This document shows, in pieces, positions 1 to 64,000 of a stretch of 64,000 nucleotides of DNA. The stretch is from NCBI RefSeq assembly GCF_022605165.1, contig NC_063072.1, forward strand, positions 558,001-622,000, in the 5' to 3' direction. This DNA comes from Purpureocillium takamizusanense (taxonomy: Eukaryota; Ascomycota; Sordariomycetes; Hypocreales; Ophiocordycipitaceae). Within the stretch, counting starts at the first letter, position 1. Each line of letters opens with the position of its first letter. Under the pieces are notes generated by a model. The model worked only from the letters and a program-made list of their open reading frames with translations. It had not been told where the DNA came from and did not search any database. A program made the position numbers and the translations under genes.

Positions 1-1260
1 AGCCTGACATATAGTGTGTAAGTATTGAGAATATATGACTCTTTTCCACTTTAACGTATCGCGTCTTCGAAGATCTTAAGGAAGACCGCACTATTGGGCA
101 AGTTCCAGATGTCATTCGAAGCGGCCCTTGTGCACCGAACCACTGTTGCCTCACAATACGGTAAGCCACTGAGTTATTGACGGGGGGTACAGGTGCCCTG
201 GCCAGATCGACCGTTGAGCAATGAAATGAGCCACCAAGACAGTTGACATGCTGGAAGGGCAGCATAATGGGCTCCATTCCGAACTCGTCTCGGACCCGTT
301 CCGCAAACCGCACGTTTCTCTCCTCGACGAAGATACGCTTGTCATCTAGACTCAGTCCATTCAAGACTAACCACGCCGAGCATGTATATGCGGGGGGGCC
401 ATCCGGATCGTTCTTCGCTTCGAACGGATACGCGTTCAATTCCCAATCTTTAAAAACTGCATGCTGGCGGAGTCTCTCCTCGGTGACATACTTGGGAGAG
501 TACACAATCAGTCCATGACGGAGTGGAAGGATGGTGGTGTCGATATGCATGTTTCCTGGCCGCATCACAGTGTCCAAGAGTTCGAGTGTGTACCCCTCCG
601 GGAGCACGGATTTGACGTAGCCGACTCCGCCCTCGTTGGTTACGTGACTGAGCTGTCCTATGATGGTTTTGCCAAACCGCATGAAGTCGGCAGTATCGAA
701 TGCTATCCGACTGTTGTTGATGGACATTGTGACACCGCGGGTGTCACCAGAGTTCTTGCTCATTGACTCGGCTACGCCGTCGTAAATTGTGTCACGGCCA
801 ATTAATCGCGGTACGCCCGGACAATCGTTGACGATCCCGCCGCGGTGAAGTCGGCCAATATTTCCGAGTAGCCAAGATCGATTTCGTGGCGACGGCACCC
901 AAAGGCAAAGGCGGACTCTATGAGGGTGTTGCCCACGGTCGTCAAAGCATCTCGAGACATGGAGCCAGTGTAACCGCCAGCTTTGACCCAGTCGACTTCC
1001 TTGGGGCGATACACACGGACGCCATGCTGCTCCAGGACGGACGCAAAGTTGTCAAGTTCCTTCTGGGCATTTTCGACGACATGCGCCGGGAAGTGATTGT
1101 GGAGTTTGAACTCGTCCCAATGGCCCTCTGGCATGATGGACGAAATGACATGAGGTGGCTCGGCTGGAAAGGCCGAGTGTTCGGCTCACCCAACGAGGAC
1201 GGACTTCAGCGGAGACCACTCATCGTCGGCCGAGATGAGCACAGTCTTGTCAACAGTCAT
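1..1260 (-). pseudogene. L-arginine amidinotransferase family, broken and 3'-partial
   Basis: Enzymes of this family move the amidino group of arginine to an amine acceptor (glycine, scyllo-inosamine phosphate and others), making guanidino compounds. The reading begins at ATG 1260 (MTVDKTVLIS...). It has the family blocks DEWSPLKSVLVG, GVRVYRP, MSRDALTTVGNTLIE, RRHEIDLGYSEILADF, NNSRIAFDTADFMRFGK, GNMHIDTTILPLR and, with the likely catalytic Cys near 221, GGSFHCSTVD. Two breaks are seen: an in-frame TGA at 1188-1186 after codon 24, and a frame change at about 807-805, where the first frame hits TAA and the homology continues in another frame from the YDG block onward. After GGSFHCSTVD the frame stays open to base 1 without the usual nearby stop, so the 3' end is uncertain or lies outside. 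No GT-AG intron of normal size removes either lesion. It lies beside an aminotransferase and a hybrid synthetase, which suggests a guanidino precursor role. Confidence 0.8.
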
Positions 1261-2749
1261 GGCGAGATGCGGGTAAAAGAAGCCTGGTTCAGTAATGCTC
1301 CCGAATCGATAACTTGTATAGAGACAGTATGTGATTGTGACGCCTCAGCGCAGCAGCACACACAAGGGCTTTTTATGGCTGGGAGAGTGCCGACTGAATG
1401 TCCCTTCGCGACACCAAAGCCCGAATTCTTTCCTTTCAGAGCCGGTTCACTCATCCTGACCCAAGTGAATTCTGCGAGGGATCAGCGTGCAGTGCCGGGG
1501 CCAGTGTTTGACTCGGCTCGGCAAAAGAAAAGCTAGTCAAAAGTGTTGCTTCATGCTCGATGCACCGAGCACCAATTGCAGCTCGGTGGAAGGATGATAA
1601 GCGAATGTTGGCGATAGTCCTGTAGCCATACAGTACTTACACGGCTCGACAGGGTGAGGTTATTACGTTGCATGACGACCGACAGAGATGCCCGAAATGG
1701 CTTCTCAACCGCATGTCAACAGACAGCTGAAATGTTCGCATGCGGTAAGAAACACATGTTGTGCTGACGACGCTTTCCCTGATGCCGTTACTGGTCATGC
1801 TGCTAAACCACAAACTGCCTGGGACGGTTGAAACAGTAGTCGCAGGGTGAGTGTAGAACACAGCAACTGAGTGCATGCTGTGCGCACAACGGTTAAAGTG
1901 GGCTGAGCAGATCAAACAGAATGATCAGATCCACGCATATTTAATGGCGCAAACTAGCAAGGATGCCTATGTGACATAACCTTGGGCCAGGACGACTCGA
2001 TGAAAGCAGCATGCACTGCATGCTGCTCTATCGCGTTAGGCTCTCATGAAGAAGAGTGAAAAGCGGTGCTCCCACCTCTACATGTAGGTAGTGCCAGTTG
2101 TAGCAATTGCCTGCTGCGTAGGGGGGGTGTTAGATCCGGCCACTACATATACTGTACATGAGCTCTTGCCTCGGCTCTTCCCGTGTCATCAAACTCTTAT
2201 GTAAGAATGCACGAGACACAGGTCTGTCGACGTGCGTGTCTTAGTGGCCTTTTCGCGCGCCACGATGCCGCAAGGACCAGGCCCACATGCATGCATGAGC
2301 TGGAGTTGCATGCCTTTCCGCGTGAGGAAGTGAAGGGAGGGAGATTTTGAGCACCTCGCTATCGACTTGTTTGTCGCAATTGTTTCGCCAGTTGTTGTCC
2401 CCTAGGGCCAGTGGCGCCATAGGAAGCAGCTGCAGCTACACCCATTGCCTTAGTTTCTCGGCAGGGCCGTAGCGTAGTTCCCTCTTGTCTCCATTGTACA
2501 TGGTGACAGATCGACAGCAGAGTTGCAAAATTGTAAAGCTACTCTTGCAGGTCACAACATCCGATTCTATTCTGGAAGAGAGCGGCGGAACAGCCTTGTG
2601 CTTCAAACTGGATGGCTCCCTGGATCTGGACAGAGTGCATCATACGAATCTGAAATCTTTACACGAAATAGCTATGATTCTGCTGTACTTCAAATCATCA
2701 TTGGTTGCCCGCTACTCGATTACATTCGGTGTTCAATGCAATGCACATG
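1261..2749. other. Intergenic, amidinotransferase 5' side to aminotransferase 3' end
   Basis: About 1.5 kb without a convincing gene. It would hold the promoter of the amidinotransferase and the 3' side of the aminotransferase. Short open frames (for example plus-strand 2500-2760) have no recognisable motif. Confidence 0.5.
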
Positions 2750-4195
2750 CTAAAGTATAGCCGCCACGTCCTTTTCGACTGTGTCGTATGTGTCCTTTAG
2801 TAATCTCATCATGCTGTCAAAGTCCTCATCGGACATGTTATATGGCGGAGCGATGATAACGTGATCACCTTTGGCTCCGTCCGCGGTGCCAGCCCTTGGG
2901 TACATGGCTCGTCCCCGCCTCAGCGCCTCATCCAACATCCTCCACGTAAAGCGGAGTCCTGGTTCGAACGGCTCCTTGGTCGCTTTGTCCTTGACAAACT
3001 CGATGCCCCAAAACAGCCCTTTCCCGCGGATGTTGCCGACGTATTCGCAGTCACCAAATGTCGTGTTGAGAGAATTCTTGAGCCACTTGCCTTTGGTTGC
3101 ACATCGCTCGATGAGGCGGTCCCGGCGAAGCACCTTCTGGACTGCCAGGGCGGCAGCGCAACCAACCCCATGGGCTTGGCACGTATGCGAATGAACAAAC
3201 CAGGCGCTTCCACTTTGGAATCCTCTGACGACTTTCTCGTGGACAAGAACGGCACCCATTGGAGCGAACCCGCCACCCAGGCCCTTGCCCATGGTCATGA
3301 GATCAGGGTATACACCTTCGCCTTCCTGCTCAAAGGCAAAATAAGTGCCTGTCCTACCACTGCCACACAGGACCTCATCTAGCAGGAGCATGATGCCGTA
3401 TTTGTCACACAGCCGGCGAACACCTTGGTAATATCCCTTGGGTGCCGTAAGACATCCTGCCGTGGCACCACCAACTGGCTCGGAGATGAATGCCATGACT
3501 TTCTCTGGGCCTTGAGCTTGAAACTCGTCGTCTAGCTCCTAAACCAATCTCGAGCCATAATCTTCGTCCGATTCGCATTGCAACTGTCCTCGGTAGGCAT
3601 ACGTTGGGCTCACAATGCTCACGTTATTGAGCATCAGGGCCCCCTCGAACGGAGCTCTTCGCGAGACATGGCTCCCAACGCTCATCGCCCCAATCGTATT
3701 CCCATGGTATGACCGGTGTCGTGACATAATGTGCGTTCGGTTCGATTGGCCAATCTCAACATAGTATTGCCGTGCAAGTTTGAGAGCAGAGTCCACCGCC
3801 TCGCTGCCGGAGCAGACGAAAAATGCCCGACACAGCCCGTGCGGTTTTCCATGAAGAATGCAGTCGGCCAAATCCTCTGCCGCTCGCGTCGTGAAGACCA
3901 CCATATGCGTGTAACACACCTTGGTCATCTGCTCCATGACGGCAGCCCGTACATCAGGGTCGTTGTGGCCTATTATGGCAACAGCAGCGCCGGTGCAAGC
4001 ATCGAGGACGCGCTGGCCGGTGGACAGAGTCATATAAGAACCCATGGCAGAGGCAATAGTTAGGGGGATCGAAACGAGTGAATTGTGCAAAACGCACGAT
4101 GCGTCCAGATTGTCCTTTCTCTCGACACCATTGGTTGTTGTTTCCTGCTTCTTTTGCACCATAGTTGAGGAACTGGAAGCGACTGCGTCTTTCAT
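2750..4195 (-). pseudogene. Class III PLP-dependent aminotransferase with one in-frame stop
   Basis: The family (acetylornithine/GABA/diaminobutyrate type) transfers an amino group using pyridoxal phosphate. From ATG 4195 (MKDAVASSSS) the frame covers 480 residues, the normal size. Visible blocks: GQRVLDACTGAAVAIIGH, FFVCSGSEAVDSALKLAR (cofactor phosphate contact), SYHGNTIGAMS, AFISEPVGG, LLLDEVLCGSGRTG (Asp for the pyridine nitrogen), TMGKGLGGGFAP (Schiff-base Lys) and NIRGKGLFWGIEF near the end. A TAG at 3541-3539, just before the EPVGG block, interrupts it; sequence on both sides is in the same frame and conserved, so one base change explains the break. An upstream in-frame TTG region is not credible as start. 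It is divergent from the hybrid synthetase and probably supplied or modified its amine substrate. The substrate cannot be read from sequence. Confidence 0.85.
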
Positions 4196-5499
4196 GATGA
4201 CCAAGTAGATGGTGTATGAGAGCGTTTTTCTCGAAGGTAGATGTTCGTGAGTGGATTGAATAGACGCACAATTACAACAAGAGGAGGCTTTGGCAATGAT
4301 GGCAAGGTATCCGGACAACATGAAACTCAAGTTAGTTCAATGATGAAGGGCACGCTGTTACTGTTTGCACTGCAGTTCCCTCACCAACCTGAGAAGCCCA
4401 ATCGGATTCTGACACGTCTGCTTGTTGTAGGTCATATCCCGTTCCATTCAACGTGGTGGGCGATCTCACCAATATCCAGGGTGAGAGCTTTGCCATGCAA
4501 GTGCCGTGACCTGCGTCCTGCGACTCGCACTGGACCGGTGTATGACGTGAAGTGCGGCAAGGGTGTCAGGTCACTCACAGGCATACGTATCGCCAACAAC
4601 AGCCGCATTGCGATATTGGGGCGGCTTGTGGTTTCTTGTGGTGTCCGGGGCTTCTGCCGTGCCGCCCTTCATGCCCCCAGCCGCATGTGGCTGTATTACT
4701 GTTGGTGCTACACCCGTGTGCGGGCAGAAATTTATTCCTCGCCCCGTGTTGCATAATCAGCTCGCGTAACGATACGTTTGATAGAGGTGGTGAAACCGGA
4801 TTCATGTCCGGTGGTTGTTCCATGTTTCTCCTTTCGGTATTGCGCATTCAGTTCTGTTCGTGTTGGGAAAAGCTAAAGATGGTGTAAGAGGCTGTACTGA
4901 GTTTGTTCAACAAGAAGATGCCTTCGTGTTGTCTATCTAAAGCCAAGGAAGGAAAGGAGAGGAAAGGGGCCGCCAGGCTGCAAGCTTGTGCTCCAGGATC
5001 GGCCCAATTGTCGTTGCAGATCGACAGGGGTTTGGGACTGCAGGACTGGCAAAACCGGATCCATATCCCTGGGTATTCGCCCGTGACAAATGGTAAGGGG
5101 TACATACCTATATACTTGCTTTAGCGTGCGAACTCTTATGGATATTACGGCAGGTAACATGAAAACGTGTCTCGGGTTTCCCGGCGAAGTGCTCCTCTAA
5201 TACACAAGGGCTGCTCTGTAAACGGGGCCATGACTCGCCATGACCGGCTTCAATCGCTGTATGGCTGGCGTCCTCCCTGTGGCATGGAGACGCATTGGCG
5301 GTCATCCAGTATTCATCACCTTTTGCAGGCTTCGAAGCCTTAGCGCAAGAATATATATTGAGGTTGGCAAAGATTTAACGCAGGGGACCCCGTAGGACGT
5401 GTCTTGGGCAGGTTGGACAGTCCAGAGACCTTTCTATCTAACGTGACAAGCTTTCTTCACACATCATCACCACACCAGGTCAACGGCAGGATCCATAGG
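4196..5499. promoter_or_regulatory. Shared divergent promoter region
   Basis: About 1.3 kb between the divergent starts of the aminotransferase (minus) and the hybrid synthetase (plus). It would contain both promoters. A TATA-like ATATATATTG lies near 5350, about 150 bases before the synthetase ATG. No gene is supported here. Confidence 0.45.
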
Positions 5500-8400
5500 A
5501 TGGCGTCCATTCCTTCAAAAGACGCACACATGTCACTCAAGGCCTTTAACGACACTGATGATGCCACGACTCTGGGCCATTGCCTCCACCGTCTGGTCGA
5601 GGATCGTGCGGCCTACTGCCCGACAAACCTTGCTCTTACCTGTGCCGACTCCAGTCTCACCTTTCAGGAGCTCAATACTGCCGCAAATCATCTCGCCAGA
5701 GTGCTGGTATGCCAGGGTGTTGGGCGAAATGACTTGGTCGCCGTGGCCCTGGATCGCAGCGTTGGCCTTGTGGTAACGCTGTTGGCGGTGCTGAAGACGG
5801 GGGCCGCGTTTGTGCCCATTGATCCGGAGTTTCCAGCAGAACGCATCAGTCACATGCTCAGTGACGCTACACCAAAGATTGTCGTCGTCTCAGCTGGAAC
5901 AGCGAGGCTTATGAAACTCTGGTCAAATATCTGTTTGTGTGTCGACGAGGAACACGGCCAGTTGACAACGTCACCTGCTCAACGTACCAACCTGGATCTG
6001 GATGTGCAGCCAGACGACCTCGCCTATGTCATATACACGTCAGGCTCAACTGGAAAGCCTAAGGGGGTAGAGATCAGCCATGGGGCATTATGCAATTTGT
6101 TGTTGTCGATGAAGAAGGTACTACAATGCACTTCGGAGGATCGCCTACTGGCCGTGACCACTGTTACGTTCGACATTGCGGCACTAGAGTTGTTCCTACC
6201 GCTACTATGCAGCGCCACGACGGTAGTTGCTGAGTCACGACAAGTCAAAGATATAGGCGCACTGCGTGGGGTGCTGGAGAGCCAGGCCATCACCATGATG
6301 CAAGCAACGCCAGCGTCTTGGCAGATGCTCCTGGACTCGGGCTGGCGTGGTACTTCTTCGCTAAAGAAAATACTCTGTGGTGGTGAGGCGATGACGGAAC
6401 AACTCGGCACCCGCCTCCTTGCATGTGGTGGTGCCGTGTGGAACTTATACGGACCGACTGAAGCCACGGTGTGGGCAAGTGTTTGGAGGGTGCGACCAGC
6501 CGAACATGTCATCATTGGCAAACCTTTAGCCAACTACCGACTCTACGTTCTGGATGAGTCTCTGGCGCCTGTTCCGCCTGGAGTCTCTGGTGACCTCTAT
6601 ATAGGCGGCGCCGGCCTGGCTCGCGGCTATCACAACAAGCCAGAGCTCACACGAGCCAGCTTCCTCGACAGCGGGCGTGAAGACTTGAGGGGACGCATAT
6701 ACCACACCGGCGACATCGCCTGCTTCTCTGCCAACGGGGAGCTGAGAGTGCTAGGCCGCGCGGATAACCAGGTGAAGGTCCGAGGCTATAGGATAGAGCT
6801 AGGTGATATTGAGGCAGCCATCACAAGCCACCCGGGTGTCTCTGGGGCGGTGGTTGTCGCTCGCAAAGATCAGCTGTTTGCGTACTGCATCCGGTGTGTC
6901 GGCCACAACTATGAGACGCCTTCGCACCAAGACAAGGCACTGGGAACGGCAGTCACCATGGACGCCATGCTCCGCCCATGGTTGGCCAAATACCTCCCAT
7001 CCTACATGATGCCCGCTTTCTTTGTGGAATTGGAGGCCTTTCCCTTGACGCCCAACAACAAAATCGACCGCAAGGCTCTCCCTAGCCCGTTTGCTGAGCA
7101 GAGCCTTGATGCCTCTCGAGAATCTTCCTTTGAGTGCGGCACGGGCTCTGTCGGGGAGCTTGAGCGACGCATCGTGGCCATCTGGGCCCGCGCTCTGGAT
7201 CATGGTAGCATCAGTACCAAGGACAACTTTTTTCAGGTTGGTGGCAACTCTCTACGCCTCATCCAAGTCCAGGCCGAACTGGAAAAGCTTCTAAGCCGAC
7301 CAATTTCGACAGCTAAACTGCTCGAGCACTACACCGCCGAAGCATTAGCGGCATATCTGGTTGGAGGCGACATGAACAGCCCAGTGCAGATCCCGTCCAC
7401 AGGTTATGGACCCGCGGCTGCAACAGGTGAAGTCGATGCCATCGCCATAGTCTCTCTGGCGTGTAGGCTTCCTGGAGGTGTTACTACGCCTGAAGAATTC
7501 TGGAAGCTGCTTGATGCAGGTGGTGACGCGATTACGGACGTACCTGAGGATCGGTGGAATGCTACCGAGCTATACGATCCGGACCCAGATGTCCATGGGA
7601 AAACATATTGTAGCCAGGGGGGATATCTCAGCTCCATCGACTCCTTCGACATTTCATTCTTTGGCATCTCTCCCCGGGAAGCGCAAGAAATGGATCCCGT
7701 GCAGCTGCTGGTGCTGGAGATGTGCTGGGAAGGGCTCGAACGAGCCGGCTATCCGCTCGAGAAGCTGCGCGGAAGCCGCACAGGCGTGTACATTGGCGTC
7801 AGCAACATGCCAGCCCACCAAAACTATACCCGGCCCTTGGAAGACCTCAACGGATATACCGCCACGGGCAGCTCCGGCGCAACGCTCTCGGGCCGCGTGT
7901 CCTATGCGTTGGGCCTGGAGGGGCCTTCCATGACGGTAGATACGGCGTGCTCGTCTTCGCTAGTAACGACAGACCTTGCCTGTGCAGCGTTGCGCCGCGG
8001 TGAATGCGATATGGCGGTTTCGTGCGGAGTTACGCTGATGCTTACCCCTGGGCTTCATGTGGAGTTTTCTCGGTTGCGAGGCATATCGCGGGACGGGCGG
8101 TGCCGAGCCTTTTCGGACGATACAAATGGAACTGGCTGGGCCGAGGGGTCGACAGCTGTGGTGCTTCGGAGGCTCCCAGACGCCCAGCGCGACGGCGACG
8201 CGATCCGCGCCGTCGTGCGAGGCAGTGCCGTTAACCATGGGGGACGGAGTGCGAGTTTGACGACACCCAGCGGCCCGGCTCAACAGCGACTTATCCGTGA
8301 TGCTCTTGCCTCTTCGCGCCTCGAGCCAGGTGACATTGACTATATCGAGGCACATGGCACCGGAACCAAGTTGGGGGATCCGATCGAAGGGGAGGCGTTG

Positions 8401-11400
8401 GCCGCCGTCTTTGGGAGCCATTCAGGGGCTGATAGGAGTCCGCTATGGGTCGGCTCGGCCAAGTCCAACATTGGCCATACCCAAGCAGCCGCAGGCCTGG
8501 TGGGCGTCCTGAAGGTTGTTTTGGCGCTGGAGCATGAGCTGATTCCCCGTACGTTACACATTAGCGAGCCCACGAGAGCGGTGGACTGGCAGGGCGCAGG
8601 CATGGCGCTGGTGCAACAAGAGAGACCCTGGCCGCGTGATGAGCGTCGTCTGCGCCGCGCTGGTGTCAGCTCGTTTGGAATAGGGGGTACCAACGCACAT
8701 GTGGTCATCGAAGAGGCTCCAGTGGGAGTGGAAGCCTTGCCATCAGGTGCCAGCGAGACTGAACTGCCACCGCCGCTGGACTCGCTTCCGTTTCTCATCT
8801 CGGGCCACACAGAAGAAGCCCTGCGTCAACAGGCTACTAAACTGTGGCACTTTCTAGGCGACGACAACATTGATCAAAGTCGCCTTGGTCCTTTAGCCTA
8901 CTCACTGGCCACTACCCGGACACATTTTCGGCATCGGCTGGTTCTCATGGCACAGAGTAAGGCTGCTTTACGGGACCAATTAGCCGCGGCCGCAGTGCGT
9001 CAGGGTGTCCCATCTGTACATACACGCCCCCTGGCCATGCTCTTCACTGGTCAGGGCAGCCAGCTACCGGGCATGGGTCGAGATCTGAGCCAAGTGTATC
9101 CGGTCTTTAGAGAGTCGCTGGAGGTGACGGCCGCTCACTTCACTCTGGAGCGACCACTGCTCGACATCATGTGGGCAGACGCCGATAATCCAGACGACGT
9201 TGCATTGCTCAACCGCACCGACTTTGCCCAAGCTGCTCTTTTTACTCTTGAGGTTGCCCTCCTTCACTTATGGCGGAGTTGGGGCGTGGAGCCTCATGTC
9301 GTCCTGGGGCATAGCCTCGGCGAGTTCGTCGCTGCGTACGCTGCTGGGATACTGGATCTTTCTAGTGCTTGCCGGCTCGTTGAGGCGCGTGGTCGTTTGA
9401 TGCAGACCTTGCCCCGAGGCGGCGGCATGGTCTCCGTAGAAGCCCATGCTAGCGAGGTAGCTGCCATGATCGACGAGTTGGGCTTCAACGGCATGATCGA
9501 TGTAGCCAGTCATAATACGCCGACGCAAACCGTCATATCGGGGGACATTGACATCACGGAGAGGATGGCTGCGTATGTCGCCGGACTAGGCCGCAAAGTT
9601 AAGCCTCTCAATGTCTCTCATGCTTTCCATTCGCACCACATGGATGGCATGCTCGCTGAGTTTCGAGCCGTTGTCGAAACGATCCAGTTCTACCCACCCA
9701 GACTCGCCATCGTCAGCAGCGTCACCGGCCAGCTAGCCGAGCCAGGCGAGCTCGAAACGCCTCACTACTGGGTGGAACAGGCCCGAAGGGCTGTCCGCTT
9801 TAGTGATGCCATCGCCGCCATTCTCGACATGGACATTGGCATATTCGTTGAGCTGGGGCCCCAGCCTGTACTATCTGGCCTCGGCGCGGCATGTCTAATA
9901 AGTGCCAGCAAGCACAGGCCTTGTACCTGGCTGCCATCTCTCCATGGTCGCAAAAGCGGCACCTTGACCATTCAAGGTAGTGTCGTGGCCCTGCACGCTT
10001 TGCATGTCCCAGTGGACTGGGCCGCCTACTTCAAGCCTTTTGGCTACGTGAGAGTCGAGCTGCCGACGTATGCTTTTCAGCGCGAGCGCGTTTTGTCACT
10101 CTCCAGGTCTCTACCACAGGGGGGTCAGTCTGATGTAAATGTTGGTGGAAACATGAACCTGAAGAGCGAGAGCAGTATGTCGCTTCCACTGAGCGGAAAC
10201 ACCGACCTTCGCATCTCACTGCGGTATGCTGCTCCCATGCAGCACGACACAATCGTCCAGTCTGTCGTCAGGGAAGTGGTGGCCGACACACTAGGCATTT
10301 CGTCCACCGACGAGGTTGACATTGACAGAACCTGGCAGGACAACGGCATCGACTCGGTGATGGAGCCTCAGATGCGCACCAGATTGGCGGCTGCGACGGA
10401 CATGACCTTACCAGCCAACGTCACGACTGAGCATCCCAACCTCAGGGCCTTTTCCGAGTACCTTTTACATTTAATGCGGAGAGACTCAGTCGATTCCGAG
10501 TCTACCGAAACGGGATCCAGTTACTTCGACTCGCCCACACAAGGCTCTGCCATCTTTTCAGAGACGGAACTCTCGCGAACAGGGGAGCTTGAAGACAGCT
10601 TGACGTTTGATAACGCTGTCCAGCATCCAGGGGTGCCAAAGTCGGTGTTCCTCACGGGCGGTACAGACTTTGTGGGCGCCTTTCTGCTGCAGAGTCTTCT
10701 CGAACTGGGTATTACGGCTCACTGTCTTGTGCGGGCTGAAAACACAGGCGAGGTCATGGAGCGATTAGAGGCCACCCTCGAAGGTTACAGCTTGTGGAGG
10801 CCACAATACAAGCCCCTCGTCAGGCCTGTGGTCGGGGACATGACGCAGCCGAAATTCGGCTTGAGTGCGGAGGCTTTCAGACACTTGGCAGACAATGTCG
10901 ACGCCATCTGCCACTTTAACACTTTAGCAGACTATTCTCGACGACCTTGGGACGACTGCATCGGTCCCGATGTGGTGAGCACCCGTGAGGTTCTGCGCCT
11001 GGCATCGCAAGGAAGTAGTAAATCTATCCATTTCATCTCGACCTCCGCCACCCCGTCGAAGCATTTAGACCTGGACACATGCCCTGATGAGAGACAACAG
11101 AGTCATGTCACCTCCAAGTCGATGGCAGAGCACATGGTGGCAGAGGCGCGACTGCGCGGCGCCAACGCTTCCATATACCGACTGCCCTTGATCTTTGCAT
11201 CTTCAGATACTGGCATCTACGAGCCTGGCATCGAAGACGTCCTGCACTGTCTCATTGTTGGGAGCTTGGAGACGGGCAGGTACCCGAGCCTGGATGCCGA
11301 CCTCTCTGCCGTGATGCCCGTTGACTACCTCTGCACAAGCCTCGCGTCCATCATGGTTCAGCAGCCCCGGCTCATGGGCTGTGACGTGGACTTTGAGAAT

Positions 11401-11463
11401 CCACAGGCATTACGGTTTGACGACTTCTTCTCCATGATGGGGGCCGGCGCACACGAGGGCTGA
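5500..11463 (+). CDS. Hybrid NRPS-PKS synthetase A-T-KS-AT-T-reductase, stopped in frame
   Basis: An intronless 1,987-residue multienzyme. Order, numbered from ATG 5500: adenylation domain (A3 TSGSTGKPKG about 175, NLYGPTEATVW about 314, DNQVKVRGYRIELGD about 430); carrier (GGNS, Ser584); ketosynthase (DTACSSS Cys817, EAHGTGTKLGDP, NIGHTQAAAG); acyltransferase (GHSLG Ser1272, HAFHS typical of malonyl-CoA); second carrier (GIDS Ser1619); thioester reductase from about 1718. There is no condensation domain, so this is a starter module that loads an amino or guanidino acid, extends it once with malonate and would release reductively. No ketoreductase or dehydratase is present. The reductase is unusual: the nucleotide loop reads TGGTDFVG with Asp in place of a Gly, and the YxxxK site reads HVTSK with His for the catalytic Tyr. 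TGA at 11461-11463 cuts the reductase; the frame continues. ATG 5500 is chosen because the frame upstream has only a TTG. The order resembles swainsonine synthetase SwnK without its KR. Confidence 0.9.
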   Translation: MASIPSKDAHMSLKAFNDTDDATTLGHCLHRLVEDRAAYCPTNLALTCADSSLTFQELNTAANHLARVLVCQGVGRNDLVAVALDRSVGLVVTLLAVLKTGAAFVPIDPEFPAERISHMLSDATPKIVVVSAGTARLMKLWSNICLCVDEEHGQLTTSPAQRTNLDLDVQPDDLAYVIYTSGSTGKPKGVEISHGALCNLLLSMKKVLQCTSEDRLLAVTTVTFDIAALELFLPLLCSATTVVAESRQVKDIGALRGVLESQAITMMQATPASWQMLLDSGWRGTSSLKKILCGGEAMTEQLGTRLLACGGAVWNLYGPTEATVWASVWRVRPAEHVIIGKPLANYRLYVLDESLAPVPPGVSGDLYIGGAGLARGYHNKPELTRASFLDSGREDLRGRIYHTGDIACFSANGELRVLGRADNQVKVRGYRIELGDIEAAITSHPGVSGAVVVARKDQLFAYCIRCVGHNYETPSHQDKALGTAVTMDAMLRPWLAKYLPSYMMPAFFVELEAFPLTPNNKIDRKALPSPFAEQSLDASRESSFECGTGSVGELERRIVAIWARALDHGSISTKDNFFQVGGNSLRLIQVQAELEKLLSRPISTAKLLEHYTAEALAAYLVGGDMNSPVQIPSTGYGPAAATGEVDAIAIVSLACRLPGGVTTPEEFWKLLDAGGDAITDVPEDRWNATELYDPDPDVHGKTYCSQGGYLSSIDSFDISFFGISPREAQEMDPVQLLVLEMCWEGLERAGYPLEKLRGSRTGVYIGVSNMPAHQNYTRPLEDLNGYTATGSSGATLSGRVSYALGLEGPSMTVDTACSSSLVTTDLACAALRRGECDMAVSCGVTLMLTPGLHVEFSRLRGISRDGRCRAFSDDTNGTGWAEGSTAVVLRRLPDAQRDGDAIRAVVRGSAVNHGGRSASLTTPSGPAQQRLIRDALASSRLEPGDIDYIEAHGTGTKLGDPIEGEALAAVFGSHSGADRSPLWVGSAKSNIGHTQAAAGLVGVLKVVLALEHELIPRTLHISEPTRAVDWQGAGMALVQQERPWPRDERRLRRAGVSSFGIGGTNAHVVIEEAPVGVEALPSGASETELPPPLDSLPFLISGHTEEALRQQATKLWHFLGDDNIDQSRLGPLAYSLATTRTHFRHRLVLMAQSKAALRDQLAAAAVRQGVPSVHTRPLAMLFTGQGSQLPGMGRDLSQVYPVFRESLEVTAAHFTLERPLLDIMWADADNPDDVALLNRTDFAQAALFTLEVALLHLWRSWGVEPHVVLGHSLGEFVAAYAAGILDLSSACRLVEARGRLMQTLPRGGGMVSVEAHASEVAAMIDELGFNGMIDVASHNTPTQTVISGDIDITERMAAYVAGLGRKVKPLNVSHAFHSHHMDGMLAEFRAVVETIQFYPPRLAIVSSVTGQLAEPGELETPHYWVEQARRAVRFSDAIAAILDMDIGIFVELGPQPVLSGLGAACLISASKHRPCTWLPSLHGRKSGTLTIQGSVVALHALHVPVDWAAYFKPFGYVRVELPTYAFQRERVLSLSRSLPQGGQSDVNVGGNMNLKSESSMSLPLSGNTDLRISLRYAAPMQHDTIVQSVVREVVADTLGISSTDEVDIDRTWQDNGIDSVMEPQMRTRLAAATDMTLPANVTTEHPNLRAFSEYLLHLMRRDSVDSESTETGSSYFDSPTQGSAIFSETELSRTGELEDSLTFDNAVQHPGVPKSVFLTGGTDFVGAFLLQSLLELGITAHCLVRAENTGEVMERLEATLEGYSLWRPQYKPLVRPVVGDMTQPKFGLSAEAFRHLADNVDAICHFNTLADYSRRPWDDCIGPDVVSTREVLRLASQGSSKSIHFISTSATPSKHLDLDTCPDERQQSHVTSKSMAEHMVAEARLRGANASIYRLPLIFASSDTGIYEPGIEDVLHCLIVGSLETGRYPSLDADLSAVMPVDYLCTSLASIMVQQPRLMGCDVDFENPQALRFDDFFSMMGAGAHEG

Positions 11464-12576
11464 ATGACCGTTGTGCCTCTTGTTGAGTGGCGGCAGCTTG
11501 TCACGGCGCGCGCTGTGTCGCGTCCGACCGGTATGCTCGCCCATGTTGCTGATTTATTGTGCCGGTTTACCGATGAAGCCATGCTTGCAACTCTCAAATA
11601 TACGGACTTGAGGAGTGAGCCCATCCCGGGCGACGACCGCATCTGGGGTAATGACCTGTATCCGCCTCCCGTGATTGACGAGACCTACGTCGGCAAATAT
11701 TTGGCTCGCATGGGCACGGAGCGAACGCTGGCATCCAACGACGTCGAGAGCAAGCAACTTGACTTGTTAAGCGCTTCACCACCAACATGGCTTAACCATC
11801 CCTCACACATTATACCTGGAAAATACCCCAAAGCGCTCTCCCCTCCTCGCCGCATCTTAGCCCCTTCCCTCAACTTTTACCCCCCGGATTCCCCACCAAA
11901 CCTCTTTCCATCCGCCCTGAGCTTCTTCACAAGTATTCCGTGGTGCTCCCGTCTGATTCATGATGGTTCGCCCACGTGCGGCCGAATTCCTGGACATGGC
12001 CAGGCCATCACCTTCATCCCTCAGTGCTTCAACCCAGCTAGCTCGCGGCACGAGCAATTCATTGGAGATACACTATCCCACGGGTACAGCAGAGCTGGCG
12101 CCGCCGCCACCACAGAAGAGACGGCAAGCAGCCTCCTCGACAGAAAACAACCCCCTCTACGACACATGCTTTCGCTTTTCCGGCCCAGCGACGACTCACA
12201 TCTCCACGATCCAGCGAGGCCCATCCTGCGCGTTGCTACGTTGTTTGCCTTTGGCGCGGGCACTTCTGGCTATGAAGGCATTCTTCACGGCGGGCTGATT
12301 GCAACGCTGCTCGACGAGAGCCTCGCCATTGTCAACGAACTCAACTCGGCCCTTGGCAAGATAGGCTCCGTGTTTACGACTGTCAGCGTTACGGCGTCCC
12401 TGAATATCAGATTTCTAGCGCCCGTGCCGGTGACCGAAGAAGCCGTGTGCGTGACAACCTGGATAGACGACGTTCAAAGCCGCAACACCATCATGAAGGG
12501 GGAGATGACTGGTTCCAATGGGGACAAGTTTGCCACAGTGGAGAGCGTCTGGGTTGCCGTTGGTGCTGGCAATTAG
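11464..12576 (+). CDS. Reductase C-terminal remnant joined to a hotdog thioesterase
   Basis: This 370-codon frame is in the same frame as the synthetase, separated only by TGA 11461-11463. Its first ~90 residues continue the thioester reductase (VVPLVEWRQL, PPVIDETYVGKYLARMG match the usual end of such domains). The rest is a PaaI-like hotdog thioesterase: FFTSIPWCSRLI, then GYEGILHGGLIATLLDESLA with the HGG turn and Asp/Glu pair of the active helix, then IRFLAPVPV and FATVESVWVAVG strands. Either the thioesterase was a C-terminal domain of the synthetase, or it is a separate gene starting at a later ATG such as 11710. A fused form would be odd, because reductase and thioesterase are alternative or editing release activities. 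Role inferred: hydrolytic release or editing of the carrier-bound product. Confidence 0.7.
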   Translation: MTVVPLVEWRQLVTARAVSRPTGMLAHVADLLCRFTDEAMLATLKYTDLRSEPIPGDDRIWGNDLYPPPVIDETYVGKYLARMGTERTLASNDVESKQLDLLSASPPTWLNHPSHIIPGKYPKALSPPRRILAPSLNFYPPDSPPNLFPSALSFFTSIPWCSRLIHDGSPTCGRIPGHGQAITFIPQCFNPASSRHEQFIGDTLSHGYSRAGAAATTEETASSLLDRKQPPLRHMLSLFRPSDDSHLHDPARPILRVATLFAFGAGTSGYEGILHGGLIATLLDESLAIVNELNSALGKIGSVFTTVSVTASLNIRFLAPVPVTEEAVCVTTWIDDVQSRNTIMKGEMTGSNGDKFATVESVWVAVGAGN

Positions 12577-13640
12577 TCCGACACTTGACATGTCGGTGAA
12601 ACGCCCTGAATGCAATCAGATTTGTATAATTGGAACATTGTCCGCAGGTGCAAGAGATGAGACACATGTCTCCGAACAGACACGGGGCCCTGGAGGAGTT
12701 GTAAATGCTGCGTGAAGATCATTTGCTCACGTGTAACAGTTCTGACCGCGGGTTTTTGTGGCGTATATCTGCTTGTTGGTACCTCGCGAACTTGGGGCGA
12801 GCATTCCGAAGACGCCTTTACAACTTCTTTAGCCGACAAGAGCACCTCTCACTTGTAAGCCGCGAGCTCTCGATCCAATGGCAACAGAGCTAACGAGCGC
12901 CTTCTCACATAGTCCTGCTTTGCTGAGCAAGAAGAGGCATTAATAAAGAAAATTGGCGGCGCCGAAATCCCCAATAGTTGCGCACAGTCTCCACGTCAAA
13001 GTGATGAACTGCTTCCAAGTAAGATGCAGCTCATCCTCTGGGACCGCGTTTCAGGGGGACAATAACCTGGACCACAACGACGTCCCAGCCAACGGCGCCT
13101 CTTACCCAAATGTCACCCACTCGTTACATGACAGCCTCGAAGTCATGTCGAAGGAGTGCTCCTGGATAGTATATCAACAGAAAGCCATGTCACAGCAAGG
13201 GGGTCCGACGAAGGGCAACAACATGACGTTGGGCCATCCACCAGCTGCTAAAGGCCAATCAACAACGGCGGGCAGGCATCCCGGGAGCGACGCCACGGCG
13301 ATTGAAACGATATGCTGTGGCTGGTATCGGGGAGGCAGGGGGGGGGGAATTAGAACGCCAATCCCACCCAGAAAATCTCCAGGGAGAGGTGCATTTGACA
13401 GGCCCTCGCATCACTTCCAAGCGTCAATTCATGCCACTGTTTAATCATTCCATGCACTTGCGTTGCATCTTGCAGTCAGGAGCCTTCCCTGACTTGATTG
13501 GTTTTTCCGAGCGCTTTTGGGTCCAGCGTCCATTACCCGCCAGAACAAGATCGTCGTCCTCGAGCTCTCAACGGCCCTCTCAAAATACCGCTGCCCACGG
13601 CAGACAAAGCTGGCTCGTTCACCCCATCCATACAACAAGG
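12577..13640. other. Intergenic, right flank of the synthetase locus
   Basis: About 1.06 kb. Open frames here lack protein-like motifs. It includes the presumed promoter of the gene starting at 13641 and a G-rich stretch near 13335. Confidence 0.5.
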
Positions 13641-14594
13641 ATGGCGCCGAGGGTGCTTACCGAGGATGATCGCAGGCGCATAGGCGCGTTCAATACGGCC
13701 ATGGAGCAGGCCATGAGTGGAATCACCGAGTACGACCCAGAGGAGTTTGACAGGGTGCGCCAAGCCGTTTGGGATGCCCACCCTATCGAGGACGAGGTCC
13801 GCGAGGCATACGCGGAGGAGGACTTCAACAACTCAGCCGATCCGCTGAAGGAAGTCGAGGCGACACTAAAGCATCGTTCATTTAAAGCCGACGCGCCGTG
13901 GGGGCTTGCCGTGTATAGGGTGGCATACGGAGATGATGCTGCGTGGGACCGAATGCTTCAGCATCTGCACGAGAGCGTCGAGTCCATTCAGCAAGAACCC
14001 GTCAATCAGCATCTGTATCCGCGCCATCGGTTCGAAATAATGGATGACAAGAGCCAATTCGACGGGGCGACCATTTCCCAACTGCGCGACGATTTTTCCA
14101 AGTGGGTGTTACAAGAGTACAGGCGCAACTGCAAAGAGAGCGAGCGTCCCTCCGTTGAGGACTCTGAAGCCGATGAGGAAGGGAGAACGCATGGCTACTC
14201 TGGCGGGGCACGCTACAACTTCTTCTTGGTCGTGGATGACATCTGTCTCGAATCCATGGATCAGGCGTGCGGCGCCGTGGTCAAGGCTGTCCAAAGGACG
14301 TGGTCTGCTGAGCGAGACGAAGGCGGCCGGTACTCAGTGGAAGAGATACAGGAGCTGGGACCGATACAGGACGACTCCGTATGGGAAGGGGGGTTGACGG
14401 AGAGCTCCCTCGAGAACGTGGGCTGGATGTACATGGAAACCACCGATTACGTTTCTTCGCTGGAGTCGTTGAGCCAGCCTGGCAATTGGGAGGACGAGTA
14501 CCTGAGACCCCCCCAGCTACGGTGGCAGGAAGACTTTGACGATGCGCCCGGGTCCTGGAGGAGAGCGAGCAGTCCGCGGGCACAAGGAGTGTAG
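13641..14594 (+). CDS. Uncharacterised acidic fungal protein, 317 residues
   Basis: A single-exon frame starting at ATG 13641 (MAPRVLTEDDRRR). The open frame reaches back to 13302, but that part is poorly protein-like and has no better ATG. The protein is rich in Asp, Glu and Trp, with no signal peptide or membrane segment. A central block (WGLAVYRVAYGDDAAWDRMLQ, then RYNFFLVVDDICLESM) resembles a family of uncharacterised ascomycete proteins in which one half begins with WG-x-x-VYR and another with a Phe/Val-rich strand followed by Asp-Asp. I give it no function. It is intact and flanked by broken genes, and has a 14-base tandem repeat just after its stop. Confidence 0.75.
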   Translation: MAPRVLTEDDRRRIGAFNTAMEQAMSGITEYDPEEFDRVRQAVWDAHPIEDEVREAYAEEDFNNSADPLKEVEATLKHRSFKADAPWGLAVYRVAYGDDAAWDRMLQHLHESVESIQQEPVNQHLYPRHRFEIMDDKSQFDGATISQLRDDFSKWVLQEYRRNCKESERPSVEDSEADEEGRTHGYSGGARYNFFLVVDDICLESMDQACGAVVKAVQRTWSAERDEGGRYSVEEIQELGPIQDDSVWEGGLTESSLENVGWMYMETTDYVSSLESLSQPGNWEDEYLRPPQLRWQEDFDDAPGSWRRASSPRAQGV

Positions 14595-14609
14595 TGCGGC
14601 ACTGTGTGG

Positions 14610-14651
14610 CCCAGCATCAGAAGCCCAGCATCAGAAGCCCAGCATCAGAAG
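14610..14651. repeat. 14-base tandem repeat, three perfect copies
   Basis: CCCAGCATCAGAAG occurs three times head to tail directly after the stop of the gene ending at 14594. Confidence 0.9.
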
Positions 14652-14721
14652 CGCGACGTAGGTACGTGCTTATTCGGCAACACGCGTATGCCTTTTCCCT
14701 GAGAATCTCATCTATCAATAT

Positions 14722-14745
14722 CAACAACAACAACAACAACAACAA
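14722..14745. repeat. (CAA)8 microsatellite
   Basis: Eight perfect CAA triplets followed by TAAAT. It lies between genes. Confidence 0.9.
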
Positions 14746-15373
14746 TAAATACTCAGTCTCCCCACATCAGGCAGCAGCTTAACTTTAAAGTTAAGACAAG
14801 GACCTCATACCAGGGAAAAACGAACCAACCAACCCCGGGCGCGCCAACCACACCGGCGGGCGGCCGAGCCGAAAGGGCCCGCCCCGTGTGGCCCGTATCC
14901 GTCGTATCCATAAAAAGTCCAGCAACACGACGACGGATCGGTCCCCCACTCCCGCGCGCCAACTTTGCTCATCCCCCCCAGGCGAGTACTGTAGGCGCCG
15001 TAATAACTTTCTCCGGGAGGCGGCGCGTCTCGTCGTAATCGCCGTCTTTTGATGAGATTCAACTGCGATATAAATTAATTTGGGCGGCCAGTGTGCGTGC
15101 TCGAGGTCGGTGCCGTCGAGGTTCAAGTCAAGTGTGCGCGAGGCGGGTTTACCTGCTGATGTGAGGTTGTCTGTTCCCTTTGCTATAAAGCCTTTCGCTA
15201 AGCTAAGAGACACAGGTAGGGAGACGGGCAGAGAGACCTTTCTCAGTCGCCCTCGCCTATAGTACGCATGCTCCTAGCTTTTCCTCTTCAGTGTGTTGGT
15301 ATGGGAGCCAGGGGCACACACGACAAACACGAACACGCACACAGACGCACACATACATACACACAAACACGAC

Positions 15374-17523
15374 ATGAGAGTCCCACCATTACAAGCCGTC
15401 CTGCTGCCTTATGCAGCGAGCGCAGCAGGCGGCGACGTCACCACCCCGACGGCGACGCTCGACTCGGGCCCCGTGTTCGGCGCCTCGACGTCTCTGCCGG
15501 GCGCCATGGGGCCGGTGGCCAAGTTCCTCGGCGTGCCGTACGCCGCGTCGCCGCCGGGGCGGTTCCGGTTGCCGCGAGCGCCGGACAGGTGGACGGCGGC
15601 GAGGAACGCGACGGCGTTTGGGGACTCGTGCGTTCAGTATGTGCCTAGGACGGGTGAGTGTGTTGGCGTTTCTGTTCTTGCTCTTCAAGTCCGGCACAGC
15701 CAGCGCAATAAACGGCTGGCAATTTCTCTCCATCCACTTACACGGACTGTATTGATGGAGGGATGGCTCTGTTCTCGCCTCGACAATCCTAGAAGCTCAC
15801 CGACATGCGCGTTCATGTGCTAACCAACTTAGACGTTGGCCCTGGACAGGACATTCTCGAGAAGCTCTTCAACCGGCATCCGCCCGAGAGCGAAGACTGC
15901 CTGCACATGACGCCTTTGCGCCGGCATGGCCAGGCCCGCCGTCGGGGCGGCCCGTCGTCGTCTTCATCCCCGGCGGGGGATGGACCATGGGCAACGGCCT
16001 GATTGACCTCTCCGGCTTCGCCGGGTACGAGGACATTGTTGCCTTTACGTTCAACTACCGGACCAACAGTGAGTGTCTTGTTCCAACCCTCCCTCCTTCC
16101 TCTGATACTCGTCCCAACTCCCCCTCGGCGCTGCCGTGTCCTCGCCCGTCTCGACGCATCCTGGCCCAGAACCTCAGGGCTGACGATCCATATGTGTGAT
16201 GCCGCAGTCTTTGGATTCCCCAACGCGCCGGACATCCCCCTTGAGCAGCGCAACCTCGGCTTGCACGACCAGCGGCGCGCCCTCGCGTGGGTGCAGGCCA
16301 ACGCGCGCGCCTTTGGCGGCGACCCGGCCAAGGTCACCATCTGGGGCGAGTCGGCGGGCTCCATGTCTGTCGACCTGCACATGCACGCCGCCGCCGCCGC
16401 TCTCCCAGAAGCGAAAGCAGATCGTGGGCCGGCGCCAGCGCCCTCGTTCCGCGCCGCCATCATGTCGAGCGGCGAGTACTCCTTCGGCATGCTCTCCCTG
16501 GCGAGCCGCCCCGACGACAGCCGCAGCTGGGACGCCGTCGTCGAGCAGGTCGGCTGCAGCGGCCGCCGCGGAGCCGACAAAGATGTACCAACGGCACGGC
16601 GCGGCGGCACGCTCGCATGCATGGGCAACGTGTCCACCGGGGCGCTTCTACAGGCAATGCACCGCGCCGGCGTGGCGTACAGCCCCATCGCCGATGGGAT
16701 CACGGTGCCGTCGGGACGGGCGGCGGCGTGGCGGCAGGGGAGGACGGCCCGGGTGCCCGTCCTGTCCACGACCATGGCCGAGGAAGGGCGCGCGCTGGTG
16801 AACCGCAACGTGACCATGGAGCGGTTCCTCGAGGTGTACCTCCCGCAGCCGCTCGTGTCTGCGGCGCAGCGGGACGCCATCTTGAAGTACTACCGGGATG
16901 GTGTAGGGAGGGGAAGGAGGAGGAGAGGACCCGCGCTGGAGACGGACTTTGATGTCGCGGCGGCGATATACACCGCCTTTCACTGGCAATGCCCGATGCG
17001 GCTTCTCGCGCGTGCGTCCGCCTCGGTGCCTGCTGCTGACGACGACGACGACGACGACGTGGCGAGGAAGGAGAAGAAGAAGCAGCCGGTCTGGCGCGGG
17101 TACTTCAACGCCTCCATCGCGGAGCTCCTGCCGCCCGAGTTCCACTGGCTGGGCAAGTTTCATGGCGCGGACGTGCTACTAGCGTTCTTCTCGCCGTCCC
17201 TCTCGGCGGGAGGAGAGGGGGCAGCAGGAGGAGGAAGAGGAGGAGGAGGCGGGAAAGGGGGACCCGCGGCGCTCACGCCGCAGCTGTATGCCTTTGCGCG
17301 CTACTTCCGCGGCATGGTCGGCGCCTTTGTGCGCAACCCGGCGGCGGGGCCGGGCTGGCCGGCGACGGGCGAGCAGGCGTATCTCCCGTTCGACGTGGCG
17401 AGCCTCGGGGATGTGGGCGACGTCAAGACCGGGGGGGCGACGCCCGTCAACGGGACGGAGCTGGACGCGAGCTGTGCGCTGTACGAGGACATTTACCCGC
17501 TGCTGGAGAAGGTCATGGGGTGA
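15374..17523 (+). pseudogene. Type B carboxylesterase/lipase with a one-base frameshift
   Basis: An alpha/beta-hydrolase of the carboxylesterase family, probably secreted (hydrophobic N-terminus MRVPPLQAVLLPYAASAAG). Exons 15374-15653, 15833-16068 and 16208-17523 fit GTGAGT donors and TTAG/GCAG acceptors and restore conserved joins (YVPRTG-DVGPG and FNYRTN-IFGFPNA). Visible blocks: FLGVPYAASPPGRFR, ESEDCLH, VVVFIPGGGW (oxyanion hole), [11 protein letters not shown] (nucleophile Ser), and [10 protein letters not shown] (probable His). In exon 2 the frame changes by one missing base at about 15910, between ESEDCLHM and the block leading to VFIPGGGW; both sides are conserved, so the gene is broken or the base was lost in assembly. 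Low-complexity inserts (Asp run near 17040, Gly run near 17230) are unusual. It adjoins the peptide cluster and could be unrelated to it. Confidence 0.8.
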
Positions 17524-17841
17524 AGAGGGGTTGCTGCTTGATGGGGAGCGTTCGCTCGACTGCCCATGTTTTTTCCCATCAGACAGCCCGTCTTGCTTGC
17601 TTGGTGGTGCTAGATGGCATACGTCTGTTCTGCTCTTGAATGGATCTCTAATTCCAGGTGTAGTCACTGACAAGCCATGTTGACGTTGAACGGCACTGAA
17701 ACAATGGATAATCGGCTACGACTTCTAGATTGCCATGTCTAATACTACCATCCGGGCGTATGATTACCGTGCCATCACCACCCCATTACTGATATCAACT
17801 ATGAGGCTCATCTCCTCGAAACGATGTACCTGTCACGAAAA

Positions 17842-18820
17842 TCAGCATTCATTCTGCGAGATCACAGGACAGACACGCCCATCATCAACCGACTTACCCA
17901 ACGTCGGATGCGACAATATCGGACCCGTCAAGCTCGGGACGTAATGCTCCTTCGACCAAGCCATCAAACTGTCCCAGCTCCGACACTGATGCGTCGTCCT
18001 CATGCTGGGCCACGGCCACCTGTAGTCGTCCTTCCACTCGTACGTGTGCAGGGACACGTCGCCGTGGCACATGACGACCTGGCGGAGCAGGTCGACGCAG
18101 TGGTCAAAGTGCTCCCGCTGGTCCGCCAGCGGGTTCGGGTCGTGGTAGTAGTCCGAGTAGTACGACTTGCGCATCTTGTTCACGCAGTGCAGCGTGTGAA
18201 AGACGTCGAGCGTCGCGAGGTAGCCGCCCTGGGCGTCGTTGAGGGGCACGGAAGTGGCGTTTGCCTTGTCGAGGTCTTCTTTTTGGACGCGGAGGTTGTT
18301 GTCTTTGACGACGACCTTCTTGTCAGCGTGGCGCGCTCTCTCCGTCGGGGCTTGGGGGGGAGGGGGACTTCCGTACATCTCAACAGGTCCTCCCATGCTG
18401 CGTCCTGCTCTGGTCGCGGCGGGCCTCTGTATTTGCCATTGTCTGCGAGATTGTGTACGATTGTTTGCTTCTCGTATTTTATGGCTGCTCTTGCGGGAGC
18501 TACAACTTCAGATTAGCAATCACATTTATCTGCGCATTTTCTTTCTTCATCTACTTACAATAGACCGCGGCAGTTTCACAGTCGCATTTCTTCGCATTTA
18601 TTCTTACGTTCCATGCGTAAAGTGTGACGGTAAGGACGCTGTAAAAGACAAAGGCGGCGATGTGGAGGTGCGTTATCAGTCGCTTGTTTCGCCTAGATGT
18701 GGACGGCTGTGATGATGATAATAAGAGCTGTTCCTGGGATTTATCTTGACTCAAAAGACTCTCTGTGTCTTGCGAGTCAGTAGGATCACTGTCCTTTTCC
18801 AGAGATCTCTCTGAATACAT
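17842..18820 (-). CDS. UstYa-family oxidase 1, with an apparent frameshift
   Basis: UstYa-type (DUF3328) proteins are membrane-anchored oxidases needed for cyclisation of dikaritin peptides such as ustiloxin. Exon 1 is 18820-18559 (87 codons, start MYSERSLEKD) with one membrane segment (ITHLHIAAFVFYSVLTVTLYAW). The intron 18558-18500 has GTAAGT and TTGTAG. Exon 2 is 18499-17842 and gives SPARAAIKYE, YRGPPRPEQDAAWEDLL, then VFHTLHCVNKMRK and HFDHCVDLLRQ, the two HxxHC motifs, and TTHQCRSWDSLMAW. Between DAAWEDLL and the first HxxHC the frame must shift by one base at the G run 18354-18360 (C run in the gene), so either a base is missing in a homopolymer or the gene is broken. Expected product about 306 residues. 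It is the left gene of the precursor cluster, same strand as the precursor. Confidence 0.8.
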
Positions 18821-19515
18821 CGTGTTGCCTGGCAAAAAGCACACAACACAGATGTTGCGAGCTGTGGTGATCGCAACTGGTGAGCGATGATGGCACGACT
18901 TTGGCGAGCTGCGTACATACGAACAGGCTGACTGACTCCGGATGCAACAGTGCCGACGCACTGCCATTAGCGCTTACCTCGGACCCGTTGCCTCGCCTCG
19001 CCTCGCGTAGCACACGTCGCAACACTTATTAGCCGCATAGCTATCATAGTATCGTTCGTTGGCGGAACTTGAAACCCCACATGCTGCACTTCTACGCGCG
19101 GAGGTGCGGGGTCAAGTGGCAACTCGTATAGTCTTTGAGACTTCGAGCGGCGCGGTATTTGACTATATCTGCAGTAGGATCGCGCTAGTTCCTTCTGCAA
19201 GGTTACATGCAGCGCTACGATCTTGGAGGGACAGGTCCTATGATTGGAATCCATTATGCTCCGACGTGCTGTCTTGGAAGAGTGGGACAGATAGTACTAT
19301 CGAGGAGTCGTTTTGGTCATGGTCTTGTACAGTCACACTCTTATCACATTGGCCGCTGGGTTATGGAGTTCTACGCATGGCAAGCTTGGGTTTTCTCGAG
19401 TTGTATTCGCAAAGACTAAGTTTCGGCTCGCCACCACGCGTTTCATGGTAGTGATGATCTAAGCTCGTACATCATTTCCTGTCACTCAGCAGCGCCATGT
19501 AGTGAATCGCGGCTT
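18821..19515. other. Intergenic between UstYa 1 and the precursor
   Basis: About 0.7 kb upstream of UstYa 1 and downstream of the precursor. It holds the promoter of UstYa 1. A plus-strand open frame at 19059-19451 has no recognisable motif. Confidence 0.5.
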
Positions 19516-19974
19516 TCAAGCATCGGAACGCTTCTTCCCCCACCCAGCCTGGTTGTTGTAAAGAATATCAGGGCTCTGAGCCTCAGAGCGCTTCCCCCAA
19601 CCGGCCTGGTTGTTGTAGAGGACGTCCGGGCTCTGGGCCTCGGAACGCTTCTTCCCCCAGCCAGCCTGGTTGTTGTACAGAACGTCAGGGCTCTGCGCCT
19701 CGGAGCGCTTCTCGGAGCGCTTCCCCCAGCCGGCTTGGTTGTTGTAGAGGATATCGGGGCTCTGGGCCTCGGAACGCTTGCCCCAACCGGCCTGGTTGTT
19801 GTAAAGGACGTCGGGGCTCTGGGCCTCAGATCGCTTGCCCCAGCCGGCCTGGTTGTTGTACAAGATATCGGGGCTCTGAGCCTCGGAGCGCTTGCTGTCG
19901 GCGCTCTCTGGCTGAACCGGCGCAGCGATGGCGGCACCGAATAGCGCGAGGACGATAGGCAGAACAGCCTTCAT
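19516..19974 (-). CDS. Secreted repeat peptide precursor (dikaritin/KEP-like)
   Basis: A 152-residue preproprotein. Start ATG 19974 gives a signal peptide (MKAVLPIVLALFGAAIA) cut near AAPVQ. A short leader then leads to six repeats of an about 19-residue unit, SEAQSP-D(I/V)LYNNQAGWG, each bounded by KR. Repeats 1, 3 and 6 have Ile, 2, 4 and 5 Val; repeats 4 and 6 have an extra Lys before KR; an extra SEKR lies after repeat 3; the protein ends KRSDA. This layout (secretion signal, Kex2 sites, multiple identical cores with a Tyr) is that of dikaritin and epichloecyclin precursors, and three UstYa-like genes lie within 3 kb. The mature core probably includes LYNNQAGWG, with Tyr and Trp as possible crosslink residues. 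An unmodified secreted peptide or pheromone is the alternative; it does not resemble the known fungal alpha-pheromones I can recall. Confidence 0.9.
   Translation of the reverse strand: MKAVLPIVLALFGAAIAAPVQPESADSKRSEAQSPDILYNNQAGWGKRSEAQSPDVLYNNQAGWGKRSEAQSPDILYNNQAGWGKRSEKRSEAQSPDVLYNNQAGWGKKRSEAQSPDVLYNNQAGWGKRSEAQSPDILYNNQAGWGKKRSDA
19537..19887 (-). repeat. Six in-frame core peptide repeats
   Basis: Coding repeats of about 57 bases, six copies, within the precursor gene. Near identity at DNA level suggests recent expansion or gene conversion. One spacer is enlarged by a duplicated SEKR. Confidence 0.92.
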
Positions 19975-21268
19975 TTTGGCGTTTCTTTTTCTTTTTCTTT
20001 CAAGATGAACAGATGAGTGTTTGGAAAAGAGTTGTGCTGCTGTGATATCGCGGTGTTGCTCTTGCAAAGACAAGACAGACACTATGGACGTACTGGATAT
20101 CTATAGCAGTATGAGTATCTGACCACGAATTCCCTAAAGCAGAAAGCCTCAATCTCGGAACGTTGCAATGCAGCGCGCTGGCGGGGACCCTGCGTCCTGT
20201 CCGACTGTTGTGTCACCCGCCATGATCACCGTCTCGTCTCGTCTCGTCCTTGATCTCAGAATACCCCTCCATCCTCTACGCGGGGTAGAATTCGAGGAAC
20301 TAACTAGCCGAGGAAAAGATGGGCGCTGGCGATCCTTCGTGTAAGCCACGTCCTCATTGACTGTCCAGTGGAGTGTCCGGCTCTTCCTCACCAAGATGCG
20401 TCCTGCACTGCACATGCAGTAAGACTAGTTTACCTCTCCAGACCTATGCGTCCAGTCGTACCACTTACCCCCATTTATCCGGATATTTTGATCACCACGC
20501 GCTTGCGTGATTCCATCTCAAACTGCCGCCGGTCGACCGACCTCAATTGTCCTTGACATCATCAGAGGTTGGCATGGGAGAGAGCTCGGTTCGGCTTAGG
20601 CCATATGGACTTCATTCATGTTGGGGTCCGAAAGTTGTCTATTGAGGCTGAGGGGGCAATACTATGCTCCAGGATAGAAGTCGCAATTGCCATTGACATT
20701 TTGCTTATTTATTCTTCTTACGCGCGTCTGTGAGTGAGCGATTGTCTCACATAGCGTACGCGAGGTTGACCAGTTGATGCAATCCTTCTGCGTCGAGACG
20801 CCATCCTACGTCTGCAACTACCCATAGCGCTTACCGGACTCTACATGCCGTGACCAATAGCCACCCGAACCCAACTCAGTGACGTGAAGGAGATCTCACA
20901 CCAGTGCGATGCAAGGCTTGTTCTATACGCCGTCGGGCAGGATGCCACCTTCTTAAAGTAGAAAAGATGCAACGTTCCGAGAAGATGGGCTTATGGGCGC
21001 CGGGTGGGAATCAATCAGGCTCTCGTGGTGCTTCCCTGCTCACACAGTACATGCCGCACGGTACCGTATGGGCGAGTAACTAGATGCTTGCACGAACGTA
21101 CTCTGGACCAGCTTACACAGCAACCGACTTCTTGCTTGCGTGTGCTTTGTGTTGGATTGGCTCAGAGAAACACTCAACGCCGCGAGCCATCTCCAGTCTC
21201 TTTTGCTAGGAGATAGTCGAGGTTCATCCAGGGGAGTTCTCCATTGAGCTTTTTGAGTCCCTTTCACA
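19975..21268. promoter_or_regulatory. Divergent promoter region, precursor and UstYa 2
   Basis: About 1.3 kb between divergent starts of the precursor (minus) and UstYa 2 (plus). No gene supported. A pyrimidine/purine tract (CTTTTTCTTTTTC-like) lies at 19983-20000 in the precursor leader. Confidence 0.45.
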
Positions 21269-22182
21269 ATGATGAATCGCAGCACCAGTGATCGAGCCTC
21301 GGATGAGGTGCCTTTCCTAGCCGACGAAGAAAAGGATGCGTACACAACTTCGAGAAGGCTTTCAAGGCGAGAAGCAAGGTGGGCGCGTCTCTTGCCGTAT
21401 TCTGGCGCGCTCAACGTGACGCTGCTGGTGGCCCTGCTCGCCACATGGATCTTGCAAAGGCACGACCCGAACAAGGCGTATATCCCAAATGAAATATATT
21501 GTAAGCATTTTGAATCTCTTTCTATGAAGGGCAGCATACTGACATGTCTTCAGCGCCCGCACTGTCTGCGGTCGAGTATGAAACAGTTGTCTTCACCGGT
21601 GGGCTGCGGGGTGACAAGTCAAAGTTCCAAGGGTCCTCCAAAGAGGTGGACGCCGTATGGGATGAGATGTACAATGGTTTGTTCTGTCACCGAACCGTCG
21701 GGCTTTATGGTATATGAAACTCATCACTTCTATAACTTCCAGACGTGTTGATATCCGCAATATCCCCCGAGTCGGCCGCGAAGCTCCCCAACGCAACCAC
21801 GCCGTTCACGTACGACACCGACCACTACATCGTGGAGCTCGACGTCTTCCACCAGCTGCACTGCCTCAACATGCTGCGCAAGCTCGTGTACCCCGCCGCC
21901 TACCCGATGGACCTGACGTCGGAGTCGGAGGAGGCGGCCGACAACATCTTCCACATGGAGCACTGCTACGAGCAGCTGCGGCAGTCGCTTCAGTGCTCGT
22001 CGGACATTAGCACCATATACTGGGAGTGGAGCGACAAGAAGCAGAGGATGTTTGGCAACGTGCACACGACGCACACGTGCAGGAACTTTGACAAGATTCG
22101 GGACTGGGCGGTAGAGCACCATGCCACGACGGACTTGGACTTTGCCAAGCACGTAATGGGAGCGCCGTTGCGACACGATTGA
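21269..22182 (+). CDS. UstYa-family oxidase 2
   Basis: Three exons read cleanly: 21269-21500, 21554-21676 and 21743-22182, with GTAAGC/GTTTGT donors and CAG acceptors, giving 264 residues. ATG 21269 is followed at once by a second ATG at 21272. The N-terminus is cytosolic and charged; one membrane segment follows (LNVTLLVALLATWIL). Then come SPALSAVEYETVVF, the EVDAVWDEM block, and both family motifs: VFHQLHCLNMLRK and HMEHCYEQLRQ (HxxHC twice), with TTHTCRNFDKIRDW near the end. These motifs are thought to bind copper. The gene is intact and divergent from the precursor, so it is the best candidate for its oxidative cyclisation. Confidence 0.9.
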
Positions 22183-22371
22183 GAGAACCAATAGCAGTAA
22201 ACTGTGATGGCGAAATTCATTATATGATATTATATCTCTGTAAACGCTCATGATCGGTGCCTGGTGTAATTTTGCGCAAGTGACACACCGGGTGTTAGTC
22301 ACCGGCGAAGAAGACCCCGTAGTGCCAACATCAAGTCGCCCGGCTTACATGGGCTTCAAAGTGAGGAGTTT

Positions 22372-23061
22372 CTATTTTGCGCACTTTGGATACTTGACAA
22401 ATATCTTGGTGCCCGAGTCCTTCATGCCCTCTGGGTGACCTCCTATCATCTTGACACAGTGGCTCGTGTGGTGATAATTGGCCGTGTACGAGTCCAGCTC
22501 CTGCGTCGGGTCCAGCAGGATCCTATGCAGCCTCTTCCAGACGTACATGCAGTGGGCGACGTGCCAGTCAAACGTGGTGGTGAAGTGCCCGTAGTCGCCG
22601 GCCCCGAGCTCCAACATGGTGAGGTTTCGGCCCGCGGCGGTCTCGTAGGGCCACTGGCGGCCCCGGTACATGTCCCTCGCGTCCTGCGCGTCGTCGTCGG
22701 TGAGGCAGGACGCCGGCAGCCACGAGTGCAGGACGATGCTGTACAGGCAGCCCCGCGCCCGGGCGTCCTCGGGCGAGTTGCCGCAGTCGCCGTGCGACCA
22801 GGAGAGGGGGAGGCCGGTGTCGGGATCGGTGCCGTTGCGCGCGTGCGGGAGGTTGCGCGCGTGCGAGTGCTGTGCTGGCATCGTGAGGGCCGAATAGAGG
22901 GCCGTGGCCGCGCCCATGGTGGCGAGGCCGACGAGGAACGAGCCCAGCGCTGAGACCCATCCTCGGTGTTGCCGTCGCCGCCGCAGGGGCCGTTGGTATC
23001 CCCCTTCTCCATCTTCGCTGGCGTCACTATCAACTCGGGCGTACTTGATTTCTTCGACCAT
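22372..23061 (-). CDS. UstYa-like membrane protein 3, divergent type
   Basis: A single-exon, 229-residue protein with start MVEEIKYARV. A charged cytosolic N-terminus is followed by a membrane segment (VSALGSFLVGLATMGAATALYSAL). The luminal part has CGNSPEDARARGCLYSIVLHSWLP, then FDWHVAHCMYVWKRLHR and YHHTSHCVKM, two HxxHC motifs as in UstYa proteins but in a different framework (the region before them lacks the usual GPPS and D-AW blocks). This second type of UstYa-like protein is common in ascomycetes. It converges on UstYa 2 (189 bases between stops). Probable role: oxidation of the precursor repeats. Confidence 0.82.
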   Translation of the reverse strand: MVEEIKYARVDSDASEDGEGGYQRPLRRRRQHRGWVSALGSFLVGLATMGAATALYSALTMPAQHSHARNLPHARNGTDPDTGLPLSWSHGDCGNSPEDARARGCLYSIVLHSWLPASCLTDDDAQDARDMYRGRQWPYETAAGRNLTMLELGAGDYGHFTTTFDWHVAHCMYVWKRLHRILLDPTQELDSYTANYHHTSHCVKMIGGHPEGMKDSGTKIFVKYPKCAK

Positions 23062-24236
23062 GTTGAATGCCGTAAGAGATGGAGAGATGGAGATGCAGAG
23101 TGAGAAAGAGAGAGCTGCGGATGCCTCGCCGTCTTCTCGTGAGCCTGTACTATCGTCGACACCTGCGGTACAACATGTGTCAAGAAAAGGGGGGAAACAA
23201 GGCTGCTTGATGAGACTGTCTTCCTGCTAGGGAGTGAACAGGGAAAAGAGGCAGCCTGAGACAGGTGAGATGTAACCATCAATCGGAGCATAAACATGCA
23301 GTCCTCCCACAACAGCGCTGTGCCGCGCGTAGCGAGGGTCACCTTTTCACACAGTGCAGCTACGCCACCTCTCGGCAGGCAAACCCCCCAACTAGAACTC
23401 CACGTCAGACAGCAACTCACTCCCCTAGTGGATGACGCGGCTGGGCTGGGCCGGGCCGATCGGTGGAGGGCGGGCTTTGAGGCGAGTTGAGCCTAGCTGG
23501 AGGAGTTGGCGCGGGGCATGGGGCACGGGGCACGGGAGGCGATGGAACGGGCAGTGAGGGGGTGCTATGGGGTGCCTTTTCTGCCTAGCACGGCGGCCAC
23601 GACGCTTGACTTTGTCAAGTATACGTGTGGTCTCTGTTGACCTATACAGGCTCGAGCGCAAGCCGTTGCACGTGGGCTCGGACGAGGCACTCGAGGCAAT
23701 ACAGTTTGTAATACAAAGAAAAACGTCATGTCTATCGCGACGCAGCAGGATTATCTATGTATGTTGCGTATATTTCATACAATTCCACTATCTACTAGCG
23801 ACAGGAAGCGGCACTTGACGATAGCAGCCATCGTTGAAAAAAAAAAGACTCGAAACCCTAGCGTGATTCGCAATCTCTATGTCATCTCGACCTGTAGACC
23901 TAGGCCCCTGCGGCTTTGAAGTCAAAATCTACTACGTAAATGATTATACATTGTGAAGATCACTCGGCTTTCGGTCAGAGCTGCCTACACGTGAAGGACG
24001 GGGCACTCTGCGTCTGCTTCTGCCACGACGGAATACGAGCAAGCTCGCCCTCGATTCGTACGTGACAGGCAATTGATTTTTATTTTTCCATTTCACAAGC
24101 CTCAATACGCCTGGCAAGTGTATATTAAGACCCCCATGGGTTCCTGGGACTCAAGTTGGTTGTAGCACAATCCAAGAACTCCCAGAATCACCTCAAGTAC
24201 CCGCCCAGCACTTCACGAGACAATCCGACAACGACA
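23062..24236. other. Intergenic, with the oldest copy of the segmental repeat
   Basis: About 1.2 kb. Bases near 23784-23836 resemble those at 25038-25090 (GATAGCAGCCA core), and a stretch near 23960-24010 resembles that near 25243-25290, so the 5' part of the duplicated unit begins here. No gene seen. Confidence 0.5.
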
Positions 24237-24712
24237 ATGAAGCGTCCTCTCCTCTCCTTGTTTCCCCTAGCGCTTGCCGGTTTGACGTGGGCTCTCCAAG
24301 GCGATGAGCTCTGGAAGACGATCGAGACATCGAAAGTCGACGCTGAAGCTGAAGTGTGGCAGCGGAATAGCGACACCATCTTGGGGGTATGTATGAATGA
24401 GCCCTGTCAGTCAATACATAGGGCCACGCAATGCCAAATTGACTTCATGCAGAATTGTGACCACAACACTCACAAGTGTAGCTTCAAATGGGCACTTGAT
24501 CCTGTTCCATCAGTAAGCAGCGAGGGACAGTGCCATGTCTCCTGGCTCATCATTCTTCGTCCCGGCGAAGCTACTTGCGTCACCACGGTATGTTCACGAA
24601 CTATTTATTGCCTATAAGCGCGAATTCTGAACGTACGCTCTAGAAGTGTGCGACGGGAAGATGTGGTGTCACACAGTCGACGTGGGGAGAGTGGATCGCA
24701 GTCTGCTTGTAG
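24237..24712 (+). CDS. Small secreted cysteine protein, paralogue A
   Basis: Exons 24237-24386 (exactly 50 codons), 24453-24587 (45) and 24644-24712, giving 117 residues. Introns begin GTATGT and end CAG/TAG; all are phase 0. The first intron is 66 bases and has no stop in frame, so an unspliced form could also be translated. Signal peptide MKRPLLSLFPLALAGLTWA. Conserved with paralogues B and C: exon 1 length, the KWALDP block in exon 2 (WALHP/WATHP in the others) and KCATGRC at the start of exon 3. Cysteines number seven. No function is known to me; small secreted cysteine proteins of this size in ascomycetes include effectors and antimicrobial peptides. Confidence 0.75.
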
Positions 24713-25632
24713 TTGGCACGCCGCGTGAAAGGGGTCCTACGCACAACGAGAAGAACAACAAGAAAAAATATAGTGACTTAGGACTCATAACATGGATGTA
24801 ATTTGACACCTCGTCTATGTGTTCGAAGCGCGGTGACGATGTTAGGCTAGGTTGCTCCGATACATGCGGCAGGTGTTTCTGAAAGAACCCCCCCCCCCCT
24901 TATGGCTCTCGATATCCCCGAACCCTTCTAAAGATGGAGTCCTCGTCATCGTGATGCCATGCTGGCCATCCTCAGGGGCAACCGCCCTACGTAACCCTCT
25001 ATGACTCCTAATACGTACCTTGATAGGATGTCATTACTGTCTGCCAGCGACAGCAAGTGGCATGTAAGGATAGCAGCCACGGTCAAAGCGTACGCAGAAC
25101 TCTGGCGGCAGTTATAATCTTCACTCCCTCTCCAGTCTTTTGACCCCAGGATACATCATTAAACTCTAAAGTAATCGAAATCAAATAGATTTGAGCACTA
25201 TGAATATCACGGTGTCAAATCCAACCCCCCACCCCCCTCGCGAGATAACTCGGTCTCCATCAAGCCTGCCTATACGTAAAAGCCGTGGTATGCTGCGTAT
25301 GGTACTGCTGCGATGTGAATAGTGATAATGATACCATTATCTAGTGCATCTCGCCCGGGTGGAGCTACAATGGCCCCGTGCATTCAACAGGAACTATAGG
25401 CATACGTACGTCTATCAGGGCTCCCACCTACATCGTACGCAATGGATAATATATTGCTCTCATTGCGGCCAATTTATTGCTGACCTTACGTTTACATATT
25501 ATTTCTTTATGTTCATGCTCATATAATGACGCGAATATATAAAGACGCCTATAGTGCCCTCGACCCCATATCATTAGTTAGTTCAAGAACCGCTATAAAA
25601 CCCCCCAACTCTTGAGACATCCGACGGCAATA
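24713..25632. repeat. Upstream part of the duplicated unit, less mutated copy
   Basis: Noncoding sequence before paralogue B. Bases 25170-25620 match 26345-26710 before paralogue C (for example CTCGCCCGGGT-GAGCTA-AAT-GCCCC and ACTATAGGCATACGTACGTCTAT). This copy keeps C and G where the other has T and A. TATATAAAGACG at about 25536 is a probable TATA element. Confidence 0.75.
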
Positions 25633-26165
25633 ATGAATCTACTATTCCTCTTCTTTTTGTACGTGGTGCTTGCAAGATCGGGACACCCCCCACGAGAAGA
25701 CGATGTACTAGCTTGCATATTTGCAGAGGAAGGTGAAGCTATGGCTTACGTCGAGCGCTGGAATGACAATCCCGTCCCTGGAGTATATCTATCTTCTTGT
25801 TAATATCTAGGGGATATACGTTACTAATATATTTTTATATATAGACGTACGACATATTGTCTAAACAATGCACTTTCGCTTGGGCATTACATCCCTACTT
25901 TAACAAGGGGGTACAATGGGGCGAGCAATGGGAAGTCTATAAGCGCTATCGCACGCAACCATCCCGTAAAGTAAGTTAACGAGCCTAGCTACCTATCAGC
26001 GTGGATGCTAAATATGCACCCTAGAAATGCTTTACGGGGGAATGCTGGGCTACTAGGAAGAAGTTTAAGGGCGGTGGTGGGAATTCTTGGCGTATATACT
26101 GTTATCGGCCGGAGCCTACGGGGACGACTAGTTACCCGTTGGTGGGTCCTGCGGAAACTAACTAA
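25633..26165 (+). CDS. Small secreted cysteine protein, paralogue B
   Basis: Exons 25633-25782 (50 codons), 25845-25970 (42) and 26025-26165 give 138 residues. Introns of 62 and 54 bases, phase 0, with GTATAT/GTAAGT donors and ATAG/CTAG acceptors. Signal peptide MNLLFLFFLYVVLA, then PREDDV, shared with C. Exon 2 has QCTFAWALHPYF and QWEVYKRYR; exon 3 starts KCFTGECWATRKK. The frame is intact despite the AT-rich setting of introns and the 3' flank. It has a longer C-terminus than A or C, ending in a Pro/Thr/Ser-rich stretch. Function unknown. Confidence 0.75.
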
Positions 26166-26721
26166 GAGGTGTGACAATGGGTAACGTTAGTTAGTATTAC
26201 GGATAGATTAGTTAGCCTCCTAGTTAGCCGGCTCTTTTACTCGGTTCTCTCTCTTCTCTCTCTTGGCTACCTATATAGCTCCTCTTCTTCCTCCCTCTAT
26301 AAGCCCATTAAGTCTCTTTATTAGCTATCGCCTATATAACTTCTTTATATTTAAGCACTATAAATATTATCGTATTAGGTCTAATACTCCTTACGAGATA
26401 ACTTAAACTTATACGTAAAAGCAGTATATATATTAGTATTGCTACTATAGAAATAGTAATACCCTTATATAATATAACTCGCCCGGGTAGAGCTATAATA
26501 GCCCCATATATTTAATAGATACTATAGGCATACGTACGTCTATTAGGCTCCTACCTAGATCGTATATTAGGGATAATATTACGTATATATATTATTTCTG
26601 TTAATGCTAATATGATAACGCGTATATTATATAAAGACGTCTATAGTCCCCCAGACCCTATATTAGCTAGTTGCGTAACCGCCATTGAACCCTCGAACTC
26701 TTAAGACATCCGATAGCAACT
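26166..26721. repeat. AT-rich, RIP-like mutated duplicate block
   Basis: Left part (26225-26345) matches 27215-27345; right part (26345-26721) matches 25170-25632. Compared with those copies, this block shows many C-to-T and G-to-A changes, often at CpA/TpG (CCTACATAGC to CCTATATAGC; ATCAAGTCTCTTCAACAG to ATTAAGTCTCTTTATTAG). The pattern is that of repeat-induced point mutation. Confidence 0.75.
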
Positions 26722-27195
26722 ATGAGGCTTCTCTTCCTCTCCTTCTTACCCGTGGCGCTTGCTATTCGCGGACAATTCCCAAGGGAAGGCGATGTGATAT
26801 TACATAGATATCAATCCCAAGAGGAAGCATTATATGCTAAGCAGTTATGGAATGGAAACCCCATTAAAGGAGTATGTATATACTCTTACTACTAGCTAGG
26901 GGATATTCGTTACTAATATATTGATATATAGGAATGCGGGCAGCTATTACAATCATGTGGTTTCTTTTGGGCAACGCATCCCTACTACATCAGCACCTCG
27001 GAGCATCCCGAGAAATGGGAAGTCTGGATGCGCTATCGCTTTAACAGCTGCGGTAGAAGAGTAGGTTAATGAGCCTAACTACCTATTAGAGTGCATGCTA
27101 AGTATGCACCCTAGGTTTGCACTACGGGGGATTGTCTTGCCAATGCAAGGATACCTAAGAGCGGTGGGATGCTATGGACGATACATTGTATGTAG
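26722..27195 (+). CDS. Small secreted cysteine protein, paralogue C
   Basis: Exons 26722-26871 (50 codons), 26932-27060 (43) and 27115-27195 give 119 residues. Introns of 60 and 54 bases, phase 0 (GTATGT, GTAGGT). Signal peptide MRLLFLSFLPVALA, followed by FPREGDV as in B. Exon 2 contains CGFFWATHPYY and KWEVWMRYR; exon 3 begins VCTTGDC. The intron sequences remain close to those of B. The coding frame is open although the flanking upstream DNA is heavily mutated, which suggests selection for the protein or incomplete mutation. Function unknown. Confidence 0.72.
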
Positions 27196-27565
27196 TTGGT
27201 ATTATACATGGGTTGGTCAGCCTCCCAGATCGCCGAATCTCTCTGTCTCTCTCTGTCTCTCTCTCGGCCACCTACATAGCTCCTCTTCTTCCTCCCTCCG
27301 TAAGCCCATCAAGTCTCTTCAACAGCTATGCGCCCATGCTCCCTCTGGTCATGTTTCTCGCAACTACCAACGGTACCTAAATGCCTCACGCTCCATCGGC
27401 AACGACGCTTTGATTCGGTAAGATGACGAGCCTCATGCCACGCAGGACTTTGGCGCGAGACACAAGAGCCGCTGCGCATGTCGTCGGGGTCATCCTATGA
27501 ACCCCGCCTTTGCGCCCGCGGGCTGCATGTTTTCCAAGTACATTGACATTACGCATTTAATTACG

Positions 27566-27604
27566 TAGAGTACAGGCCTAGAGTACAGGCCTAGAGTACA
27601 GGCC
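27566..27604. repeat. 13-base tandem repeat, three perfect copies
   Basis: TAGAGTACAGGCC occurs three times without spacer. Each unit contains the palindrome AGGCCT across the joint. Confidence 0.92.
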
Positions 27605-28857
27605 TCGCTGCGGTTAGGCCGCGCGGGGGGGGAAAGGCCGCGCAATCGCAAGGTTTCGAAAGTTGAACAGGCCAACAACGGCTGGTCCAAGCAGGCGACT
27701 ATTGGAAGGGACAACCGACATGAGCGCCGGAGGAACGATGACTGCCAGGCTCGCTCTGAAACGATTCAATGGCAGTTGTAAAGAGAGACCCCTTCGCACT
27801 TTGCAGGAAGGGCAAAAAAGAAAGGTGGAATATTTCACCAACAACCAGCACGTTTACCATTAGCAAGCAACTGTTTTTGCCCTTACTAGCTGATGAGTGA
27901 GTGTGGCATCAACTCTATCCCGCCGCCAGACACCACATACCCTTCGATGTTGTGTTGGTGCACGGCCATTCACGTTCTCCCGGCGATAACACACAGGAAA
28001 ACTTCAAATGCACGCATCACTCCTTGCGCTCTGGTTACGACGCATCACGACAAGTCATTTGTGTCTTTTCTCGACTATGATAAACCCACGGATAGCGCAC
28101 GGGTACGTGGTCATTCGTTGCGGTTCGCCTACAGCTTTGTGCAGCACGCACTACCGTTTGACGCTCAAACTCGGGCGGGCTGCGGGTTCACCGAAGCTCC
28201 AGTCAACGACGCATAGCTGTCTTACGTCTTTTTTTTTTCTTAAAGGGCCGAGGCGTCACACACAAGAGACCTGGCTGCAGCCTTTCCATGTCGTGACCTG
28301 GCAGTTGAGAGCACGAGCACTGCTGGCTTCAACACGGCCCATTTCTCACATTGTAACCCTTGAACGGGGCGGCGTCTTTCTTACGCAGCTCACTTGTTAC
28401 CCGACTTGATATTGATCGTCTTTCGCCTCCGCGCAGCATCTCTACTGGCTCTGCCGCCCAAGCCCATCTCCCAGGGCTACACCCCCACGAACCGCACCGC
28501 GTCCCCAGGGGGAATACCACCTGGTGACGTATCCTTTGCTCCCGCTTTGAGCACATTACTCGCCCCGTGGATGAGGAAAACGCCACGTAGATGGATGCAC
28601 CCCGGCTTCTATCCGCTTTTGCTGCTGCTTCTAGAAGGTTTCTAGCGTTTGCTCTGGCATCTGGCATCTGGCATCGGGCATCTTTCCGCCGCCGCAGCCC
28701 AGCATGTGAGAGACAAGTTACACGTCATTGACTTTTGTCCCCCGTTGACGGAGGAAAGCTCCGGCGGGCCACGGCGGTGGCGGCGGCACTCCACACTTTC
28801 CCATCACAGATCCAAGAATCGGGGCGCCGAGCCATCGGGCGAGACATAGCCCCGGAA

Positions 28858-28879
28858 CCCCCCCCCCCCCCCCCCCCCC
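28858..28879. repeat. C homopolymer, 22 bases
   Basis: An uninterrupted run of C in intergenic DNA. The length is at risk of assembly error. Confidence 0.85.
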
Positions 28880-29538
28880 TTCCTTTGGCAGTCCTACGCG
28901 ATACGCCCTGGCCGCCGCCGCCGCCGCAGCACCGCAGCAGTATCATCGTCATCATCATCACGATTCCCAGTGGTCCTCTTGGGAAAGCTGGTCTGCCCCC
29001 CGCCCCCCTTGAAGAAGACGCGATACCACGCGCTGTCGTCATAGATCAATGGCCGCGGGAGAGAGAGGGAGAAGTCTCGACTCCTCTTCCTCCATCTCTG
29101 AGCGATCCGTCTTTAGCGCGGCGAGCACACGCGGGGGACATATGGTGGTGGAGGGCCTTAGGATCGCCCGCTTTTTTTTTTTTTGTTTACGCCGTCTGGC
29201 GATGACCGACGTCATGAACGCCTCACCGCGACGACACCGACGCCAGACCACGGTGCAGTGCCGTGCCCCCCCTCGGTGCTATTTGTCGGGAGTATATATA
29301 TCTGATGCAGCCCATCTACCCTGATGGACACTGCAGAGATCGCCCCAGCTCCAGATCAAAGGAGTGTAGCACCGCAGCATCCAAGGCACACGAGACCTGC
29401 CCCGACATCTACCCCTGAATACACGCACCCCCTTTTGAACGACCCCCTTGACCCGGCTGCCGGATCGAGCAAGGTACATCATATATACACACACATTGGA
29501 AGACTACGTACAACGATAGTAGCGATCCGCCCGCAACC

Positions 29539-30669
29539 ATGGGCTACCCCGACACCTTTGAGGGCTTCTGCGTCGACGGCCCCAAGACGTGGAGCACGTT
29601 CCGGCGGGCCGAGCTCACGCCCAAGCCGTTTGGCGACCGGGACATCGACGTGCAGATCGAGGCGTGCGGCGTGTGCGGCTCCGACGTGCACACCATCACG
29701 GGCGGCTGGGGCGACTACGAGGGCCCCCTGTGCGTCGGCCACGAGGTCGTGGGCCGGGCGGTGCGCGTCGGTAAGGGGGTCACCACCTCGGGCATCAAGG
29801 AGGGCGACCGCGTCGGCGTCGGGGCTCAGGTCCACGCCTGTCTCCGCTGCCGGCTGTGCACCGCCCGGCCGCGCACCGAGGAGTGCTACTGCCCGCACGA
29901 GATGGTGGACACGTACAACGCGCAGTACCCGGACGGGTCGTGGGCGCATGGCGGCTTCGCGAGCCACATCCGCGCCCACGACTTCTTCACCTTCAAGATC
30001 CCCGACGCGCTCGAGACGGAGGCCGTCGCCCCGCTGCTGTGCGCCGGCATCACCACCTACTCGCCGCTCGTGCGCGCCGGCGTCGGCCCGGGCAAGCGCG
30101 TCGGCGTCGTGGGCATCGGCGGGCTCAGCCACCTCGCCCTGCAGTGGGCCAAGGCCCTCGGCGCAGAGACGTACGCCCTCACGCACTCGCCCGGCAAGGC
30201 CCACGACGCGCGCAAGCTGGGCGCCAAGGGCGTCATCGTGACGAAGGCCGCGGGGGCTAAGGGCGATGGGGACAAGGACGCCAGCGCCTGGGCCGACGAC
30301 TGGAAGTACACCTTCGACTTCATCCTCAACTGCGCCGACGCCACCGACAAGTTCCACCTGCCCACCTACTTCTCGCTGCTCAAGCCCGGCTGCGACTTCC
30401 ACATGGTCGGCATCCCGGACAAGCCGCTGCCCGAGCTCAGCGCCGGTGCCTTTGCCGCCAACGGCGCCAAGCTGACGGGCAGCCACCTCGGCAACAACCA
30501 GGAGATGAAGGACATGCTGCAGCTGGCCGCCGACAAGGGCGTGCGCGCCTGGGTCGAGACCATTGACATTTCCGCGGACGGCTGCAAGCAGGCCGTCGAG
30601 CGCCTCAAGGAGAACAAGGTCCACTACCGCTTCACCCTGACGGGCTTTGACAAGGCGTTTAAAGCCTAG
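29539..30669 (+). CDS. NADP-dependent zinc alcohol dehydrogenase (ADH6/CAD type)
   Basis: A 376-residue medium-chain dehydrogenase, close in order to yeast Adh6/Adh7 and plant cinnamyl alcohol dehydrogenases, reducing aldehydes with NADPH in the cytosol. Catalytic zinc ligands: CGVCGSDVHTITGGWG (first Cys) and GHEVVGRAVRVG (His-Glu). The structural zinc lobe is CLRCRLCTARPRTEEC (C-x2-C-x2-C-x8-C). The cofactor loop is VGVVGIGGLSHLALQWAKALGAE. Length and domain order are normal and the gene is intact without introns. ATG 29539 sits in CCGCAACCATGG, a good fungal context, with a TATATATA-type element about 245 bases upstream. Confidence 0.93.
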   Translation: MGYPDTFEGFCVDGPKTWSTFRRAELTPKPFGDRDIDVQIEACGVCGSDVHTITGGWGDYEGPLCVGHEVVGRAVRVGKGVTTSGIKEGDRVGVGAQVHACLRCRLCTARPRTEECYCPHEMVDTYNAQYPDGSWAHGGFASHIRAHDFFTFKIPDALETEAVAPLLCAGITTYSPLVRAGVGPGKRVGVVGIGGLSHLALQWAKALGAETYALTHSPGKAHDARKLGAKGVIVTKAAGAKGDGDKDASAWADDWKYTFDFILNCADATDKFHLPTYFSLLKPGCDFHMVGIPDKPLPELSAGAFAANGAKLTGSHLGNNQEMKDMLQLAADKGVRAWVETIDISADGCKQAVERLKENKVHYRFTLTGFDKAFKA

Positions 30670-31029
30670 ATAGACATGTTAGTAGACCGGGCACGGTAAA
30701 GTGGTCCAGGGGGGCGTTTAACAGTAAGTCTGTATATATAGGCGGTTGGTGGGTATGAGAATTCAGGGATGCGGAGTTGGGGGGGTTTCTGATACAAAAT
30801 GAACCAAGTCCGGTGCGCCGTCTATGCCATGAATCCGAATTTCAGATGCAATCTTTCAGCATCCCAGTGTCGTCGCCGGTACCACCTCTACGGACATCCA
30901 AACCATTCGTATCGAACAAATCCTTCGAGCAGCCAGCCTCCACGCTGGCCAAGAACAACGCTGCCCGTCTCGAATCGAACTCATGCAGAGTCCTGCCGTC
31001 GGTTTGCAGGAAACATCGTCTCCCATCGC
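30670..31029. other. Convergent 3' intergenic region
   Basis: 360 bases between the 3' ends of the dehydrogenase and the hydrolase. Nothing coding is supported. Confidence 0.5.
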
Positions 31030-32193
31030 TCATGAACCGCCGCCAGAGGCCTTCTCCCACCCTCCGTCGACGAGCAGCTCCCTCATCGCGCCCTCAATGT
31101 ACTTGGCCATGGTGTAGTGGCTGTCGCCCGCGTACTCGGTCAGCACCGCGTGCGGCACGCGCTCAGCCAGGTAGCGGATGGCGGCGATGGGCGCGTTGGC
31201 GTCCTCCTCGCCGTGCCAGATGCGCACCGGGTCGTACGCCACGTCCTCGAGCCGGAATCCCCAGTCCGTGCTCGACAGCAGCCGCAGCTCCTCTACGGCC
31301 GCCGTCGCGCCCTGCACAAACGGCTCGTCGAGGACGATGCGCAGCGTCTCTTCCCTCTGGGCGGCTATGGCAGCGATCCTGTCCTGCTCCTCTGCGACGG
31401 CGCCCCGTTTGCCCTCCTCTGCTGCCTTGACGCCGTGATTCTTCTTGGTCTCGCTGGTGCCGTTGGCCTTGTCGCCTCCCTCGGCTTCCGCCGCCGCCGC
31501 CGCGAACCACCTGTCGATGCGACGCGCCACCACCTCGCGCGTCGCGATCCAACGCAACGCACCGATCATGGCGCTGGTGCACACGGCCATGGCTCCCGGC
31601 GTGCGCATCGCTATGCTCCTCGCCGCCCGCCTCGTGCGCGACATGTGATGCGCGCCGGCTTCCCACGGCGGCCCGCTGGCAAAGAGGCCCACGCCGGCAA
31701 CCATTTTCCGCGGAAGGGCGTACGCGCAGGCGAGTGCGTACGGCCCGCCGCCCGAGGTGCCCAGCACGGCGAAGCGGTCGAGGCCATTGCCGCCCGCGAA
31801 GCTGCGCACGTCGTCGGCCCAGTCGATGATGCGTCGACCCGGCTGCGGGCTCGACAGGCCGAAGCCCGGGCGGTCGAGGGCGATGAGGCGCACGCCCAGG
31901 TGGGAGAGCATGGAGGCGACGGGCTGGGCCTCGAGGCGCGACGACGGGAAGCCGTGGAAGTAGAGGATCGGGGCGCCGGCCGGGTTGCCGTACTCTGCGA
32001 AGCCGAGGGTGCGCCCGTCGGGGAGCGTCATGGTCTGGTGCAGCCGCGGCGAGGAGAAGGCAGAGGACGCAGGGGTTGTGGAGGCGGATGTGGAAGCAGA
32101 CGACGCGGAGGCGGAGGAGGTTTGCGATGTCAGGGCGCGTCGACTGGGCTGGGCCAGCAGCGCCTGGCGCCAGGGTAATTGCCTGACGGACAT
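31030..32193 (-). CDS. Alpha/beta hydrolase, possibly mitochondrial
   Basis: A 387-residue single-exon protein. The first 50 residues are Arg/Ser/Ala-rich without acids at the very start (MSVRQLPWRQALLAQPSRRAL), as in mitochondrial presequences. The core begins TLPDGRTLGFAEYG, with YFHGFPSSRLEA (oxyanion loop), LIALDRPGFGLS, VLGTSGGGPYALA (nucleophile Ser), IWHGEEDANAPI (acid) and DSHYTM (His). A cap insert of about 100 residues carries a low-complexity charged stretch (KANGTSETKKN...). Substrate unknown. The gene is intact and its start has good context. Confidence 0.88.
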   Translation of the reverse strand: MSVRQLPWRQALLAQPSRRALTSQTSSASASSASTSASTTPASSAFSSPRLHQTMTLPDGRTLGFAEYGNPAGAPILYFHGFPSSRLEAQPVASMLSHLGVRLIALDRPGFGLSSPQPGRRIIDWADDVRSFAGGNGLDRFAVLGTSGGGPYALACAYALPRKMVAGVGLFASGPPWEAGAHHMSRTRRAARSIAMRTPGAMAVCTSAMIGALRWIATREVVARRIDRWFAAAAAEAEGGDKANGTSETKKNHGVKAAEEGKRGAVAEEQDRIAAIAAQREETLRIVLDEPFVQGATAAVEELRLLSSTDWGFRLEDVAYDPVRIWHGEEDANAPIAAIRYLAERVPHAVLTEYAGDSHYTMAKYIEGAMRELLVDGGWEKASGGGS

Positions 32194-33391
32194 GATTCTG
32201 ACAATGTGCGCGCGTGTGAAGCAGAGATGGCTCGAGAAGCCCCCATCAAGACGCGTGTGTGTTGAGTGAAAAGGGGAAGGCAGAGGGAGCGCGAGGTGCG
32301 CCGCGAGGTTATTATGAAGGAGTCGAGGTGTAAGTTAGTTGGCTGCTTGGCCTGTCTCGGACAGCGACTCGCGGCCGGTGGAGGCGGTCCAGTGCCAGAA
32401 TAGGAAATAGAAGGTACTGAGAAGACCTCGGGAGGCGTTCGCTTCGCCGGGACCTCTAGGTACTACCAGTAGCGCTCAAGGGCGGACGTCATCAGGCGCC
32501 GGCCCGCTAGGTAAGTAACGCTACACCACCGCAGGTGACGGCCGGGTCGGGTCGGGTGTGTCTCAGCCGGCACAGCCCCGATTGTGGGCGCCGGGGACGG
32601 GCCTGTTGGCGGGCGGTCAGGAGCCCAGGAATGATGGACGGGAGCCGCCCTGAAGTTGAAGATTGCCAGGGGCGAACAAGCCCTGTGAATAAGCGGGCCC
32701 GCGGCTGTGGCTGTCGCCTTCAGCTGCCCGAGCAGAGCGGCACATGCCCCCTGTTCTGGTAGGTCCAGTGCCTGCAATGCAAATGCAGCCCGTCTCATCA
32801 ACTGCCGCCACCCGGCACTTGGTTTCCCTCCCTGGTAGGGCAGTGTTGACATATTTTCCCCTGCCCTTGTGAAGAGGCGTACATGTCTCGTGCGTTCCCT
32901 ACTTTAGCCCTGCTTTAGCAGTTACTATTACCTTGGCCAGCGACAGCCGCTAGCATCCGGGGTTACAGTTGCACAGGGCTGTTTGGGTGTGTCAGTCAGT
33001 CTCGTCACCAGTCCACGACTGCGGTGCTCCGAATGCTGCCGTGGATTGGCACATGGCCAGCAGAAAATGCCCAGTTTTCGGGAGCAACCGGTTAGGAGGC
33101 TGTAGCCCATCACGAATTATGGTCCTGTTACTCCATGAGGTACCGCCGTTTCGACCAGGCTGCAGGTGCTACCTATGCAGCAAGGCGAAATCACTAGACT
33201 CCACTAGGCTACCTCAACAGCCGCGCGCAGCTGTCCACTATAGCGCCTCGCCCCACAGTTTACCTCAGCAGTGCCCCAGGCCGTTAGCTCCCTCCAACCA
33301 ACCTCCCCCCATCCCACCCTCGTCACTCCACCTCGTGCATCGCCAAACTCCGGCTCACCACTCCACGACATCACTCGTCGCCGCCGCCGTC
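32194..33391. promoter_or_regulatory. Divergent promoter region, hydrolase and TAF6
   Basis: About 1.2 kb between divergent genes, with no supported gene. The 3' part (33270-33391) is C-rich and pyrimidine-rich, typical of a leader before a housekeeping gene. Confidence 0.5.
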
Positions 33392-34881
33392 ATGGCGTCC
33401 GAGCCCAAGACCAAGCTCCTCTGGAACGCCGAAAACATCAAGGACATTGCCGAGTCGGTCGGCATCGCCTCCCTCAACGACGAGGCGCAAAAGGCGCTGC
33501 AGCAGGATGTCGAGTTTCGCGTCGGCCAGATCCTCGTCGAGGCCCTGCGCCTCATGCGCGCCGCCCGCCGCACCACCATGACCGTCCAGGATGTCTCCCT
33601 CGCCCTGCGCGTCCTCGACGTCGAGCCTCTCTTCGGCTACGACTCCACCCGGCCCCTGCGCTACGGCGAGGCCAGCCTCGGCCCCGGCCAGCCGCTCTTC
33701 TACATCGAGGACGAGGAGGTGGACTTTGAGAAGCTCATCAACGCGCCCCTGCCCAAGGTCCCGCGCGACATGAACTTTACCGGTAGGCCCCTGCCCCCTC
33801 CGTCGACGGTCGCGTCTCTGTGGCTGCTCTCTCTCTGTCCGTCTCTCTGTGCCGCCCGCTAACGCGTCATGCCATCACAGCCCACTGGCTCGCCATCGAG
33901 GGCGTCCAGCCCTCCATCCCCCAGAACCCGACCACGGCCGACTCGCGCTCCCAGGAGCTCCTCCCCAAGGGCCCCGGCGCCAACCCCGCCCTCAACGCCC
34001 TCGCCGGCAACGACAACATCTCCATCAAGCCCTCTGTCAAGCACATCGTCAGCAAGGAGCTCATCTTGTACTTCGACAAGATCCAGGCCGCCGTCCTCGA
34101 CGACAACCCCGACGAAGAGGTGGTGCGCCTCCGCCACGCCGCCCTCGGCTCCGTCCGCGACGACCCGGGCCTGCACCAGCTCGTCCCTTACTTCATAAAC
34201 TTCGTCATGGATCGCGTTACCCACCACCTCGACGACACCTTCACCCTTAAGCAGATGATGGAGCTCACCAACGCCCTCATCGAGAACAAGAGCCTCTTCC
34301 TCGACCCCTACGCCAGCTCCCTCTCCGCTCCCGCCCTCACCTGCCTCATGGCTCGCAAGCTTGGCTCCGACGATGGCGTCGACGCCCTCAAGGAGCAGTA
34401 CGACCTGCGCCAGCTCTCTGCCTCCCTTGTCGGCCGTATCGCCCGCAAATACGCCGCCTCAAATACCCTGCTCCGCCCCAAGCTCACTCGAACATGCCTC
34501 AAGTACCTGCTCGACCCTACAAAGCCTCCCGCCGTCCTCTACGGCGCCATCCAGGGCCTGCTCGAGGCCGGCGGGCCTGAGGCCATCCGCGTCCTCGTCC
34601 TGCGTAACCTCAAGGCATTTGACGCCGGCATCCTGCAGCCGCTCAAGGAAAAGTCGGAGGGCAGCATCGACTACGAGATGCTCGTGCACGGACTCGTCCA
34701 GGCCGTGGCGTCCCTGACCGGCCGCACCGACAACGCCATCAACGGCGTGGGTGGCACGCCCACCGACGCCGAGGTGGCGGACCTCAAAGAGTTCATCGGC
34801 CCCATTGTCGGCGAGCGCATCGCGTCGTCGCATAACCGCAGCCTGATCCGCACCGTCCTAGACGCGCGGCAATTGGAGTAG
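33392..34881 (+). CDS. TAF6: Transcription initiation factor TFIID subunit 6 (TAF6)
   Basis: A subunit of TFIID and of SAGA-type complexes in the nucleus; its histone fold pairs with TAF9. Exons 33392-33782 and 33881-34881 (intron 98 bases, GTAGGC...CACAG, branch CTAAC) give 463 residues. The N-terminal histone fold spans about residues 8-75 ([49 protein letters not shown]), followed by the TAF6 linker with PLFGY and the C-terminal HEAT-repeat region ([32 protein letters not shown]-like repeats to [22 protein letters not shown]). Length matches fungal TAF6. No lesions. This anchors the window as ordinary nuclear chromosome. Confidence 0.96.
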
Positions 34882-35168
34882 ACACAAACAGAGCAAACAC
34901 GGGGGTCGGCGCATGGCGTTTTGGCGGATACCAGGATTGAATCGTTGCATGCTTCATTTCTTCCCCCGCCAGTCTAGATAGAAAAAAAGGGACCCTCTAG
35001 GTAGAAGGTCAACAAAAGGAATGCCTTTTTTCTCGGCGGTATTCTACACCCGGTTACTCTGACACACGCCGTCCCCCCACCTGATGCCTAAGCGAATATC
35101 AACTCCGTCCAGTTGGTCCGTAGAAACGCGCCCATGGCGCCGTGACACGCGCACTCCTTCCCTCCGTC

Positions 35169-36039
35169 TTACACGCCAAACGCGAGGACCAGACCGCTCA
35201 CGATGCTGGAGACCCACAGGGCGATCTCGCCCTTCTTGATGCTCGTCTTGGCGAAGCCGACGCCCATGTCGTAGACGAGGTGCTTGATGCCGTTGATGAA
35301 GTGAAAGGCGAAGGGGAAGGCGAGGCCGAACTTGACGCCGCCCTTGACGAGCCAGGGCAGGCCGCCGAACGCGGCGGCGAGGCTGGCGCTCTCGAGGTGG
35401 AGGCCGAGGAGCGGGGCGACGAGGTAGCCGGTGAAGTAGAGGTAGGCGGCGCCGGAGAGGGTGCAGCCGGTGATGCGCGTCCAGGCCGAGGCGCCGAACC
35501 ACGTCTGCTCCATCTTGTAGATGCCCAGGTGGGGGGAGACGGGGCGTTGGAGGCGCTGGCTGGCGAGGATCTGCTGGCCCTCGGAGGGGGAGAGCTTGGT
35601 GGTCGCGATGGGGCTGCGGGAGGGTTCTTGTCAGTTGCTGCTGATGATGATGCTAATGCTACTGCCACTCGTGGTTTTGCCCTGTCCGTAGCAGACGGGA
35701 CTGACAGGACGAGATATGGGAGAGGGGGGGCCTATAGAAGTGATGTATGGCGGGCAAGGGTTCGGGGGCGGGCGTGCGTACCGGGACTGCGACGTCGACA
35801 TGCTCGAGGCGAGGACCGCCTTGGGGATGGTCTGGTTGAAGAAGACGCTGGGCGTCGCGCCTACACAAAGCCAATTCATCAGCTCAGTCCAGCTCATTTC
35901 ATACAGCGAGGAGCCATTCGCAACACAAAGAGAGCCTGCTTCCGCTCATCTCCCTCTCCCTCGGCTTTCCGGATGGGGGGGCGAGGCGGCGGGACGCACC
36001 TCTGCGCAGGGCGGCGACGCCGACCCGTTGGGCAATCAT
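35169..36039 (-). CDS. SDHC: Succinate dehydrogenase cytochrome b560 subunit
   Basis: A membrane anchor of mitochondrial complex II that binds haem b and ubiquinone. Three exons: 36039-36000, 35860-35782 and 35613-35169, giving 187 residues; donors GTGCGT and GTACGC, acceptors GTGTAG and CGCAG. The presequence begins MIAQRVGVAALRRGATP. The body has the family block RPVSPHLGIYKMEQTWFGAS (quinone-site Ser region), SGAAYLYFTGYL, and FHFINGIKHLVYDMG with the haem His, then the third membrane helix ending VLAFGV. Intact. Fungal SDHC is a known target of SDHI fungicides; no resistance claim is made. Confidence 0.95.
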
Positions 36040-38831
36040 TGCGGCGATTGTGATGCTGTCGCTGCTGCTGCTGCTACTGCGTCGGGGGAGGGGGCAGATT
36101 GAGCCGAGTTCGTCGTCGGTCAGGACGTTGGAGTGGCGGGTGGGAGAAGAGGCGTTTCCGATGATGGAATTGATACCCCCGGCGGTGATTCGTTCCTCGG
36201 ACACAGGCCGCCTGTCGGGAAGACCACAAGCTGCTGCTGGCGGGCGGCGACGGGGCCCGGGGGGGAGTGGGAGAGACTCGGTTCCTCGGTCCAGCGCGCC
36301 AATCAGGGGGCTACAATTCCTCATCCCGGGGGCTCACGTGATGATGCGCTCGCCTATATGCCTAGTCACGTGCACGACATTCATACTTCGTCTTCGCACT
36401 TCCAACGTGAGGCTTTGGTGTGTCCTCAAGCACGTACGCAGAGTGACGATAGACGATTGAGCTCAGTTATTTCAGCGGCGGGATTAGCTGCCCTGGGGTT
36501 GGTTCGCGATGAGCTCAGACGCGATGGTGCGCCATGTCGTGCTCTTGAGTCTCGACTGACGGACGGTGGATGGGGGCGTGTTGTGTTGTTGGCTGATCAA
36601 GTGCCTGTCGATGCCAATGACCAACGGCATGAGGGCGCGCTCCCGACGATATACCCTATGCGGGAGTGTGTCATCAATGACTTCCATTCGACTGCCACAG
36701 TCTGCATCCGTGGTTTTGATGCCCGGCGCGCAACGTCTGATGCCAAGCTGACCTTCAAGTGTATGAGGCGGGCGAGTCTCATTCAAGCAATGTTGAAATG
36801 GGCTAGTCAGGGAGAAACTCCTCTATATACGCCGTCGTTCCTCTTCTCATTGCCCTCATCACGTGGAGGAAAGAAACAGAGCTCCAGTCCTCTCCCATTG
36901 AAGTCCCGTCTTCTGAACACACTCTAGCGCAGCGTCCGAGTGCTCTGCTGAATACGACGGCTTCTCAATGGTAAACTAGGGTAAAGCACTGATTATTTAG
37001 CATGCTGTGCTGGATGGTGGCACATGGGAGCCTGGACCGATACAGCGGACAGCATACCCTGTGCTCCGAGGCACACGGCAACCCCCTTTCTTGCGCGGAG
37101 GTGTGGTGGCCCGTACCACTTGTACGCGCGGACTTTCCCGACGGGTCGCAACGCTACGGGAGGGGTATTTAAGTCATTACTCTGGGCGCCGAAGCATATG
37201 GAAGGACGACGAGCGACGGCATGCGCACAAAAGAATATGGTGGCTCATGCCCCTTTTCTCCACTGGTGGCCCATTTCCCGGCGCCCGTCCACGTCCCGGC
37301 GCGAGTTTGGGTGTCTGGGTGGCTGATGCGACGCAGTGGCGAAAAGCATCACGCAGACAGATAAAAGGAGGGCAACCTTTCAACATTGTCAAGTGCGTAC
37401 AGGTTATCGTGAGAGGGGTCCAAAGCGCAAGGATTCAATGGCGCGAATCGAACCGTCGAGATGAGGGTTTAGTGATGTACAAATGCCAACAAGGTTTGTT
37501 CTTGCTAATGCTTTCCTCAAAACAAGTAGCGCACATCAAACCTTTACGCATGAGATGGCGCAGGCAACCGCTCGTGGCACTTATACGTCAGGGCACCCCA
37601 TCTCAGGCGGTCGTTGTTGCATACAAACTACGCACGTGGTCAAGGCCCAGCCCAGCCCCTGACGCGACACAAGTCAATGCATCCAGAGCCGACCTTGGCG
37701 CCGGGTTTCACGGCGGGAGCTGGTCTACATAGGCGCGAAAGATGCCATTTTCTCTAGTGATCAAGACGGCGTCACAGAGGGCCGAGGCCTCGCAGACTTT
37801 ATTCTGGGTAGGTTCTCGTATCAGACTGGGGCCAATGACATTGACGTTCACCAAGCACGCGACCAGTTAGACGGCGTCGGGACTGCCGCCTATACAGCGC
37901 GTGACAACTCTTCATGGCCGTGAGTTGCGAAACTGTTCAGAACAACACGCTATAACGACGCAGTAACGCACGGGGACCGACTCTGTGGCTCGCTGTGAGT
38001 GATTACGCCCGAGTGGCCGAGAGACGCGGCCCAGCGAGTCGATCCGTGCACCTATCCTCACGAAGACGATCAAGAGGCGTCTCGGGCTTTGCAAACTCAT
38101 CTGAGAATGCGCTGTCTGCTGTTCTGCTGCTTTGCATTCTGCCCGCAATATACTACTCGTGGGTAACCCCCCCCCCCCCCCTCCGGCCGCCGCCGCCGCG
38201 CGCGCCCAGAAGTTGTGTTTGGTGCAGCACCATTGCTAAGATATACCAGAAGCAGCGGCCAAAGCATTGGGTCATAGGCGACTGCCTTGAGCACTGACTA
38301 TCCTGAGCGCATTTGCCATGCTCGGCAATGCGGCTCCCGCCCGCTGAGCTGCGCACCAGGCAGCCGGGGGCGGGAGTTATCAAGCGTTGGAAATCTATGT
38401 GTCAGACCATTACGCCAGAAGAAATCAGCTTCCTCGCTGGAGATGATAGTTATATTTGCTGTGCATGTCTTCAAGAATATTTAATATCTCTCATTCCCCG
38501 TACCCCTCTCTCTGCCTCTCTCCTTTCTCTCTTACATGTATACACACACACACACACACCGGAACAATGGAACGGGCAGCAATCTCATTTGATCACGCAT
38601 GAATCTCTTGCTCTTAGCAACACCATAGGGACGCAGACGAGAGAACCCGGGAGAGCCCTCACCTGGCCGCGCCAAATTATCCGAAGATCTGACCCTCTTC
38701 GCCCGAGCCAAGCCGAATTCCTACGAAACGAGGAGTACTAGTCGATTGGACGGTAGTGCCCCCCCCCCTCGGCAACACATATCCGCCAGAAAAAGAAACC
38801 CGTTCGCCTCTCTCGGCCGCCATCATCGAGC
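36040..38831. other. Intergenic between SDHC and the Cys-rich array
   Basis: About 2.8 kb. Several long open frames (for example plus 36133-36927, plus 37007-37732) lack any motif and have compositions of chance frames. A 15-base C run lies at 38167-38181 and an AC dinucleotide tract at about 38542-38558. No gene is supported. Confidence 0.5.
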
Positions 38832-39113
38832 ATGTGCAAGATCTGGGAGGACTATAGAGAATGCTTGAAATGCGGCGCACGGCACTTTCTCTGGCTTACG
38901 CCGCGTGATTGCAACGAGCTGGTGGACGCGTGCGTCAAGTGGCATACCGAAGGATTCAAAGGCAAAGAGCCAAATTGTGCTGCCCTGACTATTGAAGCGC
39001 GCACAATCCACTCATGCACCTGCCCGCTCTGCAAAGGGCCGTATTCAGAATGGCGTCACGCATGTACATTTGACGAGGTGGTCAGGTATATGGTAGATCA
39101 AAGGTGGAGATGA
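38832..39113 (+). CDS. Cys-rich array copy 1 (longest)
   Basis: 93 residues starting MCKIWEDYRECLKCG. It shows the family plan: Cys at position 2, Cys 11 and 14 (CxxC), Cys 27, Cys about 49 and a terminal CPLC, with an aromatic residue at 5 and a Trp-His block in the middle (VKWHTEGFKGKEPNC). It has an extra C-terminal extension of about 25 residues (SEWRHACTFDEVVRYMVDQ) absent from the other copies. No signal peptide or membrane segment. The spacing of two CxxC pairs suggests zinc binding. Function unknown; the family is not one I recognise. Confidence 0.65.
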   Translation: MCKIWEDYRECLKCGARHFLWLTPRDCNELVDACVKWHTEGFKGKEPNCAALTIEARTIHSCTCPLCKGPYSEWRHACTFDEVVRYMVDQRWR

Positions 39114-39382
39114 GCTTGACCAGGAGCAGGGGTCGTCAACGACCAGCTCGCTGATATGCTAGGGGCTCGCGTGATTCGACGGATGCCTATGGTAATGACT
39201 ATGGTGAGCGTTCAAGTATTGAGGAATATACATTTCGGTTCCCTGTCAAAACAACATTCAAACGAGTTAATGCCCTCTCTCTTTGTGACATTGCCGCGTA
39301 CCTTTCTTGTGGTTGCTTTCAAACGGCTCTCGGCCCGGATATCTGGAGCCCACTTGCAGGGATGACGACAAGGTATCCAAAC

Positions 39383-39583
39383 ATGTGTGTAGTGTATTAC
39401 GACTGGCGCGTCTGCCAGAAGTGCGAAGACAATAAGCTCATCAGGACGCGAACGGGCCCGCCCTGCGAGGAGTTTCGGCCTCAAGTTGGAGAGATGGGAG
39501 GCGAAGGGGTGTCGGGACGGCGACCTGGGTGCCCCAACATAATGAACCAAAGGCGCGTCGACTCCCGGGTGGCCTCCTATTAG
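39383..39583 (+). CDS. Cys-rich array copy 2, C-terminus degenerate
   Basis: 66 residues from ATG 39383 (MCVVYYDWRVCQKCED). Cys 2, 11, 14 and the Cys in TGPPCEEF and RPGCPN match the family, but the terminal CxxC pair is missing; the frame stops after RVASY. An upstream in-frame ATG at 39362 would add seven residues not found in other copies. Probably a decayed or shortened member. Confidence 0.5.
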   Translation: MCVVYYDWRVCQKCEDNKLIRTRTGPPCEEFRPQVGEMGGEGVSGRRPGCPNIMNQRRVDSRVASY

Positions 39584-40050
39584 CGTTGCGACACAATGTA
39601 GAAGCCACATAGCCGCTCAGATGTAGAGTTGCTTCAATTGCTTACACCCGATTCCAGGTAGTTCTTAATGCGGTGATCCGTCTCGGATGATGGAGAGGCC
39701 AGCAGAGCTTTAGTGCCTTCGCGAGCTTCTTTGTAGGGAACTTGTATGAAACAGGACAGTCTAGAAGAGTAAATGACGGCAGAGTAGCTTGTGTATCAGG
39801 TACTTTGCGTGATTCCGTACCTGTGAATAAGATGGTAGTCTGTACGAGCTTGATGCCGGCCCCAGCCTTTTCTCCTGCTGCTTTCTACGAACTTCCCGTC
39901 AAGAGATCAAAGGGACAGACTAGAATTCCGATTTCCTCTTGATCCCCTCAGCTGCCCACGAAAGCGAGCTCATCGCCCAGCATCCGACCCTTCCCTATGG
40001 TCATCGAGATTCTTAAACGGACTCGCGGAGCCAGCTCCAGCTGACCCAAT

Positions 40051-40257
40051 ATGTGTATCATGTACCACAACTATCGGGACTGTATTAACAGCCAAGAAGT
40101 TATGCATATCCGCTCACGGCCTTCGTCGCCCTGCCTATACCTTCGGAATGCCCTGCCGCATGTAGGAGGGCTGTACTGCGCATATAGCGTGCTCAAGATC
40201 TTATCTGTGTTCTACATTTTGTACACGCCTTCATGTCAGACAGCACTCGGGGTGTGA
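40051..40257 (+). pseudogene. Cys-rich array copy 3, decayed
   Basis: 68 codons starting MCIMYHNYRDCINSQE. The start fits the family (MC, aromatic, YRDC), but the second Cys of the first CxxC is Ser, and after SPCLYLRN the similarity is lost, with a hydrophobic unrelated tail. Likely a frameshifted or truncated copy. Confidence 0.45.
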
Positions 40258-40701
40258 AAGGCCCGGATGCCCGCGGCCAATGGGCAACGAAAGTCATATC
40301 GTCGCTCGAATGGTACCCCGTGCCTATTGCCCCAAATCCATACAGGGGGAAGCTGAATGGTGCTATGCTACCGCTATGTAGGCTGTACTTAATGGCGTCT
40401 GACGATGTCCAGGTCGAAGTATCACGCTGGCCATCATGCCAAGCCCATCAAGTCACCAGGATACAACACGGGCTCACAAACTCCTTTTTATATGATTCAG
40501 TATACCACTTGCGATTTGACAGTGAATACTTGCATGTGTCAAACTAAATCACACTATAATAAAGACCGGACATTGCGTAGCACCTTTGGCTTCGTGATGT
40601 TCTCCCCAAGTCCATAAGCAGGGCGCGTACGAAGGGAAGTCCGTTCTCTACTATACCAAGAAACATCTTAGATTGGACAACATGCTGGTGAGCGTTACGA
40701 C

Positions 40702-40923
40702 ATGTGCACAAAAAGGTGCGAGTACCGAGAATGTCGGATCTGTGGATCACACATATTTGTCGCATCGAGGCTGAAATCCTGCGAAGAGCTCCGGGGAGCG
40801 TTGGCAAAATGGAATGCCCAGCAAGTCCAGGACCTCCCGCAGCCTAGATGTCCGCGGAAAGTTGCCGTCATACATCGCGTCATTGCTCGGGTGCCAGACT
40901 GCGGGGGGTGCCCAGAAAGGTAG
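40702..40923 (+). CDS. Cys-rich array copy 4, intact
   Basis: 73 residues (MCTKRCEYRECRICG...). The full plan is present: C2, C11xxC14, C27, C50, and the terminal CGGC. The middle has LRGALAKWNAQQ, matching VKWHTE and DKWKKT of other copies. TATAATAAA lies at about 40555, 147 bases before the ATG. An additional Cys at 6 is specific to this copy. Confidence 0.65.
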   Translation: MCTKRCEYRECRICGSHIFVASRLKSCEELRGALAKWNAQQVQDLPQPRCPRKVAVIHRVIARVPDCGGCPER

Positions 40924-41178
40924 ACATGAGAAAAGGGTGGGGAGGCCAGCAGACACTTTGGCTACCGTGATCATTCTTCGGCGGTAGGACAGCTTCCACA
41001 ATCAGTTGCCATACTAATAAGATCCTTGGCAAAACGATTGTTATGCAGTTGAAAGTACATGCGCATTTTGGCCACCTCGTGGGTGGTCGCGGCTACAATT
41101 AATCGATGTCACGGTATGCGCGTGATTCAGCGTCCATCGCCATGCTCTGAAGCACGATTTCTTAGTCTGTACGGTGCA

Positions 41179-41185
41179 TATAAAA
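41179..41185 (+). promoter_or_regulatory. TATA box of copy 5
   Basis: TATAAAA, 205 bases upstream of the ATG at 41384, in a position like those before copies 6 and 8. Confidence 0.55.
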
Positions 41186-41383
41186 TGAAGTGTCTTCAAC
41201 TATCGCAACCAACATCCCTTCTTAAAACTCGAGACCGAATACCCGCTCCAAACCACCAGATCACATCCGAAGCAACTGTACACTTCCAAGCCGACCGCCT
41301 GACCCGGCTATTTAGAGCACCTTCCCAGCCTACCATCACTGTCTCTCCCAGAAAAAGCTCTTGTAGCTTACGAGCGTTCAGCA

Positions 41384-41617
41384 ATGTGTACGGTATACAA
41401 CGACTACCGAAGATGTTCAAGGTGCACGAGCCTTGTATATATGGGACAGTCGGCCCCGGTCCGTTGCTGGCGTTATCAATTTCTGATTGCGTCGTGGACA
41501 GCGTGGCAGAGTCCTGGGAACGAGCCTGAGTGCCGAGTGGGCGTGAAAGAAACGACTCGCGTTATCGGTAGCGTACCGATTTGCTCCAACTGCAGTAGGC
41601 TGAGGGGAGGGCGTTGA
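41384..41617 (+). CDS. Cys-rich array copy 5, intact
   Basis: 77 residues (MCTVYNDYRRCSRCT...). C2, C11xxC14, C28, C50 and terminal CSNC are in the family spacing; IASWTAW corresponds to the Trp block. The leader between TATA box and ATG contains CATCACTGTCTCTCCCAG, a possible 3' splice site of a leader intron. Confidence 0.65.
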   Translation: MCTVYNDYRRCSRCTSLVYMGQSAPVRCWRYQFLIASWTAWQSPGNEPECRVGVKETTRVIGSVPICSNCSRLRGGR

Positions 41618-42438
41618 GTGCTGGCAACAGTCTCCATGGCTAGCTGTATTCCCAGGCTTCCGAGATTTACTAGGTATTTATGTGGTTGAGGCCCTCTCTT
41701 TTTGACTTTAAATATTTCTATACGCGAATTGATCACGTTCACTTAACTCAGAGAGGAAACGAATGCTTATCAAGCGCCGCTCAAGAAGCTGGAAGCAGAC
41801 TGGAGAGCTAGCCACTTCCGCGCACGGCTGAAATGTGCAAGTAACGGGATAACTTCGCAGCATGTTAACGCCGTAAGCAGCGCGTCTACGTTTCTCTATG
41901 GGAACCAGACATATGTGCAGTTTTGATAGACGCGAGTAGAGGGGGCCGGAGAAGGTGAGGTGCAGAGCCTCTGGCATACGCCGGATGGGGACGGTGCAGA
42001 AGCCTCACAAGACAGGGTTTTGCATTTGCACCGGGTGCAGAGCAGCAGAAAGCGAGGTTCAGGGTCACATAAAACGTCATGGCCATTTTGAATTAGGACT
42101 GGAGGCAGTGAGGGACTTGTATTCTTGAAGCTATTCTACTATGTAGCCAATGACTACGTGCTGACCCATAGCTCAGGGGCTGAAATGGCCATATTGTCAG
42201 TGACTGACTGTGTAGGTTTCCCGTAGCTACTTGTCCACGCTGAATGTATCAAACAAAATGTAGCTCATTGTTGCTGGAAGGCCTCTCAATCTCGGAAGAG
42301 CCGAGACTTATTCCGTAACGAAGACATGGAAAACAACGCGCGCGAGGATTTCAGAGCAGCATGAATAGGCGGGTTGAGCTTAGGCGAATCAGTAAATGAA
42401 CACGAAAAGGCTGTGATTAACTACAGTTGGAGCATCAG

Positions 42439-42446
42439 TATAAAAA
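42439..42446 (+). promoter_or_regulatory. TATA box of copy 6
   Basis: TATAAAAA, 195 bases before ATG 42634. Downstream, CCTAAC and TTTTTCTCTCCAG (to about 42580) look like a branch point and acceptor of a 5' leader intron. Confidence 0.55.
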
Positions 42447-42633
42447 GTGCCTCCTTCGACCCCAAACCGCTCAAACGGCCCCCGATCTACAACTCAAGAA
42501 CGAAAACCTAGTCCCTTGCCGTGTCGATCGGAGTTTCAGTCCTCTTAGCCCAACCTAACGGCAATCATTTTTCTCTCCAGATTCTCACGCACACAAGGGC
42601 CAGGACAGCTTGTCGCCTTGGAGATTCACCAAC

Positions 42634-42861
42634 ATGTGCCTTATATGGAACAACTGTGCACGCTGCAGAGTTTGCAGCGAGCGCATCTACCTCTCGCAGC
42701 AATCGAAGCCCGACCCCTGCGGTAAGCTGTTGAAAGCGATAGACAAGTGGAAGAAGACAGGAAGCAAGGGCCCCAGGCCCGTCTGTGGCAAGGCCCCCGT
42801 ACAGAGGAAGCGCGAGATGGGATATATCATGGAGTGTACTGAGTGCCGGGCGAGGACGTAA
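42634..42861 (+). CDS. Cys-rich array copy 6, intact
   Basis: 75 residues (MCLIWNNCARCRVCS...). The terminal pair is CTEC; the middle has KAIDKWKKTGSKGPRPVCG. Lys/Arg-rich and without signal peptide, so cytosolic or nuclear. The clearest example of the family together with copies 4, 5, 8 and 9. Confidence 0.65.
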   Translation: MCLIWNNCARCRVCSERIYLSQQSKPDPCGKLLKAIDKWKKTGSKGPRPVCGKAPVQRKREMGYIMECTECRART

Positions 42862-43273
42862 GGCAGTGAGCTCATTGGCTTTGAGCGTTGTGGGTTTCAT
42901 TCGTGTTTGCTAGTGCTCGTTGGGGTAGAGTAGCAAAGCGTTTACTTTCTCGTGATCGCGCGTTCGGGTGCACTGAATAAGCCCTCATCCCTCAAGTGTG
43001 GTGACTCGTGATCTCTCTTTTGATTCGGAGTAATAAGTGCCAGTTCTTTGATAATTTTACAAAAGTAGTTGCATCGAGGTACGCTCGCCTTTAAACGCGA
43101 TATAGCCATTTCGTATTTAGCATCTCTATTTGAGAAGAGCCGCAAGTGATTTAGTGACAACGACGAGCGCAGCAACACGCGCGAGACTGCGGAGGCAGGT
43201 GGACTATTCAGACTTGCATGAATCAGTTGAAAATGCCCAAGAAGCCGTGATATACTCGAAGTCTGAGCTCCAA

Positions 43274-43280
43274 TATAAAA
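43274..43280 (+). promoter_or_regulatory. TATA box of copy 7 remnant
   Basis: TATAAAA before the truncated copy 7. The following leader TCCTCTTAGCCTGAACTAAC matches the leader of copy 6 (TCCTCTTAGCCCAACCTAAC). Confidence 0.5.
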
Positions 43281-43401
43281 CGCTTCTGCCTCGGCTCCCG
43301 ACTGCTAATTCTCTTCCTTGAATTTCGAACGACGAAGTAGACAATATCCTGGTCCCATTCCCCAAGCAAAGATTCTGTCCTCTTAGCCTGAACTAACAGC
43401 G

Positions 43402-43617
43402 TTGTTCGTTATCGCCAATCCTCCCACCACGGATACCCCATTCCCCGGAGCTGATCTGATAGCTAGGACGGAGCAGTGGCGGCAGAACGGGTGCCGTGAA
43501 CGCAAGCCCCGCTGTTGGCAAGGGTACAGGTACCAGCCTCGCGTCGTGGGCACCGCCCGGTGCACGGATTGCAAGGCGCAAGAACAAGGCATACCTTCGC
43601 TCAAAGGGTTTTATTAG
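43402..43617 (+). pseudogene. Cys-rich array copy 7, 5' part deleted
   Basis: Only the second half of the family is present: DLIARTEQWRQNGCRERKPRCWQG and the terminal CTDC pair. The leader of the gene (to about 43398) is joined directly to this part, so the start codon, the first CxxC and surrounding sequence are missing. The open frame starts only from a non-ATG codon. Confidence 0.6.
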
Positions 43618-44026
43618 ATAGTTGTCAGTACTTAATAAGGTAAATCAAGACTGAGGTAAATCAAGCAAAGAGTGGAATTTCTTGGGATGTTTGGCTCGAT
43701 TCCTTTCTCTAGTCCAGAGTGTTCAGAGTGTCCCTTTGATGCTCTTTCCTTCTTCTTTCTTTACAGTCGTAAAAGCCTAGTTGCGTCTACGTGTGCTTGC
43801 CCTCAAACATAACAAAGCCAGTCCATGTTCAGCACATATATTTGTCCAGCAAGCGCTGTCCCAACAATCCGCTTGGAGGGACTCATGGCGTTCAGTTTGC
43901 CTCAACTGGAGTTAACCGGACTTGAGCTGGAGCTGTTCAGATTGCGTGAATCAGCGCACCCTAAACGTAGACTGGCCCTAAGTCTTTGATGTTGCGCATG
44001 CACTTGGAGATCGTGGTGCGCGGAAC

Positions 44027-44033
44027 TATAAAA
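44027..44033 (+). promoter_or_regulatory. TATA box of copy 8
   Basis: TATAAAA, 171 bases before ATG 44198. Confidence 0.55.
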
Positions 44034-44197
44034 GAGCGCCAGCTTGCCCACACTACGCCAACTCCCATCATCTTGCTAGCACAGCGTGCATCATCTCCCA
44101 CAACATCCTAGAAAATCTCCTCCCAACCACCAAGCACCTTCTTCGCTCTCGTTTGCCACTGTCCCACATCTTTCAGAACTGGGCCACCACCTCCGCC

Positions 44198-44419
44198 ATG
44201 TGCGTCGAATACCAGAACTTCAGGAAATGTAGGAGGTGCAAGGCAAAGCAGTACATGGGGACGAGCCCCATAGAACGCTGCGCAGAGTACAACGCCGCGG
44301 TAGCTAAAGCTGCTCCGTCGGCACATGTTTGTTGCCCGGACGGTGTTCGTGTGGAGGAGAAGGTCAGGAGCGAGTTGAACTCCTGCAAGCATTGCCCACG
44401 ACGGCTGGGGCTTGAGTAG
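44198..44419 (+). CDS. Cys-rich array copy 8, intact
   Basis: 73 residues (MCVEYQNFRKCRRCKAK...). C2, C11xxC14, C28, a CC pair in the middle and the terminal CKHC. The frame is open upstream to 44153 but ATG 44198 gives the conserved MC start. Basic at both CxxC sites. Confidence 0.65.
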   Translation: MCVEYQNFRKCRRCKAKQYMGTSPIERCAEYNAAVAKAAPSAHVCCPDGVRVEEKVRSELNSCKHCPRRLGLE

Positions 44420-44939
44420 TGCGTACCACCGCGGGGAGTGGTGGTTTGTGAGGGGGGAGGGGGGGGACGAGCTTTGCCCATATTGGAGTGATGGAATGAA
44501 TGAGGTCCCTTAATACGTATCCCCAAGTTTGCATTGTCTTTATGAATTTATGTTATTGTTTGTATGCGTGACTACCTGGCGCGTGACTTGCACAAGCTCA
44601 CTTCAACTGTCACAGGCGTGATCAGATCAGTGATAGTAGAACGAAAGAAAGCCCAGCCAAAGCCGCAAGGCGTGGGTGTCTTTTACAAATCAAGGCGACA
44701 ATGAATCACATGAGCTCCAATCCCGGAATAAATACGCTGACGCCAGTCAGGGGGGCATTTCTCCATTTTGTTGCCCATGTTAATCGCTCTTTTCCGATAC
44801 AACGAGACTTGCAGACCGGATCCGAGCAGAATCGGCTGTACGAACACTACAGCCCACGGCGGATTCTTCATTGTCCAGTATACTTTTCTGACATCGAGAA
44901 AAGGCTTCTTCCTGGGTCGTTTCCAATCCACGTCTCACC

Positions 44940-45182
44940 ATGTGCTACTATATCCAGAACGTGTCGGAGTGCCGACGGTGCGGCGCGAGGGACCTGATCA
45001 ACGAGGAGGCCTTGACAAGGTGCTCGGAATACCGTGCGTTGCGAGCGGCGAGGCCGAACCATCCTAGGCTGCGATGCCCTCGAGGCATTCGAGCGGTGGA
45101 CAATGTTGCAGACGAGACCGAGTCCTGCGATGCCTGTGCTAATGATGCCGACAATACCCTTACCAATGGCGTGGGGCATTAA
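44940..45182 (+). CDS. Cys-rich array copy 9, intact
   Basis: 80 residues (MCYYIQNVSECRRCGAR...). C2, C11xxC14, C27, RLRCPRG and terminal CDAC; a short acidic tail follows. AATAAATA at about 44727 may serve as TATA element, 213 bases upstream. This is the last member of the array. Confidence 0.65.
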   Translation: MCYYIQNVSECRRCGARDLINEEALTRCSEYRALRAARPNHPRLRCPRGIRAVDNVADETESCDACANDADNTLTNGVGH

Positions 45183-47207
45183 AAGTCCTACATGTAGTTC
45201 GATGTAGTTCATTATCAAGCGATATATCCTGAATTCTCTATTCTGTAGTGATTGCTGGATCCTCATTACATCCAATATTCGGCAGAATGTCAACCTTGTC
45301 ATTGTCACTGGATGCGTCGTCGGAGGTGTCGGTACTGAATCATATCGTCCCCTCCGCTGCTGCCTTCCTCACGCGGCGTGCTTTGCTCCCCATTGAGCGA
45401 GTGTGATGTTCTGCAGAGAAAGCGACGCGGCAGCGCCATTCTCATCAGTGTGGCCAGCCCGCATACTGTCCTCACAACCGCAGTCGGTCCCACGCCCAGA
45501 ACCACGCTTGCGCCGACGATGCAAGTCGCCGGGGCCCTCGAGCCCGGGAACGTCGGTGCGCCGGAGGTGGTCCGTGGAGGGGGGCGTCGCCGGCTGAGAG
45601 TTTTTGAGCCGGGGTGTTGTGCCTTTGTCCGGACAATGGCGTCGGCAGGCTGGTCCTGTAAGTTGGGCGAAGCCTGCCGGCGCGGTGTTCTTGGGCAGCT
45701 GGGCGTCGGTCTGCATGGTGACCGGACGGGGCGGTCCTCGCAGCAAATGACGAATGACGGTGAGGCTATTGCGATGCGATGATGGAGTAGCATGACGATG
45801 CGAAGTCGAGCGAACTCTTGTACAACTCCCGACATGATACGACTGCGAGGGGTGGGCATCGGGCGAACAAGGAATCAGCACCAGCTACGGGATGCGTTCG
45901 GGGCTCGTTGCGGAGCGAACATTGGAGCCAAGCGATAAAGATGAAGTCGGCAGATGGCAGGCGGACGGGAACAGACTGTCGTTAAGAACGACATGTCGGA
46001 CGCGTCTTTTATGTTGGTGTTGCGCTCGGCGGTTTACGTTGGAGAAATCGCGAGCAGGTTCACGCGAAGAGGTGGCACCGCATTTCATTTCACTTGGGCC
46101 ACGCGACCCGGCATGGAAGTCCAATTTGACGGGACGCTCGCATGTACGTCAATTGAAAACAAACGAAGGGTTCAATTCGGCCCACACAAGGGGGCGCGGC
46201 GAGTATACTCCGGGTCTAGACACGCTCTCTCAGCAGCACAAAAACGCAGGCAGGGGTTCAGTTCAGCATGTAGATCTCAGAATGAAACGACACCCAGACG
46301 GGACCAACAAAGGCGTCGAGATTAACGAAGGATCAGCTTTCCTCTCCGAGCCGCCCACGAGGGACCCAAGGGCCCCGAGGTTGCCGATCGGACCGCTGCC
46401 CCGGCGGAAAGGCGCGAGTAGGGCAGCGCACGGCGGGCGGCTCGTGACTATCTGGAGAGGAAAAGGAGAAGGGAAGGGGGAGAAAAAAGTTTGGACGTTA
46501 GAATTTATTGCTGGGGGGGGGGGGGTCTGGCGATGTGGGGGTCACGTGCCGTGGGGCCTGACCGGAGATTATCCAGCAGGTCATCCATCAACCTGGTACA
46601 GCATGAAGAGTATACTGTACTTCGTACTTCGTTGCTTCACCTGTCACGGCAGCGCGCATCACAAGTTGAACCTCTGTCCATCATCTCGTGCATCCGAGCA
46701 AGACCTTCACCAGCACAACCCCAGCCCTCCTTCACCCACCCCAGTACACAACCAACGTAACAACAAAACAGCGTAGCGTACAGTCAGGGGAGAGAAGCCC
46801 AGCGATGACGATGACAACGTCGAGCGAGTCCTTATAGTAGAGTTTTTGTATTGGTGCATTTCCACATGGAAGATAAGAGTACAGGGGGAGAGACACCTCA
46901 GGTAGTGTACAGTTGGTCCGTCCGTCCGTCAGTCAGTCCGTCACTCGCCGCGAGTGGGGTGGCCGTTTGAAAACTCCGCCAGCCAGCCAGCCGGCCGGCC
47001 GGCCGTCCATATCCATGGATTCCAGGAGGGGGGAGATGCCAGTCCTCCGTTGTATATCAATCATAGTATATCGCCATAAAAACGCCCGGAAAACGCATCG
47101 TTATCCTCCGGCGCGCGCGCACACACACACACGCACACCATCGCGCATGCGCGCAGTCTTTTTCTCTTCTCACAACTCCGGTACCGCCAATATATGCCGC
47201 TGGCGCA
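45183..47207. other. Intergenic between the array and the Zn2Cys6 gene
   Basis: About 2 kb. Overlapping open frames on both strands at 45305-45881 and on plus 45892-46776 have no motif I recognise. A G run of 13 lies at 46513-46525, and a GC/AC dinucleotide tract at about 47110-47135, in the 3' flank of the regulator gene. Confidence 0.5.
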
Positions 47208-49641
47208 TCAAAAGTGGCTCGGGTTGCCCATGTTGTCGACAACGCTCATGCCCTCCATGGGCGTGTTGCCGAGCCCGAGACCGCTGAACATGGCCGCCGA
47301 GAGCTGGTCGCCTCCGCTGGGGATCATGTCGCCAAACACGCCCCAGTCGAGCGTCGACATGTCGAGGTAACCGCTCATAAATGGGTCAAGGTCGTTGGCG
47401 GGCTGGAAACCCATCGCCTGCTCGGCTTTGGGCTGCTGGGCGTGCTGCATCGGCGGCTGCGAGGCCATCGGCGGCGTCGCTGACGAATTCGTCGACGACC
47501 GAGGCTCGTGGGACGGCAACATGTCGCGGAGTTGCAAGATGAAAGGCGGCGCCTGGATCGCCCGGCCGGCCCTGGCGTAGGCCTGCTCGCGAATCTTCCA
47601 CGCTTTGAGGACATACTGCACCTGCACCAGGTTCTGTTTTTGCGTCATGTCGTAGAGCTCCTCGTGATAGTCGTATACGCGCTCCAGGACGGCCCAGCCG
47701 CGGTCGGCGAGGCTTCCCGTCGGCCGCCGGCAGAGCTGCGCGATCATGAGGGCGAGAACGTCCACCTGGAAATGCAGCTTCACCCACCACAGGAACCCCG
47801 TGTCCTTGAGCACGTCCATGGCCTCCATCTTGTGCTCGTTGCCCATGATGAAAACCTTGAACAGGTTGTCCTTGGGGCCAAAGATTTCGGTGCCGTATTC
47901 GGGCTGCTCACGCATCGGTACCAACATCTCCGACAGCTTGTTCGTCATCATCGGCCGCAGAGCAAGCGCCGCCTTGTGGACAGGGCCGGCGTTCCTGTCC
48001 ACATATTTAGCCTCGAGCTCGGCGAGCCTCCTCTCAAGGGCTTCGGCCGAGGCACGGAACTTTGCAAATATGGTGTGGTGCACATCGGTAGAGTCGGATT
48101 CGCCGTCCAGGTCTTGGCCCATGAGGGCGGCCTCAAAGGCCCGTCCGTCAGAACTGTTGTCCTTTTCCAGCTTGAACTTGAAGATTTCGTTGACCATGAT
48201 GACAAAGGCCATCTCGGTCGGCCCGTCACGCGGACGCACAGGCTCTGTCATTCCGGCATAGATGTCGGAATCGCTCAAATTCTGAGGCAATTGTGTGTTC
48301 CAGGTACTTGGAGGTATGGACTGGGTGAGCCCCGACATCATGGCGTACTTGGAGTCCTGGATGACGAGCTGCGACCAGATGCGCCGCCGCATTTCCGTCT
48401 CGAAAGGGTCGAGTCCGAGGGTCTCACCATCGCGGTGGTAGCCCATCTTCTGAGCGATGCGGACGACGGTGCCGCAGAGAATCCAGGCGGCGTGTCGGTC
48501 ATACCGTCCTTGTAGTGATTGCTGAGAGCGTTAGCGGCACCTCTGCAGAGACGTGGTCAAGGACTGTGCTCACCAGGAATAGCACAAGGGCCTGCAGGGC
48601 AGTCATGTTGTAATTCTTGAGGAAATTCAACCTCATTAGCGCCCCTTTGAAGCCGGCAGTGAATTTTTGCATCGCCGCCTCTCGCGAAATGCCAAGGGTC
48701 TGTATGCATTCTGAATCTGTGAGGGAGAAGGCGGCCATGGTGTATATGGAAAAAAGAAGGGCCTGGGCGTGAAAGGGAATATTGGCCATGTTGGTCGCCG
48801 CTTCCATGGCAATAGGCTGCACTGTTGGGACGTGGATGACTTTTGTGAGAGGGTTCACCCGTTCCAGGAAAAGCTGCCATAGCTTGAGGCTGTGGACGGG
48901 TTCCGGAGTGAGCTCATCGATGCTGGTGGACACGTCGCTCTGGAAGAAGAGGTCTGTGTTGTTGTCGGGAGTCAACTCCTCGGAGCCGAGTATGCTGGAA
49001 TCTTCGGGGTCTTCTGTCTCGACAATGTCGCGCATGGCTTGGAGCTAGGGTCCGTTAGCATGCGCCACGGCGCACGAAGCAGTGTGGCGGGACGTACCTC
49101 CTCAGATATGCTGGCCCAAATGAAGCTGTCCATGAACCGGGGGCCGTTGTCCTCGTTGACCAGCTGACAGGCCGGTGCCCAGCTCTGCTGCGTGTCGGTG
49201 CTCATCGGCGTCGTGTCCGAGGGCTCCGGCTTGACCTGGTTTTCCGGGGGGGACTGCTCCGTCGGCGGCGGGGCAGCGCCGGCATATTGCTTGAGCAGCT
49301 CCTCGCATCGCGCGAGACGCTCCTGGAGATCCTGGTTCGGACGGCGGCGCTTGCGGGCCGGAGCGGGCGTGCTGGGCGTGCAGGTGACGTTGGCCTGAGG
49401 CGAAGCTGTCAGTCAAGGAAATATGCGGTGGCATGATGGCGGGGGAGGGGCATCGCATGGCGGGGATGGGATGGGGCAGAAGAGGCGACCCGCCGTCGCG
49501 ACAAGGACGGGGACCACGAACCTTGACGCAGTTTGCGCATGGGAAATTCCGATCGCATTTGATCTTGCGATGCTGACACAAGACGCAGGCGAGCACGCGG
49601 GCGTGCCTGTGAGGGGCAGCCGAGGCGGCGTGTGACGACAT
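47208..49641 (-). CDS. Zn2Cys6 fungal-type transcription factor
   Basis: Exons 49641-49522, 49394-49098, 49044-48574 and 48521-47208, all phase 0, giving 733 residues. Introns of 127, 53 and 52 bases; the last has a GCTAACG branch. The binuclear zinc cluster is at residues 19-45 (C19VLC22, C29, C35ANC38, C45), its sixth Cys being supplied by exon 2, followed by a basic linker and a short coiled segment (QDLQERLARCEELLKQY). The fungal_trans regulatory domain spans about 200-450 (SLTDSECIQTLGISREAAMQKF, GRYDRHAAWILCGTVVRIAQKMG, DPFETEMRRRIWSQLVIQD). The C-terminus is Met/Pro/Gln-rich, probably activating. ATG 49641 begins the zinc-cluster exon. Target genes unknown; it is 2 kb from the Cys-rich array but 24 kb from the peptide cluster, so no regulatory link is claimed. 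Confidence 0.93.
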
Positions 49642-52600
49642 GTTGGGGTGCGCGGACGCCCAGCGCCTCACATGGGAGCGTCAGGGTCGACGACGGGTGG
49701 CCAAGATCCCGCTGAGGATTGGATCGGCGTCGCACAAGGCAGAGATACCGTGAGGTGCGCGCGCGGGGGCGGCGTCGTCGTTGGCAGTTGAGGAATCGTC
49801 GGGATCGCGGTTAGGCGAGGCCACCAAGGCACGAGTTCGGCTCCGTCGGCGGGGTGGCACGGGTTGTTTAATGGGCAGTGCGCGATGCTGCCTGGCGTCG
49901 GTTTGATCCGCTAGTCAGGGGACAAGCGACGGAGCGAGTGCGGGAGCGGGAACAGGCGTGGAATGAAGAAGTTGGTTGCCTGATGACGATGGAAGCTGGG
50001 GGGGGTCGCGGTGGTTTTCACGTGGAGGGGCGCGGTCGGCAGCAGGCACTACTTGTACAAGGCAGTGATGGCTGCTCCGCTGCGGGCAAACAACCTTTGG
50101 GGGGGGGGGGACGGACGTCAGCGCGAACAGCACACTTATCGTTGGTACTAACGTAGTAGTGGAGTTGGAGGGCCGATTCGCCAGAACGGCTCGCTGCAGA
50201 CGGGACGCTAGGGATGAGCGCGCGCACAGAGCCCTGGGTCAGTGGTGGGAACCTTGTCCCCCACCGCCAGCAGAAACGGAAGCAGCAAGCTCCGACTGTG
50301 CTACACACAACCTCCAGGGCTTCCCCGTCACAGCGCTAGGCTGCCGGAGTAGGCAAGGTACCTGACTGATCTGAGGGATTGAAGACGCGGCGTCACCGCG
50401 GGCAGTGGAGAGAGGGATTGGAAACACACCGAACCCAGTGGAGCGCGCGCGGCATGCATCTCAGGTAGTGCAGTTGCATCAGGCGTCCGACGAACGTTGC
50501 CTAGAGCGGGCGGCTATGGAGAGGGAGAGGGGGGGGTTGGGAATTGGCACTTACGCGGCAGCAGCGCCTGTCAAGCAAGGGTTTGCTTAGGTGGAAGGTT
50601 TCCCAGCAAGTATGAAAGCTTTGATGGAGCCTCCACGACAGGCAGGCAGACGGGCAGGCAGGGTTCGCGGGTTTGAGGCAGCAAGATTATCAAACCAAAA
50701 AAGGACAGACAACGGCTGGAACGATCAAGGCAACGATGACGACTGCTGCGGCCGGCGGACTGGGACGGTGTGGCGCCTGCGGACGAGACTGCGGAGTTGT
50801 TTTATCAGTGGCGGAGCAGCAACCACGCCAGAACCTACAAGGCAAATGGCGGTGCCGGCAGCGGACGATGGCGCCAAAGCCAGCAAAGTCGCTTTTTGTT
50901 TGGTGCTGTTTGATGAACGTGTATCGTTGGGGCCAGCCGGCAGGCAACAACGAAAAAAAAAAAAAAAAAAAAAAAAAAAACTGGGAGAGTAGGAGAAGAA
51001 GATACCTCGCGGAGGTAGATGAGCCTTCGCAAAAACGTGGTTCAACGGGAGAGGTGGTGCTGATAGGCGTCGACCAACGTTTTGGTTAGGCGACAGGCAG
51101 CCTCAAGCATCAAACCGTCGACCGTGTCCTCTTTGGGCTGGCAGTCAATTCGTTTCTGACTCTTCCTCGCGGGCGGACAGCACAGCGGGAGCGATACCCG
51201 AGCTGAAGAATGGATGGATGGATGGCTCGTCGCAAGCTGCTGCACACGTGTGTGTGGTCGCGACAGGGGCATCAAATAAAAAGGACCACGAGGACTACGT
51301 ACGTACGTACGTACGGAGCACGCACTCCATACCCCATATACAGAACAGATGCGTTGGCTATACGTGACGTATGTACCTACCATGAGCGGCGAGAATACAT
51401 GTATACTGGACGTATCCTCAATCAACGAGTTATTATCAGATGGCTGGCTGGCTGGCAACCCTGATAATTCCGCCGCCGCCGATCGCCCGCCTTCGCCCTG
51501 CGCGTGCGGGAGTCACGATGACAGGTCCGCCAGAGGCTGGCTCCGCTGACGTACGTGGTAGTGGGAGGAAGTGCAGCAGCCTCCTTTTTTTTTGGTCACT
51601 CTCACACACTCTCTCTGTCCTTTCTCGACCTTCGCGCGTGTCGTCGTCTCCCGGATGGCAGCGAGTCCAAGGCACCAACAAAGATGGGACAGGCGGGCGG
51701 CGTCGGCGACGGCGGCGGACGGAGGGCAGGCCGCCGTGGCGTCCACTTGTGCATGGCCAGAATACGTTCGGATCCCATCTCGTCGTGCATAACCAGCCCT
51801 GCCTGGAGCCGTGTCCATCCGGTTCGTGCGCGCCCCGCCGCCGCCCCCTGCCCTGCCCGAGAGCTCCCCTCCCCCCCCCCCCCAGAGGGGCCGCGACCCG
51901 CCGGCGGCGTGATGACTCGACGGGCGGCGCGCGGGCTTGAATCCTACAGAGGGTCGTACGTAGCACTCACTCACTGTCTTGGAACCCTGGGAGGGCAACC
52001 CAGCCCAGCCCAGCCCAGCCCAGCATCAGGTAAGGTACCGTCCACACCCGCGTTACCAGTCCCGTCCTTTTCTTCCCGGCTGCAATTCGTGGGCTGGGCG
52101 CGTGACCACGGATGACTCCTTGTGAGTCTTTTCTTGTTTCGGGAGCGACCCTCGTTTAGAGTGCGAGCCAGCCAGCCAGGCTTGCCAGGCTACTGCTACT
52201 ATTTCCTTCTAATTGTTGTTTCTTTTTTCGCGTGTCTCTCCGATTCCAGCATTTTCCGGCTTACAGTCGCAATTCGCGCGTGTCGATCGGGTCCGGATGT
52301 TTTAGATGCCTGCCGAGGAGGGGGTCGTGGCGCTTTCTTTTTTTTCCTTTGTTTGGTTCTTTGGTTCTCTCACGACGTCGACGTTTTGACTGACCCTGGG
52401 CAAGGCAACCGGCCGGTGGGTAGGTTCGGTGGGATTGACGACAGCCGTGGTGGCGGGTGGGTGGGTAGTAACTTCCAGTCCGCGCCCGTTGTTGTGTTAC
52501 TACCCAACAAGGTGAAGGTGGTATGGACCAAAGTTTGTAGGAAGGTACTGTAGCACAGGCAAGGTACGGAGTAGTAGTAGGGGTCGTGGGATAACTGCCG

Positions 52601-53288
52601 GTCTCGCAAACACGTATTCCTCGGATATGCAGGTGATTGAACGAAGCGTTTCTGCAGGGCACGCGGGCGGGCGGGCACTTTGCAGCTGCAATTCGCCTTG
52701 CCCGGCTGACCGACGTAACCACAGTCTCTGTTTTCTCACGCTCCAGAGAGGAAAGTCCCAGTTGCCGTGCTGCACGTAATCTAATCATGAACAGAGAGTC
52801 AACGCCGCCTCACCCTCCCGAGACACTTACGCCACCGCATCAACACGACCCTTCGTCTGCGTCCGCACCGCGCCCGCCCCCCTCCATGTCCCTCCCGAGC
52901 TCGAAGTTGCCTGTGATCCGCCACTGCACTGCCGGCGCGGACCGCTGTTGGGTTCACCGTCGTCCGCACCGCTGAGGCCCTTCGACGCCCAGCTCGAAGC
53001 AGGCCTTCTTCACCTTGGCACTCTCTCACGCTCTCTCTCAGCGAACGCGACTAGCACTTCTCAAGTTCGTTTCCATTGAGAACATGGTACTAGTACAGCA
53101 ACATCTGGTCGGGCTCGCTCACCCCTGAGGGTAATCAAGGCCGCGCTAGACAAGGCGCCAATACGCCGAGGCCGAACGCCTCATCCCCGAAGCCGAAAAG
53201 GACTTTGTGATTCGGGCCCGGGGGCGGCTGCTTCCACATTAAGGGATTCGCCACCCGACGAGACGCTGACCGACGTCCCTGTCGGACC
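49642..53288. other. Long promoter-side intergenic region
   Basis: About 3.6 kb upstream of the regulator with no supported gene. It contains a 28-base A run, an ACGT tetranucleotide tract at about 51296-51314, five or six CCCAG units near 52003-52022, and CAAGGTACGGAGTA at 52560-52573, repeated at 58411-58424. Confidence 0.5.
50953..50980. repeat. A homopolymer, 28 bases
   Basis: An uninterrupted A run in intergenic DNA. It could be a polymerase-slippage site or the tail of a retroposed sequence, but no element is seen before it. Confidence 0.85.
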
Positions 53289-53691
53289 CGAGAAGGCGAA
53301 AAGATCGATGGTGAGATTGTGTTCCGCCACGCCAACAACATCGCAACGGACGGCATCTACCTGTGCACGCGCACGTTACCCCTGGGACTACCTAGGTACG
53401 CGATGGACGGACAAGGTAGCCCGAGGCGTGCGCATAGAACTGCACGTAGAACTGCGCACGACCCGAATGCCCGCCATGTATCCTTGCCAAAAAGGAATCC
53501 CTCCGCGGTGAATTAGTCCCCTACCAAAGCGGCAATTGACGCGCCCGAATCGGCTGGGAGCTCCCACGGGACATGCGCGGGAGGAAACCTGTATGGAAAG
53601 GGATGGCCAGACCTGGAGCTACATGGTCGGCGAGCTGTTTAACACCCAGGAAATCATCGCTCGGGACGCCTGGAGAAGTGACTCAAGGTAG
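53289..53691 (+). pseudogene. Relic of homoaconitase (3' part)
   Basis: Two separated pieces resemble the C-terminal swivel domain of fungal homoaconitase (lysine pathway, mitochondrial). At 53289-53363 the frame reads KIDGEIVF.HANNIATDGIY, like the GE-(I/L)-V...DN-(I/L)-N-TDGIYPGKY block. At about 53575-53688 it reads ERDGQTWSYMVGELFNTQEIIARDAW, like the family end (GEKWS-KVGELPPNVQEIIAKGG). The roughly 70-residue active-site region expected between them is missing or scrambled, there are stops between, and no start is present. So this is a decayed fragment; the functional gene should be elsewhere. Confidence 0.55.
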
Positions 53692-53903
53692 GAATGGGGA
53701 AGTAGATGACGCGTTCATGAAGCGGGATAGAAATCGTACGTGGATGTATCATTTCGAATATCCTAAAAGGGCATCCCTTGTCATCTTCTACTTCGTTAAC
53801 AGCAGCTCGGCATTCTTAGGAAGGCCTAAAAGAAGCTGGCTGGATCTATATGAGAGAACGGGTATCGGTGACCCGGCTACATGGATATCGGTATGAAATG
53901 GCC

Positions 53904-55395
53904 TCAAAACAAGGACCCAATATCAGGGCTCGATGGTGGTGTCGCCCCTCCAGAATCATCCCCTCTCGTCCTCTCGAGCGGCACCAGCGCCAGCTTCTTC
54001 TTCTTCTTCAGCGCCCGACGGTGCGCCGTGCCCTTGACGTGCCGCTGCCAGGCCTGCTCCGTGACAAGCACGGTCTGGCACAAGTCGCAAGTGTGGCGCG
54101 CGGGCGTCTCCGGCGGCGGGGGCTCGGCCGCCACGGTGAGCACCTCGCACGCGCGCTCCGACAGAGTCGTCGGGTCTGGACACGGCTCGCCGGCGAGGAA
54201 CCGCGCCGTCACGTCCGCTGCGGGGCCGACAACGCGCTCGTGAAACTGCGCGGCGTCGGTGCTGTCGACAAGGTAGAGGCTGCGCAGAGCCTCGGGGCCT
54301 TCCTCGCGCAGCCGGCGGATCTGCTTGAGTCGGATCCAGCGTGTTTGGTAGTTGGCGTAGCGGCGCGTCGCCGTCTTCATGTCCTCGACAGCTCTGGCCT
54401 TGAGGGCCGCCAGATCATCGGCGGGAACATCTTCGCCGCCGTCGAGAGCGGCCAGGTACGGCTCAAACTGCTTGTAGCCTATGGACTGCCAGATGCCCTT
54501 GGTCATATCCAGCTCCGTACCACTGGCCGCCTGGTCGAGCTTAAAGTCGTACAGCTCACGCACCTCGGCAAGGAGGCCCGCGTCAAGCATCTTGTCCACG
54601 CGCCCGTCCAGCCGCTCGCGCAGGACCTCCTTATCCGCGTCGACCCAGAAGAGAAGCTTCTCCCAGGGTTGGGCGTCGCCGCCGGTCTCCTGAGCCGCAG
54701 CGGCTCTGCGCTCACGCTGCTCGTCGTAGAGTTGTGACGCTGGCTTGCCCGTGTGCAGGAAGATCTCGAGCGAGCGCTGGATTTTGCGGCGGTCATTGGG
54801 GTGCCACCGCTCCGCCATGACGGGGTCGCACTTGCGCAGCTCCTCGAGCAGCACCTCAGTTGGCTCCTCGAGTATGGGGAACGACGTGTCCGGGCCAGCC
54901 TGCTGCACCTGATCGAGGATGATGTCGGTGAAGAGCAGGGGGTCGACGTAGTACTGCGTGCCACCGACGAGGATGGGCAAGTTACCGCGACCACGAATCT
55001 CGCCCATGACGCGCGTAGCCTCGCGCCTAAAATCCTCGACGTCCCATGGCGCCTCGTCAAGACCAATGTGCCCGAGGAGGTGGTGCGGGACGCCGTGCTG
55101 CTCCTGAGGCGTAATCTTGTTGGTGATGATGGGCAGGCCGCGGTAGAGCTGCATAGCGTCGGCGTTGATGACCTCGCCATTGAAGCGCATGGCCAACTCC
55201 ACGGCTAGCTGTCAGGACCCGTCAGCAGTGAATCAAATCGACCAAAGCACGTGCGTTTGAGATGTGGATGAGACTTACATCAGACTTGCCGGTGCCGGTC
55301 GACCCCAGGACGACCAGCAGCGGTTTCGCGGGTTTGCGGGCGGACATTGTTGCAACATTGCGGCGGAGGAGGCGCGGTCCGAGGCAGCGAAGCAT
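53904..55395 (-). CDS. MOD5: tRNA dimethylallyltransferase (isopentenyltransferase)
   Basis: Adds the isopentenyl group to A37 of certain tRNAs. Exon 1 is 55395-55279 (or from 55347), exon 2 is 55208-53904; intron 70 bases, GTAAGT...GACAG. Two in-frame ATGs are visible: 55395 adds MLRCLGPRLLRRNVAT, a basic mitochondrial-type presequence; 55347 starts MSARKPAK. Yeast MOD5 uses two starts in the same way for mitochondrial and cytosolic forms. Motifs: GSTGTGKSD (P-loop), NGEVINADAMQLYRGLPIITNK (substrate-binding Asp), VGGTQYYVDPLLF, NDRRKIQRSLEIF, GIWQSIGYKQF, and a C-terminal C2H2 zinc finger (CDLCQTVLVTEQAWQRHVKGTAH). 457 or 473 residues. Confidence 0.95.
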
Positions 55396-55885
55396 CCACG
55401 TATGTAGGGGCGCGCGTTCAAGATATGGCCGTGCAGGGGCCGTGGATGGAGAAAACGACGTTGCGCTGGAGCTATCGCCAGTCTTAAGATCCAAGCTTCC
55501 CGTCCCGTTCTGCCGGTCCTCAGGCTCAGAAGTTGCACCACTAGCGGCTCCCCAGCTTGCCCCACAGGGGGGCCCCTGCCCCAATCCAGAACAGCATGGA
55601 ACCCCAAGCTCCCAGCTCAGCTCCCCTTTCCCCCTGGTCACGTGCTGTCCCCCAATAATTTTGGACTGGACACATCTCACAATTCGGGGGCAAGGCGCCA
55701 CTCCAGAAGCCAGATCGCCAACCTCCTCCTCCTCCTCCTCTCCTTATTAAACCGCCGCGACCTCGTCCGCTCCCCCCCCCCATTGCGCGAGCTCCTCACG
55801 GCTCGTCCTTTTCCCCCCTTTCCCCTTGGTGAATTGAGTTTCATTCCTTCTTTAATTCCCGGGTTTTGTTCGTCCAGCCGCCAAG
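55396..55885. promoter_or_regulatory. Divergent promoter, MOD5 and SEC61
   Basis: 490 bases between divergent genes. It contains (CTC)n at about 55722-55741 and C-rich, T-rich tracts just before the SEC61 start, as in strongly expressed fungal genes. Confidence 0.6.
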
Positions 55886-57505
55886 ATGAGTTCCCGTAAG
55901 TCGCTCCTGCGATGCGTGCGCGCGAGCTCCGTCGCGCCACCTCTTGGGCGCCGTTGCGCGTCCATGCTCGCCACGCGCGCGGCACCATTGACCGCCAACG
56001 ACACAATGCTAACGTGCGCGGTTCCTCTGCAGTCCGATTCCTTGACCTTGTCAAGCCGTTCGTGCCGTTCCTCCCCGAGGTTCAGCAGCCGGAGACAAAG
56101 ATTCCCTTCAACCAGAAGATGATGTGGACCGCCCTCACGCTCCTCATCTTCCTCGTCATGAGCCAGATGCCCCTCTACGGCATCGTCTCCTCCGACAACT
56201 CGGATCCGCTGTACTGGCTGCGTATGGTGATAGCCAGTAACCGCGGTACGCTCATGGAGCTGGGTATCACCCCCATCATCTCCTCGGGCATGGTCTTCCA
56301 GCTCCTGGCCGGCACCCACATGATCGACGTCAACCTCGACCTCAAGTCGGACCGCGAGCTCTACCAGACCGCCCAGAAGCTCTTCGCCTTCATCCTGTCC
56401 GCCGGCACCGCCACTGTCTACGTCTTCACCGGCCTCTACGGCCCGCCCTCCGACCTCGGCGCCGGCATCGTCTTCCTCCTGATCCTCCAGCTCGTGGTCG
56501 CCGGCATGATCGTCATCCTGCTCGACGAGCTTCTGCAGAAGGGCTACGGCCTCGGCAGCGGAATCTCGCTGTTCATCGCCACCAACATCTGCGAGTCCAT
56601 CATGTGGAAGGCCTTTTCCCCGACCACCATCAACACCGGCCGTGGCCCCGAGTTCGAGGGTGCCGTCATCGCCCTCTTCCATCTGCTCATGACGTGGCCC
56701 AACAAGCAGCGTGCCCTTCAGGAGGCTTTCTACAGGCAGAACCTGCCCAACATCATGAACCTGCTGGCCACCATCCTGGTCTTCGTCGCCGTCATCTACC
56801 TCCAGGGCTTCCGCGTCGAGATCCCCGTCAAGTCGTCCCGCCAGCGCGGCGCCCGCGGCTCGTACCCTGTCCGCCTGTTCTACACCTCCAACATGCCCAT
56901 CATGCTGCAGTCTGCGCTGTCCTCCAACGTCTTCCTCATCAGCCAGATGCTGTACTCGCGCTTCTCCGAGAACCTCCTCGTCCGCCTCTTCGGTGTTTGG
57001 GAGGCCAAGGATGGCTCCTCGCAGCTGCACGCCGCCTCCGGCCTCGTCTACTACATGTCGCCCCCGCTCAACTTCAAGGACGCCCTTCTCGATCCCATCC
57101 ACACTGCCGCCTACATCGTCTACATGCTCGGCGCCTGCGCTCTCTTCTCCAAGACGTGGATTGAGGTCTCCGGCTCCAGCCCTCGCGACGTCGCCAAGCA
57201 GCTCAAGGACCAGGGCCTCGTCATGGCTGGCCACCGTGACCAGAGCATGTACAAGGAGCTCAAGCGCATCATCCCCACGGCCGCCGCCTTTGGTGGTGCC
57301 TGCATTGGCGCGCTCTCCGTCGCCAGCGACCTGATGGGCGCTCTTGGCTCCGGCACCGGTACCCTCCTTGCCGTCACGTGAGTGCCTTCTTCTCTCTATC
57401 TTATTGCGTCCAGAACTAACAGCTGGCAGAATCATCTACGGCTATTTCGAAATCGCCGCCAAGGAGGGAGATCTGTCCGGCATGAAGGGCATGATCATGG
57501 GGTAA
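55886..57505 (+). CDS. SEC61: Sec61 translocon alpha subunit
   Basis: The pore subunit of the ER protein-conducting channel. Exons 55886-55895, 56033-57377 and 57430-57505 give 476 residues. The first exon is only ten bases (ATGAGTTCCC), then a 137-base intron with a GCTAACG branch. Sequence: [20 protein letters not shown], ten membrane segments in the SecY/Sec61 order, the plug region ([31 protein letters not shown]), the cytosolic loop [35 protein letters not shown] (ribosome contact), and the end [20 protein letters not shown]. Highly conserved, intact. The tiny first exon and 5' intron are typical of fungal SEC61. Confidence 0.97.
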
Positions 57506-60500
57506 TCGCGCCGAGTCCGACAGACGGCAGCCCCATTTCTACACGACCCGACTCTGCCGCGAGCCCCCTCGACGCGCGGAGACACGGGAGACGTTTTTTG
57601 TTGTACCAACAATGGCATATGTGGGGAGGGAAGCACGAAGGAACATATAAAGGAGGCACAGCCATGGTCCTCGAAAAAAATCCACAGCGAACGGGGGAGT
57701 CTAGGGTGGGCGTCAATTGCAAAGTCAGCTGGGACAAGGTCAAGACGGGGCACAGGCCGGCGCAATGACTGCGGGGCGAGCGGCGTCGATTGTATGAGAC
57801 TGTACGTGGAGAGACTGGTGCATTGCGTTGCCCCGGACGAGCCGGCTAGCACAAATGAAATCATGACTTGAAAGTCTGCATCCAGGGTGCATTGAAGACG
57901 GCTACAAAAGAGCGTACGACTGCGGTGGTGCGTCTAGTACTTGACGGTCGAAGAGAGCATATCAGGTTGCAAACAGGTTGGTTGTGTCGTGTCCAATTGC
58001 TGTCTCGCGAGCATGCGTCACAGGCGGGTTTAGGGTAGGACATACACGACGAGTGGACTCGCCCCAAAGCTATCTCGCGTCTTGTATCATTCACGCCCAC
58101 ACCTTGTCAACGTAAGCTATCATGTGGTCTCAATTGCCATCTTCTCTATAAATGTTGATGTATCGATAGAGAAAAATAAAGGGTTGAATGTCAGGTCACA
58201 TGGGTTTATATAGATGTCGCGAAACGGTGTTCGTGCAGGACGTAAACGTGCATGCATCCGCAAGGGGGAAACCCCTCACGCGCGACGCGGAAGGCGTTTA
58301 TATCGAAACATTGTTAGATAGGTACGTGTGTAGGTGCTCCGTTCGTACTTTGCACATGGCGGATTATTCACTTAATTAGTAGGTAGGGCAAGGTAAGGTA
58401 CACAAGGTTACAAGGTACGGAGTAATACGCGCACGAATACTGGCAGCGCGACGAGTGGCTCGGAATACGTAGGGGGCAGGGCAAGGCAACGTAAGGCAGG
58501 CAACAGTTGAGCATGTGAGTTGATAAATCCCGTTGGCTCTTCGTATAGGTATATATATATATACGAGTGTACGCACAGTACGAACACGCCTTCTTTCGTG
58601 GTAACTTTCGTAGTTGATGGGTTGCCTAAGGATAGTCAGCAAGTAAACCTAGTCCCTGTGCTGTGCACGCGCCTGTGATTCGTCACGAGAAGACAACGGA
58701 TCGGATTGAATGCGACAGACAGACGGTCAGACCGGATGGATCAAACGGTTCTGGGGGGACGCATTGAGCAGGAAGGAAATGCTGCACGGAGGAGGGGTCG
58801 GTTCGTCGTTGGTCGTTGGATCAACGATTGCACATCATCATGAGTCGTGGGGTCTTTTTTCTCTCGTCAATCTCATCATGGACGACGACCAATCCTCTTG
58901 GACTCGGATCTTGCATTAGGCCGCGCATTAATCCTGTGTACGTGCATGCCACTAGTATTACTGACGCACGACCTGCACCGCCCTCTGTTAGCAGCCGTTT
59001 CCCATCCCATCCTCGGACGGGAGCAAGCAGAGCAAGGAAAAAAAACTTACAGTGCGCCATGCCACAGTATCGTACCGTACTGCACCACTGACTCGCCACT
59101 GCTCATGTCTTGTCACCATTGAACAGCTTGTGAGTCACGATGCACAGGCAGGCAGGCAGGCAGGCAGGCAGGGTGCTTTGTTGCGTGGAGCTGGATCGCC
59201 TGCAGGTTTCCTCGAGTTCTGAGCATCGCCTACCCACAATTGTCCAAGAATGTCTCGCGGTCACACACCGGCCGGGTTCGAGAGACATGGAGCGCCGCGA
59301 TTCCCGTGGCGAGGCGGCGCTCAATTGTCTTGCGGAGGGCGGAGCACGCGTTCTGATTTGAGTGGGCGGCCAGAATTTGTGGCGGGCGCAGACATGATTG
59401 GAAGAAGAAGCTTTCAGGTGGAAGTTGGTAGGTTGTGCTACCACAGTACAGCAATGGTGCAGTAGTTGTACGCGCAGTGCGTACGTCGATAGTAATATCC
59501 GCGTTTGATTCTGGTCTCTCATCAGCTTTCAGCAGACACCTGCTTTGCGACGAGCTGTGGCGGTGATGGTGGTCGCCGCAGCTCCGGGTACGAGGCCCGA
59601 GCTGCGGGGCGGGGCGAGCGAACTCGACAAAGACGGAACAGGATGAACAGCAGTGTGTGTCGATAAGTTATACCCCACGAACGTTTGGATGCACCTGACC
59701 AGGCAGGCCATGCAACTAGTTAGGTGGATGGCAAATGCAGGTTATCCGGGGCCCCGACAAACGCGCCGACTGGTGCTGCTTGTCGACCAGACTTTCGTCG
59801 AGGCGTTGGTTGGTCCCGAGCTGCGACCCGACTACGTATATAATGTAGTTACGTACGAACTACGTACATACATACGAAGTACAGCACGGCTGCGTTGTAC
59901 AGTAAGAACGGTGCAATCACTGCGTGGCGGCCGCAGCGCGACGTGCGTATACTGGACAGTATACTGTACATGCGCGTGCCAGAGACATTGGTGCAACGCG
60001 ACATAATCGCAACGAGGCAAGCCAGCCTGCACCTGACCGCCTTGGAAATGTGCGGCTCACGTCGTGGCAGGGATGCGCGCTGCAATGGCACCCAGCCTAG
60101 CGCACAGCACGCCACAGCAATGGATGCTTGTTGCAGAATCGACCGTGGTGGAGAGAGGTGAGACTGGGGACCGACATGAATTGGGCGGGCGGTGAGTCAC
60201 GAGCGCACAGCGTGCATGGACCCCTGTGGGTGACCAGTGGGTGATTGATTCCTCCTCGAGCTTACATGGGCAAAGTTTGGGGCGGCTGTTGCACGTCATG
60301 GTGTATGGCCTGCATCGAGCGTCGGCCGGATGATGCAAGCCGTGGCTCGGGAGACCCTTGACTGGCCCAAGGACAAGTCACAGGACCGCGGCAAGCGGAG
60401 GCAGGACTGGGTACTGAGCTGTCTCTGTATTTCGTAGGGCGTGCTGTACCTTAGTAGTGACAGCCAGGCGGACGGGCAATGCGTGCGTGCGCATCAATAA

Positions 60501-63382
60501 GAGCCGCCGATGCTGCCATGTTGGACGGAAATGACGCTCGTTGACCGAGAGTCTATGACCGCAACACCTCGCACGGCAGTTGGATGCCTCGGGCAGGGGA
60601 GAGTCGTGATACAATCAGGCAGACGCCTGCGAGCAACAATGTTGCGTAGTGCGTAGTTCAGCGATAGGGAGCACGGCTGCACGGCCGTTATGCGAACGCC
60701 CATGCCGCGTTGCAAGCAAGCAACCATGCCTGACGAACGACTGGAGGCGCGCAGACGGCTGTTACCACTGTCAGGGGCATCCATGGATATTTGTGGGTTC
60801 TCTGCGCGCTCGCTCCACGCACGTACATGTGCGAAAGGAGTCGCGGGGGGGGGGGATCTTGGCCAACGGCAAATACTTCTTCAACGGACGCAGATGCGTG
60901 CAGCGGCTAATAAGTCGAGCAGCGGCATCATGGCGTTCGTGGGGGACCGATTGATTGCAGTGTGTGCGGCGGAGTTGGAGGCGGCGGCGTCCACTCTACC
61001 AAGTGCACGACGCCAGTGGCATACCAGGCGTTTGGTGGTTGGGCGGCGGCCGTGAGCGCTAGGTGGTTTCTGGCTCGCCGGGCATGGTTCTTTTGTGGCG
61101 AGGAACGGAGGCGAGCGTTATCAGCTCGGTAAAAAAAGTAGGCAGAGGTTTGTCCTCGAGGGGAGAGAGCAATGGAATTCTGGAACAGGGCCACCTCAGT
61201 TAGGCGTGGCCGCAACGGGCTGTTGTTCCATTGTTTTTGTGCGCGAGTCGTGCTTGCTGGGCAGCGCATTGAACGGTAAAGTGCCTCAGTACTTAGGTTC
61301 CTGGGGTTGGTACCTTACCAATCAAACTTGCTTGGTGAGATACCTTTTTCGTACTCGGTACGGAGCTGGGAGAGGCGGTAAGTTACTCCCAAGGTTATGG
61401 ACAAGTCTGGAAGGAGCGAGATGGTGACTTCCCTGCGACTGCGACTTTGGCCAAGGGACACGAGCGAAACAGACAGGAGGGCCCCGGAGCCAGCTGCCTA
61501 AGGTTGCTTGCTTCTTGCCCTTTGCCCTTTGCCCTGCCTGCCCGGTCCGTGACTGTCTCGAAGCCTTTTCACACAATACTACTAACTTAACCACTAAACC
61601 TAAGCGGTCCCGTCCGCAGAATGATGGACAGGTTAGCAGCAGGAGTAGTAGCGTGCGGAGGCCGTCCATGCACGCCTGACGGCCAGCAGGTCTCTGTCAT
61701 CCATGCCGTCTCCACTGCAATCACAAACACCCACTTCGGCCGGCGCGGGCAGTCACTGCCATCAAAACGCATCCCCCCCCGAGCCTTGAACCCAGTCTGT
61801 TGTCTATGGGTGTTGCGTGATGATGCCTGGTGCAAAGGCGCCTCTTCGCGCCTTGCTTTTTCCCAGTGTTTATCATTTGGCTTGTTGTTGTTGTCCTGTT
61901 GCACGAGTTTCATGCCATACACAAGCTCACCAGATATCTCCGGTAATGAACCCGACGTGCGAGATGCGACACTGAGACACACGCGCGCTGATGATTCCGC
62001 GATACGTTGTACGACTGCACTGCACTAATAAGGGCCTGCAAACCGTCTCCACCCGCCCGCCGACGTCGCCCCGGGGGTGCCCCCCTCCTGGCTCCCCGAC
62101 TGGCGTCACCCCTGGTCATTGCATCCGTCCGGGGGGGACTAGCCCTGGCTGGTCTCGAGTCTGGCCGGGCCTGTCGAGAGGACCGTCCGTCCGCCGGCCG
62201 ACAGTGACCAGACACGGCCGGCCCGTCACCGAGTGACTGCGACGGCGGACGGAGAAGCAACGCGGCCGTGACATGGCAGGGCATGACATGGAGACGGAGG
62301 GACCCAAGGAGGCTTGCTCGACAGGGACTGGCGCCCTCCATGCCTTCAGTGCTGCCATCTACGTACTGTATGGATGCCCTTCCGTTATGCCCCATCATTA
62401 TCCCTCGGGGCGTGCGGCGGGAGGGGGACGCCGGCCTCTGGTGGCGTGCCGTGAAGATTGGAGCTACGTACCACTAAGTTATACCTTGGGACCAACCGTA
62501 CCTTCTCCGTAGGTCGCTGTCCCTCCGTCACCGCCGCAGAGGTACTTGTTCACGCCTTTTCCGCTTCCTGCGCCGTCCGGCTCGGTCGAAGCTTACCACC
62601 TTCCTCCTTCCTTCCTCCCTCCCCCCTCTCACTCCCCTCCTCCTCCCTCTCCCTCCCTCCTGCCCCTCCGTCGCCACCTATTCTTTGCAGGTTGCGCGGA
62701 GCGTCGTGTATTCTATACTAGGCCTTCTCTTTTTGTGCAGCGCAGGATTTTCTCTGTTCTGCCTACGAAGGGAAAGAAAGAGGCAGCGGACTCGAGCAGC
62801 TGCCGCCACCGACTTGGCCAGACGTACTCGAGTGGGCGGCTACTACTGCTAGTCGGCGCAGAAATTGTGTCTCGCATTTTTTTTCTTTGATTTTGGGGCG
62901 CCTCTCTCTTTGCTGGGTTCCTCGCCTCGCTCCCCGCCAACACCGAGTCTCCGGTGCTGGGAGCCCACCTTCAATCGCCTCCGCCGTGACGTGACGCTAC
63001 CCTCGCCGCCCGCGCTCAATTCCAACCACCGGACCACCCCCACGGCTCGGTCCAACGCGATCTGCGACAACAACACACGCCGCCCCGACGGAGCACCGAG
63101 CACCGTCGCCGCGCCTCGGCCTCCTCATTCGGGCTCAATCGGCTGTCTTCCTTCCCCTACAGCGCACCCGTGTCGCATCCTTTCCACGACGCACCCTTTC
63201 GCGGCTCGAGTCGAGTCTCCTCATCCGTAGCTCGCTCGGCTGCGCTTCCTCGGTCACGGTTCGCTCCGCGACCCAAGACGAGCGAACTGGTCGTCTCTGT
63301 CCGGCCTGCCGTCCCACTTCACCGTACGTGGTGACAAAAGGACGAGGCGGATCGCGGCATCTCGACCACAGCGCCCAGCAGC
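57506..63382. other. Gene-free region of about 5.9 kb
   Basis: No frame here is protein-like. It contains CAAGGTACGGAGTA at 58411-58424 (also at 52560), a TA tract near 58553, six or seven GGCA/CAGG units at 59144-59172, an 11-base G run near 60845 and, at the end, the leader of the ABC transporter gene. A noncoding RNA or decayed DNA is possible; I cannot support either. Confidence 0.5.
62597..62674 (+). promoter_or_regulatory. Pyrimidine-rich tract before the ABC gene
   Basis: A nearly pure C/T stretch (CCTTCCTCC, CCCTCTCC) about 0.7 kb before the ATG at 63383, resembling core promoter CT tracts of filamentous fungi. Confidence 0.45.
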
Positions 63383-64000
63383 ATGGGTGCTTTCGCGCAA
63401 TGCCCGTGGCCGATATGGCGGGTTGACGACCTGCTGCCGTGCTTTCAAACAGAGTTTGTGCTTCCCATGCCGCCGCCCGCGTGCTGCTGCATCAATGCCG
63501 TTGCACAGACGTCGCTGACTGGGAACCAATAGTTATCTCAGCATCTTGTTACCGTTGATCGTGATTGGCATCTCCTTTGCTCGCATTGCCTGGGACAACC
63601 TCCCCCGCCTGCTTGCCCGCCACGGGTACAAGGGCTACAAGCCTGTGCCCAATGGCCACACCGCCGCCGAAGACCACACCGGCCTCCCTCCCGATGCGAC
63701 CGCCGACAGCGACACTGAAGACGATGGCGACCTTGAGATCAACGGCGGTCGCCTGGCCCTCGCCAAGACGATGAGCAGAGGCTCCCTAGTCCAGGCCGAT
63801 ACCCCGGCGGGTCAGCGCCTGTCGCAAGCGGTCGAGGAGCTGGCCATCGTTGCTCTCGTCATTGTCAATGTCATCGCGCTCGTCTCTGGCGCGTATCGGT
63901 ACCAGCGCGGCACCCTTGCCGCCATTGTTGGTCTCGTCACCTGGGTCTACGTCCTCATCCTGGCCTCGCTTCGACTTTCTCTCGGCACCTCCAAGTGGCG
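63383..64000 (+). CDS. ABC transporter, N-terminal part (C family suspected), 3'-partial
   Basis: Exon 1 63383-63453 (MGAFAQCPWPIWRVDDLLPCFQT), intron 63454-63532 (79 bases, GTTTGT...AATAG, CTGAC branch), exon 2 from 63533 to the window edge. The join gives CFQTDYLSILLPLIVIGISFA, the first membrane segment of the N-terminal domain of fungal multidrug-resistance/YCF1-like transporters, then a cytosolic loop with acidic stretch (DSDTEDDGD) and two more segments (ELAIVALVIVNVIALV; LAAIVGLVTWVYVLILASL). No nucleotide-binding domain is in the window, so the class is inferred from the N-terminus alone. A half-size vacuolar ABC protein is the main alternative. Confidence 0.65.

Follow-up and report, generated by a model that had tools for sequence, protein, structure and literature searches.

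A six-unit KEP precursor gene beside UstYa genes in Purpureocillium takamizusanense: a probable new case of a widespread fungal route to peptides

The window analysed here is the whole 64,000-nucleotide stretch at positions 558,001 to 622,000 of contig NC_063072.1 of Purpureocillium takamizusanense (assembly GCF_022605165.1). Between 17842 and 23061 it carries a repeat-containing precursor gene (KEP), two UstYa genes (UstYa1 and UstYa2) and a UstYa3-like gene. The limits given in the original prediction hold: the UstYa1 stop codon ends at 17842, and UstYa3 starts at 23061. UstYa1 and UstYa2 are both direct neighbours of the precursor, the former lying head-to-tail behind it and the latter divergent from it. 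The divergent pair, precursor (minus strand) and UstYa2 (plus strand), shares an upstream region of about 1.29 kb (19975..21268). No convincing shared promoter element was found; there were four 8-base strings in common, together with their complements, counted without a control.

The precursor (19974..19516, minus strand) is a single exon encoding 152 amino acids and no cysteine. It has a signal-peptide-like start (called by hydropathy only), a short pro-region, six units and a tail, KKRSDA. The units (19537..19887, minus strand, 17 codons each) are full copies of the 17-residue sequence SEAQSPD[I/V]LYNNQAGWG, with Ile in units 1, 3 and 6 and Val in units 2, 4 and 5. They are separated by KR or KKR (Kex2 sites), with one extra KRSEKR. 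The six-repeat precursor with Kex2 sites proposed originally, predicted to be secreted, is present in the form described. An independent tandem-repeat call gave 6.1 copies of 57 bp with 77% matches.

The units are nearly identical, and the differences among copies are almost all silent: mean pS is 0.55 and mean pN 0.022 (ratio 0.04, 15 pairs of copies), and the variable columns fall 2/0/10 by codon position. Only one of the 17 residues varies, compared with a mean of 7.8 (minimum 3) when the same changes are placed randomly (5000 times). In the other five reading frames 5 to 9 of 16-17 residues vary. The repeat is coding and under strong purifying selection. An origin as a chance repeat is ruled out by the silent-site bias compared with the random placements, and a gene in another frame by the conservation of residues in the precursor frame only. 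No KEP-like frame arose when the window was shuffled thirty times with dinucleotides preserved; the real window yielded three, two of which (29306-30238 and 54506-55204) were set aside by eye as low-complexity. Within its genome the precursor is the only strong match to itself.

UstYa1 (17842..18820, minus strand, 292 amino acids) and UstYa2 (21269..22182, plus strand, 264 amino acids) both belong to PF11807 (E 4.7e-53 and 3.3e-48, respectively). Their splice models were obtained by enumeration, with introns at 18558-18500 and 18376-18336 in UstYa1, the second being uncertain, and at 21501-21553 and 21677-21742 in UstYa2. The HxxHC motifs are at residues 175 and 204 in UstYa1 and 155 and 189 in UstYa2, and the hydrophobic helices begin at residues 49 and 44. 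As proposed originally, all three neighbouring genes carry two HxxHC motifs, each within one open frame. Each protein also has one best N-terminal hydrophobic stretch by hydropathy, although that of UstYa3 scores 1.54, below the usual 1.6 mark. The charge is +4, +5 and +6 before the stretch and +1, 0 and +1 after it, the pattern expected of proteins whose N-terminus is cytosolic and whose domain lies in the lumen.

The UstYa3-like gene (22372..23061, minus strand) is a single exon encoding 229 amino acids, with HxxHC at residues 167 and 198, a long predicted N-terminal helix and CG..GC..C cysteines preceding the motifs. It has no Pfam match at E 0.001. For six members of its family PF11807 was also absent from the listing at E 10, although HMMER's own filtering removes most matches weaker than about E 0.1. 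A profile comparison of the family with UstYa aligned both HxxHC motifs, with a probability of 6.8% (E 0.0053) and, in a second run, 18.9% (E 0.0012). Kinship with UstYa would therefore be remote at best, and of the three UstYa-type genes predicted, two can be assigned to PF11807 and the third cannot. Among solved structures UstYa2 has no credible match (best E 0.2), and the UstYa3 family has none at E 1. Structure models place the motifs on helices but are too weak for a fold search (mean pLDDT 47 for the last UstYa2 exon, 61 for UstYa3). Of the seven UstYa3 family members found, six are no more than 5 kb from a UstYa gene, and this family is the least expected part of the findings.

On the other side of UstYa1 lies a carboxylesterase gene (15374..17523, plus strand; start chosen by eye and extent given before intron modelling), with a PF00135 match (E 1.1e-24) on 16003-17520. 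It is a possible accessory gene or a boundary. The family scan covered 74 of the 130 open frames of at least 70 amino acids at 11.4-32.3 kb; the 56 omitted mostly overlap others, and intron-split genes may escape a scan by open frames. Among these 74 frames there was no tyrosinase, methyltransferase, S41 peptidase, dedicated protease, transporter, regulator or isoflavone-reductase-like match. The predicted lack of a nearby methyltransferase, tyrosinase or FAD enzyme held over the same frames. The genome has ten tyrosinase matches, all on contigs other than that of the window (C5). The same search placed one of them 1.2 kb from a UstYa gene at C1:1.93 Mb, where no ustiloxin-type precursor was found in the 26 kb examined.

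The genome contains 24 UstYa genes, which we merged into 16 loci. Six further precursor-like repeat genes occur at five other UstYa loci, each with a signal-peptide-like reading upstream (read unspliced). These candidates, with the window precursor, are the 7 of 24 flagged lines that were kept; the other 17 were set aside by eye as low-complexity, alternative frames of a repeat already retained, or pieces hardly alike. At 10 of the 16 loci no precursor-like repeat was seen in the stretch examined, which left out C9:10001-16000. In the genome UstYa2 is most similar (47% identity over 139 aligned residues) to the UstYa at C9:587-589 kb, a locus with a matching divergent arrangement. A tree of 19 of the 24 genes (five with rows under 110 columns were left out) gives neither window gene a well supported partner. 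The UstYa1 node has a support of 12, and UstYa2 groups with genes at C2:74 kb, C2:2379 kb and C14:44 kb (support 53 to 68), the C9:588 kb gene not being its direct partner.

The cores LYNNQAGWG, LYAPANWG (C9:587 kb) and YALRSGW (C9:19 kb) all have the form Y-x(4,5)-W. Local alignment of the window core against shuffles gave 0.069 for LYAPANWG, 0.107 for YALRSGW and 0.025 for the C1:2587 kb unit; since 21 pairs were compared, none of these resemblances is significant. Neither the window core nor strings from the sister precursors matched the paper texts searched; supplements lay outside this search, and an earlier supplementary listing of the window core is possible.

We regard the locus as a convincing further instance of a peptide-making system that is common in fungi. 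It is probably (about 0.8) a small KEP-plus-UstYa RiPP cluster, with a secreted precursor, a UstYa-oxidised core and units released by Kex2. In the original sense, that of the ustiloxin/phomopsin set, a dikaritin cluster includes a tyrosinase (UstQ/PhomQ), a methyltransferase, an S41 peptidase and a YxIx core. The locus resembles these systems in its secreted multi-copy precursor, KR sites, Tyr in the core and more than one UstYa gene. It differs in its core, LYNNQAGWG instead of YxIx, and in lacking the other three enzymes in the scanned frames. The predicted dikaritin assignment therefore fails in this original sense. It fits the broad sense, defined as KEP plus UstYa (PMC10512285): tandem repeats lie between Kex2 sites, with PF11807 genes beside the precursor. 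A dikaritin-type cluster in this broad sense, with a putative product and crosslink, is the best reading. It is supported by the purifying selection on the repeat, the Kex2 sites and hydrophobic start of the precursor, PF11807 in both of its direct neighbours, the predicted membrane orientation of the three proteins, the six sister precursors beside UstYa genes and the similarity of UstYa2 to the UstYa at C9:587-589 kb.

We infer the following course, from secretion and copper chemistry to the order of steps, the crosslink site and the action of all three enzymes on this precursor. The precursor would enter the ER, where UstYa1 and UstYa2, each anchored by one N-terminal helix and with a lumenal HxxHC(x)nHxxHC dicopper site, would oxidise the repeated core using O2, probably at Tyr. 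UstYa3 may be a partner or a further oxidase, more divergent than the other two. Kex2 cleavage at KR would then yield six 17-residue peptides, with further trimming possible. The most likely modification would be a Tyr-derived crosslink from the Tyr10 phenol oxygen to a nearby beta-carbon, for example that of Ile/Val8; alternatively, a ring might include Trp16. A more speculative and rather doubtful proposal is that UstYa3 represents a second, as yet unnamed oxidase family with HxxHC(x)nHxxHC and a CG..GC..C cysteine set of its own which, as partner of UstYa, jointly makes an undescribed crosslink, such as Tyr10-Trp16 in LYNNQAGWG.

Among other known systems, the asperipin-2a cluster comprises AprA, AprY, AprR and AprT, has the core FYYTGY, and is described in the cited text with one UstYa, a reductase and a transporter (PMC6514808). 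It shares with the present locus a small number of genes and UstYa without tyrosinase; here, in contrast, there are two PF11807 genes and a divergent relative, and the scanned frames contain neither a transporter nor an isoflavone-reductase-like match. Epichloecyclins (GigA), cyclic nonapeptides as far as the cited text describes them, are alike in their imperfect repeats, KR sites, internal Tyr and Ile ahead of Tyr in the unit (PMC9233826), but core and unit length differ. Our three proteins share HxxHC(x)nHxxHC and an N-terminal membrane helix with CctR and the DUF3328 dicopper oxidases; for CctR the source reports a cytosolic N-terminus and lumenal domain as shown (PMC12435403). UstYa1 (C218, C246, C284, C292) and UstYa2 (C203, C231) also have cysteines following the motifs, a tentative likeness to CctR. 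In UstYa3, three conserved cysteines precede the motifs instead. The substrate described for CctR is a non-ribosomal peptide. UstYa genes also serve non-ribosomal products, which counts against our reading, as do the scanned frames without a dedicated protease, transporter or regulator, the tree without a well supported partner for either window gene, and the 10 UstYa loci without a precursor-like repeat in the stretch examined.

A different product is conceivable. The precursor might give an unmodified linear secreted peptide (a signal, a pheromone-like factor or an effector), the UstYa genes acting on another substrate. We consider this unlikely: UstYa genes flank the precursor on both sides and the core contains Tyr. 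Alpha-type pheromone repeats have WC..CW, in the pattern WCxxxGQxCW. The precursor, having no Cys, is not such a pheromone, and an alpha pheromone precursor is ruled out; the pattern has no match in the genome and thus does not locate the true pheromone. Conservation of the entire unit, including its spacer, is nevertheless as for a 17-residue ligand, and 6120 of 7878 KEPs had no UstYa neighbour in Umemura's counts as cited (PMC7329392).

Still less probable is that the UstYa genes belong to a nearby NRPS-PKS cluster and that the precursor is incidental. An NRPS-PKS gene at 5362-11460 encodes A, KS, AT, two carrier domains and a reductase, is adjoined by an aminotransferase frame and a thioesterase-fold frame, and ends about 6.4 kb from the UstYa genes. 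DUF3328 enzymes do act on non-ribosomal peptides, as described for CctO, CctP2 and CctR in cyclochlorotine (PMC12435403). However, the UstYa genes flank the precursor and not the NRPS, the carboxylesterase and an open frame without a Pfam match intervene, and the six other precursor-like genes also adjoin UstYa genes. A decayed or silent cluster, intact by eye and unexpressed, is the least probable. The scanned frames without a regulator and the want of a convincing common promoter element would fit it, but the single-exon genes have no stop or frameshift, both spliced models are open, and silent sites have diverged while the protein sequence is intact.

The original prediction implied that such a locus is rare. 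This is not so: the KEP/UstYa pairing is common in fungi, UstYa neighbours accompanying 1758 of 7878 such precursors in the cited counts (PMC7329392), and this genome has six sister precursors at UstYa loci. Against these 1758 genes stand no more than five dikaritins reported up to 2022, according to the cited text (PMC10512285). The UstYa3 family, adjoining UstYa genes yet without a Pfam match, is a lead on partners of dicopper oxidases. The cluster under the preferred KEP-plus-UstYa reading is compact, has few accessory genes and a single core of great uniformity, and would be a good test of UstYa acting alone. The computed [M+H]+ m/z values of the linear 17-mers are 1849.8351 (Ile form) and 1835.8195 (Val form).

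The gene cluster originally predicted at 17842..23061, in which a repeat precursor lies among UstYa-type genes, is well supported, and as a gene cluster the prediction is judged to be right. The genome comprises 35.57 Mb in 14 contigs and the window corresponds to C5:558001-622000. Genes with introns, together with UstYa and precursors of the Kex2 type, identify the source as a filamentous fungus. The precursor gene (19974..19516, reverse strand) encodes 152 residues in a frame without interruption. Its N-terminus is hydrophobic (over 19 residues the hydropathy peaks at 2.08, at residue 3). Next come a short pro-region, closed by KR, and six copies of SEAQSPD[I/V]LYNNQAGWG, spaced by KR or KKR. 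It contains no cysteine. This fits the secreted six-repeat precursor with Kex2 sites that had been proposed.

When the six copies are compared, the mean proportion of changed sites is 0.55 for silent and 0.022 for replacement sites, and the variable columns number 2, 0 and 10 at codon positions 1, 2 and 3. Only one of 17 residues (Ile/Val) varies, whereas 5,000 random placements of the same changes made 7.8 residues vary on average and never fewer than 3; in the remaining frames of the repeat units, 5 to 9 residues vary. The repeat exceeds chance. Silent change with almost no replacement change indicates that the copies have been diverging for a long time and that the whole peptide unit, including its spacer, was kept throughout. 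Searched against its own genome, the precursor finds itself (E 1.8e-97) and one other match (E 0.485), with no second strong match. A degenerate DNA pattern for the core, LYNNQAGWG (with Leu as CTN), recovered no sequence in the genome other than five of the six copies; in the first copy Leu is encoded by TTG. No match to the core was found in the literature text searched, a search confined to text outside supplements.

The cluster belongs to a large kind that is already known and is not a new kind. In Umemura's survey, precursors come from 1345 of 1461 strains and 1758 of 7878 have UstYa neighbours (PMC7329392). The present genome carries at least 24 UstYa genes in 16 loci, obtained by merging 35 exon matches by hand, the exon matches themselves being a lower bound. 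A repeat search of 8.5 to 10 kb per UstYa locus (two stretches of that size at the start of contig C9), in which 17 of 24 candidate lines were discarded by eye, retained six further precursor-like genes at five other loci. These are, on other contigs of the same genome: C9:421 kb (AEPDRHQAYI-KR, unit RHQAYI, at least 14 copies); C1:2587 kb (GLDGDLAYNKPASPE-RR, unit DLAYNKPASPE, nine copies); C9:587 kb (DTGLYAPANWGT-KR, unit TGLYAPANWGT, four copies, one degenerate); C9:19.5 kb (EPSDNKVDSYALRSGWYYT-KR, unit VDSYALRSGWYYT, four copies, one degenerate) and, in the same locus, C9:4.7 kb (REYWAFAIKLRD, weak because there are only two copies); and C4:2803 kb (DDKPVAEGVQGEATVF-KR, unit VAEGVQGEATVF, three copies). 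All six have a signal-peptide-like reading upstream (checked unspliced). Counting the cluster in the window, the genome thus has about seven pairs of precursor and UstYa. No precursor-like repeat was seen in the stretches read at ten of the 16 loci. UstYa genes also crowd together where contigs begin, perhaps in subtelomeric positions: the initial 21.5 kb of C9 hold five of them and the initial 8 kb of C2 hold two.

UstYa1 (17842-18820, reverse strand) lies head-to-tail behind the precursor and UstYa2 (21269-22182, forward strand) is divergent from it. Each covers the PF11807 profile nearly entirely (E 4.7e-53 and 3.3e-48, respectively), using enumerated splice models, that of UstYa1 being uncertain at its second intron. 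The highest identity of UstYa2 (47%) is to the UstYa of C9:587-589 kb, which has a similarly divergent layout and lies beside a core with LY..WG; the resemblance between the two cores is not significant. In a tree of 19 genes, UstYa2 groups with those at C2:74 kb, C2:2379 kb and C14:44 kb (support 53 to 68) and is not paired with the C9:587-589 kb gene; support around UstYa1 is 12.

The third gene, UstYa3 (22372-23061, reverse strand), is a single exon convergent with UstYa2. Three UstYa-type genes with double HxxHC motifs had been proposed: the motifs are present in all three, while PF11807 is found in UstYa1 and UstYa2 and UstYa3 matches no Pfam family. Each of the three has one best N-terminal hydrophobic stretch preceded by positive charge; that of UstYa3 (hydropathy 1.54) is slightly below the usual 1.6 mark, and a structure model of low to middling confidence places a helix at 29-60. 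CctR, a DUF3328 enzyme of this architecture, is described in PMC12435403 as anchored in the membrane, facing the lumen and using O2, with two coppers held by its HxxHC(x)nHxxHC motif. In UstYa1 and UstYa2 cysteines also follow the motifs, which resembles CctR in general placement.

The UstYa3 family is the part of the finding most worth following. Genome searches with three family queries gave 6, 7 and 6 matches, altogether at least seven genes: that in the window and those at C14:40 kb (40.2), C9:425.7, 427.0 and 428.7 kb (425.7-429.5 kb), C9:12.1 kb and C6:1622 kb. With the limit relaxed to E 10, PF11807 was still unlisted for six members; at this setting HMMER filters hide most weak matches. 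Comparison of the family with the UstYa profile gave a probability of only 6.8%, and a second comparison one of only 18.9% (E 0.0012), although the HxxHC motifs align. The family has three invariant cysteines ahead of the motifs (C93, C105, C119). Six of the seven genes lie less than 5 kb from a PF11807 gene, a zone occupying 0.55% of the genome; they represent four separate loci, since three stand in tandem. This proximity argues for a role shared with UstYa enzymes, whatever the descent of the family. Among six members read, both motifs are degraded at C9:426 kb and the second is HTDYC at C9:427 kb; the C9:12 kb match, outside these six, runs across stops. These cases speak against all members being oxidases.

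In the best-supported course, the precursor would be secreted and oxidised by lumenal dicopper UstYa enzymes, Kex2 would release the units, and the released peptides would then be trimmed. In asperipin-2a the UstYa crosslink runs from the phenol oxygen of Tyr to a beta-carbon, and phomopsins carry a Tyr to Ile ether (PMC6514808, PMC12186524). Because known UstYa crosslinks join these two positions, a crosslink between Tyr10 and a nearby residue would, by analogy, be the leading candidate. A ring to Trp16 could also form; the sole pointer to it here is that both Tyr and Trp are retained in every copy. Desaturation and hydroxylation are also within the range of UstYa homologues (PMC10880069, PMC12435403), so three enzymes need not equal three rings.

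The surroundings between 11.4 and 32.3 kb hold 130 open frames of at least 70 residues, of which 74 were scanned with Pfam at E 0.01; many-intron genes could escape. The families found are UstYa, carboxylesterase, zinc alcohol dehydrogenase, alpha/beta hydrolase and 4HBT, with two weak domain-of-unknown-function matches (DUF5543 and DUF959). These 74 frames contain no tyrosinase, methyltransferase, flavin oxidase, S41 peptidase or transporter, which bears out the proposed absence of the first two and of an FAD enzyme nearby. A whole-genome search gave ten tyrosinase matches, none on C5. Because one is 1.2 kb from the UstYa gene at C1:1.93 Mb, neighbours of this sort are within reach of the search. 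This tyrosinase (C1:1930691-1931406, beside the UstYa gene at C1:1932630) forms a pair of the sort known from ustiloxin-type clusters; the surrounding 26 kb, when read, yielded no repeat precursor.

A second biosynthetic cluster is located within several kb of this one. It includes an NRPS-PKS hybrid frame (5362-11460, forward strand, 2033 codons) with AMP-binding, two carrier, ketosynthase, acyltransferase and terminal NAD-binding reductase domains, flanked by a class III aminotransferase (2753-4336, reverse strand) and a 4HBT-fold frame (11464-12573, forward strand). Beside the RiPP cluster are two adjoining small, secreted-looking proteins, alike by eye, at approximately 24237-24713 (without a Pfam match) and from approximately 25633, both on the forward strand. 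The nearest regulator noticed, approximately 24 kb from the cluster, is represented by Zn2Cys6 transcription factor frames (PF00172, PF04082) at 47211-49680 on the reverse strand.
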